A stretch of 64,000 nucleotides of DNA from the NCBI RefSeq assembly GCF_001612745.1, contig NZ_BDBA01000004.1, positions 62,001 through 126,000 of the forward strand, read 5' to 3'. Below are positions 1-64,000 of the stretch, in pieces. The stretch's first letter is position 1. Every line of letters starts with the position of its first letter. The translations under genes and the position numbers were made by a program. This DNA is from Nocardia amamiensis NBRC 102102. Lineage in GTDB: Bacteria; Actinomycetota; Actinomycetes; Mycobacteriales; Mycobacteriaceae. The notes beneath the pieces are model-generated. The model was not told the DNA's origin and ran no database searches. It was given only the letters and a program-made list of their open reading frames with translations.

Positions 1-91
1 TGCGCAGCTGGGTGATTTCGCGGGGAGGGTCGAAGGGGCCCACATTGCGCTCCATGGGCAGGCCCTGCGGGATGGGAACCGTTTGACTCAT
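1..91 (-). CDS. cytochrome P450, N-terminal fragment (cut by window edge)
   Basis: Only the first 30 codons lie in the window. The peptide opens MSQTVPIPQGLPMERN and continues GPFDPPREITQLR, which resembles the start of soluble bacterial P450s, where the segment before helix A is rich in proline and contains a PFDPP-type stretch. The heme-binding region is outside the window. The downstream gene on the same strand encodes a 3Fe-4S ferredoxin, the usual electron donor for actinobacterial P450s, which supports the call. The substrate cannot be told. Confidence 0.6.
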   Translation of the reverse strand, partial: MSQTVPIPQGLPMERNVGPFDPPREITQLR

Positions 92-134
92 GAGATTTCC
101 TTTCGTGGCGGTTGTTGCGCCGCAGACGCGGGGT

Positions 135-335
135 CTAGTCGGCGGAGACGAGGGTGATCGCGCCGGACGGGCACATCTGGGCGGCCTCGCGGAGGGCCGG
201 CTCCCGCTCGGGCGCGGGCATGAGATCCGGCGGCACCACCCGGCCGTCCTCGGTGTCCTGGTCGAACACTCCGGGGGCGGTCAGTACGCACATGCCGGCG
301 CCGATGCAGCGCTCCCGGTCAACCCTGAGTTCCAT
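135..335 (-). CDS. 3Fe-4S ferredoxin, P450 redox partner type
   Basis: This 66-residue protein starts MELRVDRERCIGAGMC and ends with CPSGAITL. The CIGAGMC block followed by a distant CP is the cysteine pattern of the small actinobacterial ferredoxins that carry one 3Fe-4S cluster; the glycine/alanine in place of a fourth cysteine in the first block is typical. Length matches the family. It follows the start of the adjacent P450 with a small gap on the same strand once orientation is considered, so it probably feeds electrons to a P450. A TetR or other regulator for the pair is not visible here. Confidence 0.88.
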   Translation of the reverse strand: MELRVDRERCIGAGMCVLTAPGVFDQDTEDGRVVPPDLMPAPEREPALREAAQMCPSGAITLVSAD

Positions 336-439
336 CAGCTACCCCCGCCTCGCAGGTGACCGGAGGGAGCGCACGCCGTAGCGGAGCGCGTCGGTCTGCA
401 TCGGGACCCCGGTCGGGACGGCCAGGCGCGGTGCCGGGA

Positions 440-565
440 ACCGGGTGGCCGGCTTCGAATCAACGCCGTCGGGATTGTCTTGTCCCCGTGCGTCTTCCGC
501 AGTTGGTGCACGCCGCATGTGCGCACCCCGGTCGCCGTGATCGCCGTTGTGGATTGGATTTTCAT
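440..565 (-). pseudogene. possible remnant of an ABC transporter ATPase gene (N-terminal part)
   Basis: From an ATG at 565, preceded by a good AGAGGAA ribosome site, the frame reads MKIQSTTAITATGVR, then LRKTHGDKTI, after which the reading continues better in another frame with DGVD. ABC ATPases of the DrrA type commonly start with AITATGLRKxxGDKxVLDGVDL, so this looks like a gene start broken by a small insertion and a frameshift; no Walker motifs follow. Such an ATPase often lies next to a DUF4097 gene, and one is directly upstream (629-1273). The match is short, so the call is tentative. The 76-codon open frame 335-565 could instead be an unrelated small protein. Confidence 0.35.
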
Positions 566-628
566 GGTTCCTCTTGTGTCTGGCCTCGCGCTCGGGGAGC
601 AACTCGGGGGCGATGGGAACTGGACGAG

Positions 629-1273
629 CTAGACAGCGGTGGCGTGCCGGAGGATGACGTTGCCGAAGGAGTTGCGGGCGTACACCTGCACGGTGTCCTC
701 GTTGTCCTGCGGCCGGTCGACCGGTTGCATCAGGTTCTGCACGGTGCCGTGCTGGGCGTTGACTTCCAGGCGGGCCGCGCTGCCCGGGCGGATACCGACC
801 TCCAGCTCGCCCATCGATGTCTCCAGCCGGAGCACGCCGCGCGAGGCTTCGCCGATGCGGATGTCGCCCTTGGCGGTTTTCGCGGTCACCGAACCCAGCG
901 GGCGATCGACGATGATGTCACCGGCGGATATCTCCAGGTCGCACTGGCCGAGTTCGCCGGTGCCCAGCAATCGGCCCACAGCAGCGGTGCCCTCGAGCCG
1001 GGAGCCGGTGGGCACCTGGATGGTCATGTCGATCGACGGGTTGCCGCCGAACGGGGTGTACGTCCGCCAGTCTTTCGGCGTTTTCACGGTCAGGATGCCA
1101 GCGGCGAAATCGATCCGGGTCTGCTCGGCAGCGCGCACGTCGCCCTTTTTGGACGCGTCGGCGGGCCGGACCTCGACGACGGTGTCGGTACGGTCCGAGG
1201 CGATCACCGTGACGTTGCCGGACAGCACGTCGACAGTGACGGCGATCGGTTCCGGCGTCTCGAATGTGAACAT
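629..1273 (-). CDS. DUF4097 beta-strand repeat protein
   Basis: This 214-residue protein has no signal peptide or membrane segment. It is made of short alternating valine/threonine-rich strands (AVTVDVLSGNVTVIAS, GRLLGTGELGQCDLEISAGDIIVDRP, SVTAKTAKGDIRIGEASRG), the repeating pattern of DUF4097 or adhesin-like right-handed beta folds. Its biochemical role is not known. In actinobacteria such genes often sit beside ABC transporter genes and SARP-type regulators. Here a SARP-type regulator is divergently encoded (1528), and a possible ABC ATPase remnant lies just downstream. The roughly 250-bp divergent gap 1274-1527 should hold both promoters. Confidence 0.75.
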   Translation of the reverse strand: MFTFETPEPIAVTVDVLSGNVTVIASDRTDTVVEVRPADASKKGDVRAAEQTRIDFAAGILTVKTPKDWRTYTPFGGNPSIDMTIQVPTGSRLEGTAAVGRLLGTGELGQCDLEISAGDIIVDRPLGSVTAKTAKGDIRIGEASRGVLRLETSMGELEVGIRPGSAARLEVNAQHGTVQNLMQPVDRPQDNEDTVQVYARNSFGNVILRHATAV

Positions 1274-1527
1274 GGCTGCACTCCTTCAGCGTGTGAATTG
1301 ATTGATGTGTGAATACAGTCGCCAGCCCGGCTGATATCGACCTGACACTGACCTGACACGTCAGCTGACACGGTGTTCGGCCTGGTCACAGCGGGAGGGG
1401 GACCAACAGGCACCGGCATCGGCCGCGGCGCGGCGGCTACTCTTCCGCGCTGCGGATAGTCGTTGCCGCCATCGGAGTGTCATCCGTGGGACGAGCGGCC
1501 CGCTGACCGCCGATCGTCCACGGCAAA

Positions 1528-4500
1528 ATGGTCCGGGTGCAGATCGGGATGCTTGGACCGCTCGAGATCCGAGTAGATGACGGCGGATTGATCGCGGTAC
1601 CGGGTACCCGGTTACGGGCGCTGTTGATCGCCCTCGCGCTGGAACCCGGTCGCGTGGTCCCGAAAGCGACACTGGTCGATTGGATTTGGGGTGAGCAGCC
1701 GCCGTCCGACGCGGCGAACGCCTTGCAAGCACTGGTCTCCCGACTGCGCAGGGTGCTGCCGGACGGGTCGCTCGACGCGCAGCCTGGGGGGTACCGGTTG
1801 ACCGTGGAACCCAGCGCTGTCGACGCCTCGCGGTTCGAACAGCTGCTCGACCAGGCCCGCAGCAGTGACGACGCGCAACGGGCCCGGCTGCTGCGCGAAG
1901 CTCTCGACCTGTGGCGCGGTGCGCTGATGCAGGACCTCGAAATACGGGACAGCGCAGCTGTCGACGCGCTGGTCGCCCGGTTCGAGGGGCTGCGCCTCGC
2001 CGCTCTGGAGGACCGGTACGAAGCGGAGATCCGCCTCGGCCGCGGTAGCGAGCTGGTCGCCGAGCTGACCGAGCTGGTGGCCAGGCATCCGGTGCGGGAA
2101 CGGCTCGTCGCCGCGCTGATGCGTGCGCTCGGCGGCGCGGGTCGTGGTGCCGAGGCACTGATCGTGTACCAGCGTGCACGGGAGGCACTCGCCGACACGC
2201 TCGGTGTGGATCCCTCACCGGAGCTCTCCGCACTGCACGTCGCGCTGCTGCGCGGCGAAGTGAGAGCGGAGGAAAACGACCGGAGGACGAACCTGCGGGC
2301 CGAGTTGACCAGATTCGTCGGCAAATACGCCGACATCGCCGCGGTCCGCGAACTCATCGCGAACCATCGGCTCACCACGCTGACCGGGCCAGGTGGCTCA
2401 GGGAAAACCCGGCTGGCCATGGAAACAGCGCGGACCCTGCTCGACGACCTACCGGACGGTGCCTGGCTGGTGGAACTGGCGTCCGTCGGCGCGAGTGGTG
2501 ACATCGCCCAATCGGCGCTCGCCGCGCTCGGGCTCCGGGATGCGCTGCTCGGCGGCGCACCGAACGCGGAACCGATGGACCGGCTCATCGCGGCGATCCG
2601 CGAGCGCGAAACGCTGGTGATCCTGGACAACTGTGAGCACGTGATCGAATCCGCGGCGGCGTTCGCCCACCGGCTGCTCGGAGAGTGCCACCGGCTGCGG
2701 ATCCTGGCGACGAGCAGGGAACCGCTCGGCATCACGGGTGAGGCGTTATGGCAGGTGGAGCCGCTGGCGTTGCCAGGCGAGGATGCGGACTCCGGCGAGA
2801 TCGAATCCTCCCCGGCCGTTCAGCTGTTGCGCGACCGAGCCGGTGCGGTACGCAAGGATCTCGCGGCCGATGCCCGCGCACTGTCGACCATGGCGCGCGT
2901 CTGCCGTGCGCTCGACGGGATACCACTGGCGATCGAACTGGCGGCGGCCAGGCTGCGCACCATGTCACTCGACCAGCTCGCCAACCGCCTCGACGATCGC
3001 TTCCGCCTGCTCACCGGCGGCAGCCGTACCGCCATCCCGCAGCACCGGACGTTGCGCGCGGTGGTCGACTGGAGCTGGGAGCTGCTCACCGACGCCGAAC
3101 GGATGGTCCTGCGCAGGCTCGCGGTGTTCTCCGGCGGCGCTAGCCTGGACGCGGCCGAGCAGGTCTGCGTGGGGGGCGGGCACGAAGGGCAGGACGGCGG
3201 GAAGAATGTGGCGGTCGAGCGATGGGAGGTGCTCGAGCTGCTGACCGCGTTGACCGAGAAATCGCTGCTGGTCACCGCTGAGGACAGCGGGCCGCGCTAT
3301 CGAATGCTCGACACGATCAAGCAGTACGCCCTCGACCGGCTCGTGGAGGCGGGGGAATCGGATCCGGCTCGCCGGGCGCATCTCGCGTACTTCACCGGAC
3401 TCGCCGAAACCGCGGAGCCGCACCTGCGCCGCGCCGAGCAGTTGGAGTGGCTCGCCACGCTCGAGATCGAGCACGACAACATCGCTGTCGCGATGCGTGG
3501 CGCGCTCGCGGGAGGCGATGCGGCCGGGGCGATGCGGCTCGCGGCGGCCGCGGGCTGGTACTGGTGGCTCAGCGGGCACAAGGCCGAGGGTATGGAGCTG
3601 GTCACCGCAGCCGCCGACGCGTCCGGCGACGTGGACGACGCCACCCGGGCAACGGTGTACGGGCTGGCCGTGCATTTCGTGAGCTCCGGACGCAATGACG
3701 AGTACCAGGTGGAGGAATGGATCCACAAGGCGTACCGATTCAGCCGGGGTATTCGGGCCGGCCATCCGGCGTTGGCGTTCGTCTCCGCGCTGGAACGCCT
3801 GTTGCAGGGGCCGGATGAGTATCTGCCCGCGTTCGAAGCGCTGCTCACCGACGACGATCCCTGGGTGCGCGCGCTGGCCCGACTACAGCTGGGCAAGATG
3901 CGGATCGTGCTCGGGCGGGAGGGGCGGGATGCGGACGCGTACCTCGAGACTGCGCTCGCCGAGTTCCGGGCCCTCGGCGAGCGCTGGGGGATTTCGTTCG
4001 CGCTGACCGAGCTGGCGAATCGCATCGCCACGCGCGGCGAATTCGCCTCCGCATGCAAGCTTTTCGAGCAGGCGATCGCGGTGGTCACCGAGGTCGGCGC
4101 GATCGAGGATGTGGTCGCGATGCGGTCGCGCCAGGCTCAGCTGTACTGGTTGTCGGGAGATATAGCGGCGGGGGCGGCCGCCATGGCGGAGGCGCAGCAG
4201 TGTGCGGATCGGGTTGCCTGGCCGAACGCGCTGGCCGAACTGGCCCTCGCGAAGGCGGACCTGGCCCGATGGAGCGGCGACACCGAGCAGGCATACGAGC
4301 AGATCGGCGTCGCGACAACCATGCTGGGCAGCCAGGCCGAGCAGCCGCATATCAGTGCGGTGATACATAGCCTGCTCGGATACCTCGCAAACGGTCCCAG
4401 TGAAGCCCGCGAACTCCATGCCGCGGCCTTCCAGGCGGCATCCGCGACGGGGCACGCGCCCCTTGTCGCCCAGGTTCTCGTCGGCGTCGCGGACTTGGCG

Positions 4501-4707
4501 CTGCGTGACCAGGAATATGAGCAGGCCGTGCGGCTGCTCGCGGCGAGTGCCGAGGTACGCGGACTGCCCGATCGTTCTCAACCGGATACGGCCCGGATCG
4601 AGCAGACAGCGCGTCATCGCCTCGGCGAAGCGCGGTTCACCGAGGCGACGAGGGAGGGTGCGCAGGCGAGCTGGCGTGAACTGGCCGGCACTACGCTCGC
4701 TTGTTGA
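1528..4707 (+). CDS. SARP/AfsR-type transcriptional regulator (BTAD-AAA-TPR)
   Basis: This 1059-residue protein has an N-terminal OmpR-like winged-helix and BTAD region (about 5-250; opening MLGPLEIRVDDG), a P-loop ATPase with GPGGSGKTR near residue 287 and Walker B LVILDNCEH, the RILATSREPL and GIPLAIELAAARL motifs of the NB-ARC/STAND class, and a long helical C-terminal half with TPR-like repeats. Proteins of this layout act as ATP-dependent activators, often of secondary-metabolite or stress genes. No clear ribosome site precedes the ATG, so GTG 1534 or a leaderless start is possible. Its most likely target is the divergent DUF4097 gene region. Confidence 0.85.
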   Translation: MVRVQIGMLGPLEIRVDDGGLIAVPGTRLRALLIALALEPGRVVPKATLVDWIWGEQPPSDAANALQALVSRLRRVLPDGSLDAQPGGYRLTVEPSAVDASRFEQLLDQARSSDDAQRARLLREALDLWRGALMQDLEIRDSAAVDALVARFEGLRLAALEDRYEAEIRLGRGSELVAELTELVARHPVRERLVAALMRALGGAGRGAEALIVYQRAREALADTLGVDPSPELSALHVALLRGEVRAEENDRRTNLRAELTRFVGKYADIAAVRELIANHRLTTLTGPGGSGKTRLAMETARTLLDDLPDGAWLVELASVGASGDIAQSALAALGLRDALLGGAPNAEPMDRLIAAIRERETLVILDNCEHVIESAAAFAHRLLGECHRLRILATSREPLGITGEALWQVEPLALPGEDADSGEIESSPAVQLLRDRAGAVRKDLAADARALSTMARVCRALDGIPLAIELAAARLRTMSLDQLANRLDDRFRLLTGGSRTAIPQHRTLRAVVDWSWELLTDAERMVLRRLAVFSGGASLDAAEQVCVGGGHEGQDGGKNVAVERWEVLELLTALTEKSLLVTAEDSGPRYRMLDTIKQYALDRLVEAGESDPARRAHLAYFTGLAETAEPHLRRAEQLEWLATLEIEHDNIAVAMRGALAGGDAAGAMRLAAAAGWYWWLSGHKAEGMELVTAAADASGDVDDATRATVYGLAVHFVSSGRNDEYQVEEWIHKAYRFSRGIRAGHPALAFVSALERLLQGPDEYLPAFEALLTDDDPWVRALARLQLGKMRIVLGREGRDADAYLETALAEFRALGERWGISFALTELANRIATRGEFASACKLFEQAIAVVTEVGAIEDVVAMRSRQAQLYWLSGDIAAGAAAMAEAQQCADRVAWPNALAELALAKADLARWSGDTEQAYEQIGVATTMLGSQAEQPHISAVIHSLLGYLANGPSEARELHAAAFQAASATGHAPLVAQVLVGVADLALRDQEYEQAVRLLAASAEVRGLPDRSQPDTARIEQTARHRLGEARFTEATREGAQASWRELAGTTLAC

Positions 4708-4735
4708 ATGGCTGCCACACCTACAACATCAGGCT

Positions 4736-6817
4736 CTACCACGCCTGGGATTCCGCGAGGCTGAGCGGAATCTCCTTGGCGGCCAGGTGCGCCTCGACCT
4801 CCTCGGCAGGCAATGGCTGCGCGATGAGGAACCCTTGGGCGCGGTGGCAACCGAGATCGAGCAGTGCGTGTGCCGCCGCGGCGGTTTCGACTCCTTCTGC
4901 GACGACTTCGAGTTCGAACGCGCGGGCCAGACCGATGATGGACTCGACGATGGCGCGGTTGTCGCTGCTGTGGTTGAGGCTTCTGACGAAGCTGCGGTCG
5001 ATTTTGACCGTGTGCACGGGCAGTGCTTTCAGGCACGGCATGGTGTTGTATCCGGTGCCGAAGTCGTCTATCGCGACCTGCACGTTCAGACGTGTGAGCG
5101 CACCCAGGGTCGTCTGAGTGCGGGGCAGGTCCTCCAGGGACACGTTTTCGGTGATTTCGAAGCACACCAGGTTTCCCGGAATGCCGTACCTGAGGAGCGC
5201 AGTCTCCACCTTTTCCACGAAACCGGGTCTGATCAGCTGCCGCGGAGATACGTTGATCCGCAAGATCACATCCGTGGTCAGCCGACGGCGACGCCAGTCA
5301 GCGAACTGTGCGCAGGCGGTGCGAATCACCCAGTCGCCGAGTTCGCCTGCGAGGTTCGTGGCTTCCGCGACCCCGACGAATGTGTCCGGTGCCAGCAGGC
5401 CGCGGGTGGGATGCTGCCAGCGCACCAACGCCTCCACGGCAAGCACGCGCCCAGTGCGCAGGTCGACTTCCGGCTGGTAGTGCAGGACCAGCGAGTCGTC
5501 GGAGACCGCGCTGGACAAGTTGAGCGCGACATCATCGCGGAGGTCGAACTGCATGAAGATGTTGTCGGTGAATACCGCGACCCCGTCGCCGTCTTGCGTT
5601 TTCGCCGCCCGCAGCGCCTGATCAGCTCGGCGCAGCACGTCAGCGGCGACCTCGCCCGGGATGCCGACGGCGACACCGATACTGACAGCGCAACCGATGG
5701 ATTGACCATTGACGGTGACCCTGCCCGCCAGTGCTTGCCGAATCCCTGACGCGATGAATTCGGCAGTACAAGCGTCCATAGGCTTCGCCAGCACGATGAC
5801 GAACTCGTCACCGCCGAACCTGGCGATCATGTCGCTCCGCTCCAGATTCTCTCTCAGCCGTGCTGTGACGGCGCGCAGGACGCTATCGCCTGCGGTGCGC
5901 CCGAGGTGGTTGTTGACCGTCTTCAACCGGTCCAAGCCAACACACAGCGTCGCTACCGGTCCGGGTCGTCCGGGCCGCAGCCGCTGCTCCAGGTATCTCC
6001 ACAGCGCGTGGTGGTTGGGCAGGCCGGTCAGGTCGTCGTGCAGGGCGTCATACTGCATCTTCGTCTCGGCCGCGATCCGTGCCTGTAGTTGGGCCAGCAG
6101 TGCGGCGATCACCGTGAGAGCGCCCAGCTCCTGGGCGCTCCACACCCAGTCGCCATGCTTGACGAAACCGAGAACGCCGATCGATTCACCCCGCACCAGC
6201 AGCGGCACCACAGCCGAGGTCACCTGCTGATCAAAGTAGGAGTCCGCCTGGATGAGCGTCGGCTCGGTCACGTCCTCGACCGCATGGAAGGGCGAGTACG
6301 GCTGGTCGAAGTACACGACGTCGAGCGGATCCGGGTCCGGCGCCGACCTACGCGGCCATTCGGCGACCAGCACGGTCGCACGACGGTCACGATCGATACG
6401 CCGCAGGTAACCGAATTCGAAACCCAGGTAGTCGATCAGACTGGCGAGGACGCGTTCGGTCGCGGGCGCCATCGTCGTGGAATCGACGGCCATGAGTTCG
6501 GTGGCGAACTGCGTGACCAATGATTCGAGTGTCGATGTCGAGCTCCGCCGACCGACGACATCAGCGGAGGGTGACAGGGTCGGGCCACCGCGTCCGGGTG
6601 CCGGCCCATCTTCGGCAGTTTCGCGCTCGGCTGCTGCGGGCCTTGTATCGGCGTCCTGCGGAGGCCGGTCGAGGAGCTCGAGGATCCGGTCGATCTGGTT
6701 GCGAGAAGCCCGCCGCCGTAGCCGGCGAGGCCCTTGTTCCCCGAGCGACGACTGGTCGATCAGGGCCTGGGTATAGGCGGCAAGACCTGCCGCGGTGGTG
6801 AGGTCGAATCGGTTCAT
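4736..6817 (-). CDS. GAF-GGDEF-EAL cyclic-di-GMP protein
   Basis: This 693-residue soluble protein has a GAF-like region at about 90-245, a GGDEF domain with an intact GGDEF at 335-339, and an EAL domain from about 440 (VEALVRWQHP, LRINVSPRQL, CFEITENV, AIDDFGTGY, VVAEGVET). Both catalytic signatures are kept, so it may make and hydrolyse c-di-GMP. The inhibitory-site position reads ERSD rather than RxxD, so feedback inhibition may be absent. No membrane segments are seen, so the signal is probably cytoplasmic and sensed by GAF. Its start overlaps the end of the upstream sigma-like gene by 4 bases (ATGA), implying joint translation. Confidence 0.9.
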   Translation of the reverse strand: MNRFDLTTAAGLAAYTQALIDQSSLGEQGPRRLRRRASRNQIDRILELLDRPPQDADTRPAAAERETAEDGPAPGRGGPTLSPSADVVGRRSSTSTLESLVTQFATELMAVDSTTMAPATERVLASLIDYLGFEFGYLRRIDRDRRATVLVAEWPRRSAPDPDPLDVVYFDQPYSPFHAVEDVTEPTLIQADSYFDQQVTSAVVPLLVRGESIGVLGFVKHGDWVWSAQELGALTVIAALLAQLQARIAAETKMQYDALHDDLTGLPNHHALWRYLEQRLRPGRPGPVATLCVGLDRLKTVNNHLGRTAGDSVLRAVTARLRENLERSDMIARFGGDEFVIVLAKPMDACTAEFIASGIRQALAGRVTVNGQSIGCAVSIGVAVGIPGEVAADVLRRADQALRAAKTQDGDGVAVFTDNIFMQFDLRDDVALNLSSAVSDDSLVLHYQPEVDLRTGRVLAVEALVRWQHPTRGLLAPDTFVGVAEATNLAGELGDWVIRTACAQFADWRRRRLTTDVILRINVSPRQLIRPGFVEKVETALLRYGIPGNLVCFEITENVSLEDLPRTQTTLGALTRLNVQVAIDDFGTGYNTMPCLKALPVHTVKIDRSFVRSLNHSSDNRAIVESIIGLARAFELEVVAEGVETAAAAHALLDLGCHRAQGFLIAQPLPAEEVEAHLAAKEIPLSLAESQAW

Positions 6818-7650
6818 CTTTCGCTCCTCAGGGCCAGACGAGCGTTCTTGCGGATCCGATCCAGCCGGCGTTCGATCGCCTTGGGGGTTGCCGTCTGGCT
6901 CGAAAGCAGGTGCGCGATTTCAGCGTGCGTGTAGCCCTGGGCAACCGCCAGGACGATGAGCTTGTCGGATTCTGCCAGCGTCGCGAGATAGTCCTCGATC
7001 ATCAATCGGTCGATCACGGCTGTGCTGGGGTCGGCAGCACCGCCTGCGCTCGAGGGGCTGCGGGCATCCAGGAGCTCGGCTATGTTGTCGTACTCGACGG
7101 GTACCGGCTGATTGGCGCGCCGCCACCGCAGTTCCTCCTCGAAGACCTGCGGGAAGGCATAGAGGCAGGCGGTGATGAAGTAGGTCCGCAGCTTCGCCCC
7201 TCGGCAGGGGTCCCAGCCCTTTCCCGCACGCATCGCCTCTTGAAACTTCGTCAGCGCGCCGACCACGGTGCGCGCGATGATCTCCTGTCGATAGTCACGG
7301 TCCGCGGTCAACGCCTCCCGCTCGGCGGCGTTGGCCTTCAAACCGATGGCCTTGTCGCTGAGCTTGCGGTAGATCTCACCAGTCCAGATCCACGGGTCCA
7401 GAACTTGGGTGGCGTACTCGGACATCGCGATGATCACCGTCTCCCAGACGGGCCCTCGGACGCCGTGGGCACGAAGCAGTTCGAACAACTTCCGCTCCGC
7501 AGCCGCCTGGTTCAATTCCTCAACGGCCTGCTCGACAGGCCCCGCAGGACGGTTCGCCGCGTACCGATTCCCCCCGGAGCCGCGCTGGTGTTCTTCGCTG
7601 AAAGTGCCGGATTCGTGCCGAGGTACGGCCTCTGAGCTCGATGTACCCAT
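6814..7650 (-). CDS. sigma-factor-like helix-turn-helix protein
   Basis: I chose the ATG at 7650 because GGAGGAG lies 7 bases upstream; an in-frame start at 7752 lacks this. The resulting 278-residue protein has a charged, low-complexity N-terminus (about 1-45), a middle helical region (FQEAMRAGKGWDPCRGAKLRTYFITACLYAFPQVF, split here by motifs resembling sigma region 2) and a C-terminal region-4-like HTH (LAVAQGYTHAEIAHLL, then AIERRLDRIRKNAR). It most resembles sigma-70 relatives, but region 2 is weak. It could be a divergent sigma factor or a DNA-binding regulator. Overlap with the c-di-GMP gene suggests a functional link. Confidence 0.6.
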   Translation of the reverse strand: MGTSSSEAVPRHESGTFSEEHQRGSGGNRYAANRPAGPVEQAVEELNQAAAERKLFELLRAHGVRGPVWETVIIAMSEYATQVLDPWIWTGEIYRKLSDKAIGLKANAAEREALTADRDYRQEIIARTVVGALTKFQEAMRAGKGWDPCRGAKLRTYFITACLYAFPQVFEEELRWRRANQPVPVEYDNIAELLDARSPSSAGGAADPSTAVIDRLMIEDYLATLAESDKLIVLAVAQGYTHAEIAHLLSSQTATPKAIERRLDRIRKNARLALRSER

Positions 7651-7864
7651 GTGTTTTCTCCTCCACGCGCGCGTCACTCCTCGCGATAGCCACCGGTAGC
7701 TACTCCCGGGGCACAGATCGAGCACCAGTCGTAAGGGGTTATAGGACGGCACGAACTACATCCCCCATTGAACCGAAAACTGCTGCGCACTTGCGATCCT
7801 GGGGGATCTCGCGCTGACAGCACTAATAGATCCGGTGAGAAACACGAACCGGGAAGGACCTCTC

Positions 7865-8155
7865 ATGCCGATCGACCAGCGCCCACGCCGAAGCAATCCC
7901 AGATCGGCCACCGTGCTCGACTTGGCGGCGTTGACGCTGATCCTAACGGCCGTTGTCGCGATCGTGGCCCTCAGCAACGCCACCTCCGCGGTCCTCGCAA
8001 CCGCAGGCGCAACCACCGCCCTGTGCTACCGGGCCTGGCGCGGCCGCAACACCGACAACCAGAACCCGCCTACCGACATCAATGCCAGTGGCAGCCCTCA
8101 ACGTCTCAGCGAGTCCGGACCACTGATACACAGGAGTTCTCATGATGTCCAGTGA
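7865..8155 (+). CDS. small membrane protein of unknown function
   Basis: The start at 7865 is supported by GGAAGGA 6 bases upstream. The 96-residue product has a basic N-terminus (MPIDQRPRRSNPRS), one or two hydrophobic helices at about 20-50 (LDLAALTLILTAVVAIVALS, then SAVLATAGATTALCY) and a hydrophilic C-terminal tail. It is likely an inner-membrane protein with the tail in the cytoplasm. I do not recognise the family. The end overlaps the start of a broken reading frame at 8142. Confidence 0.55.
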   Translation: MPIDQRPRRSNPRSATVLDLAALTLILTAVVAIVALSNATSAVLATAGATTALCYRAWRGRNTDNQNPPTDINASGSPQRLSESGPLIHRSSHDVQ

Positions 8156-8460
8156 AAGCCAGCGGCAGGCACCCATGCATGGGATGCCGAACTGACCGCC
8201 GCCTTCGACATCCTGCTCGGCGGAAAGCGGCCGACGACGGCTCTGATCGGCACCCAACTGCGGATGCCCGCGCTGCTGGAGGTAGTGGTGATGGTGCGGC
8301 AGATCGGGCACGGCGCGGCGCCACACCGCATTCAGCGGCCCGTGCGCCGCGCGTGGGCATGGCGACGAGGTACACGCACTGGGACGGCACGAACTGTTCG
8401 AGGGTGAACCGTTCGGGCAGCGGCTCGATGCCGGGGCGGCTGTCTGCGCGGCGGGGGTAG
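8142..8460 (+). pseudogene. decayed gene of unknown family beside the CRISPR leader
   Basis: An ATG at 8142 has a strong AGGAG site 5 bases upstream and overlaps the preceding gene, but its frame stops after 17 codons (8195). In another frame the DNA reads like protein: GTHAWDAELTAAFDILLGG, then KRPTTALIGTQLRMPALLEVVVMVRQI, before becoming arginine-rich and non-protein-like. This looks like one gene split by a frameshift and then truncated. The opposite strand at about 8360-8492 also has a plausible peptide (MTRLVSDDGLHYPRRADSRP), so the region may hold remnants of two genes. No cas gene is recognisable. Confidence 0.35.
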
Positions 8461-8539
8461 TGCAGCCCGTCGTCGGAGACGAGGCGTGTCAATGTGCGAC
8501 AGGAAGGCTTACGGCTGGATGGCGTAGCAACACTCGATA

Positions 8540-8631
8540 CAACCGGGCGGCTAACAGCAGTACCATCAACGGTCGAACCGAAAGTGAATGAAAATGACCC
8601 GATCTGCTGAAGAATCCGCAGGTTAGGAAGT
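8540..8631 (+). promoter_or_regulatory. putative CRISPR leader
   Basis: The stretch directly before the first repeat is clearly richer in A/T than its surroundings (for example AAAGTGAATGAAAATGACC). That is how type I-E leaders look, and the repeats read in the matching direction, with GTGCTCCCC at the leader side. New spacers would be added at this end if an adaptation complex were available. Confidence 0.55.
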
Positions 8632-8904
8632 GTGCTCCCCGCGCCAGCGGGGATGAGCCCCCTACCGGCTTCTTCTTCAACCGCGACGTTCCGTGCTCCC
8701 CGCGCCTGCGGGGATGAGCCCTCACGACCGCGCGAGCGGAGGTGTGGAATTCAGTGCTCCCCGCGCCTGCGGGGATGAGCCCGCTTCAGGACCGGACTTC
8801 TCCGGCCAACTGCTGTGCGCCCCGAGCGAGCGGGGATGAGCCCTGGCCGAGGTCGTCGTCGATCACACCGCGCGTGTGCTCCCCGCGCGAGCGGGGATGA
8901 GCCC
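8632..8904 (+). CRISPR. type I-E CRISPR array, 5 repeats of 29 bp, 4 spacers of 32 bp
   Basis: Repeats lie at 8632-8660, 8693-8721, 8754-8782, 8815-8843 and 8876-8904. All share GTGCTCCCCGCG, a variable 3-base centre and GCGGGGATGAGCCC, with a CCCCGC/GCGGGG hairpin; repeat 4 differs most (GTGCGCCCCGAG). Every spacer is exactly 32 bp, the type I-E unit length. The repeat resembles Cas6e-processed actinobacterial repeats. No cas genes are found in this window, so the array is an orphan here and would depend on Cas proteins encoded elsewhere. Spacer 1 read in frame gives PTGFFFNRDV, suggesting a coding-region source; spacers 2-4 are not recognised. Confidence 0.93.
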
Positions 8905-8908
8905 TCGA

Positions 8909-9118
8909 TCACCACGTGGGCCCGGGCGTGAGTTCCAGGCGCAATCCGGGCCGCCAGCCCAGTTCGGTGAAGGCGTGCTTGTCCACGACACGGCCCGTCT
9001 CGCCGACGGTGCACATGCCGTAGATGATGCTCTGGTCAGCGGTCCGCACAACGGGTGTCGCGGAGAGCTGTGCCTGCAACCGCGACTGCGGTGGAACGAC
9101 AGGCGCGATCACCGGCAA
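8909..9118 (-). pseudogene. AbrB/SpoVT-like regulator, truncated at the CRISPR array
   Basis: From a TTG at 9118 (GTG 9112 also possible) the frame encodes VPPQSRLQAQL, then SIIYGMCTVGETGRVVDKHAF, and TELGWRPGLRLELTPG before a stop 5 bases from the last CRISPR repeat. GETGRVV followed by LGWRPGLRLEL is the beta-hairpin and loop pattern of AbrB/MazE/SpoVT swapped-hairpin DNA-binding proteins. Relatives continue with a second part (RLPAAVR...LxPGDRVLL) that is missing here. The 69-residue product is therefore probably only the first half, cut where the array ends. Confidence 0.5.
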
Positions 9119-9220
9119 TCACCCCGCCAGCAAACATTTTCGAGGCCGCCGAAGCGGCGGGATCCGGCAGATACGCCAAAGATCGGCGCAGGTCAGAGGA
9201 ACGATTCACTGGTGATCCTG

Positions 9221-9248
9221 CGTGTGTTCGAGTGCACTCGCACACACG
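9221..9248. repeat. 28-bp near-perfect palindrome in a gene-poor stretch
   Basis: The arms CGTGTGTTCGAGTG and CACTCGCACACACG pair at 13 of 14 positions, with no spacer. It could be a regulator binding site or a hairpin. It lies between the truncated AbrB-like gene and the IS element, with no intact gene next to it. Confidence 0.55.
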
Positions 9249-9825
9249 GCACCGATAGTCCAACAGTTCCGTTGGGACTCTGTGCGCGAGAGGGGACTTG
9301 GTTACCGATTCGGGCCACCGATGGGGTGGATCCGTGCGGAAGACACCTCTAAGATAGATCGCTGACTGGTAACCGTCAACTTGGATCTTCGGCCTGTATG
9401 TGAAAGTGGCAGGGGTGGCACAAGTTTCGCCACCTTGATGAAATAGCTGAGAAATATTTCTGTGTGGAAACGGGTACAGAAGAGGTCGAGACGGCCGCGC
9501 AGCGTCCCGCGAGCCGATTGTCGGGCCGTGAGTTCTTCGAAGTACCAGTGGACGAAGCGATCGACGCCGTCCAAGTTGCCGCGCGACAGGTGGCCGGAAT
9601 CGGTCGCTGGGCCTCTACCGACTCCTACCGCATAGTCGGAGCAGGTGATCGGGTGGCGTTGAAACCACTGCTGCGGCTGAGGCGCACGGTCTTACAGTGG
9701 TCGCGCCGACGTAGGAGCTTCGGCAGTCGCTGTGTTGACACGCCAACTGGCCAACCGATGATCGCAGGTCATCGCCGTTGCCATGTGTGATGTGCCCCGC
9801 CGAGGGTACATCGCACATGGGAATC
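9249..9825. other. 577 bp without a convincing gene
   Basis: Open frames exist on both strands (for example 9302-9574 minus and 9464-9790 plus), but none has a ribosome site, a domain or steady codon use. Base composition dips around 9380-9470, as in decayed or foreign DNA. The stretch ends at the TA where the IS630-type element is inserted. Confidence 0.5.
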
Positions 9826-9827
9826 TA

Positions 9828-9853
9828 GTGTCCTGAGTCGTTAATTCGTTGGC
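9828..9853 (+). repeat. left terminal inverted repeat of the IS630-type element
   Basis: It begins GTGTCCTGAG directly after the TA target site and matches the right end with a single difference at position 21 (G here, T in the reverse complement of the right end). Confidence 0.93.
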
Positions 9854-10955
9854 GGGCTACGATATTCGGGTGTCGCAGAAGGTGAAGCCTCTGGAGCTGT
9901 CGGATGCCGAGCGTCAGGTATTGCGTGGGTGGGTGCGTCGCCGAAAGACCGTGCAGGCGTTGGCAATTCGATCTCGGATCGTGTTGGCGTGCGCGGAAGG
10001 TGGGTCGAACACCGAGGTCGCGGGTCAGCTGGGTGTGACGCGAGAAACTGTGCGCAAGTGGAGAACTCGGTTCGAGCGTGATCGACTCGAGGGGGTGTCG
10101 GACGAACCGCGGCCGGGGGCGCCGCGCAAGATCACCGATGAACAGGTGGAACGGGTGATCACAGCGACCCTGGAATCTCAACCGTCGCACCATGATTCGC
10201 ACTGGTCGACGCGGTCGATGGCGGGCGCGACGGGCATGTCGCAGTCGGCGATCTCGCGGATCTGGCGGGCGTTCGGACTCAAACCCCACCTGGTGCAGAC
10301 CTGGAAGCTGTCGACCGACCCGCAGTTCATCGACAAGGTCCGCGACGTGGTCGGGCTGTACATGAACCCGCCGGAGAACGCGCTGGTCTTGTGCGTGGAC
10401 GAGAAAACCCAGATGCAAGCCCTGGACCGGACCGCACCGACACTGCCGATCATGCCGACCACGCCGGCGCGCATGACCCACGACTACGTGCGCAACGGCA
10501 CCACCAACCTGTTCGCCGCACTCGATCTGGCCAGCGGCTCGGTCATCGCCGAGCACTATCCGCGCCATCGCCACCAAGAGTTCCTGCGGTTCCTCAAAAC
10601 GATCGACAAGGCGGTACCTGTCGAGTTCGACCTGCACCTGATCTGCGATAACTACGCCACCCACAAGACCCCCGAGGTCAAGAAATGGCTGCTGCGCCAC
10701 CCCCGCTTCCATGTGCATTTCACCCCCACCTCCGCCTCGTGGCTCAACCTCGTCGAACGCTGGTTCGCCGAGCTGACCAATCGCAAACTCCGCCGCTCGG
10801 CCCACCGCAGCGTCACCGGACTCCGCGCCGACGTCCAAGCCTGGATCAACGCCTGGAACGCCGACCCGAAACCGTTCGTCTGGACCAAAACAGCCGACGA
10901 GATCCTCGAAACACTCGCTGCCTACTGCCAAAGAATTAACGACTCAGGACACTAG
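9849..10955 (+). CDS. IS630-type DDE transposase
   Basis: This 368-residue protein has an N-terminal HTH region (about 15-75; TEVAGQLGVTRETVRKWRTR), a second winged part (about 80-145; STRSMAGATGMSQSAISRIW) and a DDE nuclease with D184 (VLCVDEKTQ), D267 (LICDNYATH) and E303 (SWLNLVERWFAE). All three catalytic acids are present. The frame opens with TTG at 9849; GTG at 9870 would remove 7 residues and is also possible. The stop codon TAG uses the TA of the target duplicate plus the next G, so the element supplies no stop of its own. Confidence 0.93.
   Translation: MAGYDIRVSQKVKPLELSDAERQVLRGWVRRRKTVQALAIRSRIVLACAEGGSNTEVAGQLGVTRETVRKWRTRFERDRLEGVSDEPRPGAPRKITDEQVERVITATLESQPSHHDSHWSTRSMAGATGMSQSAISRIWRAFGLKPHLVQTWKLSTDPQFIDKVRDVVGLYMNPPENALVLCVDEKTQMQALDRTAPTLPIMPTTPARMTHDYVRNGTTNLFAALDLASGSVIAEHYPRHRHQEFLRFLKTIDKAVPVEFDLHLICDNYATHKTPEVKKWLLRHPRFHVHFTPTSASWLNLVERWFAELTNRKLRRSAHRSVTGLRADVQAWINAWNADPKPFVWTKTADEILETLAAYCQRINDSGH
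10927..10952 (-). repeat. right terminal inverted repeat of the IS630-type element
   Basis: It ends CTCAGGACAC directly before the TA target duplicate. It also encodes the last residues of the transposase (RINDSGH). Confidence 0.93.
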
Positions 10956-11129
10956 CAGCCCATGGTCGCGGCGTCGGTGTTGTGTGCGGGGTGATGGCGG
11001 TGCGCGCAGCGCGCTGCGCGGCGGCCTGCGGGCATCCGGCGGTTCCGCCAACGCGCGCTCATAGCCGCTAGGCGGGTGCTCGCTACGGTGGCAGTTACGG
11101 CCCGAGGTGACAACTACAACCTGTCGTAA
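10956..11129. other. gene-free flank between the IS element and the Tat-protein remnant
   Basis: Reading the minus strand from the Tat remnant toward the IS element, protein-like sequence is lost before this stretch. It contains arginine-rich open frames typical of random high-GC DNA (GCGCGCAGCGCGCTGCGCGG-type runs) and no recognisable domain. Confidence 0.45.
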
Positions 11130-11267
11130 ACGTATCAATGCTGGTTGCGGGACAAGAGGATCCGCCCCTGAGCCCGCTGCGCGGGTCGCCATCCATCCGC
11201 TGGCCGCCGCGGCTGCTGTCGCGGCCAGAAAACGTCGACGTCCCAGGTGGTAGCGCTGGCTGGTCAC
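11130..11267 (-). pseudogene. 5' fragment of a Tat-exported protein gene
   Basis: A GTG at 11267 follows GAGGAG by 5 bases and encodes MTSQRYHLGRRRFLAATAAA, then AAASGWMATRAAGSGADPLV: a twin-arginine signal (GRRRFLAA) with a hydrophobic core. After about 45 codons the protein-like character is lost and the frame drifts into arginine-rich nonsense up to the IS element about 180 bases on. The body of the gene seems to be deleted. Its start overlaps the stop of a 57-codon leader frame (GTGA), and the operator at 11437 lies upstream, so this was once a member of the shared regulon described below. Confidence 0.6.
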
Positions 11268-11437
11268 GAAGTCTCCTCGGTGCGGTGGTGAGCGGCACGG
11301 TTGGGCGCCGCGGGACCGGCGACGAGAAACGCGGGCCGGATGAACCGCGACCGGGCGGCGCGGGGAATGAGCAGGCAGGGCGAGCCGGCTTCTCGAACTC
11401 GAGCCACGCCGTGGCCCCGGGACTGTGCGCTGACCAT
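11264..11437 (-). CDS. 57-codon leader frame starting at the shared operator
   Basis: The ATG at 11437 is the last base of the 29-bp operator plus two. The frame (MVSAQSRGHGVARVREAG...) runs without a ribosome site and ends exactly on the GTG of the Tat-signal gene (TCGTGACC). The same layout, an operator-linked ATG and a short frame overlapping the next start, is seen at 51515-51568. It could be a leaderless, translation-coupling frame, or chance; the peptide itself resembles nothing known. Confidence 0.35.
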   Translation of the reverse strand: MVSAQSRGHGVARVREAGSPCLLIPRAARSRFIRPAFLVAGPAAPNRAAHHRTEETS

Positions 11438-11465
11438 GATAAAGGACACAGTGTGACCGTTATCA
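11437..11465 (-). promoter_or_regulatory. shared 29-bp operator, site A (Tat-protein remnant)
   Basis: This is the most symmetric copy: reading the minus strand, arms TGATAACGGTCACA and TGTGTCCTTTATCA around a central C pair at 12 of 14 positions. The core is GGTCACACTGTGTCC. TTGAC begins 13 bases upstream of the palindrome (11478), the same offset as in sites B, C and D. An ATG follows directly at its downstream end. Confidence 0.75.
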
Positions 11466-11590
11466 TGTTCGGTGTCAAACCGGGTGCACCCCGGACGTTC
11501 GGGGAAGAAGGGGCCGCTGGTCTGAGCTGCGACGGACATGGTGCTTGCGAGGTGCGGGAGTATGCCGCGGCGGACCTCGAGTGCAGAATT

Positions 11591-11627
11591 GGGGACCGAA
11601 TCCGTTGCCTTATCGGATTCGGTCCCC
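11591..11627 (-). terminator. hairpin terminator after the acyltransferase gene
   Basis: GGGGACCGAATCCG and CGGATTCGGTCCCC form a perfect 14-bp stem with a 9-base loop, 38 bases past the acyltransferase stop. No strong T-run follows, as is common in high-GC actinobacteria. Confidence 0.7.
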
Positions 11628-11664
11628 ATCTCCGTTGTCTACGGACTCATCGCCGTCGAATATT

Positions 11665-13074
11665 TCACGTGACGGGTTCGGACCGGGGAGTTGTGCGGGG
11701 TACCGGATCTGCCGTCGATGAAGGTGTGGATGACATGGTGGCCGCTGAACTCGCTACGGTTTCCTTCGCTGATTCGTCGACTTCTTTTGCGGTATCGGGC
11801 GGCGGGGTTACCTTGGTCTTCTTGCGTGCCCACCGGCGCATGATCGGCTTGTCCACCAGGTGGTAGAGCGCGGCGGCCAGTGGTAGCTGAATGACGAATG
11901 TCAATGCGGTGATGAACAGATAGCCGTGGAGACCCCAGCTGTGCCCGGCGATGAGGTGGCGCTGCAGGAACAGCTGGACGGGATATCCCACCATGTAGAA
12001 CGCGAAAGATACGTCGCCCAACCACACTCCGAGCCTGCTGCTGTAAATCCCTTTGATGCCGCGGAGATCGCGCACCGCATAGGTCGCGATGAGTGCGGCG
12101 AGGGGCAGCATCATCACCATGGAGGTCTTGAACGCCATCGGCACGTAATAGGTCAGGGCGTAGGCCCCGGCGCTGGCGACCAGCGGCCAGGCGAGGTTGG
12201 TGTTGCGCCACATTCCCGATTTCACCAGGCGGCAGAACATGACGCCGACAAAGAATTCCAGCAGGCGGGTGGGCGGGAATTGGTAGGACAGCCATGCGCT
12301 GGTCGGCATCGTAAATGTTCCTGAACTACCGCCGGACCCGGGCATGTCGGGGGACATGGGCATACCAGGGGACGCGGACATGGCGGCCGAATAGTCATAG
12401 CCCGACCAGGTTATGTCCGGCGATTTCTGCAGGGGTGGATACATCGACGCCATGCTCGAAATGTCGAAGGCAGGAAAGGCGAAGTGGATTATCAGGTGTA
12501 TCGCCAGCAGGATTCCGGAGAGGATTCCGATGGTCCACCAGATCGCTCGCCCGCGGATTCGGTTGATGAGTGGCACCAGGAATGGGAAGAGGAAGTAGAA
12601 CAGCATTTCGGAGCCGAGGCTCCACGACGGACTGTTCAATTCCGCACTGGTGCCCCAATCCTGCGACCAGGTATGGATCAGCAGGAAGTTCGGGATCTGA
12701 CCGGCCAGTTCGGCGAGTGGGAAACCGAGCAGGACCACGACTATGAGGGCAGTGATCAGATGCGACGGAAAGATTTTGAATACCCGTCGCCGAAGAAATG
12801 CGCGGATGGTGTCCTTGGCGCTGTCGTACGACCAGTCGATGATGAATCCCGACAACAGGAAGAAGAATGCGACGCCGGTCGCGCCGAGTTGCAGCGGGAT
12901 GATGTCCGACAGCTTTTTCGAGGCGTCCGAGGTCGCGAACGGATATATTTGGACCAGGAATCCCGAGTGCAAGAGAAATACTGCGAAGGCGGCAATAAAT
13001 CTCAACCCGGTAAGGGAAGGTAGCGCGGGTAAACGGCCTTTCGTGGAAGCTATTTCCACAGCGGGTGCAGACAT
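11665..13074 (-). CDS. membrane acyltransferase, acyltransferase-3 (OafA/YrhL) family
   Basis: This 469-residue protein has about 10 membrane helices. The family's first-helix motif is present (SLTGLRFIAAFAVFLLHSGF, with the catalytic-type histidine in LLHSG), as are FFFLLSGFI and the FLRRRVFKIFP basic loop. A methionine/proline-rich insert (about 245-275, MSPDMPGSGG) lies in a loop, and a Ser/Thr/Pro-rich tail (about 420-469) is probably cytoplasmic. Members transfer acyl groups to sugars, lipids or antibiotics at the membrane; the acceptor here is unknown. It is a single gene with a strong hairpin behind it. Confidence 0.85.
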   Translation of the reverse strand: MSAPAVEIASTKGRLPALPSLTGLRFIAAFAVFLLHSGFLVQIYPFATSDASKKLSDIIPLQLGATGVAFFFLLSGFIIDWSYDSAKDTIRAFLRRRVFKIFPSHLITALIVVVLLGFPLAELAGQIPNFLLIHTWSQDWGTSAELNSPSWSLGSEMLFYFLFPFLVPLINRIRGRAIWWTIGILSGILLAIHLIIHFAFPAFDISSMASMYPPLQKSPDITWSGYDYSAAMSASPGMPMSPDMPGSGGSSGTFTMPTSAWLSYQFPPTRLLEFFVGVMFCRLVKSGMWRNTNLAWPLVASAGAYALTYYVPMAFKTSMVMMLPLAALIATYAVRDLRGIKGIYSSRLGVWLGDVSFAFYMVGYPVQLFLQRHLIAGHSWGLHGYLFITALTFVIQLPLAAALYHLVDKPIMRRWARKKTKVTPPPDTAKEVDESAKETVASSAATMSSTPSSTADPVPRTTPRSEPVT

Positions 13075-13222
13075 GGAAAGGTAACCACCTCTCGGGCGGG
13101 AATGTAGTCGGCGAAATGTGGTGACACGTCGATTCGCCGTTGAGTGAAGTCCGGCTCGGTGTCCGTTCCCAGCCTAAGTCAAAGTTGCATACCTCGGCAA
13201 GTTTGCACAACCTGGCAGAATT

Positions 13223-13831
13223 CTAAGAATCTGCTCCGGGTTGGTTCAGGGCAGGTCGCAGGCGCTCGAACGCCTCGCGCAGCAGCTCCTCGAAGTCGCG
13301 CCCGGATCCCTTGTCCGCCAACGCTACTGCGGCTTCGACCGCCGCCTCCGAAGCCGCGACCACGAGCATCGGATACACATCGGTGACGGCGTCGGTGCCG
13401 GTTCGCCGCGCGACGACCTGCGCCAGCCGCTGCTTATCCTCCATGCGGGCGAGGGTGTACCTGGCCATCATGGCGGGCGTCGATTCGACGGTCCGAATCA
13501 TGGCGGTGACTCCATCGATGCCACCGGGTACCGCTTCGAACATTTCCAGAGTGACGGCCAGCAGCGCGTCCCACACACCCTCCTCGGCGGGCCGGGTGGC
13601 CAGTGCCGAGACCATGTCGTCGAAGCTGCTGCGGACAGCGTGCTCGACGGCTGCTTCCTTGCTCGTGAAGTAGTTGTGAAAGGTGCGGACCGAGACGTCG
13701 GCGGCTTCGGCGATAGCGTCGATCGTGACCTTGTCCAGACCGATCTCGTTGGTCAGTGCCGCGGCGGCCTGGGCGATCGCGGTGCGGGTGGCCGCCTTCT
13801 TCCGTTCCCGCAACCCCGGTCGTGTACTCAT
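13223..13831 (-). CDS. TetR family repressor, probably of the MMPL gene
   Basis: I place the start at ATG 13831 (MSTRPGLRERKKAATRTAIA), behind GGGAGAA; the open frame extends further upstream without support. The 202-residue protein has an N-terminal TetR HTH (about 15-60; VTIDAIAEAADVSVRTFHNYF, with the HNYF variant of the usual xYxHF) and a helical ligand-binding domain. It is divergent from the MMPL transporter gene. A perfect 18-bp palindrome lies between the two starts, so repression of both and release by an MMPL substrate is likely. Confidence 0.88.
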   Translation of the reverse strand: MSTRPGLRERKKAATRTAIAQAAAALTNEIGLDKVTIDAIAEAADVSVRTFHNYFTSKEAAVEHAVRSSFDDMVSALATRPAEEGVWDALLAVTLEMFEAVPGGIDGVTAMIRTVESTPAMMARYTLARMEDKQRLAQVVARRTGTDAVTDVYPMLVVAASEAAVEAAVALADKGSGRDFEELLREAFERLRPALNQPGADS

Positions 13832-13911
13832 TTCTCCCAGCTTAAGGCCGTTGCCAGGCGCTCGGATGCACGGCGCGCGATCCCGCGTGGCGAGTTCTGT
13901 CCAACACAGTT

Positions 13912-13929
13912 GTACTGCATATGCAGTAC
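13912..13929. promoter_or_regulatory. perfect 18-bp palindrome, likely TetR operator for the MMPL pair
   Basis: GTACTGCATATGCAGTAC reads the same on both strands. It sits 80 bases from the TetR start and 60 bases from the MMPL start, a natural place to control both. Confidence 0.8.
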
Positions 13930-13989
13930 TGCCGATAGCCTGCATGTGCACGATGACGACTACGGATCCGCCCGGCGACTATCGACGTC

Positions 13990-16170
13990 GTGGCTGAATT
14001 CCTCTACCGACTGGGTCGGTTCTGCTTCGAGAAGCGGCGTATGGTCGTGCTGCTCTGGGTGGGTTTGCTGGCCGCGCTGGTGTTCGGCGCGGCAAGAGCA
14101 CCCGAGGCCGCCGAGAGCGAGATGTCGATGCCAGGCACGGAATCGCAGCAGGCGTTCGACCTGCTCGATCAGCGCTTCCCCGGGGGCAAATCCGACGCCG
14201 CCGACGCACGCATCGTTTTCGTGGCGCCGCAGGGTCAGCAGATCACTGCCGCCGGGAACCAGGCCGTGGTCGAGAAGGTTGTGGCCGATGTCGCGCATGG
14301 TCCTCAGGTGGCCAACGTGCTCAACCCCTTCCAAGTAGGTGCGATCAGTAAGGACGGTACGACCGCTTACGCCACTGTCACCTACGACGCCGGGAGCGCG
14401 AACATCACCGACGCGACGAAAGCGGCCTTGGAGGACGCGGTCGAGCAGGGTCGGGCGACCGGGCTCACCGTCGAGTTCGGCGGCACCGTCCTGCAGGCGA
14501 TACCCGAGGCGGGTGCGACCGAGGTGATCGGCGTCGCCATTGCCGCAGTCGTGCTGCTCATCACCTTCGGATCCCTTGCGGCGGCAGGGCTTCCGCTGGT
14601 CACAGCGCTGATCGGAATCGGCGTCGGGGTGGCCGCGATCGTGGCGATCGGTTTGTCGTCGACGACCTCGATTCTCGCCATGATGCTCGGGCTCGCGGTC
14701 GGCATCGACTACGCGCTATTCGTCGTCTCGCGGTATCTGGCCGAACGAAAGGCCGGACGAACTGCCGGGGAGGCCGCCGGGCGTGCTGTGGGCACGGCGG
14801 GGTCGGCGGTCATTTTCGCCGGCCTGACCGTCGTCATCGCACTGGCGGGACTGTCGATGGTCGGCCTGCCCGCGCTGACCACCATGGGTTTGGCGGCGGC
14901 GGGCACTGTGCTGGTTGCGGTCGTGATCGCGTTGACATTGCTGCCCGCGCTGCTCGGGTTCTTCCCGAACGCCGTTCTGCCGCGCCGACTCCGCGAGGGC
15001 GATCGCGCGCCGGACGAGGCCCGAAACACTCAGGACAGCATGGGAACTCGCTGGGCGAGGTTTGTCGTGCGCCGACCGATCCCGGTCCTGTTGCTCGCGG
15101 TGATCGGTCTCGGGGTTGTGGCCATTCCGGTCAAGGATCTGGCGCTCGGCATGCCGAGCGATGCGTCGCAGCCGACCTCGACCACGCAGCGCCGTGCTTA
15201 TGACGCGCTCGCCGCGGGTTTCGGTGCCGGCGCCAACGGACCCCTCACCATCGTGGTGGACGCGCAGGGCGCTCCCGATCCGAAAGCCGTTGTGGCACAG
15301 GCTGAAAAGGAGATCTCTGCGACCGAAGGCGTGGTGTCGGTAACCGCTGGGATGTTCAATCAGGCCGGTGACACCGCCGTGCTCACCGCGGTGCCGCAGG
15401 CCGGACCGACCGCCGCCGAGACCAAGGACCTCGTACAAACCCTGCGCGACGAGGCGGGTGAACTGCGCACGGCAACCGGGGCGAAAATGCTGGTCACCGG
15501 AACGACCGCGCTGAATATCGACATGTCGCAGACGCTGTCCGATGCGTTGGTTCCTTATCTGGCGGTGGTGGTCGGATTGGCGATTCTGTTGCTGATGGTC
15601 GTCTTCCGGTCCGTGCTGGTTCCGCTCAAGGCGGCCTTGGGCTTCCTGCTGTCGATATGCGCATCACTGGGCGTGATCGTCGCGGTGTTCCAATGGGGTT
15701 GGTTCGCCGACCTGCTCGGGGTCCAGCAGACCGGACCCGTCATGAGCATGATGCCGATCTTCCTCATCGGCGTGGTGTTCGGCCTGGCCATGGACTACGA
15801 GGTCTTCCTCGTGACCAGAATGCGCGAGGCATATGTGCACGGCGAGTCGGCGACCGAGTCGATCGTTACCGGATTCCGGCACAGCGCGAGGGTTGTCGTC
15901 GCCGCGGCGACCATCATGATCGCCGTCTTCTCGGGCTTCGTCGGGATGAGTGAGTCGATGATCAAGATGATGGGTGTCGGCCTCGCCGCTGCGGTCGTCT
16001 TCGACGCGTTCATCGTGCGGATGACCATCGTTCCGGCTGTGCTGGCGCTACTCGGCGACAACGCGTGGTGGCTGCCGCGTCGGCTGCAGCGGATCTTGCC
16101 GAACGTGGATGTCGAGGGCGAGAGCCTGCGTCATCTCGAGGTGCCCGAATCGGCTCCCGCACGCGTTTGA
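13990..16170 (+). CDS. MMPL/RND family transporter
   Basis: This 726-residue protein starts with GTG (MAEFLYRLGRFCFEKRRMVV) and shows the duplicated RND layout: helix 1, an extracytoplasmic domain (about 45-175), five helices, helix 7, a second external domain (about 395-505) and five more helices. Each half carries the proton-relay GxxxDY-type motif (LAVGIDYALFVVSRY and VVFGLAMDYEVFLVTRM). Length fits the shorter MMPL proteins rather than the MmpL3/11 lipid flippases with long C-terminal tails. Substrates may be lipids, siderophores or drugs. It is controlled by the divergent TetR gene and followed by a strong hairpin. Confidence 0.9.
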   Translation: MAEFLYRLGRFCFEKRRMVVLLWVGLLAALVFGAARAPEAAESEMSMPGTESQQAFDLLDQRFPGGKSDAADARIVFVAPQGQQITAAGNQAVVEKVVADVAHGPQVANVLNPFQVGAISKDGTTAYATVTYDAGSANITDATKAALEDAVEQGRATGLTVEFGGTVLQAIPEAGATEVIGVAIAAVVLLITFGSLAAAGLPLVTALIGIGVGVAAIVAIGLSSTTSILAMMLGLAVGIDYALFVVSRYLAERKAGRTAGEAAGRAVGTAGSAVIFAGLTVVIALAGLSMVGLPALTTMGLAAAGTVLVAVVIALTLLPALLGFFPNAVLPRRLREGDRAPDEARNTQDSMGTRWARFVVRRPIPVLLLAVIGLGVVAIPVKDLALGMPSDASQPTSTTQRRAYDALAAGFGAGANGPLTIVVDAQGAPDPKAVVAQAEKEISATEGVVSVTAGMFNQAGDTAVLTAVPQAGPTAAETKDLVQTLRDEAGELRTATGAKMLVTGTTALNIDMSQTLSDALVPYLAVVVGLAILLLMVVFRSVLVPLKAALGFLLSICASLGVIVAVFQWGWFADLLGVQQTGPVMSMMPIFLIGVVFGLAMDYEVFLVTRMREAYVHGESATESIVTGFRHSARVVVAAATIMIAVFSGFVGMSESMIKMMGVGLAAAVVFDAFIVRMTIVPAVLALLGDNAWWLPRRLQRILPNVDVEGESLRHLEVPESAPARV

Positions 16171-16182
16171 GCTGATCGGCGA

Positions 16183-16212
16183 GCGGTAGGCCACTGCCGG
16201 GTGGTCTACCGC
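16183..16212 (+). terminator. hairpin between the MMPL gene and the two-component system
   Basis: GCGGTAGGCCAC and GTGGTCTACCGC pair over 12 positions with one mismatch and a 6-base loop, starting 13 bases past the MMPL stop. It separates the MMPL transcript from the sensor kinase gene. Confidence 0.65.
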
Positions 16213-16281
16213 ATTCGCGTGGTTCGGTGGATTACCTTCGACACGACAAAAGATCCGATCTCGCGAGACCGAGGGCAGTTG

Positions 16282-17472
16282 ATGCAGCGCAATTTCCGCA
16301 TCGTCGACGTGGCGCTCGCCAGTGCGTTGTTCGGGTTTACCCTCTTCGCGAGCACGCTGGACGCCGAAAGCGGCCCTCCGGAGATCGTCCGGCCTGTGTC
16401 TGCGGCCGCCGCCGCGTTCGCCGCCGTCGCGGTTATCGCCTTGCTGTGGCACCGCGGCTACCCGCGCAGTGTGCTGGCGGTGACGACAGTCTGCGGTGTC
16501 GTTATGGGCGCAATGGGATCCGGAGTCTCGGGAATGCTGGTGGGACCTGCCCTGGTCGCAGCGCATTCCGTCGGTTCGCGACAGGATCGCCGGTGGATCC
16601 AGCCATATCCGCTGGCATCCGGCGTCGTGCTGATGGCTGCGGCAATCGTGCTGAGTCCCGGATCGCTTTTCACCCCCGGCAAGATCAGCCTCTTCGCCGG
16701 ATTCATGTTGGCCGGCGCGTTCGCCGACGCGACACGGAGCCGGCACAACTATCTCGCTGCCATGCAAGCGAGAGCGGAACTAGCCGAACGCACCCGCGAG
16801 GAGGAGGCACGCCACCGTGTCGCCGAAGAACGAGTCCGCATCGCCCGGGAGTTGCACGATATCGTCGCCCATCATATGGCACTGGCCCACGCCCAGGCAT
16901 CCACCGCCGCCTACCTGCTGCGCATCCAACCCGAACAGGCACAACAGATGCTGGATCAGCTGGCCGACATCACCTCCTCGGCACTGCGAGAACTCAAAGC
17001 GACAGTCGGGTTGCTGCGCCGGGCGAACGATCCGGAAACCCTTCTGGAACCGACCCCGGGATTGTCCCGTCTCCCGGAACTGCTGGCCTCCTTCGAGCCC
17101 CTGGGACTCCAGATTTCGACATCGGTGACGGGGGAGCCGCAGCCGCTGTCACCCGGAGTCGACTTGACGGCCTACCGCATTGTGCAGGAGGCGCTCACCA
17201 ACGTCACAAAACATGCCGGAACAGCCTCGGCGTCGGTCCGTCTGGACTACTCCCGGTCGCTGCTGACGATCAGCATTTCCGACAACGGTCACGGCTCCGA
17301 GCAGGCGGGCGAGCCCGGCTACGGTCTGATCGGCATGAACGAACGGGCCATCTCCGTCGGCGGTGAACTGTCCGCCGGATTCCGACCAGGCGGCGGCTTC
17401 GAAGTATCCACGAAACTACCCCTGGAACCGCGTACCGACGGCCACGACGAGAAGGACACCGAGCAGCGATGA
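16282..17472 (+). CDS. NarL-type sensor histidine kinase
   Basis: The start at ATG 16282 (MQRNFRIVDVALASALFGFT) has GAGG 7 bases upstream; the frame is open further back to 16201. The 396-residue protein has four to five membrane helices in the first 150 residues, a HisKA_3 dimerisation helix with the phosphorylated histidine near 192 (RIARELHDIVAHHM) and a C-terminal HATPase (QEALTNVTKHA, DNGHGS, GYGLIGMNER). Little lies outside the membrane, so it may sense the membrane itself or a small hydrophobic signal. Its end overlaps the regulator gene by 4 bases. Confidence 0.9.
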   Translation: MQRNFRIVDVALASALFGFTLFASTLDAESGPPEIVRPVSAAAAAFAAVAVIALLWHRGYPRSVLAVTTVCGVVMGAMGSGVSGMLVGPALVAAHSVGSRQDRRWIQPYPLASGVVLMAAAIVLSPGSLFTPGKISLFAGFMLAGAFADATRSRHNYLAAMQARAELAERTREEEARHRVAEERVRIARELHDIVAHHMALAHAQASTAAYLLRIQPEQAQQMLDQLADITSSALRELKATVGLLRRANDPETLLEPTPGLSRLPELLASFEPLGLQISTSVTGEPQPLSPGVDLTAYRIVQEALTNVTKHAGTASASVRLDYSRSLLTISISDNGHGSEQAGEPGYGLIGMNERAISVGGELSAGFRPGGGFEVSTKLPLEPRTDGHDEKDTEQR

Positions 17473-18137
17473 CCATCCGCGTCGTGATCGCCGACGATCA
17501 AGCCCTGCTGGTCGGAACCTTCCGGATGCTGATCGACTCCACCGACGACATGGAGGTGGTCGGCGTCGCGGGAACCGGCAGACAGGCCCTGGAAGTCGTA
17601 CGAGCCACGAAACCCGATGTCGCACTGATGGATATCCGCATGCCCGAACTCGACGGACTCGCCGCCACCCAGGAGATCTGCCGCGACGAGTCCCTGGCCA
17701 CGCGCATCCTCATCCTCACCACCTTCGAACTCGACGAGTACGTCGCGCGAGCCCTGCGCGCCGGTGCCGGCGGCTTCCTCGGCAAAGATGTCGGACCGCA
17801 GGAACTGCTCAGCGCCATCCGCGCGATCGCCGCCGGAGACACGCTGCTCTCCCCCAGTGCTACGAGGGCTCTCATCGCCCGTTTCCTCGCGTACCCGGCA
17901 CCGCAAACCGCGCCCGCCGAATCTCTCGAGGTGCTCACCGCGCGCGAACGCGAGGTCGTCGTGCATGTGGCGCAGGGATTGTCCAACGAGGAGATCGCCG
18001 AGCGAATGTATGTGAGCCCGTTGACTATTCGCACCCACGTTCAGCGTGCCATGACGAAACTCGGCGCTCGGCATCGCGCACAACTCGTGGTCATCGCATT
18101 CCAGACAGGTCTGGTACGCGTCGAGCCACGGGGCTGA
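17469..18137 (+). CDS. NarL/FixJ response regulator
   Basis: This 222-residue protein has a receiver domain (1-120) with acidic DD near 10, the phosphorylated aspartate near 54 (VALMDIRMPELDG) and the conserved lysine (GGFLGKDV), then a LuxR HTH (about 155-215; LTAREREVVVHVAQG, NEEIAERMYVSPLTIRTHV). It is the partner of the kinase it overlaps (ATGA). Targets are unknown; the MMPL gene upstream and the PucR gene downstream are candidates by position only. Confidence 0.92.
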   Translation: MTIRVVIADDQALLVGTFRMLIDSTDDMEVVGVAGTGRQALEVVRATKPDVALMDIRMPELDGLAATQEICRDESLATRILILTTFELDEYVARALRAGAGGFLGKDVGPQELLSAIRAIAAGDTLLSPSATRALIARFLAYPAPQTAPAESLEVLTAREREVVVHVAQGLSNEEIAERMYVSPLTIRTHVQRAMTKLGARHRAQLVVIAFQTGLVRVEPRG

Positions 18138-18235
18138 GGTCTGATCGCCTCGTACCTGAGGTGGAGAGCGCCGCATAATATTGACGAAATCGTCATCAAC
18201 GGTCGGTCTGCGGATCCAGGAAGGAGCGTGTGCCG

Positions 18236-19537
18236 ATGACCTCGGCGTCCAGTGGTCTATCCCAGTGGGTGCGCGATCTCGCCCCGGCGGACCCGGCGGC
18301 GCTGCACCGCTCGGTGCTGCCGCCGGAGAAGGTCGCGGAGTTCGCGGCCCGGGTAGGTACCGGTGCTGCCGGGTACGCCGTTGAGCTCGGTCAGGCGATG
18401 GCGGCACATATCCTCGCCGAGATTCCCGAGCTGGATGTGGACGGAATCGTGCAGATGGTGCGCGGCGGCTGCGAAGCGGTGGCGTTGGAAGCCGTCGGGG
18501 TGATCGCAGGCGTCAAGGACTTCACGGTCGAGGCTGCCCCTGGCGTCTTGCTCGGCCCCGCCGAGGTGGTGAGCCGCGGGATCGGCATCGAACATATGCT
18601 GCGCAGCATTCAGGTGGGCCATTCGATGGTTGTGGAGTACGTACTCGACGCCGCCGAACGACTCGTGCCCGGCGCGCAGCGGTTCGCGGAAATGCGGCGT
18701 ATCACCGCACTCTCGTTCGGCATCGCCGATCGGCTCACGAGCGAGATGGCCCAGGCATATGGCAATGCCCATGAGGCGTGGGTGGCGAGTTCGGCCGCGG
18801 CGCGGATGGAGGTGATCCAGCAGATTCTGCGCGGTGACGCCGTACCGCTCGATCGGGCGGTGCGCTTGCTGGGCTATGACCTGACCAGGCAGCATCTCGC
18901 CATGGTCGGTTGGTCCGACGAGCAGGTACCCGTTGGTACAACGCGGCTCGAAGACATGGTCGCAGGCCTGCTGGAATCCGCGGGATGCTCGTCGACGCTG
19001 GTGATACCGGTTGGCGGTCGCCGTGTGTGGGCGTGGGGTGCGAGCGTTCGCCGTCCGCCTGCCATACCCGTTCCTGTACAGCGGCAGGCGGACGGTGTCC
19101 GCGTGGCGGTCGGCTTGTCCGGTGCGGGCGTTCGTGGGTTCGTCACCAGCCATGAACAGGCATTGGAGGTCGCCCACGTGGGCATGCTGGGCTCCGGCGA
19201 GCGCTGGTTGTTCGATTACGGCGAGCTCGATCTGGTGGCGATGCTCGGTGGCCGGTTGGACAGGGCCCGCGAGTTCGTGCTGCGTGAGCTGGGTGCGCTG
19301 GCGGAGCGGGGGGAGGCCACGGCTGTTCTTCGCGTGACGCTCAAGTGCTATCTCGATGTCGAGCGCAGCCTCAGCGTGGCTGCGGAAAGGCTGCACGTGG
19401 CGCGGAACACCGTCGCCTACCGCGTGCAGCGTGCCGAGCAATTGCGAGGTCGCAAGATCGGCGTTCGGCGTATGCAGTTGCACGCCGCGCTCGCGCTGGC
19501 CGAGGAGTTGGGTTCGGTGGTTCTCGACGATGAGTGA
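18236..19537 (+). CDS. PucR family transcriptional regulator
   Basis: This 433-residue protein starts at ATG 18236 (MTSASSGLSQWVRDL), 9 bases after GGAG; a GTG at 18230 is possible. A helical N-terminal sensor region (about 1-170) and a GGDEF-like middle are followed by a C-terminal PucR HTH (about 355-420; FVLRELGALAERGEATAVLRV, SLSVAAERLHVARNTVAYRVQR). Members often activate purine, amino acid or xenobiotic breakdown. No obvious target operon adjoins it. Confidence 0.85.
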   Translation: MTSASSGLSQWVRDLAPADPAALHRSVLPPEKVAEFAARVGTGAAGYAVELGQAMAAHILAEIPELDVDGIVQMVRGGCEAVALEAVGVIAGVKDFTVEAAPGVLLGPAEVVSRGIGIEHMLRSIQVGHSMVVEYVLDAAERLVPGAQRFAEMRRITALSFGIADRLTSEMAQAYGNAHEAWVASSAAARMEVIQQILRGDAVPLDRAVRLLGYDLTRQHLAMVGWSDEQVPVGTTRLEDMVAGLLESAGCSSTLVIPVGGRRVWAWGASVRRPPAIPVPVQRQADGVRVAVGLSGAGVRGFVTSHEQALEVAHVGMLGSGERWLFDYGELDLVAMLGGRLDRAREFVLRELGALAERGEATAVLRVTLKCYLDVERSLSVAAERLHVARNTVAYRVQRAEQLRGRKIGVRRMQLHAALALAEELGSVVLDDE

Positions 19538-19788
19538 CCGGTTGCCACGCTGACTGCGGCTTCTCCTCTCATATGGGTTCGGGTCCAAAGTGCCGGCGGG
19601 TGTTTGCATGGCAGTACAAGCGCCTCAGGGGCGCCCCGGGGTTGGCTGATGGGGATCATTATCCGTGTCCGGCACCGCTTCGGCGGAACATCGGTGCCCC
19701 TTTCGGGAGACCTCGTCGTCCGTGAATCCGGCGGCCGAGGCCCTCGAACGCATCGAGCAACGCGGTCGACCGAAAGGGACAAGACACC

Positions 19789-20117
19789 ATGACTCATGAG
19801 GCCACCCCGAATTCCACCAACCCGGCCGCACCCGACCTACTGGCCCACTGGGTGGTCAAGACCGCCCGAAGCAAAGAGATGATCGCTTGGTACCTCCTGG
19901 AGCGACTGCGTTCCGGCGACGACCCCTCGACGCTGCTCGAACAGGGGGCAGGCACCCGTCCCGGTACGACATCGCGCAGCAACAAGAGCGCCGTTACATG
20001 GAAGACGTTGTAGTCACGATGCTCTGGTGCTCCTGCTACGCATCGAGGCCGAGCGCGGCCGAGCCGAGTACGTCGGAACATCCGGGCTCGCAACCTCAGT
20101 TCGCGACCGGTGTATAG
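19789..20117 (+). pseudogene. small hypothetical protein, frame probably shifted at a G-run
   Basis: ATG 19789 has AAGGGA about 10 bases upstream and encodes MTHEATPNSTNPAAPDLLAH, then WVVKTARSKEMIAWYLLERL, clearly protein-like. The frame stops at 20013 after a drop in quality (TTSRSNKSAVTWKTL). The next frame carries RYDIAQQQERRYMEDVVVTM at 19960-20020, also protein-like, up to a stop at 20117. A run of five G at about 19945-19949 is the likely site of a one-base change. A sequencing error or programmed shift cannot be excluded. I do not recognise the family. Confidence 0.45.
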
Positions 20118-20129
20118 CGGCGAGGGCGC

Positions 20130-21885
20130 TTACGGTGCGACGCCTTCCTCGGCGGTGGAGATCGCTGAGCCGCTGACCGTCCGCTCCAGCTCCGCCGCGG
20201 CGAAGGTGGCGTCCGCAGTGGTGCGCCAGACCACGTGCCCGTCGGGCCGGACCAGCACGGCGCCGTGTTCGCCGACCTCGAACAGGTCGAGCACCTGCTG
20301 TCGGTCCGAGGCGATCGCGGCGTCCAGACCCACCACTATGACGGGCATCGTGGGTGGGACGGCGGTACGCCAGGCCTGCGGGTCGGGTGTGAACAGCGTG
20401 TAGTCACGCAGGTCGAGCAGGTCGTGCGTGGACACGTCGTCGTCGTCACCGGCCAGCCACGCGTGCGGTACGCGGGCACCGGGCCATGTCGTCGGCACGT
20501 AGTCCACTATGCCGTCGTCGTTGATCGGCTGCGGCGTCGGTTCGGTCCGGATGAGTGCCCCCGAATAGGCGTAGCCGAATTCGAGTCCGGTGGAGGCGAA
20601 ATGCTGTAACTGGTCCGGTATTCGGGATCCGACCGTGGCGCGTCGGTCACGTGCCGCGGCGCCGTCTCCCAGCAGCGGCGATCGACGGCGGGGGCGAAAG
20701 CGCGGGTTACCTGGGCGAGAGCGCGGTTGCCCGGGGCCAGGCCGGCCATGACCTCGTCGAGCCGGAAGTGGTTGTCGACGCTTTGTTCGGCGAACCGTTC
20801 CACCACAGGTCGCCGTTCCGGCTCGTAGCTGTGCAGCAGCGAGGTCGGCGCGCGAGCTTCGAGAACGGCGGCGAGTTTCCAAGCGACGTTGTGCGCGTCC
20901 TGCACGCCGCTGTTGAGGCCGAAACCGCCGGTGTGCGGAAACCGGTGGGCGGCGTCACCGGCGAGGATCACGTTGCCCTCGGCGAAGGTCTCGGCGGCCT
21001 GACTGGTCATCGTCCAGGTGCCCGTGGAATGCATTCGGAACGGGACGTGCTGCCCGATCACTCGCGGTAACGTTCGCGCCCAGAACGCGCGACCGTCCCG
21101 AGCGATCTCCTGGTGCTCGCTCAGGAACGGGGTCATGAGCACGTAGTCGTCGTCGGCATGCGCTATCAGCACCCCGCACAACGCGGGGGAGTAGATCCAG
21201 CTCAGCAACGGGCGGATGTCGTCGGTGAACAACTCGGCATTGAAGAAGACGCTGCCCATGTTGGCCAGCACCCGGCCGCGCATCCCGATACCCAGAGCTG
21301 CACGCACCGCACTGTTGGCGCCGTCGGCACCGACCACGAATCGCGAGGAGATCGCGGTCGTGCATCCGCGCGGGTCGGCTGCGTGCACCGTCGTGCGGGA
21401 TGGCGTCATCCGCACGTCGCGTACTTCGGCGCCGCGACGGAAGTCGACGTGTGGGTCGGCCTCGAGGGCATCCCAGAGCACCGGCATGAGCTGGTGCTGG
21501 CCGATGTGCGAGATGAGGTACCGGCTGTGGCTCTGCACGCGTTCCACCTGCTCGGGGGAGGCCAGCAGGTCGATTTCACCGAGTGGGGCGCCGTTCAGGT
21601 CCGTGAACCAGCGGATCACACCGACCTGCTCAGCCGGTGGCGCCAGGGCGCTGATCTGCCTGGCCAAGGTCGGAGAAGCGTGGTGCCAGATTTCCTGGGA
21701 CCGGGCATTGACGACATGCGCGGCCGGATGGTTCAACGGGTCGGTCCGGCGTTCGAGAACGGTGCTGGCGAGGCCGTAGCGCGACAAGAGCAGCGCCAGG
21801 GTGCATCTGGTCGCACCGGCGCCGACAATGGTTACCTCGGACACGGCAGCGCCTCGAGGTCGGCCGGTGGTGTGGTGTCGGACAT
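20130..21885 (-). pseudogene. FAD-dependent aromatic monooxygenase, frameshifted and with a damaged FAD motif
   Basis: The product resembles PheA/TfdB/MhpA-type flavoprotein hydroxylases of about 550 residues. The N-terminal part has VTIVGAGATRCTLALLLSRYG, where GxGxxG is broken (R for the last G), then FVVGADGANS and VILAGDAAHRFPHTGGFGLN. Near 20620-20690 the frame changes: the first frame ends in AFAPAVDRRCWETA, and the second carries RIPDQLQHFASTGLEFGYAY to the end, with a C-terminal thioredoxin-like part. At the front, ATG 21885 with a good GGAG gives a 17-codon frame (MSDTTPPADLEALPCPR) overlapping the GTG at 21844. Two frame defects and a motif loss suggest the gene is dead. It follows the FAH gene by 23 bases. 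Confidence 0.75.
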
Positions 21886-21908
21886 CGCTCGTTCTCCGAG
21901 TTTCCCGG

Positions 21909-22859
21909 TCAACGCACGGTGTTGCGCTGCGTGCCGAGGTCGAGCACGCCATCGTCGGTGCGGATGGACGCCGTGACGACGTCTCCCGGCGTGAGGTAGG
22001 CGCGGTTGCGGGACTGCGTCCGTATGAACAGGTCCCACTTCTTTGCCTCGGGCAGCAGCCCGGCGAGGCGTTGCACGATCGGCTTGGGCGGTTTGATGGC
22101 CACCCCGCCTGGAGTGCCGGTGAGCAACAGGTCACCCACCGCGAAGTCCTCCAGCTGAGAGAATTCCGTGAGGGTCTGCGCGGGTGTGAAGACCATTTCC
22201 GTGGCCAGTGCCGTCTGGCGGGGCTCGTCGTTGACCGCGAGGCGGAGCCGCAGGTCCTTCCATCTGTGCACCTCGCCGCGGTCGGGCACGCAGAGGTAGG
22301 GGCCGACCGGACAGAAGGTGCGATAGCTCTTGCCCTTGTAGTACTGCCCCTGAGACAGCTGAACATCCCGGGCGCTGACGTCGTTTCCGACAACGAAAGC
22401 CCCGACGTAGTCCGGGAGGTTCTCCGCGGTAACCGTCACCGGGCCGGTGATCGCCTTGCCTATGACGATCCCCAATTCGATCTCGTAGTCCAGCAGCCGC
22501 ACGTGTGGCGGAGTGACGATGTCGTCGCGCGCCCCGGTGAGCGAACCCGTGGACTTCGTGAAAAACAGGTTGAACGGCTGGTCGGGATCCACCCCGGTCT
22601 CGGCCATGTGCGCTCGGTAGTTCGTGCCCTGGCAGTTGACCTTCGCTCCGGGCAGTGGGTTGAGCGGGGTGGCGTCCGCCAACTCGATGCCGGAATCGCC
22701 GGATTCCGTCAGCAGGGCTCGAGCCACCTCGGCGCCTTCCTGAAGCACCTCGCCGGCCGTCGGGTACTCGCCGGGCAGCGGCAGCACCCGCTCGCCGCGA
22801 ACGACGCCCCAGCCAGGGGCGCCCGATTCGGTGGAGTAGCGGAGAAGGTTGATGCTCAC
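21909..22859 (-). CDS. fumarylacetoacetate hydrolase family protein
   Basis: This 316-residue cytoplasmic enzyme has the FAH C-terminal fold. Metal ligands are visible in LLDYEIELGIVIG (two glutamates) and FVVGNDVSARDVQ (aspartate), with GDLLLTGTPGGVA near the end. Such enzymes cleave or hydrate oxo-acids late in aromatic ring breakdown. The next gene is the broken FAD monooxygenase, so the pair was probably a ring-hydroxylation and cleavage operon. The upstream gap 22860-23066 should hold its promoter; no copy of the shared operator is seen there. Confidence 0.88.
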   Translation of the reverse strand: MSINLLRYSTESGAPGWGVVRGERVLPLPGEYPTAGEVLQEGAEVARALLTESGDSGIELADATPLNPLPGAKVNCQGTNYRAHMAETGVDPDQPFNLFFTKSTGSLTGARDDIVTPPHVRLLDYEIELGIVIGKAITGPVTVTAENLPDYVGAFVVGNDVSARDVQLSQGQYYKGKSYRTFCPVGPYLCVPDRGEVHRWKDLRLRLAVNDEPRQTALATEMVFTPAQTLTEFSQLEDFAVGDLLLTGTPGGVAIKPPKPIVQRLAGLLPEAKKWDLFIRTQSRNRAYLTPGDVVTASIRTDDGVLDLGTQRNTVR

Positions 22860-23066
22860 GCGACCAAGTCAACCCGCACCGGCCGGCCCTCCGCTTGGAC
22901 CACGCGCCAAATCCGAACCGCCGATTTGGACTCTGATGCAATATCGATCGGCGGCACTTGGGGCGGTGTCGCGCTCGGGGCGCCTGACCCGCGGCCGACC
23001 CGGAAGACACGATCACCGAGACCGGAGCCGAAGCGTCGCAGTGTGCTTCGGGCGGACCTACAGTGT

Positions 23067-24440
23067 TCAGGTCGAGCGATCGGGTGTTACGCGCACCAAG
23101 GCGACCCCATGTGGCGGGATGTCGTGTGCGGTGATCGGACCTGTTGTCGTTGTGGTCGTGTGTGCCCATAGGTCACGGACCCGGTACTGCTCGGATGTTG
23201 CGAGTCCCGTTGCCGCGGTGGTGGTTTTGATGGTTGCCGGGCGGCCGCTGTCGTTGTACAGCGCTACCGCGACGGAGCCATCGGCGAGTGGTTTGACGAT
23301 GATGCGATGGTCATCGGGCAGGGCGGCGCCAGGTGCGCGTGTCGGGTCTTGGTCGATGGCGATGACTTCGCGGTTGGTGAGGATGTCGCGGGTTTCGGCG
23401 GACATTGTTCGCACGTCGTTGCCTGCGATCAGTGGTGCGCCGAGCATGGCCCACAGCGAGAAGTGGGCGCGTTGTTCGGCGATGGTGAGGCTGTCCTGTC
23501 GGCGGAGCAGGTCGAGCAACTGCGGGGAGATGCGCAGACCGGTACCGAGACGCGCGGCGTCCTCGGCGGACAGCGCACCCTGTTTGGCGGCCATGGCGGG
23601 CATGCCGTCGGTGTGTGCGCCCAAGAACTCGGCCATGGTGATCCCGACGACGAGCATGTCCGGATCGCGCCCGATCCGGTTTCCGGTGGCTGTGGTGGTG
23701 TATTGATCTATGACGCCGACGAATCCGCGGGTGTCGAAGTCGCCGATCTTCGCCGGTGGTAAATCGTTGCGCCACAAGGGGATCAGGTCGCCGGTACTGC
23801 GCGTCATATCGGCCACCGTCGACCAGTCGTAGGTGGTGCCCGCGTCGGCGTCGTCGGAGCTGTTGGGGTTGATGCTGTAGACGATTGCGCGGCCGGTGGC
23901 GCGTAGCTCGTCTCGCATCGCGGTGAATACGTTGACCTGTTCGTTGTGGTCGGAGTCGGCGTGGCACCAGTCGTATTTGAGGAAGTCCACGCCCCATGCG
24001 GCGAATTGTCGCGCGTCCTGGGCCTCGTGGCCGAGGCCGGCCGTGGCTCGGGTCTGCCCGCAGGTCTCGTTGTAGGGGCTGGAGTACAAGCCCAGGAGCA
24101 TGCCGTGGTCGTGGACATAGTCGGCGACGGCGGCCATGCCGTGCGGGAACTTTTCCGGATCGGCCTGCAGGTCGCCGTGCGAATCTCGCTCGGGTGCAGC
24201 CCATCCGGCGTCCAGGTTGACATACCGGTAACCGGCATCGCGCATGCCGGAGGCGATCATGGCGTCGACGGTTTCTCGGATTGTGTTCTCGTTCAGCGGA
24301 ATTCCGGAATTCCAGCTATTCCAGCCCAGCACCGGGACGGGGACCGTGCCGGGCTCGGTCGGGGACGCGTTCGCTGGTGCCGTCGCCGCGGCCATGACCG
24401 TAGCCGCGACAAACACTGCGAAGGTCATTCGCCGCCGCAT
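23067..24440 (-). CDS. secreted alpha-galactosidase, GH27 family
   Basis: The start at ATG 24440 (5 bases after GGAG) gives a 457-residue protein with a Sec signal (MRRRMTFAVFVAATVMAAAT, then APANA). The mature part begins LGWNSWNSG, the GH27 opening motif; RYVNLDAGWA and FLKYDWCHAD follow, the aspartate of YDWC being the nucleophile, and RDPDML carries the acid/base aspartate. A C-terminal beta domain ends the protein. It should release terminal alpha-galactose (or alpha-N-acetylgalactosamine) from sugars outside the cell. It is unrelated in theme to its catabolic neighbours. Confidence 0.9.
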   Translation of the reverse strand: MRRRMTFAVFVAATVMAAATAPANASPTEPGTVPVPVLGWNSWNSGIPLNENTIRETVDAMIASGMRDAGYRYVNLDAGWAAPERDSHGDLQADPEKFPHGMAAVADYVHDHGMLLGLYSSPYNETCGQTRATAGLGHEAQDARQFAAWGVDFLKYDWCHADSDHNEQVNVFTAMRDELRATGRAIVYSINPNSSDDADAGTTYDWSTVADMTRSTGDLIPLWRNDLPPAKIGDFDTRGFVGVIDQYTTTATGNRIGRDPDMLVVGITMAEFLGAHTDGMPAMAAKQGALSAEDAARLGTGLRISPQLLDLLRRQDSLTIAEQRAHFSLWAMLGAPLIAGNDVRTMSAETRDILTNREVIAIDQDPTRAPGAALPDDHRIIVKPLADGSVAVALYNDSGRPATIKTTTAATGLATSEQYRVRDLWAHTTTTTTGPITAHDIPPHGVALVRVTPDRST

Positions 24441-24523
24441 CACCGCTCCGATAGTTCCAGGGAAACCCGCTGGTAGATTCCTGCGGTACTGCTGATCATG
24501 ACTGTCTGCTCTCGGGTCGTGGG

Positions 24524-26032
24524 TCACATGTGGACGGTCGGTGTCTGCGAGTCGCTTTGTTCGAGGACACCGCGGCGGTACAGCAGAGCGGTGACGACCA
24601 TGCCGGTGACGAGGATGGCGGCCGACCACCAGTAGGCGGTGGCGTAGCTGGTGAGCTGAGCGTCGGCGAGTACATCGGGATTGATGGGGCCGTGGGATGC
24701 CAGGTAGTCGTTGGCTGCGCTGGTCGACATGGTGGCGAGGAACGCGGTTCCGATCGAGCCGCCCACCTGCTGCGCGGCATTCACGGTCGCGGACGCGGCA
24801 CCGGAGTCCGCGGCCGCCACCCCGAGGGTCGCCGCGCTCATGGCGGGCGCCACGATCAAACCGATACCGAAACCGGCGACGAACAGTGCGGGCAGCACGT
24901 GGGTGAGGAACGCGCTGCTCACGTCGAAGGTGGTCATCCACACCAGTGCGATCGCGGTGATCGCCATACCGGGTGGCACAACGAGTTTGGGGGTGATCCG
25001 GGGGATCAGGACATTGTTCGCCGTGATGGCCGCGATCATCAGACCCAAGACCATCGGCATGAACGCCAGGCCGGTACGGATCGGCGTGTACCCGAGATTG
25101 ATCTGCAGATAGTAGGTGAAATAGAGGAAGATGCCGAACATCCCCGCACCGCTGATGAAGATCGCGGTCATCGACGCGGCGCGAGTGCGGTCGGTCAGGA
25201 TCCGCAACGGCAACACGGGATGATTCGTGCGGGTTTGCCACCATACGAAAGCTGCCAGCAAAACGGCGCTGGCCACCAGCAGGCCCCAGGCGGAAATATC
25301 TGCCCACCCGTTGGTCTCCGCGTTCGTGCAGCCGTAGACGAGGCTGAACAAACCAGCCGACACCAGCATGATACCGGGTACGTCGAGCCGCGCCGTGCGG
25401 TCCCGGCGAACACGCGGCAGTAGGAGTGCCCCGCCGATGGCCGCAACGAGCGCGAAGGCCAGATTGACGAACAGCGTCCAGCGCCAGGTCAGTGTCTCGG
25501 TCAGTACACCGCCGAGCAGTAGCCCGATGGCGCTGCCCGCACCCGACACCGCGCCGTACACGCTGAAAGCGGTCGCTCGTTCCTTGCCTTCGGTGAAGAT
25601 GGTGGTCAGCAGCGACAACGCCGCTGGGGCGAGCAGTGCGGCGAAGATGCCCTGCCCGGCCCGGGCGGCCACCAACATTTCGAAACTGGGTGCGGCACCG
25701 CCCACCGCGGACGCGACGGCGAAGCCGACCAGACCGACGAGGAACGTCGCTTTGCGGCCGAACAGGTCTGCGATCCGGCCGCCCAGGAGTAGCAGGCTGC
25801 CGAAGGCGAGGGCGTATGCGGTGACCACCCACTGCCGTTCGTTGTCGTTGAAGCCGAGGTCGTGCTGCGCCGATGGCAATGCGATGTTCACGATGGTCGC
25901 GTCGAGCACCACCATGAGCTGCGCGAGGGCGATGACGATGAGTAGCCACCACCGCGAACCTCCGAGACTTCGGGAGGAATCGGCGGGGGCAGGGTCGCTT
26001 TTGGTCAGTTCGACAGCCGCGTGCTCGGGCAT
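24524..26032 (-). CDS. MFS drug exporter, DHA2 (14-helix EmrB/QacA) family
   Basis: This 502-residue protein has 14 predicted helices. Family motifs are clear: VVLDATIVNIALPS in helix 1 (motif D1), RIADLFGRKATF (motif A) and GAVSGAGSAIGLLLGG (motif C, antiporter). It should pump hydrophobic or cationic compounds out using protons. A TetR gene lies upstream on the same strand, and a 24-bp palindrome precedes the MFS start, so it is probably repressed by that TetR. Confidence 0.9.
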   Translation of the reverse strand: MPEHAAVELTKSDPAPADSSRSLGGSRWWLLIVIALAQLMVVLDATIVNIALPSAQHDLGFNDNERQWVVTAYALAFGSLLLLGGRIADLFGRKATFLVGLVGFAVASAVGGAAPSFEMLVAARAGQGIFAALLAPAALSLLTTIFTEGKERATAFSVYGAVSGAGSAIGLLLGGVLTETLTWRWTLFVNLAFALVAAIGGALLLPRVRRDRTARLDVPGIMLVSAGLFSLVYGCTNAETNGWADISAWGLLVASAVLLAAFVWWQTRTNHPVLPLRILTDRTRAASMTAIFISGAGMFGIFLYFTYYLQINLGYTPIRTGLAFMPMVLGLMIAAITANNVLIPRITPKLVVPPGMAITAIALVWMTTFDVSSAFLTHVLPALFVAGFGIGLIVAPAMSAATLGVAAADSGAASATVNAAQQVGGSIGTAFLATMSTSAANDYLASHGPINPDVLADAQLTSYATAYWWSAAILVTGMVVTALLYRRGVLEQSDSQTPTVHM

Positions 26033-26046
26033 GGACTACGCCTCTC

Positions 26047-26070
26047 TTATAGTACGAAGTCGTTCTATAA
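26047..26070. promoter_or_regulatory. 24-bp palindrome before the MFS gene, likely TetR operator
   Basis: Arms TTATAGTACGAA and GTCGTTCTATAA pair at 10 of 12 positions. It ends 15 bases before the MFS start. The half-site AGTACG recurs in the palindrome before the TetR gene itself (26799-26816), so the same TetR may bind both. Confidence 0.7.
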
Positions 26071-26181
26071 CAAGAATGGCAGCGGCTCGGGAGGAACGCA
26101 ATCGTACTATTTAGAGTGTGAGGTGTGTCTCATGAAGACGACTCGGGCTGCTGCTGTCAACTGGACGCGGCCGAGATTCGA

Positions 26182-26781
26182 TCAGCGACAGGCGGAGTGG
26201 TGTAGTGCCGGTAGCGCGATGTCGTCGATGAATCGGGTGATGTAGTCGGCATCGGCGAAGGAACCGTCGAAGACCGGCCGCGTGACGAACACGCCGAAGA
26301 ACAGGGGGGACAGCAATTCGGCGGCGGGGGGCCGTGCGGGTAGTTCTCCTCGTTCGACCGCTCGGTTGACGAAGCGGGCGAGATCGGCGGTGTCGGGCTC
26401 GAGCAGGACGGCTCGCAGGGTCGCGGCCAAGTCGGGATTGGTGATTATCGCGTGGTCGAGCGCGGCGATCAGTGCCGTGTCCTGCTCTGCGCGCGGTACG
26501 AACCGGTCGGCCATGGCCACCAGGTCTCCCCGAAGGCTTCCGGTATCGATATCTTTCGCGTCGGTCGGCCCGGTGGCGCGCAGGGCTGCGGCGATCAGCT
26601 GTGGCTTGGTCGGCCACATTCGATACAGTGTCGCCTTACTGCAATGTGCCCGCGTCGCAAGGGTATCCATCGACAGCGCCTCGTATCCGACCTCGCGCAG
26701 CAGATCCAGCGCCGCGGTCAGTAGCTCGTACTCGCGATCAGGCGTCATGCGCGGCCGCCGAATGGGCGCGTTATCGGTCAC
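26182..26781 (-). CDS. TetR family regulator of the MFS exporter
   Basis: This 199-residue protein has a TetR HTH (about 12-58; LSMDTLATRAHCSKATLYRMW) and a C-terminal domain of the TetR_C class with FVPRAEQDTALIAALDHAII. The start MTDNAPIRRPRMTPDREYEL has GGAG upstream. It is 150 bases upstream of the MFS gene on the same strand, with a palindrome in front of each gene, consistent with autorepression plus control of the exporter. Confidence 0.88.
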   Translation of the reverse strand: MTDNAPIRRPRMTPDREYELLTAALDLLREVGYEALSMDTLATRAHCSKATLYRMWPTKPQLIAAALRATGPTDAKDIDTGSLRGDLVAMADRFVPRAEQDTALIAALDHAIITNPDLAATLRAVLLEPDTADLARFVNRAVERGELPARPPAAELLSPLFFGVFVTRPVFDGSFADADYITRFIDDIALPALHHSACR

Positions 26782-26798
26782 GGCGGCTCCTCTCTGGG

Positions 26799-26816
26799 AA
26801 GTACGGTTCTGTACTT
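26799..26816. promoter_or_regulatory. 18-bp palindrome before the TetR gene, likely autoregulatory operator
   Basis: AAGTACGGT and TCTGTACTT pair at 7 of 9 positions, 18 bases upstream of the TetR start. It shares AGTACG with the site before the MFS gene. Confidence 0.6.
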
Positions 26817-26886
26817 ACCATAGCGGTCCGCTCGCTCGGGGGTACGTGCGCCTGGTCCGAGTCGCATTCGGTGAAGCGTCACCGCT

Positions 26887-26915
26887 GCCGAGGGCGTGGC
26901 CTGCACGCCCTCGGC
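26887..26915 (-). terminator. hairpin terminator after the two-component monooxygenase operon
   Basis: GCCGAGGGCGTG and CACGCCCTCGGC form a perfect 12-bp stem with loop GCCTG, 37 bases past the stop of the oxygenase gene. It should end the 29728-26952 transcript. Confidence 0.75.
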
Positions 26916-26951
26916 GGGATTACTTCTACGACCGTTGGATCGACCTGCCGC

Positions 26952-28148
26952 TCAGATAAGCGGTGTGATGTGCTCGGGGATGCCGAGCAGGGCCTTGCCG
27001 TACGTTTCCATCGAGACGTGCGGCAGGGTCACCGCGTGCCGCGCGGCAACGTTGGAATCGCGCCAAATCCGCTGCATGGCATTGACTTCGGCGAACGATG
27101 CGGCGCCGTGTGCATCGAGCAGGATGTTCAGCGCCTCGTTGATACTGCGCAAGGTGATCGCGACATCACCGCGAATCCGGGCGCGGGCGATGAGCTCCGG
27201 GAACACTCCGGCGTCCGCGTGCGCCTGGATGTCATCGGCAGCACGGTAGGCGTGCAGGTGGGCGGTTTCGATCTTCATCGCGGCGTCGGCGACCAGTATC
27301 TGGAAGGCGACGGAGTCGGCTTGCCGAGTGACCGTGGTGTACGCCAGCGCCTTCTCCGCGGCTTTGGTGCGGACCAGCTCCAGGGCCGCACGGCCGAGAC
27401 CCAGTTGCGGTCCCAGGACCGCGACGTTCATGAACGAGGTCATGGCCGAGCGGTAGAGGGGCGCATCGGGATGTTCAGCGATGTACTCGCCCGTCATGAT
27501 CGGAAGAAGGGACGAAACGTGAGTGTCGGGAACGAACACGTCTTCGGCGACGATCGTGTTGCTGCCCGATGCGCGCATCCCCGCGACGTACCAGGTGTCC
27601 TCGACCTGGAAGTCCGCGCGGGGCATCGCGATCCCGACCTGGTCGAGCACCTGACCGTCGTCGTCGACCAGGAGTGCCCCGTTGGTAGCCCAGTCGGCGT
27701 GCAAGCTGGCCGAAGCGTAGGGCCAGCGGCCGTTGACCCGGTAGCCCCCGGCGACCTTGCGGACTGTGCCGGAAGGCGCCAGCACACCGGCGACGATCAG
27801 GTCGGGGCTCGCGGCGTACATCTCCTCGAAGGCGCTGCCCCCTTTGAGGGCGGCTATCCAGGCATTGGTGTTCGATATCATGACAATCCATGCCGCGCCG
27901 CCGTCGGCCTCGGCGATCGCCGAGGTTACGTCCAGCAACGCGCGCGAGCTGGTCTCGAGGCCGCCCGCGCGACGCGGTGCCAGGATTCGAAACGCGCCGG
28001 CTTCCTTCAGCGCGGCGATCGTCTCCTCGGACACGCGGCGGGCCGAATCGCCGTCGGCCGCATTTTTCCGGATCAGCGGCGTCAACTCCTTGATACGCGC
28101 CAGCACATCCTCGATGGTCTCGGTCCGGTCATTCTCTACGGTGGTCAT
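26952..28148 (-). CDS. flavin-dependent monooxygenase, oxygenase subunit (HsaA-like acyl-CoA dehydrogenase fold)
   Basis: This 398-residue protein has the acyl-CoA dehydrogenase fold: helical N-terminus with LKEAGAFRILAPRRAGG, a beta domain with GGYRVNGRWPYASASLHADW, and a C-terminal helical bundle (ALELVRTKAAEKALAYT, INEALNILLDAHGAASF). It lacks the usual dehydrogenase glutamate context and looks like the HsaA/HpaB-type oxygenases that use reduced flavin to hydroxylate phenols. The flavin reductase two genes upstream supplies the partner. GGAG lies 5 bases before the ATG. Substrate may be a steroid-ring phenol or a simpler phenol. Confidence 0.82.
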   Translation of the reverse strand: MTTVENDRTETIEDVLARIKELTPLIRKNAADGDSARRVSEETIAALKEAGAFRILAPRRAGGLETSSRALLDVTSAIAEADGGAAWIVMISNTNAWIAALKGGSAFEEMYAASPDLIVAGVLAPSGTVRKVAGGYRVNGRWPYASASLHADWATNGALLVDDDGQVLDQVGIAMPRADFQVEDTWYVAGMRASGSNTIVAEDVFVPDTHVSSLLPIMTGEYIAEHPDAPLYRSAMTSFMNVAVLGPQLGLGRAALELVRTKAAEKALAYTTVTRQADSVAFQILVADAAMKIETAHLHAYRAADDIQAHADAGVFPELIARARIRGDVAITLRSINEALNILLDAHGAASFAEVNAMQRIWRDSNVAARHAVTLPHVSMETYGKALLGIPEHITPLI

Positions 28149-28190
28149 GCGTACTCCAAAATCACTGTGGGGGTCTAAAATTCGGCAGGA

Positions 28191-29042
28191 TCACGCCGTA
28201 TCGGCGGCAACAATGGGGTTTCGCAGTTCGCCGACACCGTCGATCCGGCTGATCAGGGTCTGGCCGGGCTCCAGGAAGCGCGGCGGATTCATCGCGCTGC
28301 CGATGCCGGCGGGTGTGCCGGTGAACAGCAGGTCACCGGGCAGCAGTGGGAGCAAGGCCGACAACCGTGAGATCAGCTGCGGCACTGGGAAGATCATGTC
28401 TTTGGTACTTGTCTTCTGCACTTCCTCTCCGTTGAGCGTGCAGGTCATGTGCAGGTCGTCGGGATCGGGCAGCTCGTCGGGGGTGACCAACCAGGGGCCG
28501 ATCGGGCCGTAGCCGGGAAGAGATTTGCCGAGGCTGAATTGCGGTGCGGGACCTCGAAATTGGACGGAGCGCTCGGAGATGTCCTGGGCCACGGCGACGC
28601 CGGCGACATGCTCCCAGACGCGGTCGGCCGAGACGTTGCGGGCACCGACACCGATCACGACCGCCAGCTCGATCTCCCAGTCGGCGGTTCCGTCGGTCGG
28701 TACGGGAATGCTGCTGTGGGCACCGGTCAGGCAGCTCGCGAACTTGGTGAACACGAGCGGGTCGCTCGGCAGGTCGAGACCGGACTCGGCGGCGTGCTGG
28801 CGGTAGTTCAGTCCGATGGCGAAGATCTGGGGTGGGCGTGGCACCGGAGGTCGCAGGAGCGCGGGGTCCAACGGCTCGGCGGCGGACAGATCGGCGCTGT
28901 GGGCCCACTCCCGGAACGCGGTCCAACGCTCGTAGACCGCCTGCGGCTCGGCGGTGAAGCGGCCACCGCTGGCGCGTTCGACGTCGACGGCTCCGGCTGC
29001 CGTCACGATGACCAGGCGATCACCGAGGTTACCGATCTTCAT
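28191..29042 (-). CDS. fumarylacetoacetate hydrolase family protein
   Basis: The start at ATG 29042 has AGGAG 5 bases upstream; the open frame runs further back without support. The 283-residue enzyme has FAIGLNYRQHAAES, metal-binding WEIELAVVIG and VAVAQDISERSVQ, and GDLLFTGTPAGIG. It probably cleaves or hydrates an oxo-acid produced after ring opening. It sits between the flavin reductase (50 bases) and the oxygenase (42 bases) in one operon. It is only moderately similar in motif detail to the FAH gene at 21909, so the two are probably not a recent duplication. Confidence 0.87.
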   Translation of the reverse strand: MKIGNLGDRLVIVTAAGAVDVERASGGRFTAEPQAVYERWTAFREWAHSADLSAAEPLDPALLRPPVPRPPQIFAIGLNYRQHAAESGLDLPSDPLVFTKFASCLTGAHSSIPVPTDGTADWEIELAVVIGVGARNVSADRVWEHVAGVAVAQDISERSVQFRGPAPQFSLGKSLPGYGPIGPWLVTPDELPDPDDLHMTCTLNGEEVQKTSTKDMIFPVPQLISRLSALLPLLPGDLLFTGTPAGIGSAMNPPRFLEPGQTLISRIDGVGELRNPIVAADTA

Positions 29043-29092
29043 TGTCGCTCCTTGGATGAAAGATGTTGTGGTACTGCTGAATCCGATCTCCG

Positions 29093-29728
29093 TCAAGTGA
29101 TGAGACGGCGATACCGTGAGCCGTGGAAAACCAGGGGGAGTGCGGTGGGATGTGCGTGCAGGCCGCGGATGGCGAGCACCACGATCGTGTGATCGCCTGC
29201 GCGGAACTCGTCGTGCAGGGCGCAGTCCAGCCAGGCTGCCGCGCCGGATAGCAGCACGGCGCCCTCGGCGGTGCACTCGTATTCCACGCCCGCGAACCGA
29301 TCCGGGGAGCGCGACGCCAATTGCCGGCACATCGGCTCCTGCTCGTCACCGAGGATGCTGAGCCCGAGCCTCGGCGCATCGCGCAGCGACGCCCAGGTCT
29401 GGGAGCTGTTCATGATGCAGATCGACACCAGCGCTGGGTCCAGCGACACCGAGGTGAACGAGCTGACCACCATGCCCGCGGGTTGTTGGTTGCGCATGGC
29501 GCAGACCGCGATGACGCCACTGGGGAAACAGCCGAACGTCAGCCGCAATTGATCCGGGCCGCTGGGCGTAGTCAACGCTGACGGCGTGGCTTCGGTCCCG
29601 AAGCTGTTGCTCATCCAATAACTCCGCGGGAACCCTGGGAGCCGAGTTCCTTCGGATGACGGTCCCGTGGTGCTGGGGAGGCGAGTGGTTTGCCTGCCGA
29701 TTCGGGCCAGTTTCTTCCCGGCATCCAT
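29093..29728 (-). CDS. flavin reductase, partner of the two-component monooxygenase
   Basis: I chose ATG 29728 because AGGAGG lies 5 bases upstream. This adds a 38-residue polar leader (MDAGKKLARIGRQTTRLPST) before the usual start at about MSNSFGTEA (29614, with a weaker GGAG). The domain has the flavin-reductase-like split barrel: LRLTFGCFPSGVIAVCA, GMVVSSFTSVSLDPALVSIC and HDEFRAGDHTIVVLAIRGL. It should reduce FMN or FAD with NAD(P)H for the oxygenase at 26952. It is the first gene of the operon and divergent from a TetR gene. Confidence 0.83.
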   Translation of the reverse strand: MDAGKKLARIGRQTTRLPSTTGPSSEGTRLPGFPRSYWMSNSFGTEATPSALTTPSGPDQLRLTFGCFPSGVIAVCAMRNQQPAGMVVSSFTSVSLDPALVSICIMNSSQTWASLRDAPRLGLSILGDEQEPMCRQLASRSPDRFAGVEYECTAEGAVLLSGAAAWLDCALHDEFRAGDHTIVVLAIRGLHAHPTALPLVFHGSRYRRLIT

Positions 29729-29935
29729 GGTCGCCTCCTTGTTGCGATCCGCCCTGAACAACGCACGGCAACGGTGCGATGTACCAGTTCTGCTGCTGCG
29801 GCGGATAGGTGAGTCGGGTCACATCAAGTGATCTGGCGGTAGCGTAACAATTTTATTGATTTGATGTCAACGACTTGGAATCAACTTGTTTTTTCCCAGG
29901 TCAACCGGCACTATCGGGCGGAGAGGTGTTCAGCG

Positions 29936-30616
29936 ATGGAGGGCGCAATGACTAGCACGACCGATAAGAGCCGACTGACCTCGCGCGCCGCGCAGGCCGC
30001 AGAAACCCGGCAGCGTCTCGTCGATGCGGCGGTCGAGTTGTTCGCCGAGCGCAGTTATGACGAGGTGGCCGTGGCTGACATCTGCCGGACCGCCGATGCC
30101 GCCCATGGGCTGGTGTTCCACTACTTCGGCACCAAGCGTGGCCTCTATTTGGAGGCGATACAGGACACGTCGAATCGCATCTTGCAGACCCATGTGCTGC
30201 GTCCCGAAATATCGCCGGTCGAGCAGATCCGCAGCGCGTTCATCGCGCAGTTCAGGTTTCTGGCCGCTCATCGCGGGCTCGCCCTGCGCTTGGTGCTGGG
30301 GGGTCGGGGCGCTGATCCCGAGGCATGGGAGGTGCTCGAGGCAGGCCGGTGGCAGGCCATCGAGGCCTGGATCTCGCTGCTGGGGCTCGACCCGCAGAAT
30401 CCGGCCTTACGCATGATGATCCGGTCGATTGTCGGCGCGATCGACGAGGCTGCCGTCTATTGGCTGCAGAACGATGAGCCGTTCGACGTCGGCGCGGTGG
30501 TCGAATGCCTGATGAAACTGACTCTGGCGGCGCTGCGTTCGGCTGCCGCACTGGACCCCACTCTCGACGTGGAGTCTGCGCTTCGGCCGTTGCTCGACGA
30601 ATTCTATGGATCCTGA
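29936..30616 (+). CDS. TetR family regulator, divergent from the monooxygenase operon
   Basis: ATG 29936 (GGAGAGG upstream) or ATG 29948 (GGAGG 5 bases upstream) is the likely start, giving about 226 or 222 residues. The HTH is at about 35-80 (VAVADICRTADAAHGLVFHYF); the rest is a helical ligand domain. Its position opposite the reductase-FAH-oxygenase operon makes it the likely regulator. The gap 29729-29935 is A/T-rich and contains TTGATTTGATGTCAA and a nearby TTGGAATCAAC, possible operator parts. Confidence 0.85.
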   Translation: MEGAMTSTTDKSRLTSRAAQAAETRQRLVDAAVELFAERSYDEVAVADICRTADAAHGLVFHYFGTKRGLYLEAIQDTSNRILQTHVLRPEISPVEQIRSAFIAQFRFLAAHRGLALRLVLGGRGADPEAWEVLEAGRWQAIEAWISLLGLDPQNPALRMMIRSIVGAIDEAAVYWLQNDEPFDVGAVVECLMKLTLAALRSAAALDPTLDVESALRPLLDEFYGS

Positions 30617-30680
30617 AGTCCAGCTAGGATTTTCGCGGACAGCTCGTTGTGGGTGACTCCGCCCGCCGCCGTTGAAATGG

Positions 30681-31253
30681 TTACCCGGTTCGCGGCCGAA
30701 TGACCCGTGCGGCGGCTTCTACCGCGCTTGCTCGGCGGTGCGCGATCACCGCCGGGTTGTCGGTGAGCGCGGTCGGGTCGGGCCATTGCGCCCAGGAAAG
30801 TCCGATGCCGAAGAGCATGACGAGCAGCTCGAGCGGGTCCCACACCGGATCGACGAGGTTTCGCTGCTGGGCTTGCTCGATAGCGGCAAGGGTCTGTGCG
30901 GGGATCGGTTTTCCGGCAGCCTGAGGTTCGTCGAGAGTCAACCCTTCCAAGTGCGCCCAAGTGATCATGCGCAGGAAGTCGGGTCGCTGACGGGCGAGAT
31001 CGTAGAGCTTACCGACGAATTCGGGGACGTCGTCGGGCTCGAGAGCGACTATCTGGAAGAACTCGGCGCCGTCTCGGGCCGCCACTTCCCGGAACAACGC
31101 GGCCTTGTCGCCGAAGTGGGCGTACAGGCGTTCCTTGCTGGCGTGGGCGGCGTGCGCGATGCGATCGATACGCGCACCGGCCAGACCGTACCGCGCGAAC
31201 TCATCCCTGGCGGCGGTCATGATCGCCTCGCGCAATTCGGACGTGTTTCGCAT
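30681..31253 (-). CDS. TetR family regulator, divergent from a methyltransferase gene
   Basis: This 190-residue protein starts MRNTSELREAIMTAARDEFA and has the TetR HTH at about 8-54 (ARIDRIAHAAHASKERLYAHF), with a C-terminal domain containing LRMITWAHLEGL, typical of the TetR_C subgroup near YcfQ/YsiA-like proteins. A GAACTAGTTC palindrome lies between it and the methyltransferase gene at 31348, its probable target. Confidence 0.86.
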   Translation of the reverse strand: MRNTSELREAIMTAARDEFARYGLAGARIDRIAHAAHASKERLYAHFGDKAALFREVAARDGAEFFQIVALEPDDVPEFVGKLYDLARQRPDFLRMITWAHLEGLTLDEPQAAGKPIPAQTLAAIEQAQQRNLVDPVWDPLELLVMLFGIGLSWAQWPDPTALTDNPAVIAHRRASAVEAAARVIRPRTG

Positions 31254-31283
31254 CGGCTGAGCATAGGCTTAGAACAGTCAGAA

Positions 31284-31293
31284 GAACTAGTTC
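31284..31293. promoter_or_regulatory. short palindrome between divergent TetR and methyltransferase genes
   Basis: GAACTAGTTC is a perfect 10-bp palindrome in an otherwise A/T-rich 90-bp divergent gap; flanking bases extend the symmetry partly (AAGAAC/GTTCGT). Confidence 0.5.
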
Positions 31294-31347
31294 GTTTGTT
31301 AGCCTGGTCGCATCAGCTGTGTCGAGTCGCTTTCCAGGAGGATGGCC

Positions 31348-32157
31348 ATGACGGGTGCGAGTGAAGTCGAGTCGGCAATCGCCGCTATGCCGCGAGGTGG
31401 GCCGAACGCGTCCTGGCTGGATCGGCGCATGCAGACCGATGTGTTGGAGTACACCGACCGCTACGACATTCCGGACGAGCTCAAACAGAAGGTCATCAAG
31501 AGCCTGGACCGCGTGGGAACACTGGACAAGGTGCATGAGAAGAGTGCGCGTGCGGCGCTGCGGGTGGTCTCGCATATACCCGCGCCGCGCATACTCGAGA
31601 TCGGCGCCGGCCATGGGAAGCTTTCCGCCAAGATCGTGGAGTACCATCCCCGGGCCGCCGTCACCGTGAGCGACCTGGACCCGACCTCGGTCGCCAACAT
31701 CGCCGCCGGCGAATTGGGCGCACACCCGCGGGTGCGCACGCAAGTAGTCGATGCGACCGCGATAGATGCCCCCGACGACAGCTACGACCTTGTCGTTTTC
31801 GCCAGGGCGTTTCATCACTTGCCGCCGGTTGTGGCCTACAAGGCGATCGCCGAAGCCACTCGGGTGGGAAAGCGATTCCTGGTCATCGACCTCGATCGGC
31901 CGTCACCGAGGAAACTTGCGCTGACTCTGATTCTGACGCTCCCTCTGTGGGTCGTTGCTCTCCTCCCGCCGGTGCGCCCGCTGCTGCACGACGGATTCAT
32001 CAGCATGTTGCGTGCCTATAGCCACTCGGCATTGACGACACTCGGCCGGGCTGCCGACCCATGGATGCGCATCGAGTTCTTCCCCGCTCTGACGCGGTTC
32101 GGGCCGCCGTCGACAACCGTTTTGTTTTCGCGCCCGGACGTCACGCTGGATCAGTAA
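31348..32157 (+). CDS. class I SAM-dependent methyltransferase
   Basis: ATG 31348 is chosen over 31342 because AGGAGG ends 6 bases upstream of it. The 269-residue protein has the SAM motif ILEIGAGHGKLSA, then VTVSDLDP, VVDATAIDAPDDSYDLVVF and a HHLPP helix. Unusually, residues about 195-215 are hydrophobic (LALTLILTLPLWVVALLPPV), so it may sit on the membrane and act on a lipid or quinone-like substrate. It is divergent from a TetR gene. The gap to the mce operon (32158-32368) holds the tandem operator. Confidence 0.82.
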   Translation: MTGASEVESAIAAMPRGGPNASWLDRRMQTDVLEYTDRYDIPDELKQKVIKSLDRVGTLDKVHEKSARAALRVVSHIPAPRILEIGAGHGKLSAKIVEYHPRAAVTVSDLDPTSVANIAAGELGAHPRVRTQVVDATAIDAPDDSYDLVVFARAFHHLPPVVAYKAIAEATRVGKRFLVIDLDRPSPRKLALTLILTLPLWVVALLPPVRPLLHDGFISMLRAYSHSALTTLGRAADPWMRIEFFPALTRFGPPSTTVLFSRPDVTLDQ

Positions 32158-32300
32158 CCCACTGCCGCGGGGCTGTGTGCGCCATCGAGGGGCGGTCCCG
32201 CGATGCGGCCGAGCGGGGGCGGCCCCGAGCTGGATTCGTGTAGAGATAGTGTTCTACCTGGTAGTTCTTTCGGATACATCGTAGCCGAAGAGTCTCGGCA

Positions 32301-32329
32301 AAATAACGGCAACAATGTTGCTGAAACCT
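32301..32329 (+). promoter_or_regulatory. shared 29-bp operator, upstream site D' of the TetR-mce operon
   Basis: The left arm AAATAACGGCAACA matches the consensus well and the right arm starts TGTTGC but then decays (GAAACCT). Its centre (32315) is exactly 43 bp from the centre of site D (32358). Confidence 0.6.
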
Positions 32330-32343
32330 GTTGACGTCTGTCG

Positions 32344-32372
32344 TGATAGCGGTCACACTGTATCCATTATGA
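32344..32372 (+). promoter_or_regulatory. shared 29-bp operator, site D covering the TetR-mce start codon
   Basis: Arms TGATAGCGGTCACA and TGTATCCATTATGA flank a central C; core GGTCACACTGTATCC. TTGAC begins 13 bases upstream (32331). The start codon ATG of the TetR gene (32369) lies inside the right arm, so the transcript is probably leaderless or nearly so, and a bound repressor would cover the transcription start. Confidence 0.75.
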
Positions 32373-33070
32373 GTGGACGAGCTACTGCCGAGGGTCGGAT
32401 CGACCCGGATTCCGCTCTTCGTGACCAGCGTGTCCACGGCAGCCCCGAGGGGGTGCTGGAGTCACAGGATGCCGACGCGGTGAACGCCCGGGCGCGAAGC
32501 GCGCTGCGCACACGCGCCGCGCTGATCCAAGCAGGCCGTCAGGCATTGGGTAGCGGCCGGGCCGCGCGGCTCGGCATCGCCGATCTGGCCCGTCACGCCG
32601 GTGTCGCGACCGGATCCTTCTACAACCACTTCCGTGACAAAGATGAATTGCTCGACCTGGTTATCGCCGAGGTGGTCGAGGACCTTGCCCGAATCCTGGA
32701 CAACGCGGCCTCGGGCATCGATGAGCCGGTCGAGGTCGTCCGAGCACAGGTGCGGGCGCTCGGTGCGCTCGGCCTCGCCGATCCCGACGCCGCCGCGATC
32801 GTCCTCGCCGCGCGATGCCGGATTCTCGATAACCCCGACATCCGCTCACGCCTATCGTCCGGCATTCGAGCCGGGCTGTCGGCGGGGTGCTTCCACGTCC
32901 ACGATGTGGGAGCCGCTCTGGATCTGACATGCGGGGTCGTTTTGGCGATCCTGCGAACTTCGCGGCGTGATCCGGCCGCTGTGACAGCCGAGTGGATCGA
33001 GACCCTCGCCCAGCAGGTGCTCTTCGCCCTGGGACATCCGGTATGCGAGAGCATCCCGAGCGAAAGATAG
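32369..33070 (+). CDS. TetR family regulator heading the mce operon
   Basis: The start ATG 32369 lies inside operator D; the 233-residue protein opens MSGRATAEGRIDPDSALRDQ, a stretch closely similar to the start of the hydrolase at 44126. After a 45-residue extension comes the TetR HTH (about 65-110; LGIADLARHAGVATGSFYNHF). The ligand domain is helical. It lies 6 bases before yrbEA and is the best candidate for the protein that binds the shared operator, since it would then control itself and the mce genes. This is inference from position. Confidence 0.85.
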   Translation: MSGRATAEGRIDPDSALRDQRVHGSPEGVLESQDADAVNARARSALRTRAALIQAGRQALGSGRAARLGIADLARHAGVATGSFYNHFRDKDELLDLVIAEVVEDLARILDNAASGIDEPVEVVRAQVRALGALGLADPDAAAIVLAARCRILDNPDIRSRLSSGIRAGLSAGCFHVHDVGAALDLTCGVVLAILRTSRRDPAAVTAEWIETLAQQVLFALGHPVCESIPSER

Positions 33071-33076
33071 ATTGTT

Positions 33077-33934
33077 TTGACTCTGGCACCCAACGTGTCG
33101 ATCGAACAGCGCAAAGATTCATCCGCGCTGCGGATCGTACGAGCAAATTTCTCCGATACCGTCGTATCGGGCGTACGCACCTGGGGACGGACGGTCGATC
33201 TCGCGATCGAGTCCGTCCGGGAGGGGCTGTTGGATCTGGTGCGTGGCCGATTCCAGTGGCGAGAGATGCTGCATCAAGCGTGGTACATGGTCACGGTCAC
33301 GGCATTGCCCGCGATCCTGATGGCGGTTCCGTTCGGTGTGATCGTCTCGGTACAGATCGGCAACATGATCCGAGAATTGGGCGGTGACTCGCTGCTGGGG
33401 GCGGCGAGCGGGCTCGGAGTCATCAAGCAGGGCGCCCCGATCGCGACGGGACTGCTACTCGGCGGTGCCGGCGCCGCGGCGATCGCCGCTGACCTGGGCG
33501 CACGCACGATCCGCGAGGAAGTGGACGCGCTGCGGGTCATGGGCGTGAGTCCGGTCCGCCGCCTGGTGATTCCGCGCATTGCCGCGATGGTGCTGGTCGC
33601 ACCGCTGTTGAACGTGCTGATCATCTTCACCGGTGTGGCCGCGGGTTACATCGTCGCGATCAGCGCGCAGGGCGTGACCTCGGGCAGCTATTGGGCGACT
33701 TTCGGTTCCTTCACCACGGTCACCGATGTGGGGATCTCGCTGCTGGAGGCGATCCTTTTCGGGTTCATCGTGGCGGTCATCGGCTGCCAGCGGGGGCTGG
33801 AGGCCAGGGGCGGGCCCCGCGGCGTGGCCGATGGCGTGAATGCCTCGGTGGTGCTGTCGGTGGTGTCCGTGCTGGTCGTCAATCTCGTTGTCAGTCAATT
33901 GGTTCAGATGTTCGTACCGACGAGGATGGCCTGA
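33077..33934 (+). CDS. yrbEA: Mce permease YrbEA (MlaE family)
   Basis: This 285-residue membrane protein has about six helices and the MlaE/YrbE permease signature, including LPAILMAVPFGVIVSVQIG and the EEVDALRVMGVSPVRRLVIPR loop that contacts the ATPase. It is the first of two permease subunits of an Mce lipid/steroid importer. The start is TTG 33077, 6 bases after the TetR stop; no better start is seen nearby. Its stop shares a base with the start of yrbEB. No ATPase gene (mceG/mkl type) is in this cluster, as is usual for mce operons. Confidence 0.92.
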   Translation: MTLAPNVSIEQRKDSSALRIVRANFSDTVVSGVRTWGRTVDLAIESVREGLLDLVRGRFQWREMLHQAWYMVTVTALPAILMAVPFGVIVSVQIGNMIRELGGDSLLGAASGLGVIKQGAPIATGLLLGGAGAAAIAADLGARTIREEVDALRVMGVSPVRRLVIPRIAAMVLVAPLLNVLIIFTGVAAGYIVAISAQGVTSGSYWATFGSFTTVTDVGISLLEAILFGFIVAVIGCQRGLEARGGPRGVADGVNASVVLSVVSVLVVNLVVSQLVQMFVPTRMA

Positions 33935-34800
33935 TGACCGCGACGCCGTACGCGCCGAAAGGACTGCGCTGGGCGTATCGGGTGATCCGCCGACGGCAAG
34001 AGCTGCTGCTGCCGATCGACTCGATCGGGTTCATGTTGTCGTTCTGCTGGCAGGTGCTGTCGGCGATCCCGTTGACGCTCAGGCACTATCGGACCCAAAC
34101 CATTCGCGCCATCAGCGAAACGACGTGGGGCAGAGGCTCGCTGATTGTCGGTGGCGGCACGGTGCCGATGCTGATCGTGCTGGGTATGGTGCTCGGCGCG
34201 GCCGTGGGTATCCAGTCGTACGGCACGTTGAACATGATCGGGCTCGGCCCGCTGACCGGGATCGTCTCGTCGTTCGCGAGCACTCGGGAGCTGGCGCCGA
34301 TCATCGCGGGTATCGGATTCGCGGCGCAAGCCGGATGCCGGATGACCGCGGAGATCGGGTCGATGCGCATCTCCGAGGAAATCGACGCGATCGAATGTCT
34401 CGGTCTGCGGTCGATTCCGTTCGTGGTGACCACCCGGGTGATCGCTGGCGTGGTCGCGATCGTGCCCACCTTCCTGATCACACTGATCCTCAGCTATCTG
34501 TCCTGCACATTGGTCGTCGTCGGCGTCCACGGCCAGGCATCGGGGGTCTACCAGCACTACTTCAGCCAATTCGTCAGCGGTCCCGATATTGCCGCTGCCG
34601 TGCTGAAGGTGATGGTTTTCGGCATCGCGGTGATCCTGATCCATTGCTATCAGGGGTTTTTCGCGACCGGTGGACCGGAGGGCGTCGGTATCGCCTCCGG
34701 ACGTGCGGTGCGAGCCAGTTTCGTCGCGATCATCACTTTGGACATGCTGTTGAGCCTGGTCATCTGGGGTTTCAGCGCGACGATCACATTCACGGGGTAG
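33934..34800 (+). CDS. yrbEB: Mce permease YrbEB (MlaE family)
   Basis: This 288-residue protein starts at ATG 33934, overlapping the yrbEA stop by one base (TGATG). It has six helices with VLGMVLGAAVGIQSYGTL and the EEIDAIECLGLRSIPFVVTTR coupling loop. It pairs with YrbEA in the membrane channel of the Mce importer. The mceA gene follows after 5 bases. Confidence 0.92.
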   Translation: MTATPYAPKGLRWAYRVIRRRQELLLPIDSIGFMLSFCWQVLSAIPLTLRHYRTQTIRAISETTWGRGSLIVGGGTVPMLIVLGMVLGAAVGIQSYGTLNMIGLGPLTGIVSSFASTRELAPIIAGIGFAAQAGCRMTAEIGSMRISEEIDAIECLGLRSIPFVVTTRVIAGVVAIVPTFLITLILSYLSCTLVVVGVHGQASGVYQHYFSQFVSGPDIAAAVLKVMVFGIAVILIHCYQGFFATGGPEGVGIASGRAVRASFVAIITLDMLLSLVIWGFSATITFTG

Positions 34801-34805
34801 CGAGA

Positions 34806-35897
34806 ATGCCAACGTATGGGTTGCCAGGGGCGGCCACCACCGGGAAGTCCGCGCGGCGGACGGGCGTGATCGCCCTCGCTGTTGTCGCGGTCGTGGCCGC
34901 GGTCTGGGCCGGGGCTCAGGCGGTGCGCGCGGATGATCGAATGCGGGTAACGCTGCGCACCGAGCAGATCGGCGACGGCATTGTCACTGGAGCGCGAGTG
35001 CGGCTGGACGGGGTGAATATCGGCGAAGTCACCGGCATCGAAAGTGCCGGGGCGGGGCAGCAGCAGATCACGCTGCGGTTGGATAAGTCCCAGCTCACCG
35101 GACTCACCGACACACTCGTCCTCGACTATGCGCCGTCGAACCTGTTCGGCATCAGCGAGGTCGAGTTGCGGCGCGGCCAGGGCGGTGTCCCGTTACACGA
35201 GGGCGGGAATGTCGATCTCACCGGCGCGTCGGCGTCTCGGGTCTCGAATGTCACGATGGGCAACCTGATTCGGTCGCTGGGGCAAACCACCGACCGGGTA
35301 CTGACGCCACAGCTGGCCGATGTGCTGACCGCTCTGGCCACCGATGCCAAGGCCTTCACCCCGATCTTGGAAGCCGTTGTGATGCTGAGCCGTGCGGTCG
35401 CCGAAACCCAGCGCTACGATCCGTCCTTTCTGATCGGGCAGTATGCATCCACACTGCATGGAACGGCCGAATTCGCCGGTGCCACAGTTGATCTGCTCGA
35501 CCACATCAACAACATCGAAGTCCTGCGCACCGACCAGCCGCTATTCGACTCCGGAGTCGATATGATCGCCGCCAAGCTGTTCCCCGCGATCACGAACCTG
35601 GGTTACACCGGGCAGCGGCACTACACCGGCTACAGCGACATGCTGACACCGTTGCTGAGCGTCACAGCCCAGATGGTGCCCACCCGACAGCGGTCGAGTG
35701 CGGAACTGCGAACCCTTTTGGAACGCATCGATAATTCGTTCGTCGCCACCCCGGAGGGCCCGGTTCTGCGACTCGAGCTCACCTTGCGTGGGTTTCCGGT
35801 GCTGGCCGCCCCACTGCTCGGTGCAGTGGGCAAGGGAGTCGATGTCGCGACGCCTGCACCGGGCGATCCCGCCGCGATTCCGGGAGGTACACGATGA
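34806..35897 (+). CDS. mceA: Mce protein, MceA position
   Basis: This 363-residue protein has an N-terminal membrane anchor (about 19-37, VIALAVVAVVAAVWAGAQAV), an MCE domain (about 41-120; VTGARVRLDGVNIGEVTGIE, FGISEVELRRGQ) and a long helical C-terminal region. Six such proteins form the periplasmic hexamer that guides lipids from the outer layer to the permease. The length is a little below that of mycobacterial MceA proteins. It overlaps mceB by 4 bases (ATGA). Confidence 0.9.
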   Translation: MPTYGLPGAATTGKSARRTGVIALAVVAVVAAVWAGAQAVRADDRMRVTLRTEQIGDGIVTGARVRLDGVNIGEVTGIESAGAGQQQITLRLDKSQLTGLTDTLVLDYAPSNLFGISEVELRRGQGGVPLHEGGNVDLTGASASRVSNVTMGNLIRSLGQTTDRVLTPQLADVLTALATDAKAFTPILEAVVMLSRAVAETQRYDPSFLIGQYASTLHGTAEFAGATVDLLDHINNIEVLRTDQPLFDSGVDMIAAKLFPAITNLGYTGQRHYTGYSDMLTPLLSVTAQMVPTRQRSSAELRTLLERIDNSFVATPEGPVLRLELTLRGFPVLAAPLLGAVGKGVDVATPAPGDPAAIPGGTR

Positions 35898-36901
35898 AAT
35901 CGACTGTCGGCGTCGTTTTGCGGCTCGTGGCATTCGCGGCAGTGATGGCGGTGCTGTTGGCCACGGTGGTGGCGGCGATCCAGCGGCCGGTCTCCGGGAA
36001 CACCGACTCGTTCCGCGTAATTTTCACCGACGCCAATGGTTTGAAGGCCGGCGACGATGTGCGGATGTACGGCGTGCAAGTCGGCAAGGTACTGACTATC
36101 GCGTTGGATCAGGGACGAGCCTCGGTAGGTGTGAGCGTGCAACGCGACCACCCGGTGTTCGAGACGAGCACCTTCGCGATCCGCTACCAGACGCTGACCG
36201 GCCAGCGGTATATCGACCTACGTCAACCCGCCGCGCCGGGGCAGAGGCTGGCGGCAGGCGCGACCGTCTCGCCCGAGCACACGATCCCGTCCTTCGACAT
36301 CACCACCCTGTTCAATGGGCTGCAACCGGTACTTCGGGAATTTTCGCCCAGTGCCCTCAACCAACTCGCCGAAAGCGTCCTCGCGTTGATCCAGGGCAAC
36401 GGCACCGGCCTGGGACCGGCGCTGGACGCGGTGGAACAGCTGAGCCGCTATGCCGTCGATCGGCAGGTCGTGATCTCCACGCTGGTGCGCAACCTGCATG
36501 CCATCGACGACCGGGTCGGCGGTAAGTCGCCGTATCTGGAAACTCTGATCCAGGGGCTGACCGACCTGTTCACCGTACTGGAGGAGAAACTGAAAGGTCT
36601 TGTCGACTTCGCCCTTGCCGCACCGCCGGTGCTCGGCCCCATCGACGATATGCTCGCGACCCTCGGATTCACCCCCGACACCAATCCCGACCTCGAAAAT
36701 GCCCTGCACGCCGCGTTTCCCGATCCGCAGGCGGCGACCGAAGTATTGGGCAAACTCCCCGGACTCCTGCAGGCGCTCGATGCGATGTTGCCTGCGGCCG
36801 GACCCGAAATGAACGGGACCTGTTCGAAAGGAAATGCGCCGGTGCCAGCGCAACTGCGGGTATTCATCGGCGGTCAGAGGATCGAGCTATGCAACCGTTG
36901 A
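35894..36901 (+). CDS. mceB: Mce protein, MceB position
   Basis: This 335-residue protein has a membrane anchor at about 8-28 (VLRLVAFAAVMAVLLATVVA), an MCE domain (ANGLKAGDDVRMYGVQVGKV, YQTLTGQRYIDLRQP) and a helical tail with a cysteine near the end (GTCSKGNAP ... IELCNR), as in other MceB proteins. It overlaps mceA by 4 bases and mceC by 13. Confidence 0.9.
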   Translation: MKSTVGVVLRLVAFAAVMAVLLATVVAAIQRPVSGNTDSFRVIFTDANGLKAGDDVRMYGVQVGKVLTIALDQGRASVGVSVQRDHPVFETSTFAIRYQTLTGQRYIDLRQPAAPGQRLAAGATVSPEHTIPSFDITTLFNGLQPVLREFSPSALNQLAESVLALIQGNGTGLGPALDAVEQLSRYAVDRQVVISTLVRNLHAIDDRVGGKSPYLETLIQGLTDLFTVLEEKLKGLVDFALAAPPVLGPIDDMLATLGFTPDTNPDLENALHAAFPDPQAATEVLGKLPGLLQALDAMLPAAGPEMNGTCSKGNAPVPAQLRVFIGGQRIELCNR

Positions 36902-37932
36902 TTTCAGGACTCCGCAAAAGGATTCGCCTCGCCGGCGATCGCCCCGTCGCCGATGACCGATCGGTGCGCCGCCGTGAGCTGCGGCTCGGCCTGATCGGCG
37001 CGGCCGCGGTGGTGCTGGTACTGGCTGCCTGTGGCGTCCTGTATGCGATGCCACCGGGCCGGGCGGAATACGGCGCCGATATGACCGAGGCCGGAGCCAT
37101 CCGCACCGGTGAAGACGTACGCATGGCGGGCATCACGGTCGGAACGGTCAAATCACTGGAACTGTACGACGATCGGGTGCACATGACCTTCACGGTGGAT
37201 TCCGATGTCTTCGTCGGCGATCAGTCCACCCTCGACATCCGCATGCTCACCATCGCGGGCGGTCATTATGTGGCACTGACATCGGCCGGTTCGAAACCGT
37301 TGCGCCAAAAAGTGATTGCGAAAGATCGGGTGCGCCTGCCATACACTCTCGGTCAGGCGTTCCAGGACGCGGTGACCCCGGTCCGCGATGTCGATGGTGA
37401 AACCCTGCGGCATAATCTCGGCGAGCTGCAGACGGCACTCGTCCGGAGCCCGGACGGCCTGCGACAGCTGGGACGTGCGGTGGATTCCGTCGTCGATATC
37501 CTCGACAGACAGAATGCCGACGTCTCACGGGCACTGGCGGTTTCGCAGGAGTATTTGTCTGCGATCAGCGGCAACACCGCGCTGTATGGTCGACTCAATC
37601 GCGAACTCAACCTCACTACCGACATTCTCGTCGGCAAGCGGGCCGAGCTATACGCATCGTTGGATCTGCTCGAACGGATGCTGTCGCGCCTCGCGGCGGC
37701 CGAACCGGCTTACGACAGCTCGCTGAAACCCATGCTCGACAAACTCGCCGAGGTGATCCCCGAGCTGGAGAGGCTCACCGGCCGACTCGACCAAGTCGTG
37801 GCCACCGTCGAGCACCTGGGGCAGCAGCTGCAGCAGATCGCCGGTGGACCGAATGGTCCCGCCATAGACCGATCCGCGACAACTGTGCCCGCGCCCGCAC
37901 TGTGCATTCCGGTGCCGGGGAGGTCGTGCTGA
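36889..37932 (+). CDS. mceC: Mce protein, MceC position
   Basis: This 347-residue protein has a cytoplasmic N-terminus of about 35 residues, a membrane helix (LIGAAAVVLVLAACGVLYAM), an MCE domain (TEAGAIRTGEDVRMAGITVG, MLTIAGGHYVALTS) and a helical tail ending in a short glutamine-rich coiled coil (HLGQQLQQIAGG) and a C-terminal cysteine pair. It overlaps mceB by 13 bases and shares one base with mceD. Confidence 0.9.
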   Translation: MQPLISGLRKRIRLAGDRPVADDRSVRRRELRLGLIGAAAVVLVLAACGVLYAMPPGRAEYGADMTEAGAIRTGEDVRMAGITVGTVKSLELYDDRVHMTFTVDSDVFVGDQSTLDIRMLTIAGGHYVALTSAGSKPLRQKVIAKDRVRLPYTLGQAFQDAVTPVRDVDGETLRHNLGELQTALVRSPDGLRQLGRAVDSVVDILDRQNADVSRALAVSQEYLSAISGNTALYGRLNRELNLTTDILVGKRAELYASLDLLERMLSRLAAAEPAYDSSLKPMLDKLAEVIPELERLTGRLDQVVATVEHLGQQLQQIAGGPNGPAIDRSATTVPAPALCIPVPGRSC

Positions 37933-39035
37933 TGCGCCAATTTCTTGCTTCCCGCGGATTCATGTCGGTTTCGGCCGTCTTGGTCATCGTCGTGCTCGCG
38001 GCCGCCGGGTACGTCGTGCTCACCGGCGCCGACAAGCCGATGCGCTCGTACTGCGCGATGATGCCGGACGCGGCGGGGCTCTACCTGGGCAGCCATGTCA
38101 CCATGCTCGGCATCCCGGTCGGCTCGGTGACCCGGATCGAACCGTCCGGTGACGGGGTGCGGGTCGACTTCCGAGTCGAGTCCGATCACCCGCTGCGCGG
38201 CGACGTTTCAGCGGTGACCCTGTCCGACACCTTGGTCGCCGACCGTAACCTCGCGATGCTGTCGGCACCTGAACCCGCGCCGAAGTGGGACTCCGGTCGA
38301 TGCATCACCCGCGCACTCACTCCGAAGAGCATGACCCAGACGCTGGAGGCCCTGTCGAAACTCGCGACCGAGATGAGCGCTCCGGACGACCCGGCCCGAC
38401 AGGGCACGGTCAGCGGCGGTGTTTCGGCCCTGGATACCGCCGTGTCGGGCACCGGCCCCGCACTCAACGAGTTGCTGTTCACGCTCGGTGACGCACTGAA
38501 ATCACCGGACGCCGCGATCGGACGCATCGGCGAACTGATCGATGCGATCAACACACTCGCCGCGGCGATGAAGAACAACTGGGGCGATCTCGAACATATG
38601 CTCACCCGCTTGGCCGGCATGTTGGACCAAGCCAACAATGAGGTCATCGCGCCGTTCGTCGGGATCATCGACGCGCTGCGGGTACTGCTGCCCTGGTTCA
38701 ACGACATCACCACGAAATTCGGTCGGCCGCTGCTGAACCTCGTGCGGGCGAGCGTGCCGATGGTCCGCTGGGTCGGCGCGAATGTCGGCACACTCGAGCA
38801 GTTGGTCGGCATGATTCCGACGCTGACCGACGCCTTCCGACGCTCGGTCGATCCCGGCACTGGACGGGTCGCACTCGCCTACGCTGCCCCCAAAGTGGCT
38901 CTCGCCCAACCGGATGCCGATCAGCTGTGTGCGGCGATCAACGTCGCTGTTCCCGGCCGGTGTCGCAGCGCCGAGCACGGTTTGGCCGATGTTGATCTGG
39001 TTTCGCTGGTACTGGCCATCGCGGGAACGAAATGA
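37932..39035 (+). CDS. mceD: Mce protein, MceD position
   Basis: ATG 37932 overlaps the mceC stop by one base. The 367-residue protein has an anchor at about 10-30 (FMSVSAVLVIVVLAAAGYVV), an MCE domain (DAAGLYLGSHVTMLGIPVGS, LVADRNLAM) and a long helical region (LMTRLAGMLDQANNEV-like heptads). The MCE domain begins with the Y-L-G-S variant seen in MceD proteins. It overlaps mceE by 4 bases. Confidence 0.9.
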   Translation: MRQFLASRGFMSVSAVLVIVVLAAAGYVVLTGADKPMRSYCAMMPDAAGLYLGSHVTMLGIPVGSVTRIEPSGDGVRVDFRVESDHPLRGDVSAVTLSDTLVADRNLAMLSAPEPAPKWDSGRCITRALTPKSMTQTLEALSKLATEMSAPDDPARQGTVSGGVSALDTAVSGTGPALNELLFTLGDALKSPDAAIGRIGELIDAINTLAAAMKNNWGDLEHMLTRLAGMLDQANNEVIAPFVGIIDALRVLLPWFNDITTKFGRPLLNLVRASVPMVRWVGANVGTLEQLVGMIPTLTDAFRRSVDPGTGRVALAYAAPKVALAQPDADQLCAAINVAVPGRCRSAEHGLADVDLVSLVLAIAGTK

Positions 39036-40132
39036 GGACCGGGTTGCCGCTGTCGAAAACTTCGCTCTGCAACCGCAGAAGACACTGGGGTGCAATGAAA
39101 CTCACGACGAAGCTGCTCGCGTTCGCGGTGACGGGATGCACGCTGGGAGGCTGCGCACTCGATCCGTCGGCCATTACGGTCCCGGGCATGGGCCGTGGCG
39201 ACGGTTACCGGGTGCATGTCGAGTTCGCCAACGCGCTCAACCTGCCGGGGCGGGCGAAGGTGATGGCCAACGGTGTACAGGTCGGTGACCTCGCGAAAGT
39301 GCGCGTAGTGGATCCCGCGGCCACCGCCGCAGGCCATGTGATCGCGGATATCGACATCGATCGCGCGGTGAAACTGCCCACCGCCACCACCGCACAACTG
39401 CGGCAGAACACCCTGTTGGGTGATGTTTTCATCGAGTTGACCACACCGCCGAACGGATTCGACAAAACCATCGCCGACGGCGGCACCATCCCGATCGCAC
39501 AGACGAAACCAGCCGTACAGGTGGAAGACGTCATGGCCGGCCTCGCGGCATTCGTTCAGGGCGGTGCGGTGCAGCAGTTCCAGGACCTGGTGAATCGCAT
39601 GAATGCGGTATTGCCCGAACAGCCTGCCGACAGCGCGCATATCGCGCAGGTGATCGGCGCGGACTTCACTGATGTCGCACGGCATCTCGGCGAGGTCGAC
39701 AACTTCCTCGACGGTATGGAAGCCAATGTGGCCATGGTGCTCGACCGCGATCGAGCATTGAGCGGGCTGCTGAATGAGCAGGGCGCCACGCATGTCACCT
39801 CGGCGTTGAAATCCCTGATCCTCGTGCTCGGGCTGTCCGGTGCGATGGGCGACATCGCCCACGCCTTGACCTGGATGACGCCGCTGGTGACGGCGGGCGA
39901 CGCCGCGGCGAAAGCTTTTGTGCCGTTGTTGTTCACCGATCGGCCACTGGACCTGAACGCGCCATCGAACCTCAACCGACTCGTGTCACTGCTTCGGGAC
40001 CAGATCATTCCGTTCATCGAGCACGGGCCCAAAGTGGACATCACCGGTGTCGACACCGGAAATGGAGTCCCCGCGCAGGAACAAACCAGTCGGATCATCG
40101 ATACCTTACGCATGATCGGAGCAGTGCGTTGA
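39032..40132 (+). CDS. mceE: Mce protein, MceE position, lipoprotein
   Basis: The frame begins at ATG 39032 (overlap ATGA with mceD); ATG 39095 is the alternative and gives a compact lipoprotein signal MKLTTKLLAFAVTGCTLGGC, with the lipid-bearing cysteine in LGGC. MceE proteins (LprK type) are lipoproteins, so 39095 may be the true start. The MCE domain has ANALNLPGRAKVMANGVQVG and QNTLLGDVFIELTTP. Total 366 residues from the first start. The lipid anchor helps hold the Mce hexamer in the envelope. Confidence 0.9.
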   Translation: MRTGLPLSKTSLCNRRRHWGAMKLTTKLLAFAVTGCTLGGCALDPSAITVPGMGRGDGYRVHVEFANALNLPGRAKVMANGVQVGDLAKVRVVDPAATAAGHVIADIDIDRAVKLPTATTAQLRQNTLLGDVFIELTTPPNGFDKTIADGGTIPIAQTKPAVQVEDVMAGLAAFVQGGAVQQFQDLVNRMNAVLPEQPADSAHIAQVIGADFTDVARHLGEVDNFLDGMEANVAMVLDRDRALSGLLNEQGATHVTSALKSLILVLGLSGAMGDIAHALTWMTPLVTAGDAAAKAFVPLLFTDRPLDLNAPSNLNRLVSLLRDQIIPFIEHGPKVDITGVDTGNGVPAQEQTSRIIDTLRMIGAVR

Positions 40133-41097
40133 AATCACGAATCCTCGGTCCCGCACTGTCATTGAGCAGCATCGCCGCGGTAGCACTGCTCGCTCTCGCC
40201 TACCTCACCTTCGGCGTTGTCGGCGTCGACTGGTTTACCAGCTATGACAAACTGACGATGACACTGACCAATTCGGGCAGCCTCGGTCCGCAATCACCGG
40301 TATTGCTGTCCGGGGTTCGCGTGGGGAAGGTCGTGTCCGTGCGCAACGGCGACGGCGGCGTCCAGGTCAGTATGCGAGTCCGCGACGATTACCACATCCC
40401 GGTGGCAAGCACGGTCAGCATCGAAAACCTCTCCGCGCTCGGCGAACCACAGGTCCAATTCACGCCCGTAAAGGACGCGGCCGCCCCGTATCTGCGCGAC
40501 GGACAACACATCGACACTCGGGCCATCCGGACGCCGACCTCGATACCCGAGGTGGCCCGGCAGGTGACCCATCTGATGGAACAGCTGGACCCGCAGGCGA
40601 TCGGTGACATCGTCGATACCTTCACCCGAGGACTGGCGGGCACCGAAGTGATCGTGCCGCAGCTGGCTCGATCCACCAGCCTGCTCGCCGCCACCCTGCT
40701 GTCCCGCACCGACGCCATACACAGCATGCTCATCGACCTGCAGGCGTTGGGCGCGGATATGGATTGGACCGGCCCGGCGATGAGCGCTGCCGCACCGGGC
40801 TGGAACCAGGTCGGAACATCGGCGGACAACCTCGCGCAATCCATCGAGAGACTCGTCCGGATCGGACGGATGCCGGACATGTATGTCCAAGACACCGGCC
40901 TCATCCCGTTCTCCGCCGAATTGACCGACTACCTCGAGCAGATGGGTCCCGACATGGCGAAGCTGGTGCCGGTGCTCACTCCATTGACCACGCATGCCGC
41001 CGGGCAGCTGAGTCGCGTCGACCTCAGCGCGCTGATTTCGCAAGCACTCGCCGAAACCGGGGACGGCGCCTTGCGTTTGCAGATCAACGTCAAATAA
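40129..41097 (+). CDS. mceF: Mce protein, MceF position
   Basis: This starts with TTG 40129 overlapping the mceE stop. The 322-residue protein has an anchor at about 10-33 (LSLSSIAAVALLALAYLTFG), an MCE domain (NSGSLGPQSPVLLSGVRVGK, ENLSALGEPQVQFTP) and a helical tail. It is shorter than mycobacterial MceF (about 500 residues) because the usual long C-terminal extension is missing. It completes the set of six MCE subunits. Confidence 0.88.
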   Translation: MKSRILGPALSLSSIAAVALLALAYLTFGVVGVDWFTSYDKLTMTLTNSGSLGPQSPVLLSGVRVGKVVSVRNGDGGVQVSMRVRDDYHIPVASTVSIENLSALGEPQVQFTPVKDAAAPYLRDGQHIDTRAIRTPTSIPEVARQVTHLMEQLDPQAIGDIVDTFTRGLAGTEVIVPQLARSTSLLAATLLSRTDAIHSMLIDLQALGADMDWTGPAMSAAAPGWNQVGTSADNLAQSIERLVRIGRMPDMYVQDTGLIPFSAELTDYLEQMGPDMAKLVPVLTPLTTHAAGQLSRVDLSALISQALAETGDGALRLQINVK

Positions 41098-41135
41098 CCG
41101 GCGAACAGATCGAAAACAACACCCAAGGAGCACAC

Positions 41136-41753
41136 ATGACCATCGATGTCAACGAACGAATCGACGAAGAAACGACAACTGACCGACCGGCACGGGCTGA
41201 GGACAACTCCGTAGCGACCGGGCGCGCATCGGGGACGGTGTCGATACGACTGTCCGCCATCGCACTCGGAGCCGCGATCATCGCTCTGGTGGCGGCAACG
41301 GGCGTATTCGCCGCGCTGTGGCTTTCGGCTCGTAGTGATCTCAGCGACCGCGACGCCGCCGCCGCCGCCGACCGCCGTGCCGAGCAAGTCGCCACGGATT
41401 ACGCGGTCGGCGCCTCCACCATCAACTTCCAGGACTACAACGCGTGGATCGCCAAGCTCAAGGCGAATACCAGCCCTCAGTTGGCGAATAAATTCGATGC
41501 CACCGCACCGAAACTGCAGGAAATTTTGGTGCCGTTGAAATGGTCCTCGACCGCAACACCGGTCAGCGCCGTGGTCACCTCGGAGACCGGCGGCGTATAC
41601 AAGGTGAACGTCTTCCTGAATGTCAACTCCACCAACGCCCAGACTCCCGACGGAGGCCAAACGACGGTGACGTACAACGTCACCGTCGATTCGGGTGCGG
41701 GATGGAAAATTACCGATGTCGGCGGTATGGACGGCGCCCTACCGCTGAAATGA
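41136..41753 (+). CDS. Mce-associated membrane protein
   Basis: ATG 41136 has AAGGAG 6 bases upstream. The 205-residue protein has a cytoplasmic acidic N-terminus, one membrane helix (about 38-62, LSAIALGAAIIALVAATGVF), then a coiled segment (RDAAAAADRRAEQVATDYAV) and a SnoaL/NTF2-like external domain. Mas proteins close most mce operons and stabilise the transporter. It ends 2 bases from the convergent NmrA gene, so the two transcripts meet with no room for a terminator between stops. Confidence 0.85.
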   Translation: MTIDVNERIDEETTTDRPARAEDNSVATGRASGTVSIRLSAIALGAAIIALVAATGVFAALWLSARSDLSDRDAAAAADRRAEQVATDYAVGASTINFQDYNAWIAKLKANTSPQLANKFDATAPKLQEILVPLKWSSTATPVSAVVTSETGGVYKVNVFLNVNSTNAQTPDGGQTTVTYNVTVDSGAGWKITDVGGMDGALPLK

Positions 41754-41755
41754 GC

Positions 41756-42664
41756 CTATTTCTGCTGTTGGAAGAGACTGGTGAGATGCTCTTCCAGGGT
41801 CGTCATATGGAACGACGGCGCATAGGCTGCGACCGTATTCTCCGACGCGACGGAGCCGTGGCTGTCCCAGTAACGAACCAGGGGAATGATCGATGAGAGT
41901 CGGTGTCCACGCCAGCGGAAATAAGGAAGAGCAGCCAGGAAAAGGTAGTAGGTGGGGAACCGCGGCGACGCTTTCACCGTGCGGCCCGCCGCTGTCGTCA
42001 GCAATTGCTCGACCTCGTGGACGGCGTAACTTCGTGGTGCGACGAAGTCGATATCCCCATTCACCACACGATCCTTGCAGACCAACTCTTGCACGATGAA
42101 CGGCGCCACGTCTTTTTGACTCACGTAGCTGATGTGGCGCGACTTGTCGATAGGCAACAAGAACCTGCCCTTGTTGAGCAAATCCAGCCGCGGGTCGAAA
42201 ACATCCTCCATATATGATCCGCATCGCAGCACGCTGTAGCCGACGCCACTCGACGCCAACAAGCGTTCGACCTCGAACTTGGCGTCGAGAACACCGACGC
42301 CGGTGTTCCGGCCTGCTCCCAGCGCGGAGGTGTAGATCAGGTGCTCGAGCTCGGCCGCTTTGGCGCCGGCGATCACAGCCTTCGCGGCCTCGAACTCCGT
42401 TGACGGGTCATTCTGCCGCGCGATCGGTGTCAAGAAGAATGCCGCGTCCGCGCCGTCGGCTGCCCGCGCGACATCATCCGCGTTCATCATGCTGCCGGCG
42501 ACGATCGTCGCTTCGGGATAGCGACGCGCAAGCGTATCGGCGTCGCGGGCGAGGAGGTGGACCGAGACTCCTTGTGCCAGCAGGCCGCGTACGAAGACTT
42601 CGGCCACTTGGCCTGAACACCCGATCGCGGCGATGGTTTTCCTTGGCTCGTTCAATCGAACCAC
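41756..42664 (-). CDS. NmrA-type NAD(P)-binding protein
   Basis: This 302-residue Rossmann protein has AAIGCSGQVAEVFVRGLLAQ, where the usual GxxGxxG lacks its last glycine (A), then LLARDADTLARRYPEATIVA, a typical NmrA/atypical SDR arrangement. YTSALGAG and VLRCGSYMED follow. It has no classical YxxxK pair, so it may sense or bind NAD(P) or act as a quinone reductase-like enzyme. GTG 42664 is the longest start; TTG 42655, 5 bases after AGGTGG, may be real. It is followed only by the convergent mce operon end. Confidence 0.75.
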   Translation of the reverse strand: MVRLNEPRKTIAAIGCSGQVAEVFVRGLLAQGVSVHLLARDADTLARRYPEATIVAGSMMNADDVARAADGADAAFFLTPIARQNDPSTEFEAAKAVIAGAKAAELEHLIYTSALGAGRNTGVGVLDAKFEVERLLASSGVGYSVLRCGSYMEDVFDPRLDLLNKGRFLLPIDKSRHISYVSQKDVAPFIVQELVCKDRVVNGDIDFVAPRSYAVHEVEQLLTTAAGRTVKASPRFPTYYLFLAALPYFRWRGHRLSSIIPLVRYWDSHGSVASENTVAAYAPSFHMTTLEEHLTSLFQQQK

Positions 42665-42730
42665 CTTTCCGGTATCACCGAATCTGTCCCGAGCCGCGGG
42701 CCATAAACGGCGCGGTGCGGCTGACAGATA

Positions 42731-43162
42731 TCAGGCGACGAGCCCCTGAGCCTTTTTCAGCGATTTGTCCAGGGCGCCGACGAGCGAGTTCTTGAAGACC
42801 CCGCCCATGGGGCCGTCGATCATCCCGCCGTCGATACTGGCTGTTACCTCGACCGTGGTGGTCTCGGCCTCCCCTCGCAGGCTGAGGGCGAGTGCCAGTT
42901 TGACGCCTGCCCTTGTGGTTCCGCCCATGGCGAGCGAGTGCGGCGCGTCGACATTCTCGAAAGTCCAGTCGATGGTGACCGGCATGTTCATCACGCTCGC
43001 GCTTGCGGTAGCGGTGTCGCCACTGGTGAGCTGGGCTGGGACGGCGCTCTTCCACGATTTGTGAATCACAAGCCAATCGCCCCAGCGTGCCGGATCGCCG
43101 AGGACCTTCCAGACCTCGTCGGGACTGGCCTTGTAGCTGGCGCTGGTTTGCACGGTACGCAT
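42731..43162 (-). CDS. SRPBCC (START/Bet v1-like) family protein
   Basis: ATG 43162 has AGGAG 6 bases upstream. The 143-residue protein (MRTVQTSASYKASPDEVWKV) has the polyketide-cyclase/dehydrase-type helix-grip pattern: a first strand and short helix (SPDEVWKVLGDPARWGDW), curved sheets and a long C-terminal helix (GGVFKNSLVGALDKSLKKAQ). It should bind a hydrophobic ligand in its cavity. A perfect 27-bp palindrome with the shared operator core lies 71 bases upstream, so it probably belongs to the regulon. Confidence 0.82.
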   Translation of the reverse strand: MRTVQTSASYKASPDEVWKVLGDPARWGDWLVIHKSWKSAVPAQLTSGDTATASASVMNMPVTIDWTFENVDAPHSLAMGGTTRAGVKLALALSLRGEAETTTVEVTASIDGGMIDGPMGGVFKNSLVGALDKSLKKAQGLVA

Positions 43163-43233
43163 GCGATTCTCCTGTTCTCGGAACACTCGCGATCTCGCGC
43201 ACGACGGCTGTCGCCGCGCGAAGTCCGGGTATC

Positions 43234-43260
43234 TAATTCGGATACAGTGTATCCGAATTA
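43234..43260 (-). promoter_or_regulatory. perfect 27-bp palindrome with the shared operator core, site G (SRPBCC gene)
   Basis: TAATTCGGATACA and TGTATCCGAATTA flank a central base with no mismatch. The core GGATACAGTGTATCC fits GGNNACANTGTNNCC, but the outer arms (TAATTC) differ from the other sites, and there is no TTGAC at the 13-base offset. It may bind the same regulator or a close relative such as the TetR at 43305. Confidence 0.8.
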
Positions 43261-43304
43261 AACCCGAGCGCCAAGATGGACCGAAGCAGCGGCATCCGAA
43301 CGAA

Positions 43305-44048
43305 TCAGGTGGGGTCCACCCCGTCGGCCGCCGCGTCGTGCAGTGGCACGAGGCCCGCGACGAGCAGTTGCAGGCCGAAGCGGAATTCGTTTTCCAGGGT
43401 TTGCCTCGGCAGGCAATCGGCGACGGCGATCGTGGCGGGGAATCGCGCGGGATCGAGTTGGCGGTAGAGCGCGGTGAGTGGGGTGGGGTCGATGTTGGCT
43501 TCGGTGTCGTGGCCTTGGAGCTGGGCGGCGAAGCCGATGGCATAGCGGGCAATGGTGGCGTAGACGAGTGCCGCGGACTCCGGGGGGAAGCCGTTGGCGA
43601 GCAGCAGGGCCAGGACTCGCTCGCGCAACATGAGCGAATTGGGTCCGATCGGCACCTGCTCGATGAGCAGGTGCGCGATCCCGCGGTGGCGGTTCAGGAC
43701 CGCGAAGATGGCCTCCGCGGCGGTGACGCATGCGCGCTGCCAGTCGTCATCGGGCGCGTTGTCGTCGATTTCGATCTCGCCGAGGGCCGAGTCGACCACG
43801 TGGGCGATGAGTTCGGCACGGTTGGCGACTGCTCGGTAGAGCACGGCGGTGCCTGTTTCGAGGCGTTGGGCGAGTGTGCGCATCGACAGTGCGTCGGCGC
43901 CTTCCTCGTCGATGATGCGCAGTGCGGTCCTCACGATCCGGTCGAAGGGGACCCGTGGGCGGCCGGGGGAGCGGCGAGCCGGGGTCTCGGCGGCGTCTGA
44001 ATCGGCGGTGGTCACACTCGCATTGTTGCGCATCGACGGTCTGGACAC
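43305..44048 (-). CDS. TetR family regulator, divergent from the hydrolase operon
   Basis: GTG 44048 or ATG 44033 starts the protein (247 or 242 residues). A disordered N-terminus leads to RRSPGRPRVPFDRIVRTALR and an HTH (SMRTLAQRLETGTAVLYRAV), with the tetracycline-repressor-like C-terminal fold (TetR_C class). It is divergent from the alpha/beta hydrolase operon. A 22-bp palindrome (GTGATCACTAT/ATAGTGGTCAC, 44049-44070) abuts its start and overlaps shared site C'. It could be the binder of this palindrome, of site G, or of the whole shared set. Confidence 0.85.
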   Translation of the reverse strand: MSRPSMRNNASVTTADSDAAETPARRSPGRPRVPFDRIVRTALRIIDEEGADALSMRTLAQRLETGTAVLYRAVANRAELIAHVVDSALGEIEIDDNAPDDDWQRACVTAAEAIFAVLNRHRGIAHLLIEQVPIGPNSLMLRERVLALLLANGFPPESAALVYATIARYAIGFAAQLQGHDTEANIDPTPLTALYRQLDPARFPATIAVADCLPRQTLENEFRFGLQLLVAGLVPLHDAAADGVDPT

Positions 44049-44070
44049 GTGATCACTATATAGTGGTCAC
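44049..44070. promoter_or_regulatory. 22-bp palindrome at the start of the divergent TetR gene
   Basis: GTGATCACTAT and ATAGTGGTCAC pair at 10 of 11 positions. It abuts the GTG start of the TetR gene and overlaps site C' by 13 bases, so binding of one regulator here could interfere with binding at C'. Confidence 0.65.
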
Positions 44071-44086
44071 ATTGTTGCCATTATCA
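44058..44086 (+). promoter_or_regulatory. shared 29-bp operator, upstream site C' of the hydrolase operon
   Basis: ATATAGTGGTCACA and TGTTGCCATTATCA flank a central T; core GGTCACATTGTTGCC. Its centre (44072) is exactly 43 bp from the centre of site C (44115). It also lies just upstream of the divergent TetR gene. Confidence 0.72.
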
Positions 44087-44100
44087 CTTGACCTGCGGTC

Positions 44101-44129
44101 ATGTACCGGCAACACTGTAACCATTATGA
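44101..44129 (+). promoter_or_regulatory. shared 29-bp operator, site C covering the hydrolase start codon
   Basis: ATGTACCGGCAACA and TGTAACCATTATGA flank a central C; core GGCAACACTGTAACC. TTGAC begins 13 bases upstream (44088). The hydrolase ATG (44126) lies in the right arm exactly as in site D, with no separate ribosome site. Confidence 0.75.
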
Positions 44130-44980
44130 GTAGACGAGCAGCCGCCGATGATTACATCGACCCTGATTCGCGCTTCGCGATCGCCGAGGGCCGTAACCTC
44201 CACTACAAGCGGGCCGGGACGGGGGCTGCGGTGTTGCTTCTGCATGGCAGCGGCTCCTCGCTGCACTGCTTCGACGAGGTGGCCGCGGCGTTGTCGTCGT
44301 CGTTCGATGTGATTCGCCCGGATCTGCCCGGCTTCGGGCTCACGGGTCGGCGCGCCGACCGGGACTACCGGATACCGGCCTACGCCGAGACGGTCGCCGC
44401 GTTCTTGGACGCCATCGGGGTCTCCAAGGCGTCGGTGGTCGGCAATTCGCTCGGTGGCAATATCGCCTGGAACTTCGCGCTGGATCATCCGCAGCGGGTG
44501 GAGCGGCTGGTGTTGATCAATGCCACCGGTTACCCGGGCAAGTCGTTGCCGTTGGCGCTGCGCCTGGCGCGTAACCCGATCGGTCGGGTGTTGATGCGGA
44601 ATTTGGCGTCTCGCTCGGCCACCGAACGGAATCTGCGCTCGGCGGTCGGGTCGCGCAAGTCGGTGGTGGATGACGCGATGGTCGACCGGGTGCACGCGAT
44701 GCTGAACCGGCCCGGCAACCAAGAGGCGTTCATCGACTTCGCCAACACCGACCAGATCGACCGCACCGCTGAGATTCCCGCCATCACAGCGCCGACGCTG
44801 GTGCTGCGCAGCGCGTCGGTCGACGGACAGTTTTTCACGCGCGATATCCCGGGCAGCCTCGAACGGATTCATCCCAGCGGTGGCCACCTGCTCCCCGACG
44901 AAGATCCGGAATGGGTGGCCAGCGCGCTACTGAACTTTTTGACGACCGAGGCGAACTCGCCGAAGAAGGGAAAGTCATGA
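44126..44980 (+). CDS. alpha/beta hydrolase, MhpC-like
   Basis: This 284-residue protein starts at ATG 44126 inside operator C (MSRRAAADDYIDPDSRFAIA). It has the oxyanion-hole motif LLLHGSGSSLHCF, the nucleophile elbow VVGNSLGGNIAWN, and the late histidine in RIHPSGGHLLPDEDP. It fits the meta-cleavage-product hydrolase or esterase group. The first about 18 residues resemble the start of the mce-operon TetR (32369). The next gene, also a hydrolase, overlaps by 4 bases. Confidence 0.88.
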   Translation: MSRRAAADDYIDPDSRFAIAEGRNLHYKRAGTGAAVLLLHGSGSSLHCFDEVAAALSSSFDVIRPDLPGFGLTGRRADRDYRIPAYAETVAAFLDAIGVSKASVVGNSLGGNIAWNFALDHPQRVERLVLINATGYPGKSLPLALRLARNPIGRVLMRNLASRSATERNLRSAVGSRKSVVDDAMVDRVHAMLNRPGNQEAFIDFANTDQIDRTAEIPAITAPTLVLRSASVDGQFFTRDIPGSLERIHPSGGHLLPDEDPEWVASALLNFLTTEANSPKKGKS

Positions 44981-45873
44981 AGTATTTCGTGGTGCCCGGC
45001 GAAACCCGTCAGCTGGACCAGGCCACACGTGCCGAACTGCGTGGTGACTTCATCGAATGCGGCGACGGGATCACGCATTACGAGATGGCCGGGCCCGACG
45101 GCGGAGAGGTCGTCGTGTTCGCGGGTAGCCTGACCACCCCGCTGTTCTACTGGGATCAACTCGCCGGCGAGCTGCATTCGCGCGGATTCCGCACCGTTGC
45201 CTACAGTCCGTACGGACGCGGCTATTCCGATCGCGTACGGGCCACCTACGATGAGGCCCTGTTCGTGCGGCAAATCGTCGACTTGACTCAGCGTCTGGAT
45301 CTGGCCGAACCTTTCCACCTCGTCGGAGCTTCGATGGGTGCGTTGGTGGCTATGGCTTTCGCTCAACGCCACACCGACCGCATCGCCACCTTCACCTTGG
45401 CCGGTCCCGCGGGCCTGCAGCCCACGCCCGCCTTCGCCCGCTTGCTGCGTCAGGAGATGTTGGGCACCTTTCTGGCGAAGAAGCTGGGCAGCAAAATGCT
45501 CGACCGGCACCTGTCCCACAATGTCCGGGATCCGCAGCAGTCCGCGGCGCTCACGGCGATGGTGCGCGAGTGCTACCAGTTCGAGGGCTCGATCTACGCC
45601 TTGGCCGCCACGATCGCCGACTTCCCGCTGGGTGGCCGTCAGGACCTCTACCGGCGAACCGGGACACTGCCGTTTCCGAAGATGTTGCTGTGGGGCGACG
45701 AAGATCAAGTGACCCCGATCACGAGCTTCGATGAGGTGTCCGCATTGTTCGCGCCGGCCGAAGCGCACATTGTCTCGCCGTGCGGGCACATGGTCCCTTA
45801 CGAGGAGCCCGCCCGGATGAGTCTGCTTTTCACCGCATTTGCCGAAGCTGCCAGGAAAGGGTCGTCACGATGA
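44977..45873 (+). CDS. alpha/beta hydrolase
   Basis: ATG 44977 overlaps the previous stop (ATGA). The 298-residue protein has VVVFAGSLTTPLFYWDQLAG (oxyanion region without the usual HG), the elbow LVGASMGALVAMAF, the acid in LLWGDEDQVTP and the histidine in VSPCGHMVPYEEP. It differs enough from its neighbour to be a separate function, not a recent copy. It overlaps the FAD monooxygenase gene by 4 bases, so all three are translated together. Confidence 0.88.
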   Translation: MKYFVVPGETRQLDQATRAELRGDFIECGDGITHYEMAGPDGGEVVVFAGSLTTPLFYWDQLAGELHSRGFRTVAYSPYGRGYSDRVRATYDEALFVRQIVDLTQRLDLAEPFHLVGASMGALVAMAFAQRHTDRIATFTLAGPAGLQPTPAFARLLRQEMLGTFLAKKLGSKMLDRHLSHNVRDPQQSAALTAMVRECYQFEGSIYALAATIADFPLGGRQDLYRRTGTLPFPKMLLWGDEDQVTPITSFDEVSALFAPAEAHIVSPCGHMVPYEEPARMSLLFTAFAEAARKGSSR

Positions 45874-47456
45874 ATACAGAGTCGAGCACTCGACTGATCG
45901 ACGTTCTGGTCGTCGGCGGTGGGCCGACCGGCACCGCCTTGGCGATCGATCTGACCCGCCGCGGACTGGCGGTGCGGATCATCGACAAAGCCGCGAGGTC
46001 TTTCGATGGTTCGCGCGCCAAGGGAGTCCAGCCGCGCAGTCTGGAAGTGCTCGAGGACCTGGGCGTCCTCGACGATATCCGCGCCGGCGGAGCCGAGTAC
46101 CCGCTGTTGGGCATTCATGCGGGTCCGCTGACGATTCCGTGGCATATGATCTCCCGCAACGAGCTGACATCCGATGTGCCACACCCGAATACGTGGTTGA
46201 TTCCGCAGTTCCGCACCGATGCCGCGCTGCGCGCCGGACTGCAGCGGCTGGGCGTGTCGGTCGAATCGAAACGCGAATTGGTCGGATTCGAGCAATTCCG
46301 GGATGCGGTCGTGGCGACGGTCGCCGGCGGCGACGGTGTCGAAGAGATCGGCGCTCGCTACCTTGTCGGCGCGGATGGTGGGGCGAGCACGGTCCGCAAA
46401 ACAGCGGACATCGGCTTCGAAGGCAAGACCGACGAAGCCGATCGAATGATCATCGTCGACGCCATGGTGGACGGTCTTTCCCGGAATCGCTGGCACGTAT
46501 GGCCGCGTCCGGGCGGCCGGTTCGTCGGTGCGTGCCCGCTACCGCACTCCGATCTCTTTCAGGTGATGATCCGCCTGCAACCCGGTGAGGAGCCCGCTCT
46601 CGACGAGGACAGCCTGAACGCGCGCATCCGCAAACAGACCGGCGACGACCGCCTGCGCTTGTCGAACATCGGCTGGACATCGGTATTCCGCCCCAACATT
46701 CGCCTGGCGGAACGGTACCGGGCAGGGCGGGTATTCATCGCCGGTGACGCCGCTCATGTCCATCCCCCCGCGGGCGCGCAAGGACTCAATACCGGTTTGC
46801 AGGATGCCTACAACCTGGGCTGGAAACTGGGCCAGGTGCTCGCGGGTGCGCCGGACAGTCTGCTCGACACCTACGAGGCCGAGCGGCAGCCGATCGCGGC
46901 CGGGGTTTTGGGGTTGGCGACCAAGAAGTACGAGGGCTTGGCCAAACTCGACCCGTCGTCGATCAAGCGCGGCGATGACGAACGCCAGCTCGGCCTGCAC
47001 TACCGCGGCGGCCCGCTGGTCACGGCCGATGCCGAACAAACCGGAACGCTGCGAGTCGGCGACCGCGCACCGGACGCGAAACTGCTGAACGCGGCCGGGG
47101 GAGCGCAGCGCCTGTTCGACCTCTTTTCCGGACCGCATTTCACCGCCATCGGCTACGGCCGCGCGGCCGCCGAGGAACTGGCCGCATTGACGTGGCCGTC
47201 GGCGGGCGCGGGACTGAAAAAGGTCGCCATCAATGGCGGTGAGCAGGTGGACGCCGATGTCGTGCTCGTCGACATCACCGAGTCCTTCGCCCAGATCTAC
47301 GGCGTGGCCGACACCGCACTCCTGTTGATCCGCCCCGACGGCTACATCGGCTCCATCGCCACCACCGACATGGCTCGGGCAACCCTGGCACACGCCACCG
47401 CGATGACCCCAGCCGTCGATGCCCCCGCCGTACCCAATGTCGGGGGAAAAGGGTGA
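45870..47456 (+). CDS. FAD-dependent aromatic monooxygenase, PheA/TfdB/MhpA type
   Basis: ATG 45870 overlaps the previous stop. The 528-residue protein has the complete FAD set: VLVVGGGPTGTALAIDLTRR, YLVGADGGASTVRK and VFIAGDAAHVHPPAGAQGLN, and a C-terminal thioredoxin-like domain (VGDRAPDAKLLNAAGG ... LLLIRPDGYIG). It should hydroxylate a phenolic or related ring using NAD(P)H and oxygen. With two hydrolases it forms an operon that could hydroxylate and then open and cut a ring product. Confidence 0.9.
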   Translation: MNTESSTRLIDVLVVGGGPTGTALAIDLTRRGLAVRIIDKAARSFDGSRAKGVQPRSLEVLEDLGVLDDIRAGGAEYPLLGIHAGPLTIPWHMISRNELTSDVPHPNTWLIPQFRTDAALRAGLQRLGVSVESKRELVGFEQFRDAVVATVAGGDGVEEIGARYLVGADGGASTVRKTADIGFEGKTDEADRMIIVDAMVDGLSRNRWHVWPRPGGRFVGACPLPHSDLFQVMIRLQPGEEPALDEDSLNARIRKQTGDDRLRLSNIGWTSVFRPNIRLAERYRAGRVFIAGDAAHVHPPAGAQGLNTGLQDAYNLGWKLGQVLAGAPDSLLDTYEAERQPIAAGVLGLATKKYEGLAKLDPSSIKRGDDERQLGLHYRGGPLVTADAEQTGTLRVGDRAPDAKLLNAAGGAQRLFDLFSGPHFTAIGYGRAAAEELAALTWPSAGAGLKKVAINGGEQVDADVVLVDITESFAQIYGVADTALLLIRPDGYIGSIATTDMARATLAHATAMTPAVDAPAVPNVGGKG

Positions 47457-47580
47457 ATCTCGGCAACGTCCTGCGTGGAACGGCTGCGTCGCGACCTGAC
47501 GAGCTTCGGACACCGAATGCCCGAAGAAGATCGGGCTGCCATCAGCGCCGCTGAGGGCGTTTTATCAGTTTGGAAATGCG

Positions 47581-47805
47581 ATGTGGCATCTGATGGTCGA
47601 TTTCGGTATCGGTTCACCATTGCATTTCGTTGCCTCCTACGAGGCGGCTGTGACGTTCGCGCGGGAGGCCATCGAAGGAGGTTGGGCTCGGGCCGTCGCT
47701 GTCGATGATCGAGTGGACCAGAGCTATCCCGTTATGCCGTGCCAATGCCTGTTTTCGACGCCGAGCGGGCCGGATCCCGCGTACACGTTCAAAAACGCCG
47801 GTTGA
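47581..47805 (+). CDS. small hypothetical protein with a hairpin directly behind it
   Basis: The 74-residue frame (ATG 47581, or ATG 47593) reads MWHLMVDFGIGSPLHFVASY, then EAAVTFAREAIEGGWARAVA, with good codon-position bias. A 10-bp hairpin starts at its stop codon, which supports expression. Upstream, 47475-47580 also reads protein-like in another frame (SFGHRMPEEDRAAISAAEGV), so an earlier frameshift is possible. I do not recognise the family. Confidence 0.45.
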   Translation: MWHLMVDFGIGSPLHFVASYEAAVTFAREAIEGGWARAVAVDDRVDQSYPVMPCQCLFSTPSGPDPAYTFKNAG

Positions 47806-47833
47806 CGGCTGCCCGGGCCACCAGGGCAGCCGT
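47805..47833 (+). terminator. hairpin terminator after the hydrolase-monooxygenase region
   Basis: ACGGCTGCCC and GGGCAGCCGT form a perfect 10-bp stem with a 9-base loop, starting at the stop codon of the small gene. Confidence 0.65.
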
Positions 47834-47909
47834 TCGACCAACGTTGTTCGATGCGAGCGTCGGCAATGCTCGGCCAGACTGTCCAGCCCGAAATTCGAAC
47901 GCGGGTTAG

Positions 47910-48235
47910 ATGAGTGAGATCGCCGACCGGGTAGCCACCAGCCTCGGATTCACCCCTCGTGCCGTGGCTCGTACCGGGCAGGTGACCGCCGCCCTGCTGT
48001 TCGCGATGGAAGGCCTGGGCGTAGCCCTTGTGCCCAATAATGTCCTGCCCGGCGGCTGGACACAGCACACCAGACGAATCGGCCCCGGTGTCTACCGCGA
48101 GATCGTCGCCTGCAGCCGCAGCGCGCCGACCCAACTGGCCCAACGGTATCGGGACTTACTCGTCTCCCTCGAGCTTCCGCTCACCGCGGCGACGGATCTT
48201 CCGGCAGATGCGCTGCGCTGTCAGCGGCCACGGTT
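47910..48235 (+). pseudogene. LysR-type regulator, only the C-terminal effector part left
   Basis: The frame has VATSLGFTPRAVARTGQVTA, then MEGLGVALVPNNVLPGGW and GVYREIVACSRSAPTQLAQ. This matches the end of LysR substrate-binding domains; the intact LysR at 56524 has the parallel PIYREICAYSRPGSRYLSDA and ASSGVAVTLVPDNAV. The N-terminal HTH and first half of the effector domain are absent, and the frame runs on into the convergent YceI gene. It is a gene relic, perhaps once the regulator of a neighbouring operon. Confidence 0.75.
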
Positions 48236-48248
48236 CGTGCGCGCGAGA

Positions 48249-48827
48249 TCAGTAGGAGGCAAGCGGGCGGGTGCGCTCGGTTCCCGGGTGGGCGAGGATG
48301 AGACGGCCTCGGATCTCGAGGTCGAGCTTGGGGCGGACCATGTCGAGTGGAGCCGCGAAGCCATAGGCGGACAGGTCGATCCGCGCTTTCGTCGCGGCGG
48401 CGATTTCGGGGCCGTCCGGTTCGAGTTCGACGTCGATCTGCATTTCGGTGGTGGTGCCGCGAACGGTCAGCTTGCCTGCTACCGCGAGTCGCTCTGGGCC
48501 GCGACTGATGGCGTCGCCATGGAACGAGATCAGTGGGTGGTTTCGCACGTTTAGGAACTCCGGCGCGCATAGATGCCTGTCTCGCATTCCGAGACCGGTC
48601 GCGATGCTAGCGGCGTGAAGTTCCAGCAGCACCGTGGCCGATCCATCCTTACCCCAGGTCAACGAGCCGGATGCGCTACGAAAGCGGCCGGTTACCGGGA
48701 GCAGCCCCCACAGCCCGCGGGCGAAGAACCTGATGTCCGCGGTTGCGGGATCGAGTTTCCAGACACCGGTTCGCTCGACCGCCTCGGTGTGTTGCTGAGC
48801 AGCCGATTCATCTGATATCTGCGGCAT
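48249..48827 (-). CDS. YceI family lipid-binding protein
   Basis: ATG 48827 has GAGGAAG just upstream and gives 192 residues without a signal peptide. The YceI lipocalin-like pattern is clear: GVWKLDPATADIRFFARGLW, VTGRFRSASGSLTW, FLNVRNHPLISFHG and LAVAGKLTVRGTTTEM. The family binds isoprenoid or other hydrophobic chains in a beta barrel. It is the last gene of the amidohydrolase-monooxygenase operon, 25 bases behind the monooxygenase, and may shuttle a hydrophobic intermediate. Confidence 0.85.
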   Translation of the reverse strand: MPQISDESAAQQHTEAVERTGVWKLDPATADIRFFARGLWGLLPVTGRFRSASGSLTWGKDGSATVLLELHAASIATGLGMRDRHLCAPEFLNVRNHPLISFHGDAISRGPERLAVAGKLTVRGTTTEMQIDVELEPDGPEIAAATKARIDLSAYGFAAPLDMVRPKLDLEIRGRLILAHPGTERTRPLASY

Positions 48828-48852
48828 CAACTTCCTCAGCGTGCTGTCGAGC

Positions 48853-50175
48853 TCAATTGACGAGGGCGTCCCAGCCGATGATGCGCCAACCAGAGCCCGA
48901 GATGTCATCGAGGCGGTGCTCCGCGCCGCAGAACGTCCGCACGATCGGCTGCGGAAATAAGCGGCCAACCGGCGAGCGCAGCGATGGTGGTGCCAAAAGC
49001 AAGCCGCGTCGGTACCGCGCTGGCGGGCGCCAGCGGCCTTGGCGAACGCGTTCCCGTAATGGCGGGACACGCAGGAGCGTCTCGCCCACCCCGTCGCGAA
49101 TCGCCGCCGCCCACCGCGATTGCATGGTGACCAGATGGCCGACCCGGACCGACAGCTTGGTTATCGCGTCGGCGTGCGGACGCCGCTCGGCCTCGTAGGA
49201 GTCGAGGATCCGCAGTGGCGCACCGGCGTTCACCACGGCAGCGATTTTCCAGCTGAGGTTAGTGACATCCCGGATTCCCGAGTTCAGACCCTGACCGATC
49301 ATGGGAGGCATCAGGTGGGCGGCGTCGCCGCACAGCAACACCCTCCCGACCCGCCAATGCTCGGCGCTCTTGGCTCGGAAGGTGTAGATGAGATGACGCA
49401 GGATCTCCGCGGTGTCGGGGTCCGCATCCTCAGCGATCACTCGCCGCGCGGCTCGTGGTGTCAGGATTTCTTCTTGGTCCTCCCACGGCATCACCTTGCG
49501 TTCCCAGCGGTGCCCACCAGCGGCGAGCCGTCCGGTCAGGCGGGGTGCCGCCGGGTCCAGCGTCATCTGAAAATACGGGAGATGTGTGACCGGCTCCGGT
49601 AGCTTCGCGTCGACGATGAGCCACGTGTCGGTGTATGCGGATCCGGCGAGCTCGACGCCGATCGCTGCCCGGGTCGTACTGTTTGCGCCATCGCAGCCGA
49701 CAACGAAGCGTGCGCGCGCGTTACCGGTCCCGCCGTCGGCATCACAAAACGTGAGTTCGACGCCTTCGTCGTCCTGGGTCAACCCGGTGAGCCGGTGACC
49801 CAGGCGGATATCGACGTCCGGGTACTCCGCAATGGCCGCCCGAAGTTGCTTATCCAGCAACGGCTGGTAGATCGCCGATATCCACGGATGCCCTTGGATT
49901 TGCTCCGTCGGCAGCGTCGTCGCGACAACCTTGCCGCCAGCCGACACCCACTGGGCTCCGGCCCCGAGGAGCATGTCGGGAACGGCGCGCTCGTACACTC
50001 CCGCTTTCTGCAGCGTGCGCAGCGCTTCTCCATCGAGAACGCCGACGCGCGGGTTGGGGTATACGTCGCTCTCGCGCTCGAGTACCAGTACCGTCAACCC
50101 CGCACGCGCCAGCAGCAGCGCCGCCAGCTCACCGACCGGACCCAGGCCGATCACGGCAACGTCGAACGTGGTCAT
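48853..50175 (-). CDS. FAD-dependent aromatic monooxygenase, MhpA type, short C-terminus
   Basis: ATG 50175 overlaps the amidohydrolase stop (ATGA). The 440-residue protein has VAVIGLGPVGELAALLLARA, FVVGCDGANSTTR and VLLCGDAAHLMPPMIGQGLN, typical of MhpA-like hydroxylases. It stops at ISGSGWRIIGWDALVN, just where relatives of about 510-540 residues begin their C-terminal thioredoxin-like domain. So about 80 residues seem lost, although the FAD and substrate domains are complete. It may still work, or be in early decay. Confidence 0.85.
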   Translation of the reverse strand: MTTFDVAVIGLGPVGELAALLLARAGLTVLVLERESDVYPNPRVGVLDGEALRTLQKAGVYERAVPDMLLGAGAQWVSAGGKVVATTLPTEQIQGHPWISAIYQPLLDKQLRAAIAEYPDVDIRLGHRLTGLTQDDEGVELTFCDADGGTGNARARFVVGCDGANSTTRAAIGVELAGSAYTDTWLIVDAKLPEPVTHLPYFQMTLDPAAPRLTGRLAAGGHRWERKVMPWEDQEEILTPRAARRVIAEDADPDTAEILRHLIYTFRAKSAEHWRVGRVLLCGDAAHLMPPMIGQGLNSGIRDVTNLSWKIAAVVNAGAPLRILDSYEAERRPHADAITKLSVRVGHLVTMQSRWAAAIRDGVGETLLRVPPLRERVRQGRWRPPARYRRGLLLAPPSLRSPVGRLFPQPIVRTFCGAEHRLDDISGSGWRIIGWDALVN

Positions 50176-51518
50176 GACAGGTGTCGGCAACCCGTGAAAA
50201 GGATGTCGGTAGCTCGCGAACGACTCACGAGGCCAACCGCCGATCGTTCGAGGTGCTGCAGTACCGATTCGACGTCCACGCCGAGCAGTCGGCCATCGCG
50301 CTTGACGATTCGTCCATCCACGATCACGGTGTCGACGTTGCTGGTGTCCATGTGCTGCACCACGGCGCCCGCCGCATGATTGACCGGTCCGGCGTTGAGT
50401 GTGCGTGCGTTCAACGCGATGACGTCCGCCCGTTTGCCCGGGGTGAGAGACCCGACGAGATGGTCGAGATGAGCCCCTTGGGCTCCGCCGAGCGTTGCCA
50501 TTCGGAGTATGTCCCGCACCGTGACCGGCTGAACGTCGGGTGAGTTGCTCTGCATCGCCGCCTGGATGCGGCTGCGCTGCCAGTGGTAGGCCGCGCGCAT
50601 CTGGGAGAAGAAGTCGACGGGTGCGATGCCGACGGTGTCCGTGCCGAAACTTGTCGGGATGCCATGTTCGAGGGCCGTTTGCAAGGCCGGCTGGCCCATG
50701 GCGAGCGATTGCTCTGCGCTGGTGGAGACCGATACCTTGCCGCCGGTTCGTTCGATGGCTCGCCATGCGGCGTCTTCGAGACCGAGGCAGTGGATGTAGG
50801 TGATCCAGGGGCCGAGCAGTCCCTCCTTCTCGAACTGCTCGAGTACATGACCCCAGCTGGTGTCATTGACATGCGCGAACATCGGCAGACCGAGGTCTCG
50901 GGCAAGCTCGAACAAGTCCTCATCGACGTGATAGCCGAGGGCCAGGCGGACGAGCGTTCCCTCCTCGACCGGACCGGCGTTCTCGATGAGGCGACGGATG
51001 TCTTCTGGATGGGCATACGACGGGTCCGGCTCGTGATCGCCGAGTGAGGGCGAGAAGCTGAAGACGCATCGGATTCCGGATCGGCGGATTCCTTCGAGCG
51101 CGGCGTCGGTGTGTTCGGGGGTATACGAGCATTGCGATGTGTCGACGACGGTCGTGGTTCCCGCGGCCAGGTTCTCCAGTGCCCCACCGAATTGGCCCCA
51201 GTAGACGTCCTCGGGGGTGTACTGGTGGAACAGCGCGTCGGCTCCAGCCCGCGATTGCATGAAGTAGTCCAGGTCGAGGGCATCGGCCCAGTACGAGCGC
51301 AAAGCGGTCTGGAACATGTGGTGATGCGAGTTCACGAAACCGGGAAGGACGATCTTGCCCGCGCAGTCGAGCACCTGCGCATCGGCGGTCAGGTCCTGCC
51401 CCACCTCGACGATCCTGCCGTCCTCGATGAGCACATCGCCGCGTTCGTGATCACCCAGCTCTTCGTCCATCGTCAGGACGATCCCGCCGCGCAGCAGCAA
51501 GCGACCTGCGGAATTCAT
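50172..51518 (-). CDS. amidohydrolase, ATZ/TRZ-type deaminase or chlorohydrolase
   Basis: ATG 51518 has GGAGG 5 bases upstream. The 448-residue protein has LPGFVNSHHHMFQTALR (metal HxH), IHCLGLEDAAW, SFGTDTVGIAP (metal aspartate) and the C-terminal LTPGKRADVIALN. It fits the group with 8-oxoguanine, cytosine and S-adenosylhomocysteine deaminases and atrazine hydrolases. Its start overlaps the stop of a 17-codon frame that begins in operator B. With the FAD monooxygenase it may act on an amino- or N-heteroaromatic compound. Confidence 0.87.
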   Translation of the reverse strand: MNSAGRLLLRGGIVLTMDEELGDHERGDVLIEDGRIVEVGQDLTADAQVLDCAGKIVLPGFVNSHHHMFQTALRSYWADALDLDYFMQSRAGADALFHQYTPEDVYWGQFGGALENLAAGTTTVVDTSQCSYTPEHTDAALEGIRRSGIRCVFSFSPSLGDHEPDPSYAHPEDIRRLIENAGPVEEGTLVRLALGYHVDEDLFELARDLGLPMFAHVNDTSWGHVLEQFEKEGLLGPWITYIHCLGLEDAAWRAIERTGGKVSVSTSAEQSLAMGQPALQTALEHGIPTSFGTDTVGIAPVDFFSQMRAAYHWQRSRIQAAMQSNSPDVQPVTVRDILRMATLGGAQGAHLDHLVGSLTPGKRADVIALNARTLNAGPVNHAAGAVVQHMDTSNVDTVIVDGRIVKRDGRLLGVDVESVLQHLERSAVGLVSRSRATDILFTGCRHLS

Positions 51519-51568
51519 GACCGCCTCCAATCGGACACACAACGTGGGTTGCAAAGCGCCTTTGCCAT
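51515..51568 (-). CDS. 17-codon leader frame starting in the shared operator
   Basis: The ATG in the right arm of operator B, at the same place where sites C and D start full genes, opens MAKALCNPRCVSDWRRS, which ends on the amidohydrolase start (TCATGA). There is no ribosome site, so it would be leaderless. It may couple translation to the next gene, or reflect a promoter cassette placed in front of an unrelated gene. Confidence 0.35.
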   Translation of the reverse strand: MAKALCNPRCVSDWRRS

Positions 51569-51593
51569 AATGGGAACAGTGTTGCCGTTATCA
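51565..51593 (-). promoter_or_regulatory. shared 29-bp operator, site B (amidohydrolase operon)
   Basis: Minus strand arms TGATAACGGCAACA and TGTTCCCATTATGG around a central C; core GGCAACACTGTTCCC. TTGAC begins 13 bases upstream (51606). The TTGACACCGA-N-CATGATAACGG stretch is nearly identical to site A. No second site is seen 43 bp upstream. Confidence 0.75.
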
Positions 51594-51751
51594 TGCTCGG
51601 TGTCAATATAGCGGCGGCACCTCGGCAACAGAGACGGCGGCAATCGCGTAGGCCCGCGCGCGTCGAAGTCGGCGGGACGCTGTGCACCCTCGGCGCCGGA
51701 CGCGATGACGAGCGAAAGGTCTTGACTTGATGTTTGCTTCACTGCCAGCCG

Positions 51752-53023
51752 CTACTGGGCTGCGGCACCACTGCAGGTGAGGGCGGGGGCCGAAGCTGGT
51801 CCGGGATCCGACGTTGCAGCGCGAACGGTGCCGAGCAATGACACCGTGGCCACGGCGCCGAGGATTGCTCCGAAGACGATGCCGATGTGGGAAAGGTTCC
51901 AGTGCTGGGCGGCCAACCCCACGCCCAAGGCGGGAACGGAGATCGCGAAATAGGCCACGACGAAATAGGTGGAGGCGATTTCGCCGCGCTGCGATGGCGG
52001 AGCCGCTTCCACTACCGCGCCCAGTCCCTTGCTGAAGCTCGTGCCCTGTCCGACGCCGGCGATCACCGCGGCCGCGATGAGGATCGGCACCGACCGGGCG
52101 CTGAGCGCCGCGCCGACAAGTGCGGCGCTGAGTATCAGCGCTGTACAACCGAGGATCATGGCGTTGGGAACGGGCAGCGCCCTGGTGAGGACTTGGGCAG
52201 CCGCGGAGGCGGCGAACGTCGAGGAAACCAGCAACCCGGCAATAGCCTGGTTGTGAACGTGCAGAGATTGATTCAGAAACGTCGGCACCACCGACGCGAA
52301 CAGGCCGATCACGCAGAACCCGGCGAACGCCGCCGTCGCCGCACGAATGAACACCTGCCGTGCCTCCGGCGGAATCGACAGCCGCTGCACGGTCGGCCGA
52401 GACCGAGGCTGTGCCGCAACGGTCTCATTCGTCTGCCGGATTGCGAGTACAGCCAAGCCGACCATCGCCAAGTGTACGGCGAAAACGCATCGCAGCGGCC
52501 ATGGGCCGTATTGGATGAGCGCACCCGACAGCGTCGGCCCAATACCCAATCCGCCGATGTTCGCGACACCGGCGACCACGTGGGCTCGGGTTTTCCACCT
52601 CGCGGGTGCGGCTTCGACGATCATGGCGGTCGCGGTACCGGTGAAGATACCGGCCGACAGTCCCGACAGCGCCCGCCCGAGCAGCAACTGCCACACCGAT
52701 CCCGCGGTAAGGAACACCAGCGAACTGGCTGCGGAAAACGCCAGTCCGGCGATGAGCAGTGGTCGACGTCCGAGCACGTCCGACCACCGGCCGAACAGAA
52801 TCAGTGCCGCGACGACCCCGGCGGCGTACATCGCGAAAATCGCCGTGGACATGCTGATGGAGAATCCGAGCTCGGCGGCGTACGAGGTGTACATCGGCGT
52901 CGGCATCGTCGTACCGAGCATGACAACCGCGAAGGCGTAACCAACCCGCACCATCGACCTATCGCGCCGACCGCGCGCGCCTGTGAGGCGCAAATCTGAC
53001 TTGACCGCTAATCGAGTCTCCAT
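51752..53023 (-). CDS. MFS transporter, 12-helix type
   Basis: ATG 53023 (METRLAVKSDLRLTGARGRR) lies in a degenerate copy of the shared operator, at the standard place; GTG 53041 is an alternative. The 423-residue protein has 12 helices, with FGRWSDVLGRRPLLIAGLAF (motif A) and SGLSAGIFTGTATAMIVEAA. It fits the sugar/aromatic-acid or drug group. Its promoter carries two operator copies 43 bp apart, so it is probably the small-molecule transporter of the regulon. A 230-bp gap separates it from the amidohydrolase promoter. Confidence 0.85.
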   Translation of the reverse strand: METRLAVKSDLRLTGARGRRDRSMVRVGYAFAVVMLGTTMPTPMYTSYAAELGFSISMSTAIFAMYAAGVVAALILFGRWSDVLGRRPLLIAGLAFSAASSLVFLTAGSVWQLLLGRALSGLSAGIFTGTATAMIVEAAPARWKTRAHVVAGVANIGGLGIGPTLSGALIQYGPWPLRCVFAVHLAMVGLAVLAIRQTNETVAAQPRSRPTVQRLSIPPEARQVFIRAATAAFAGFCVIGLFASVVPTFLNQSLHVHNQAIAGLLVSSTFAASAAAQVLTRALPVPNAMILGCTALILSAALVGAALSARSVPILIAAAVIAGVGQGTSFSKGLGAVVEAAPPSQRGEIASTYFVVAYFAISVPALGVGLAAQHWNLSHIGIVFGAILGAVATVSLLGTVRAATSDPGPASAPALTCSGAAAQ

Positions 53024-53048
53024 AATGGCACCAGCGTCCACGCTATCG
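53020..53048 (-). promoter_or_regulatory. shared 29-bp operator, degenerate site F covering the MFS start codon
   Basis: Minus strand CGATAGCGTGGACG and TGGTGCCATTATGG; 20 of 29 positions match site B, with the right arm kept and the core weak. TGGACA begins 13 bases upstream in place of TTGACA, and ATG 53023 is in the standard position. Confidence 0.55.
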
Positions 53049-53062
53049 CCGCTAATGTCCAG

Positions 53063-53091
53063 CTATATCGGCAACGATGTGTCCGATATTA
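53063..53091 (-). promoter_or_regulatory. shared operator, upstream site F' of the MFS gene
   Basis: ATATCGG and CCGATAT arms enclose CAACGATGTGT; core GGACACATCGTTGCC on the minus strand differs from GGNNACANTGTNNCC at one base. Its centre (53077) is exactly 43 bp upstream of the centre of site F (53034), the same spacing as in the mce and hydrolase promoters. Confidence 0.62.
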
Positions 53092-53365
53092 CTCGGAGCG
53101 GTATCGAAGCGGTCGACGCAGATCGGTGCCAACCGGAATTTGCGCCGGACCTGAGCTCGAGCAGGATTTCACAGCCAAGCTCTCCCGTCCCCAGGCGAGC
53201 CGCGCCGACGCTTCGTAAGCGGTGACCCACGCGACGGACGTCACGAGCATCTATAGGTGTTGCCTATGCGTGTCTCGCGCTTCTGGTCTTGGACTTGCCG
53301 ACGACGGGGCCCACACAATCGAGGACAACCGGTTTTCTGCTCGAATTTCAACTGAAAGGTTGCAG
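53092..53365. other. divergent gap between MFS and dehydrogenase genes
   Basis: Apart from the operator copies on its left, the gap holds an inverted repeat at 53253-53267 and a GAAAGG ribosome site 6 bases before the dehydrogenase start. An open frame reaches back to 53222 but its translation before MPSETMLAAV is not protein-like. Confidence 0.5.
53253..53267 (+). promoter_or_regulatory. LysR-type box before the dehydrogenase operon
   Basis: ATAGGTGTTGCCTAT is an inverted repeat of 5-base arms with the T-N11-A form that LysR regulators recognise. It is about 100 bases upstream of the dehydrogenase-DUF3500-aldolase operon, whose next gene downstream is a LysR gene (56524). Confidence 0.5.
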
Positions 53366-54466
53366 ATGCCCTCTGAGACAATGTTGGCTGCCGTGCTCGG
53401 CGAGCCCGGGACGATCGCAACCACGCGGTTGCCTGTGCCCGAGGTAGGACCGGACGACGTCCTGGTCCAGGTCCGCCGGGCATCGCTGTGTGGTTCGGAC
53501 CTCAAGATTCGAAGTCGGAAGTTCTTCGCCGGTGACGGACCGCCTCCGGGAACCTTTGTCCCCGGGCACGAGTACGCGGGTGTGGTGGCTGCGGTGGGGA
53601 GCAGCGTCGACGAGTTTTCGGTTGGTGACCGGGTCGTGACCGAGGCGCATCGCGGCTGTATGCGATGCGTCAACTGTCTCTCGGGTTCCTATACCGATTG
53701 CCTGAACTCCGGCAAGCGGGACAAAGGGCATCGGTCACAGGGAATGACGGTCAACGGCGGGTTCGCCGAATATGTGGTCAATCATGTGTCCACCCTGCAT
53801 CGGCTGCCGGATTCCGTTGATTTCGATGCGGCGGTAATTCTCACCACTGTCGGCTCGGTTATGCACGCCTTCGATGTCCTCGGCTCCCTCGTCGTCGGCG
53901 CGAGTGTCGCCGTGATCGGCCCCGGGCCCATCGGGCTGCTGGCGGTTCAGGTCGCCCGCCAACTCGGAGCCGACCCGGTGGCTCTGGTGGGTACCAGGTC
54001 GAGCCGGTTGGCACTCGGCAAGCAGTTCGGCGCCGACATGGTGCTCAACTCGCGCGAGGTGGACGCCGTCGCCGCGGTACGCGATCTCACCGGTGGGCGC
54101 GGCGCCGATATCGTCCTCGAGTGCTCGGGCGCCGCGCCCGCTGTCGATCAGGCGATCCATATGGCCAAGCGGTCCGGCAAAGTCGTGCTCGTGGGATTTT
54201 TCGAGCAGCCGGTGCTGGCCGACCTCAACCATGCCGTCATGAACGGAATCTCATTGCAGACCGTTCGTGGCGAAGGAACGGGCTCTGTCGCACGAGCCGT
54301 TTCCCTGGCAAGCCAGGGAAGACTGAACACCGACGCACTCGTGACACACCATTTCGCACTCGGCGACATCGGAGAAGCGTTCGACACCTACGCCGAACGC
54401 AGAGGCGATGCCATCAAGGTGATGCTCGATGTGTCCGACGATGGGGAACCGATCCATGGTCGGTAG
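53366..54466 (+). CDS. zinc-binding alcohol dehydrogenase (MDR family)
   Basis: ATG 53366 has GAAAGG 6 bases upstream. The 366-residue protein has ASLCGSDLKIR and PGHEYAGVVAAVGSSVDEF (catalytic zinc ligands C and HE), the structural zinc lobe GCMRCVNCLSGSYTDC and the NAD(P) motif VAVIGPGPIGLLAVQVA. It should oxidise an alcohol or polyol, or reduce the carbonyl. It starts a three-gene operon with DUF3500 and an HpcH/HpaI aldolase, and its stop overlaps the next start region by 11 bases. Confidence 0.88.
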   Translation: MPSETMLAAVLGEPGTIATTRLPVPEVGPDDVLVQVRRASLCGSDLKIRSRKFFAGDGPPPGTFVPGHEYAGVVAAVGSSVDEFSVGDRVVTEAHRGCMRCVNCLSGSYTDCLNSGKRDKGHRSQGMTVNGGFAEYVVNHVSTLHRLPDSVDFDAAVILTTVGSVMHAFDVLGSLVVGASVAVIGPGPIGLLAVQVARQLGADPVALVGTRSSRLALGKQFGADMVLNSREVDAVAAVRDLTGGRGADIVLECSGAAPAVDQAIHMAKRSGKVVLVGFFEQPVLADLNHAVMNGISLQTVRGEGTGSVARAVSLASQGRLNTDALVTHHFALGDIGEAFDTYAERRGDAIKVMLDVSDDGEPIHGR

Positions 54467-55637
54467 CGTCCCGGATTCGGTGATGTCGGCTGCGATCGAC
54501 GAACCACGGCAGTCGGTGGCCGCCGCGATGGCGAGCGCCGCCACGGCATGGCTGGACGCGCTGACCTCCGGTCAGCGTGCCGCCGCGCTGTTCGATTCCC
54601 CGCTGGTGCCCGACGCCGAAGCAGAGCGAGTGCGGTGGTACTACACGCCGACCGACCATGGCGGGCTCGCACTAGGTCACCAGCTGGCGCATCAGCAGAG
54701 CCTGGCGATGCAGTTGGTGGCGTCGGGACTGTCCGAGGCCGGGTACGCCACTGTCGCGACCGTGGTCGGTCTGGAGAACATCCTGGACCGGGTCGAAGGC
54801 TGGAAGGCCCGCTGGGCTCGGCAACGTGGCCGCGATCCCGGACTGTACTGGCTCAGGGTGTTCGGCGTGCCGGGTGACCAGGTGTGGGGTTGGCGCTTCG
54901 GCGGTCATCACATCTCGCTCAACAACCTCATCGTCGGCGGCCGTCTGGTGTCGACGACACCCTGCTTCATCGGCGCCGACCCGGCAAGCACCTTGTTCCT
55001 GGGTGGGTCGCCGCTACGGCCGCTCGGCGGGATCGAGGATGTCGCACGGAACCTCTTCAGGTCCTTCGACGCGGAACAGCGCGAACAGGCATTGCTGCAC
55101 GAGTCCGCGATATCGGACATCGTGTCCGGGAACCGAGCCCGCGTGACACATGGCGACACCATGATGCATATGCAGGATCTATGGCGCGGCAAGTTCGCGG
55201 ACCCCGCGCTGAACAAGCTTGTCGATGACGTCGACCGGAACGCGGAAGAGGCCAGCGGGTACACCGAAGCCGATCACGCTGCCCTGGCGATTTCCGTTCC
55301 GCCCAAGGGAATCAGTGCGCGAAACCTCGACCCCACGCAGCGTGGCGAGCTCCGACGACTGATCGCGCTGTATACCGGCCGTGTACCGGCCGCAATGGCA
55401 GAGGTACACGCCGCGCGCTACGCAACCGACGCGGTGCTCGACGTCACCTGGTTCGGCTGGGCGGGTGGTATGGCACCCGATGATCCCCACTACTACCGGA
55501 TACAAGGCCCGGACCTGCTCATCGAGTACGACAACACGCAACGTCACGCGAATCACGCGCACGCCGTATGGCGGGATCTGTCCGCTGACTTCGGCTTCGA
55601 CACCCTTGCCGAACATCGAAAGAATCACTCCCATTGA
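54456..55637 (+). CDS. DUF3500 family protein
   Basis: ATG 54456 follows GGGGAA by 7 bases and overlaps the dehydrogenase end; ATG 54483 is an alternative. The 393-residue protein has the DUF3500 pattern WYYTPTDHGGLALGHQLAHQ, VGLENILDRVEGW, YWLRVFGVPG and WGWRFGGHHISLN, with a late YDNTQRHANHAHAVWRD rich in histidine. The role of the family is unknown; the HH and HxNH motifs suggest a metal site. Its place between a dehydrogenase and an aldolase points to a catabolic enzyme. Confidence 0.82.
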   Translation: MVGSVPDSVMSAAIDEPRQSVAAAMASAATAWLDALTSGQRAAALFDSPLVPDAEAERVRWYYTPTDHGGLALGHQLAHQQSLAMQLVASGLSEAGYATVATVVGLENILDRVEGWKARWARQRGRDPGLYWLRVFGVPGDQVWGWRFGGHHISLNNLIVGGRLVSTTPCFIGADPASTLFLGGSPLRPLGGIEDVARNLFRSFDAEQREQALLHESAISDIVSGNRARVTHGDTMMHMQDLWRGKFADPALNKLVDDVDRNAEEASGYTEADHAALAISVPPKGISARNLDPTQRGELRRLIALYTGRVPAAMAEVHAARYATDAVLDVTWFGWAGGMAPDDPHYYRIQGPDLLIEYDNTQRHANHAHAVWRDLSADFGFDTLAEHRKNHSH

Positions 55638-55646
55638 AGAGGCACT

Positions 55647-56438
55647 ATGACGACCAATTCGACGACAAGCGCGACCGGATTCGCTGAGCGGTTACGGTCC
55701 GGGCGACAGACCATCGGCTACTGGGTGGTGTGCGACAACCCGGTGGCCACCGAACGGATCGCCATGTCCGGCTACGACTATGTCTGTCTCGACGCCCAGC
55801 ACGGCCTGATCGAATATCGGGGCGTGCTGGCCGGAATCACCGCGATCGACGCCGCAGGCACCGGCACGGCCGCGCTGGTCCGGGTGCAAGCCAACGATCG
55901 GTTCTGGATTGCCCAGGCACTCGACGCGGGTGCCCGCGGTGTTATCGTGCCGATGGTCGATACGGCGGCTGAGGCCGAAGCCGCGGTGGCGGCCTGTCGT
56001 TTCCCGCCGGTTGGCCACCGTAGTAACGGGGCCCTGCGCGCGGGGCTGCGCATCGGGCCGTCGCCGGCCGGGGCCAACGCCGAGATCGCCTGCGTGGTGA
56101 TGATCGAGACCGTATCCGGACTACGCAATGCCGCCGAGATCGCGTCGGTTCCCGGCGTCGACGCGATCTACATCGGACCATCGGATCTGCGCCTCGCACT
56201 CGGCGGCACCACCCCCACCGACCCCGCAGTCGACGCCGAGTTCGACGACGCACTCCGCACCGTGCTGAAGGCTGCCGCAGCGGCAGGAAAAGCAGTAGGC
56301 ATCCATTGCCCGGACGGCGTCACCGCCGCGCGCCGACTAGCCGAAGGCTTCAACTACGTCAGCATCGCCAACGACCTGGTGCACCTGGAACAGGCTGTCG
56401 CAAGCCACCTCGCGCAGGTGCCTGACGGATCCGACTAG
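55647..56438 (+). CDS. HpcH/HpaI family aldolase
   Basis: GAAGAGG lies 4 bases before ATG 55647. This 263-residue class II aldolase has VCLDAQHGLIEYRG (catalytic histidine), LVRVQANDRFWIAQALDAGA (arginine binding the oxo-acid), VVMIETVSGLRNAAEI (metal glutamate) and IYIGPSDLRLALG (metal aspartate). It should cleave a 2-keto-4-hydroxy acid to pyruvate and an aldehyde, the last step of many ring-breakdown or sugar-acid routes. Confidence 0.9.
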   Translation: MTTNSTTSATGFAERLRSGRQTIGYWVVCDNPVATERIAMSGYDYVCLDAQHGLIEYRGVLAGITAIDAAGTGTAALVRVQANDRFWIAQALDAGARGVIVPMVDTAAEAEAAVAACRFPPVGHRSNGALRAGLRIGPSPAGANAEIACVVMIETVSGLRNAAEIASVPGVDAIYIGPSDLRLALGGTTPTDPAVDAEFDDALRTVLKAAAAAGKAVGIHCPDGVTAARRLAEGFNYVSIANDLVHLEQAVASHLAQVPDGSD

Positions 56439-56523
56439 CCAATGTGCCCAATCACGCCAACCCTGAGACCGAGACCCAGGCCCATATAGACAAAGCCGAT
56501 CGGGGCTCGTAGCGTGCGGACTC

Positions 56524-57435
56524 GTGAATCTACGACGGCTTCAATACTTTGTGGCGGTCTGTGAGCTGAAGTCGTTCACCATGGCGGCCGAGCGGCTTTT
56601 CATCGCTCAACCGTCACTTTCCCAGCAGATAAAGCGTCTGGAAACAGATCTGAAGGTCACGCTGCTCGATCGCACGGCGCAGGGTATCCGGCCCACTCCC
56701 GCGGGCCGGGCACTGCTGCCCGTGGCGCGAGATATTCTCGCCGTCGTCGAGCGGGCCGAACAGGCAGTTGATGATGCGCGGACGGGGCGACGAGGCGATC
56801 TGGAGGTGCTCACCGTCCGATCGGTGGCCAACGCCATCCTTCCATCGGGCATCGCCGTCTGGCACGAAAGGTTTCCCGAGGTCGTGCTCGAGATCAAGGA
56901 TTACCCGCATGCCACAGCGATGGAGGCCGCGTTCCGTGCTGGTGAAGGCGATCTGGCGATCGGTCCTCGAACGGGGTTATCCGGCGCCGATGTGGCCTCC
57001 ATCGGATTCGAAGAACTGGTTCTTGTCGCCGGGCCAGACAGCGGTGTATCGACCGGCGCGCCACTGACATTGGCGGATCTGAAGGGCCATCAGTGGGTGC
57101 TGTTCGACAAGGAGAACGGGCTGACCCGGGTGATCAGGACACTCTGCGCCGCAGCCGGATTCGAACCGCTCGCCGCGGTCTGGACCATGCAGGTCCAGGC
57201 CGCGTTGGAGCTGGCATCCAGCGGTGTGGCGGTTACGCTGGTCCCCGACAATGCGGTACACGGGGAATATCGTCGCTTCGCCCGGTCGTTGACACCGCCG
57301 ATTTACCGCGAAATCTGCGCGTACTCCCGACCCGGTTCCCGGTACCTGTCCGATGCTTACGTCGACATCCTCTGCCGAGCCCAGTCGCAACTGTTGGTGC
57401 GCGCTGATCTTCCGCAGTCCTGTTCCCTCACCTGA
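56524..57435 (+). CDS. LysR family transcriptional regulator
   Basis: GTG 56524 opens a 303-residue protein with MNLRRLQYFVAVCELKSFTM and the HTH AAERLFIAQPSLSQQIKRLE, followed by the two-lobed effector domain (EVLTVRSVANAILPSGIAVW, ASSGVAVTLVPDNAV). It follows the dehydrogenase operon on the same strand after 85 bases and probably controls it through the box at 53253. Its C-terminal part resembles the broken LysR at 47910. Confidence 0.9.
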   Translation: MNLRRLQYFVAVCELKSFTMAAERLFIAQPSLSQQIKRLETDLKVTLLDRTAQGIRPTPAGRALLPVARDILAVVERAEQAVDDARTGRRGDLEVLTVRSVANAILPSGIAVWHERFPEVVLEIKDYPHATAMEAAFRAGEGDLAIGPRTGLSGADVASIGFEELVLVAGPDSGVSTGAPLTLADLKGHQWVLFDKENGLTRVIRTLCAAAGFEPLAAVWTMQVQAALELASSGVAVTLVPDNAVHGEYRRFARSLTPPIYREICAYSRPGSRYLSDAYVDILCRAQSQLLVRADLPQSCSLT

Positions 57436-57484
57436 GCCGCACCACTTGCGGGCGTGCGAGGCTGTCCCAGGCTTCGATGTGGTC

Positions 57485-57994
57485 TCACCGTGAATCGGGT
57501 TGACGTTCGTCCTGCGCGGCACTGGCCAGTGCGGCGACCAACGGATTGATGCGGTAGTCGACCAGTTCGCGCATAACCAGTGCGGTACTGGTGCGTTTGA
57601 CGCCTTTGATGTCGAGGATCTGACCAGCCACCCGGTAGAGGTCATCCGCGTCGCGGGCTGCCACATGAATGAGCAGATCGGCGACACCGCTGAGTCCGTG
57701 TACTTCGAGGACTTCCGGAATGTCGGCGAGTGCCGCCGCGACAGCGGCGAGTTTGCGCTGGGTGACGTTGGTGAGGACAAATGCTTGCAGTGGGTAGCCC
57801 AGCGCCAGCGGATCGATGCGCCGCTCGAACGAGTGCAGCGAGCCGGCGGCGTCGAGCTTGCTCAGGCGCGCCTGCACAGTGTTTCGTGACAGTCCGGTCT
57901 CGGCGGCAAGAGCCAGCACGGTCGCCCGCGGAGCGTCGGCGAGCGCGAGCAGGATCCGCGCGTCGATCTGGTCGACGGTGTGCGTGCTTGGCAT
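57485..57994 (-). CDS. Lrp/AsnC family regulator
   Basis: This 169-residue protein has the Lrp HTH (about 8-58; IDARILLALADAPRATVLAL, TGLSRNTVQARLSKL) and the RAM ligand-binding domain (YPLQAFVLTNVTQRKLAAVA, VADLLIHVAARDADDLYRV). The start MPSTHTVDQIDARI is at 57994. It is divergent from the E1 gene, in the manner of Lrp-type regulators of branched-chain or pyruvate dehydrogenase genes, so amino acids or oxo-acids are likely effectors. Confidence 0.9.
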   Translation of the reverse strand: MPSTHTVDQIDARILLALADAPRATVLALAAETGLSRNTVQARLSKLDAAGSLHSFERRIDPLALGYPLQAFVLTNVTQRKLAAVAAALADIPEVLEVHGLSGVADLLIHVAARDADDLYRVAGQILDIKGVKRTSTALVMRELVDYRINPLVAALASAAQDERQPDSR

Positions 57995-58266
57995 TGTGAT
58001 AACCCCGGTCTTGTCGGAACGGATCCCTCGGATGCAATCTGATCAACTCGAGGTACAAGTATTGCGCAGAAGACGCTGAGTTGCTGCACTGGACGGTAGT
58101 TCTGCACAACAGGACGGTCATTGGAGGGCGATCCGCCCGATTCCCGGCTGAATCCCGATTCGGGCGCACAACGTCCATGAGCAATCCGGATCCGGTCACT
58201 GTGTCCCCCCGACCGAGAGTTCGAATACGCATGGTCGCAAGAAATTTGGTGCGAGGAGAAGTCCCG

Positions 58267-60597
58267 ATGAACGCCCTGGCCGTCGATCCTGAAGCCCAGA
58301 GCTTCGGTGCGCCCTGTCCCGAAGCGCTCGAGGCGATTCAGCAACGAGTGCTGTGGCTGTCCACGGCGATGATCCACCATGCCAATCGGGTACGCCCCAA
58401 CCCGAGTGGGCTCAAGGTCGGGGGTCATCAAGCGTCGTGCGCGTCGATGGTGTCGATCATGACTGCACTGTGGTTCGAGCACCTCCGGCCAGGTGACCGC
58501 GTGTCGGTCAAGCCCCACGCGTCCCCGGTCCTGCACAGCATCAACTATCTGCTGGGCGAACTCGACGAGTCGTACATGACCGCATTGCGCGAGTTCGGTG
58601 GATTGCAGTCCTACCCGAGCCGGGCCAAAGACCCCGACCCCGTCGACTACTCGACCGGATCGGTCGGAATCGGAGCAACCGCTCCGATCTGGGGAGCGAT
58701 GGCGCGCCGGTATGTCAACACCATCGGCGGTGGCGCCGGCACCGGTCGCCAGTACTCCCTGGTCGGCGACGCCGAACTCGACGAAGGCGCGGTGTGGGAA
58801 GCCATCCTCGATCCCGGCATCGTCGATTTGGGCGAGGTGGTGTGGATCGTCGATCTCAACCGGCAATCTCTCGATCGTGTGGTACCCAACATCGCCGCAC
58901 GCAGGCTCGAGAAGATGTTCGAGGCGGCGGGCTGGCAAGTGATCACCGTGAAATTCGGGCAGCTACTCGAGACGCTGTTCGCCCGACCCGGCGGAGCCGA
59001 GCTCCGGGACCGGATCCTGGATATGCCGAACCCGGAGTATCAACGGCTGCTGCGCTGCGACGCCGACGAACTACGCGCCCGGCTGCCCGGCACCGGGAAC
59101 GGGAGCACAGAAATCACACAGCTGATCGCAGGGATCGACAACCAAACGTTGACCGCGGCGATCCGCAACCTCGGCGGCCACGACCTCGCGGCGTTGTCCG
59201 CGGCGTACCGGCAGATCGATGACACACGGCCCACCATCATCTTCGCCTACACCATCAAAGGTTACGGATTGCCCATCCAGGGCCACCCCCAAAACCACTC
59301 GTCACTACTGAGCGTCGACGAGTACGCCCAGCTGGCAGGCGAATTGGGCATGGACCCCCATTCACCCTGGGAGAGATTCGAGGTCGGCACCGCACCCGGA
59401 CGCGTCTGCACTATGGTCGCGGAACGGCTGCGTCGCGACCCGATCAGCACTGCCCGACCCGCCACGATTCCGTCCGATTTCGGCCGCACTCCCAAGAGCA
59501 CCGCGACTACGCAATCAGCGCTCGGGCGGGTGTTACTCGACTTGACCCGGGCGGCGCCCGACGCGGCGAAACGTGTCGTCACAGTGAGTCCGGACGTGAG
59601 TTCCACGACCAACCTCGCCGGGTGGGTGAACAAGGTCGGGGTGTGGTCGTCGGCAGAACGACACAACTGGTTCGCCGACGACGCCGAGACAATCCTGCAT
59701 TGGCGCGAAAAGCCCACCGGCCAGCACATGGAACTGGGCATCGCGGAAACGAACCTCGTCGGCCTGATCGGCGAACTCGGCGCAACCTGGAGTCGATGGG
59801 GACAGCCGCTGCTCCCCATTGGAGTTCTCTACGATCCTTTCGTAGAACGCGCCCTCGAACCCTGGTCGTATGGCATCTACGCCGGCGGCCAATCCATACT
59901 TGTCGGCACTCCGTCCGGCGTCACCCTGGCCGCCGAGGGCGGAGCACACCAATCCATCAAGACACCCTCGATCGGCCTCGAACAACCGGGCTGTGTCAGC
60001 TACGAACCCGCATTCTCCATCGACGTCGAGTGGACGTTGCTCGCTTGTCTGTCCCGCCTCGGGCGGCCGGACGGCTCCTCGGCCTACCTTCGCCTGTCGA
60101 CCCGGCCCGTCGACCAGACGCTGGCAGCAGTCCCATCGGACCCCGCTGCACGCGAACGCCGCCGCCGACAGGTCGTCGCCGGTGGCTACCCACTGGTCCG
60201 TCACGACGACGCCAAGGTGACCATCGCGGCAATGGGCGCGATGATGACCGAGGCCCTCGCCGCCGCAGCACGGCTCACGCACACAGGGGTCCCCGCCGAC
60301 GTCCTCTGCATCACCAGCCCCGGCCTGCTGTTCCAAGCAATCCAGGCACGCCAAGGCCGAGGCACCGGCGAGACCTGGATTCTCGATCAACTCTTCCCTT
60401 CCGATCGCGCCACCCCGCTGCTCACGGTCCTCGACGGCCACCCACACACGCTGGCTTTCCTGTCCGGGATCAATCGGGTGCGCCACACCGCATTGGGTGT
60501 CTCACGGTTCGGGCAGGCCGGCTCCCTCGACGACGTCTACCGCTATCACGGCATCGACTCCGACAGCATTGTGCGCGCCGCTCTCGATCTACTTTGA
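58267..60597 (+). CDS. 2-oxoacid (pyruvate-type) dehydrogenase E1 / transketolase-like protein
   Basis: ATG 58267 is placed behind GAGGAGA. The 776-residue protein has the two transketolase-like halves in one chain: HHANRVRPNPSGLKVGGHQA, the thiamine-diphosphate motif GDAELDEGAVWEA with DLNRQSLD about 30 residues on, then a pyrimidine domain (MELGIAETNLVGLIGELG, GVTLAAEGGAHQSIKTPS) and a C-terminal TK domain. It is shorter than AceE (about 900). No E2 or E3 gene adjoins it, so it would need an E2 encoded elsewhere or act alone as a decarboxylase. The divergent Lrp gene is the likely regulator. Confidence 0.82.
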   Translation: MNALAVDPEAQSFGAPCPEALEAIQQRVLWLSTAMIHHANRVRPNPSGLKVGGHQASCASMVSIMTALWFEHLRPGDRVSVKPHASPVLHSINYLLGELDESYMTALREFGGLQSYPSRAKDPDPVDYSTGSVGIGATAPIWGAMARRYVNTIGGGAGTGRQYSLVGDAELDEGAVWEAILDPGIVDLGEVVWIVDLNRQSLDRVVPNIAARRLEKMFEAAGWQVITVKFGQLLETLFARPGGAELRDRILDMPNPEYQRLLRCDADELRARLPGTGNGSTEITQLIAGIDNQTLTAAIRNLGGHDLAALSAAYRQIDDTRPTIIFAYTIKGYGLPIQGHPQNHSSLLSVDEYAQLAGELGMDPHSPWERFEVGTAPGRVCTMVAERLRRDPISTARPATIPSDFGRTPKSTATTQSALGRVLLDLTRAAPDAAKRVVTVSPDVSSTTNLAGWVNKVGVWSSAERHNWFADDAETILHWREKPTGQHMELGIAETNLVGLIGELGATWSRWGQPLLPIGVLYDPFVERALEPWSYGIYAGGQSILVGTPSGVTLAAEGGAHQSIKTPSIGLEQPGCVSYEPAFSIDVEWTLLACLSRLGRPDGSSAYLRLSTRPVDQTLAAVPSDPAARERRRRQVVAGGYPLVRHDDAKVTIAAMGAMMTEALAAAARLTHTGVPADVLCITSPGLLFQAIQARQGRGTGETWILDQLFPSDRATPLLTVLDGHPHTLAFLSGINRVRHTALGVSRFGQAGSLDDVYRYHGIDSDSIVRAALDLL

Positions 60598-60819
60598 CAG
60601 GTGTCGCAAGGGTGGGCCGGGCTGAAGCGTCATTTTGAAGGAATCGCCGGCGCGGGCGTGGCGAGCGAGGTCCACCGCTTTTCCGGGCGAGGGCGCTCTC
60701 GGCTGAAAGCCGACAAGGGTGGCCCGTGCACTGTGGTCGGCGATACGCTGGGCATTGTCGAAAGGTAAGTGCATGGTGCCCGATGTTCGTGCACGTATGG
60801 AGTGGACTGCCCACCGCTG

Positions 60820-63800
60820 ATGGTCGACGATGATTCACTGCGGACCCAACGTGACGTGAATATGCCCGTCTCAGTGGAGTTGAGCGCGTCCGGATTCGAG
60901 GACGCCGAAGAGATCGGCCGCGGTGGTTTCGGTGTGGTCTATCGGTGCACGCAGGTGGCCTTGGACCGCACGGTTGCGGTGAAGGTGCTGGCCGCCGAGC
61001 TGGAGGAAGACAACCAGACGCGGTTTTTACGCGAGCAGAAGGCGATGGGTCGGTTGACCGGGCATCCGAACATCGTCACGGTGCTCCAAGTGGGTGTCAC
61101 CGCGAGCGGGCGGCCTTATCTGGTGATGCCGTATCACCCGTTGGATTCGATGGATGCGTGGGTTCGTCGGCAGGGTCCGATGCCGGTGCAGACCGTGTTG
61201 TGGATCGGGGTGAAGATGGCGGGTGCGCTCGAGAGCGCTCATCGGCTCGGGATCGTGCATCGGGATGTGAAGCCGGGCAATATTCTGCTGACCGATTACG
61301 GGGAGCCGGCGTTGACCGATTTCGGTATCGCCCGCATTGTCGGCGGGTTCGAGACGGCCACGGGTATCTTGACCGCTTCTCCGGCGTTCACCGCACCGGA
61401 GGTGCTCGGCGGCGAGACGCCGACTGCGGCGGCGGATGTCTACGGTCTGGGTGCGACCTTGTTCTGCGCGCTGACCGGGCATGCCGCGTATGAACGGCGT
61501 AGTGGTGAGCAGGTGGTGGCGCAGTTCTTGCGGATCACCAGCCAGCCGGTGCCAGACCTGCGCGAGGGTGGTATTCCCGATGATGTGGCGGCGGTGGTGG
61601 AATCGGCGATGAACCGGGATTCGCAGCAGCGGCCGTCGGCGGCGGAGATCGGCGAGGCGATCCGGCAGGTACAGCGCCACCACGGATATCCGGTGGGCGA
61701 GATGGCTCTGCACGGAAAACGGGTTGCAGCCCAAGGGATGTGGGACCATACGCCGTCGATGCCGGAATCGGCCCCGTGGCAGATCGGAGAGGGTCGCAGC
61801 AGCACTGGTGAGCTGCCGCTCGAGTTGACCAGCTTCATCGACCGTCGCACTGAGACGGCGGAGATCAAGAACCTGCTGTCGGTGTCGCGGTTGGTGACGT
61901 TGGCGGGGATCGGTGGGGTCGGCAAGACCCGGCTGGCGCTGCGGGCGGCGTCGAATGCCCGACGCGATGTCGCCGACGGAGTGTGGATGATCGATCTCGC
62001 CGACGTGCGGGACCAGGTGTCGCTGGTCGATGTCGTGGCGGCCGGTATGGGGATGAGAGACGATTCGGCTCAGCCGATGCGGCAGGTGCTGGTCGAGTTC
62101 CTGCGTTCCCGGGAGACGCTCCTTGTTCTGGACAATGGCGAGCAGGTTGTCCAAGCGTTGGCGGAGCTCGCCGCGGAATTGTTGCTAGCGTGTCCGAGCG
62201 TGCGGATTCTGGTCACCAGCCGCGAGCCGTTGGACGTTGCCGGCGAATCGGTGCTGCGGGTGCGGCCGCTGACCGTTCCTAGCCCCGATGTCGAGCCGAC
62301 GTTGCGCGGACTGCCCAAATACGATGCGGTGAATTTGTTCGCCGATCGCGCTGCGGCGGTGGTGCCCGGTTTCGCGGTTACCGACGCCAACAAGGCCGCG
62401 GTGGTCGGGATCTGTTCGCGGTTGGACGGGTTGCCGCTGGCGATCGAACTCGCCGCGGCTCGGATGCGCGCGATGTCGCCCGAGCAGATCCTGCAGCGGC
62501 TGACCGACCGGTACGCGCTGCTGACCCGCGGTAGCCGCACCGCGCCGAGGCGGCAACAGACGCTGCGGTGGTGCATCGACTGGAGCTACCAGTTGTGCAC
62601 GCCGGTCGAGCAGCGGTTGTGGGCCCGGTCGTCGGCGTTCGCCGGCGGTTTCGAACTCGATGCCGCCGAACAGGTGTGCGGTGCCGACCTCGCGCCGGAG
62701 AATCTGCTGGATGCCTTGTCCTCCCTGGTCGACAAATCGATTGTGAACCGCAACGAAGTGGATGGCGTCGTGCGTTTCCGGATGCTCGAGACCATTCGCG
62801 ACTACGGGCGCGAGCAGTTGCAAGAGTCCGGCGAAGACCGGGAGCTGCGTCGACGACACCGCGACTGGTGCCAGCGGTTGGTGCTGGATTCGGTGGCGGA
62901 CTGGTTCAGTGTCCGCCAGCCCGACTGGCTGGCTCGCCTTGATCGCGAGCAGCCGAATCTGCGGGTTGCCCTCGAGTTCTCCCTCTCCGAGGACAGTGCG
63001 GACTCGGCCGATGCCGGGCTGCGCACCGCCAATGCGCTATTCGGGTTCTGGAGCTTTCGGGGTCGGTACGGTGAAGGTCGACGGTGGCTCGACCGCGCCC
63101 TGGCCAACCCGGACGCGGGCTCGATATCCGACCGTGTCAAGGCGCTCGAGGCCGGCATTATCATGGCCACGGCGCAGCGGGACCTTCGATCGGCAGCGTC
63201 ACTACTGGAGCAGGCGCGCGCCCTCGCCGAACAGGATCCCACTCCCATGAACCAGGCGCTGATCGCCTACGCCGACGGCATGCTGGCGCTTTATCGAGAC
63301 GACCCCGCTCGCGCAGTCTCCTTCTTCGAGCGTGCCGTGGAGGCATTCAGCTCGAATAGGCGAGGGTACCTATACATTTCCGCGTTGATGCTGCTCGGTT
63401 GGGCCTACACAGCGCAGGGCGATATACCGCGGGCAATCGAATGTCACGAGCAAATGCTGTCTATTACCGAAGAATGCGGTGAATCACTTTATCGGTCGAG
63501 TGCGCTGTGGGGGTTGGGCCTTGCAACATGGCTGCAAGGCGAGGGGTCTCATGCACAGCAGTTGCTGCAGGAATCGCTGCGAGTCAACCAGCGCATGCGC
63601 AGCCCCGTCGTAGCGGCGCTCGATCTCGAGGGGCTGGCCTGGACCGTCGCCGATGAGGACGGTGAGCGCGCGGCCGTGCTGATGGGTGCCGCGGAGAATC
63701 TTCTGCGGTCCTCCGCGTCTGGATTTGCTGTCTTCCCGGCGGCGACCCAAGTTCACGACGAATGCGAGCGCACGGTGCGTCGCACGCTCGGCGGACGACG

Positions 63801-64000
63801 ATTCGATACCGCCTTCCGGCGCGGCCAGGCCATGGAACACAACGCCGCAGTGACCTACGCACTGGGTGAGGCGCCGCCCGCCACCGCGCTCGCTTCGCAG
63901 CTGACATTGACCAAGCGCGAACGGCAGGTCGCAGAGCTTATTGCCCAGGGACTCACCAACAAGCAGATTGCCGCGAAATTGGTGATCTCGCAGCGCACCG
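60820..64000 (+). CDS. Ser/Thr protein kinase fused to STAND ATPase, TPR and LuxR HTH (3' end outside window)
   Basis: The frame is open to the window end (at least 1060 residues). The kinase domain (about 25-280) has GRGGFGVVYR, VAVKVLA, IVHRDVKPGNILL, LTDFGIAR and TAPEVLGG, so it looks active. A linker leads to a P-loop ATPase (LAGIGGVGKTRLAL near 370; LLVLDNGEQ; ILVTSREPLDVAGE; GLPLAIELAAARM), TPR-like repeats, and LTKRERQVAELIAQGLTNKQ, the start of a LuxR HTH, at the end. ATG 60820 is the furthest sensible start; ATG 60862 and GTG 60802 are possible; no clear ribosome site. It combines signal sensing by phosphorylation with DNA binding. Confidence 0.85.
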   Translation, partial: MVDDDSLRTQRDVNMPVSVELSASGFEDAEEIGRGGFGVVYRCTQVALDRTVAVKVLAAELEEDNQTRFLREQKAMGRLTGHPNIVTVLQVGVTASGRPYLVMPYHPLDSMDAWVRRQGPMPVQTVLWIGVKMAGALESAHRLGIVHRDVKPGNILLTDYGEPALTDFGIARIVGGFETATGILTASPAFTAPEVLGGETPTAAADVYGLGATLFCALTGHAAYERRSGEQVVAQFLRITSQPVPDLREGGIPDDVAAVVESAMNRDSQQRPSAAEIGEAIRQVQRHHGYPVGEMALHGKRVAAQGMWDHTPSMPESAPWQIGEGRSSTGELPLELTSFIDRRTETAEIKNLLSVSRLVTLAGIGGVGKTRLALRAASNARRDVADGVWMIDLADVRDQVSLVDVVAAGMGMRDDSAQPMRQVLVEFLRSRETLLVLDNGEQVVQALAELAAELLLACPSVRILVTSREPLDVAGESVLRVRPLTVPSPDVEPTLRGLPKYDAVNLFADRAAAVVPGFAVTDANKAAVVGICSRLDGLPLAIELAAARMRAMSPEQILQRLTDRYALLTRGSRTAPRRQQTLRWCIDWSYQLCTPVEQRLWARSSAFAGGFELDAAEQVCGADLAPENLLDALSSLVDKSIVNRNEVDGVVRFRMLETIRDYGREQLQESGEDRELRRRHRDWCQRLVLDSVADWFSVRQPDWLARLDREQPNLRVALEFSLSEDSADSADAGLRTANALFGFWSFRGRYGEGRRWLDRALANPDAGSISDRVKALEAGIIMATAQRDLRSAASLLEQARALAEQDPTPMNQALIAYADGMLALYRDDPARAVSFFERAVEAFSSNRRGYLYISALMLLGWAYTAQGDIPRAIECHEQMLSITEECGESLYRSSALWGLGLATWLQGEGSHAQQLLQESLRVNQRMRSPVVAALDLEGLAWTVADEDGERAAVLMGAAENLLRSSASGFAVFPAATQVHDECERTVRRTLGGRRFDTAFRRGQAMEHNAAVTYALGEAPPATALASQLTLTKRERQVAELIAQGLTNKQIAAKLVISQRT

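Follow-up and report, generated by a model that had tools for sequence, protein, structure and literature searches.

A putative TetR-controlled aromatic catabolic regulon around a hydrolase-hydrolase-monooxygenase operon in Nocardia amamiensis, with an optional Mce importer

On the basis of gene families, shared palindromes, a conserved neighbourhood and co-occurrence across genomes, all read directly from the sequences, we propose that three overlapping genes of Nocardia amamiensis NBRC 102102, Hyd1, Hyd2 and FMO1, are probably the enzymatic core of a regulon for the catabolism of an aromatic compound, under the control of a TetR repressor that is most likely TetR3. The window analysed is a stretch of 64,000 nucleotides from contig NZ_BDBA01000004.1, and all coordinates refer to it.

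Results

The Hyd1-Hyd2-FMO1 operon

The operon begins with an ATG at 44126 and its last stop codon ends at 47456, exactly as given in the first-pass annotation, whose description of two hydrolases and one flavin enzyme also agrees with the Pfam families (Abhydrolase_1 twice, FAD_binding_3).

44126..44980, + strand: Hyd1, alpha/beta hydrolase (Pfam PF00561 Abhydrolase_1, 4.6e-26)
44977..45873, + strand: Hyd2, second alpha/beta hydrolase (Pfam PF00561 Abhydrolase_1, 1.4e-18)
45870..47456, + strand: FMO1, FAD monooxygenase (PF01494 FAD_binding_3, 5.4e-80; NCBIfam subfamily PRK06184)

The 4-base overlaps are present as two ATGA junctions (44977-44980 and 45870-45873); such overlaps are by themselves ordinary in bacteria. 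FMO1 scored 634.7 bits against PRK06184, an uncharacterised subfamily, above the curated NCBIfam cut-off of 476. The serine nucleophile S108 (GNSLGG) and H254 of Hyd1 are invariant in 13 aligned rows, and S119, D243 and H271 of Hyd2 in 14. Hyd1 carries the GNSxGG serine nucleophile and catalytic histidine of HsaD and BphD, and has its fold and nucleophile type in common with the meta-cleavage-product hydrolases HsaD, BphD and CumD, but it scored far under the NCBIfam equivalog cut-offs for HsaD (88.2 bits against 400) and BphD (76.4 against 462.15), and its fold is equally close to esterases and epoxide hydrolases. The cut-off for PcaD, a 3-oxoadipate enol-lactonase, is 255.85 bits, and Hyd1 and Hyd2 scored 79.3 and 83.3. 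When the predicted structure of Hyd1 (pLDDT 74.1) was compared with the PDB, esterases, C-C hydrolases, epoxide hydrolases and dehalogenases ranked alike among the best 50 matches, so the model singles out no reaction. The suggestion that the hydrolases remove an ester and cleave a ring product is weakened, because the likeness of Hyd1 to HsaD and BphD is only distant and its scores are far below the family cut-offs; ester removal and C-C cleavage both stand for Hyd1.

Quinolone-degrading gene sets include a cofactor-free dioxygenase, Hod/AqdC, one alpha/beta hydrolase of the set being Hod/AqdC-like. Such a role for Hyd1 or Hyd2 is not favoured, as no relative named Hod or AqdC was found when solved structures were compared (all 50 matches for Hyd2, the best 60 of 249 for Hyd1).

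A palindrome shared by several units of the window

The neighbouring genes considered here are the following.

41756-42664: NmrA-like gene, after the SRPBCC gene
42731..43162, - strand: SRPBCC protein (NCBIfam Rv0910 family)
43305..44048, - strand: TetR3, divergent TetR (TetR_C_1; Pfam PF02909, 2.2e-19), proposed repressor
48853..50199, - strand (inferred range): FMO2, 3-(3-hydroxyphenyl)propionate hydroxylase-like monooxygenase (scored on the longer ORF 48856-50766: PF01494, 9.4e-64; NF004829, 400.6 bits, cut-off 390)
50172..51554, - strand: AmidoH, TRZ/ATZ-type amidohydrolase (PF01979, 1.2e-33; PRK08204, 397.4 bits, cut-off 391)
51752..53041, - strand: MFS transporter (PF07690, 2.2e-37)
53372..54466, + strand (inferred start): ADH, zinc alcohol dehydrogenase (PF00107 and PF08240 on ORF 53222-54463)
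54477..55637, + strand (inferred start): DUF3500 protein, candidate ring-cleaving enzyme (PF12006, 6.5e-78, on ORF 54429-55634)
55647..56438, + strand: HpcH/HpaI-family aldolase (PF03328, 2.4e-37)

A 15-bp palindrome of the type GGCAACA-N-TGTTGCC stands in tandem at both the Hyd1 and the mce promoters, the two copies lying 43 bp apart in each case.

32272..32286: third palindrome upstream of the mce operon (score 16.4)
32308..32322: predicted operator O1 of the mce operon (score 20.5)
32351..32365: predicted operator O2 of the mce operon (score 18.3)
43240..43254: palindrome upstream of the SRPBCC gene, GGATACAGTGTATCC (score 17.8)
44065..44079: predicted operator O1 of the Hyd1 operon, GGTCACATTGTTGCC
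44108..44122: predicted operator O2 of the Hyd1 operon, GGCAACACTGTAACC, 3 bases before the Hyd1 ATG
51572..51586: palindrome upstream of AmidoH-FMO2 (score 19.0)
53070..53084: palindrome between MFS and ADH (score 16.0)

The pattern CACTGTAWCCATTATGAGTRGACGAGC, which was derived from the Hyd1 and mce sites themselves and allowed up to 3 mismatches, matched the window twice, upstream of Hyd1 and of the first mce-operon gene, with a mean of 0.00 matches in 100 shuffles. The tandem operator attributed to these two operons is real as a sequence, but it is not confined to them, as other genes of the window are preceded by the palindrome too. Eight sites in the window score at least 16 (mean 0.07 and maximum 1 in 100 simulated windows); the site model comprised 50 sites, four of them from this window, and 45 stretches held 101 sites against 3 in the reversed control. 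Genome-wide, a palindrome pattern has 8 matches, 6 of which fall inside this window, a stretch that makes up 0.8% of the genome. A TetR3-like gene at another place in the genome, next to an FAD oxygenase-like gene, also has two such palindromes.

O2 (up to 2 mismatches) with a TTGAC element upstream of it is present at 20/20 Hyd1 loci, and at 15 of the 20 a second palindrome (up to 4 mismatches) lies 42-44 bp further upstream. Support for the TTGAC element is its conservation only; a strict consensus scan found no sigma-70 promoter. Among the loci checked, a site precedes AmidoH in 8 of 10 (absent in L016 and L115) and MFS in 6 of 7 (absent in L118). Where ADH-DUF3500 is a separate unit, no site was found near the ADH start (L014, L019, L022, L024, L117, L124, L128, L132 and L133); in G107, G121 and G136 the ADH-DUF3500-HpcH genes come after FMO1 in the same orientation, as they do in G185 with an amidohydrolase gene in between. 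Because similar palindromes precede the SRPBCC gene, the amidohydrolase-monooxygenase pair and the MFS gene, the Hyd1, mce, SRPBCC, AmidoH-FMO2 and MFS units look like one regulon, the palindromes of which would be bound by a regulator.

The mce operon

The mce operon opens with a gene that had been taken for YrbE; the domain search corrects this to a TetR regulator, here called TetR_OP.

32369..33070, + strand: TetR_OP, first gene of the mce operon (TetR_N and TetR_C_40)
33077-33934 and 33937-34800, + strand: YrbEA and YrbEB, permeases (PF02405 MlaE, 5.2e-60 and 8.2e-60)
34815..41097, + strand: MceA-F, six substrate-binding subunits (PF02470 MlaD in MceA and MceE, which alone of the six were run against Pfam; the rest by order and synteny)
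41133..41753, + strand: Mce-associated protein, named by position and synteny (no Pfam family above its cut-off)

Two MlaE permeases followed by MlaD-domain proteins (MceA and MceE tested) are the make-up of an Mce import system. Hyd1 occurs in 19 of 150 Nocardia genomes and an mce operon orthologous to this one (MceD identity of 79% or more) in 7 of the 150; all seven adjoin Hyd1 with the palindrome upstream, which supports co-regulation of the two operons. The one more distant mce operon examined (MceD 67%), in G133, a genome with no Hyd1 match, had no site upstream of its permease gene. The idea that the core operon acts with the Mce importer holds as far as this putative co-regulation goes, but the tie is optional: no MceD of at least 79% identity is present in 12 of the 19 genomes with Hyd1, and the four distant cassettes described below have no mce match within the stretches examined. 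On this comparative evidence the importer is an optional, apparently co-regulated add-on, which may transport the substrate of the pathway. To our knowledge, the substrates of most Mce importers are unknown.

We also tried a 5' coding leader common to TetR_OP and Hyd1 as an RNA element and rejected it: folding at the Hyd1 start is ordinary (z 0.71), and synonymous conservation is high elsewhere too (0.91 for codons 1-15; 0.93 for codons 46-60).

Related cassettes in distant bacteria

Four distant bacteria carry TetR3, Hyd1, Hyd2 and FMO1 relatives together with an amidohydrolase, in varying order, and the TetR3 relatives near Hyd1 are 47-56% identical. The palindrome precedes Hyd1 in these cassettes and ends 3 bases before the ATG in three of the four (3/3 with an annotated start). 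Three are on plasmids, in Burkholderia anthina (NZ_CP126319.1), Shinella sumterensis (CP132317.1) and Rhodococcus fascians A21d2 (NZ_CP049749.1), and consist of a TetR, two alpha/beta hydrolases, an FAD oxidoreductase or monooxygenase and an amidohydrolase, to which the records assign no function. As compared with Nocardia, their Hyd1, Hyd2 and FMO1 are 48-63% identical and the palindrome position at Hyd1 is the same; unlike Nocardia, their 31 kb stretches show no mce and no DUF3500 match, and in Burkholderia Hyd2 lies ahead of Hyd1. The amidohydrolases of the four are 28-33% identical to AmidoH (28-32% for the plasmid three) and may belong to another subgroup. A literature query for this gene combination found no paper.

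DUF3500 as a candidate ring-cleaving enzyme

The first-pass annotation held that no ring-cleaving enzyme lies in the window. This is doubtful: of the 19 Hyd1 genomes, 17 have a DUF3500 match (E <= 1e-60; G130 and G163 lack it), against 0 of the 131 others (Fisher p 1.6e-20; this and the other genome counts are uncorrected for shared ancestry). With a candidate distributed so nearly like Hyd1, ring cleavage does not have to be sought outside the window. Outside Nocardia, none of 20 DUF3500 stretches (of 28 places; several stretches short) showed Hyd1, Hyd2 or FMO1, and none of the four distant cassettes shows DUF3500 in the stretch examined. The predicted structure was unusable (mean pLDDT 42.5). 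Its one solved relative, 9x86, is named 'amc20', for which a literature search gave nothing apparently relevant among the matches listed. DUF3500 figures in a paper on the fungus Cryptococcus; the passages found in the other literature contained no activity for a bacterial DUF3500 protein. As described in PMC12388069, the fungal DUF3500 protein AN10530 is a proposed ring-opening dioxygenase of a 1,2,3,5-tetrahydroxybenzene pathway, in which the hydroxylase PhyA acts ahead of it. The proposed Nocardia pathway resembles it in that a hydroxylase would act before a DUF3500 protein, and differs in being bacterial and in having alpha/beta hydrolases, an HpcH aldolase and a pair of flavin monooxygenases. 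By analogy, DUF3500 may cleave the ring in the Nocardia pathway.

Discussion

TetR3 is likelier than TetR_OP to be the repressor that recognizes the palindrome, because in Burkholderia, Shinella, Rhodococcus and Streptomyces the genes for Hyd1, Hyd2 and FMO1 are still accompanied by a relative of TetR3. That TetR_OP is the regulator, acting at its own promoter and at Hyd1, is improbable. It has the sites in its own promoter, and the 12 of 150 Nocardia genomes with a TetR_OP match (E <= 1e-35) all carry Hyd1; yet 7 of the 19 Hyd1 genomes have no match at this threshold (G005 has weaker fragments of 46-66%, G185 one match of 31%), while O2 is kept at every Hyd1 locus. Moreover, the distant cassettes have a TetR3 relative and the palindrome with no TetR_OP match at 1e-8, and the TetR3-like gene next to an FAD oxygenase-like gene, away from this cassette, carries two of the palindromes as well.

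Another explanation, which we regard as rather unlikely, is that the cassette inactivates a foreign antibiotic or toxin of the aromatic polyketide type: FMO1 would oxidise it, the hydrolases open it, the MFS protein export it and the TetR protein sense it, with Mce only co-regulated. Rifampin monooxygenase (4.7e-55) and polyketide oxygenases are among the solved proteins nearest to FMO1 in sequence, the C-terminal domain of TetR3 is tetracycline-repressor-like and a palindrome lies at the MFS gene. However, FMO1 fits PRK06184, and its score for rifampin monooxygenase, 238.9 bits, is far under the NCBIfam cut-off of 800; an importer, an aldolase and an ADH would also be more in keeping with a nutrient than with a defence role. 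It is very improbable that the route is one for sterols or polycyclic compounds, in which Mce would play the part of Mce4 and Hyd1 that of HsaD. In its favour, Mce importers are known for sterols, mce4 and steroid uptake turn up in literature searches, and Hyd1 is distantly similar to HsaD and BphD. Against this, the HsaD score of Hyd1 is low, related cassettes in another phylum have no mce match, and no pointer to sterols was met in an analysis that had no dedicated sterol-gene search. The Mce4 sterol importer of actinobacteria, which goes with sterol catabolic genes and KstR control, has a YrbEA-YrbEB-MceA-F set adjoining catabolic genes as here. Unlike Mce4, the Nocardia mce operon has its palindrome in common with a hydrolase-monooxygenase operon, and 7 of the 19 genomes with Hyd1 carry it. 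Among the matches listed for mce and aromatic catabolism, none had a title concerning this system.

For the aromatic catabolic regulon that we favour, TetR3 would bind the palindrome just ahead of the start of Hyd1 together with, at most Nocardia loci, the second one about 43 bp upstream, holding the regulon off until an inducer, substrate or intermediate, switches on the core operon; the Mce importer, amidohydrolase-monooxygenase and MFS units, where present, would be expressed with it. The order of reactions might then be hydrolysis of an ester or side chain by Hyd1, Hyd2 or AmidoH, hydroxylation of the ring by FMO1 and FMO2, ring opening by DUF3500 in Nocardia, hydrolysis of a lactone or C-C bond by Hyd1 or Hyd2 and, last, the action of ADH and the HpcH aldolase. 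More tentatively, perhaps one Nocardia group has had an Mce importer captured by a TetR3-type catabolic repressor, so that it feeds a pathway in which DUF3500, and not a classical dioxygenase, opens the polyhydroxylated ring made by FMO1 and FMO2.

An operator common to one Mce system and a defined enzyme set narrows the Mce substrate to a testable class, and the DUF3500 link points to a specific bacterial protein as candidate member of an uncharacterised family of ring-opening enzymes. Related pathways in other phyla can be looked for with the palindrome and the TetR3-Hyd1-Hyd2-FMO1 cassette as a marker. If true, Mce capture and ring opening by DUF3500 would mean a non-sterol class of Mce substrate and a new bacterial ring-cleavage enzyme.

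Core operon and shared promoter region

The reading frames of the hydrolase-hydrolase-monooxygenase operon were exactly as the first-pass annotation gave them, neighbouring genes meeting in an ATGA overlap at 44977-44980 and again at 45870-45873. The first gene of the mce operon proved to be a TetR regulator, TetR_OP (TetR_N, 2.4e-09; TetR_C_40, 3.3e-06), not a YrbE permease. The features concerned are as follows.

32369-33070, +, TetR_OP, first gene of the mce operon
33077-33934 and 33937-34800, YrbE-type permeases of the mce operon after TetR_OP, an MlaE domain in each
43240, palindrome upstream of the SRPBCC gene, outside the training set
43305-44048, -, TetR3, divergent TetR beside Hyd1
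44065-44079 and 44108-44122, tandem palindromes O1 and O2
44126-44980, +, Hyd1, alpha/beta hydrolase fold family
44977-45873, +, Hyd2, alpha/beta hydrolase fold family
45870-47456, +, FMO1, FAD monooxygenase
48853-50199, -, FMO2
50172-51554, -, AmidoH, amidohydrolase
51572, palindrome upstream of AmidoH-FMO2, outside the training set
51752-53041, -, MFS
53070, palindrome upstream of MFS, outside the training set
53372-54466, +, ADH
54477-55637, +, DUF3500
55647-56438, +, HpcH aldolase

FMO1 scored over the NCBIfam threshold for PRK06184, a subfamily that the database labels 'hypothetical protein'; no NCBIfam cut-off was reached by Hyd1 (best 25 of 35 families) or Hyd2 (all 20 families). S108 and H254 of Hyd1 were invariant in 13 aligned rows, as were D233 and D240, two candidates for the acid, and in Hyd2 S119, D243 and H271 were invariant in 14. 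We read both as predicted active hydrolases that use a serine nucleophile. From what is known of the family, this speaks against an epoxide hydrolase or dehalogenase reaction, although the fold search itself did not separate esterase-, epoxide hydrolase- and dehalogenase-type classes for Hyd1.

The upstream DNA of Hyd1 and TetR_OP is alike from the promoter through about codon 17, and within the window the strongest stretch of this likeness occurs only at these two genes. Their products belong to different families and have similar N-terminal leaders (MSGRATAEGRIDPDS and MSRRAAADDYIDPDS; TetR_OP 32369-32430, Hyd1 44126-44190), a likeness that would fit a joint duplication of promoter and 5' coding DNA. 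Codons 3-4 of Hyd1 (44132-44137) are AGA CGA in 14/14 sequences compared, even though AGA supplies 6 of the 295 arginine codons in a set of 12 genes from the window. At the second Hyd1 locus of genome G183 (L111, 14046-14720) a TetR_OP frame carries an early in-frame stop in its leader.

The window was compared with 19 loci of relatives, making 20 Hyd1 loci from 19 genomes. In every one a 15-bp palindrome, no more than two mismatches away from the consensus, ended three bases before the Hyd1 start codon, the start being placed 15 bases upstream of the match in L129 and L133, and TTGAC lay upstream of O2 in all 20. A second palindrome (at most four mismatches) stood 42-44 bp upstream in 15; the loci without it (L126, L129, L023, L131 and L133) have the five lowest Hyd1 identities. 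Among TetR_OP promoters, four of the eight examined had an upstream palindrome 43-44 bp away with at most two mismatches. A position over promoter and start codon would suit repression.

Extent of the palindrome and its putative repressor

The site model was trained on 50 sites, of which the window contributed four, and it picked out in addition the sites at 43240, 51572 and 53070. Eight window sites scored at least 16, half of them training sites; 100 simulated windows averaged 0.07. Over 45 stretches (850,376 bases) the model gave 101 sites scoring at least 16 and 153 scoring at least 11, with 3 and 33 in the reversed sequence. Among relatives and the window, sites scoring at least 14 lay within 400 bases upstream of AmidoH in 8/10 loci checked and of MFS in 6/7. 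A common palindrome has good support at the sequence level. A looser pattern, written after seeing the sites, matched eight times in the whole genome, six of them in the window (backward control, four). Of the two matches outside the window, one lies on contig C41, where two palindromes (L028, 6760-6794) stand between a TetR3-like and an FAD oxygenase-like gene; the other, on C138, had no such neighbour within its 3 kb locus. The palindrome at 11444-11458 (score 16.7) has no recognisable gene start downstream. The SRPBCC gene (42731-43162, -) falls in the NCBIfam Rv0910-family toxin family (152.7 bits, cut-off 100); given the palindrome upstream and an NmrA-like gene after it, a metabolic role is possible.

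Two TetR proteins could act at these sites, and TetR3 is the better candidate. On plasmids of Burkholderia anthina, Shinella sumterensis and Rhodococcus fascians, and in Streptomyces turgidiscabies, TetR3 relatives (47-56% identical) occur together with Hyd1, Hyd2, FMO1 and an amidohydrolase that shares 28-33% identity with AmidoH; TetR_OP had no match in these four cassettes. Gene order varies, Hyd2 preceding Hyd1 in Burkholderia and the TetR3 relative lying downstream in Shinella and Streptomyces. The Nocardia-trained model found a palindrome before Hyd1 in all four, ending three bases before the annotated ATG in the three plasmid records. TetR_OP was present at E <= 1e-35 in 12 of the 19 Hyd1 genomes, with weaker matches in G005 and G185.

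Distribution in Nocardia

In a sample of 150 Nocardia genomes, Hyd1 was found in 19 (E <= 1e-60). Named carriers are Nocardia vinacea (two copies), pneumoniae, kruczakiae, concava, asiatica, araoensis, arthritidis, niwae, anaemiae, amikacinitolerans, gamkensis and beijingensis; among 20 loci retrieved, 14 were at least 54% identical and six at most 29%. MceD matched in 112 genomes at E <= 1e-90. An orthologue of the mce operon, taken as one with an MceD of 79% identity or more, was confined to seven, all Hyd1 genomes in which it adjoins Hyd1; the other MceD proteins among the matches listed were 42-53% identical, except 67% in G133. That genome gave no Hyd1 match, and its related mce operon (L139) showed no site upstream of YrbEA in the fetched stretch. 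Palindromes preceded all seven operons: three in the window, two each in G183, G045, G121 and G107, and one each in G005 and G039, where no TetR_OP match stands before mce and Hyd1 directly follows mce on the same strand. DUF3500 occurred in 17 genomes (E <= 1e-60), all among the 19. With kinship ignored, Fisher p values against Hyd1 presence were 1.6e-20 for DUF3500, 2.9e-13 for TetR_OP and 1.7e-07 for mce.

DUF3500 and possible ring cleavage

The window had been thought to lack a ring-cleaving dioxygenase. It does hold a candidate ring-opener in DUF3500, judged by a fungal relative: a review (PMC12388069) reports the proposal that 1,2,3,5-tetrahydroxybenzene is opened by such a protein from Aspergillus nidulans. 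A solved relative, Amc20 (PDB 9x86; 2.4e-58 to the profile), is known; among the papers listed in the literature search, none was recognised as dealing with it. By its locus number in a gene table of PMC8416521, a DUF3500 gene from Rhodococcus qingshengii RL1 is close to an MFS transporter and to a gene resembling 3-(3-hydroxyphenyl)propionate hydroxylase.

In G107, G121 and G136 the genes ADH-DUF3500-HpcH come after FMO1 and share its strand; G185 has the same arrangement with an amidohydrolase gene in between. Three results tell against such a link. Where ADH-DUF3500 forms a unit of its own, the cases checked had no site near the ADH start. DUF3500 was not found in the stretches fetched for the four distant cassettes. 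A phylum sample gave 28 DUF3500 places beyond this genome, and the 20 stretches taken from them, several being short contigs, contained no Hyd1, Hyd2 or FMO1; an FMO2-like gene occurred in two. We therefore conclude that DUF3500 is a Nocardia-specific partner that lies outside the core. A Chitinophagaceae contig (L188) carries Hyd2-like (28%) and DUF3500 (29%) genes, a weaker coincidence.

Proposed regulon

A TetR-repressed catabolic regulon is the best-supported reading of these gene and site patterns. No such regulon was described in the literature searched, judging from search results and from passages of PMC8416521 and PMC12388069. We infer binding at the palindromes and every chemical step: the repressor would sit on the palindromes until released by a substrate-derived ligand; the substrate would be imported through Mce or MFS, then hydrolysed and hydroxylated by Hyd1, Hyd2, AmidoH, FMO1 and FMO2; DUF3500 may open the ring, and ADH and HpcH would carry out the end steps. 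Mce importers are already known, and so are catabolic clusters of this kind.
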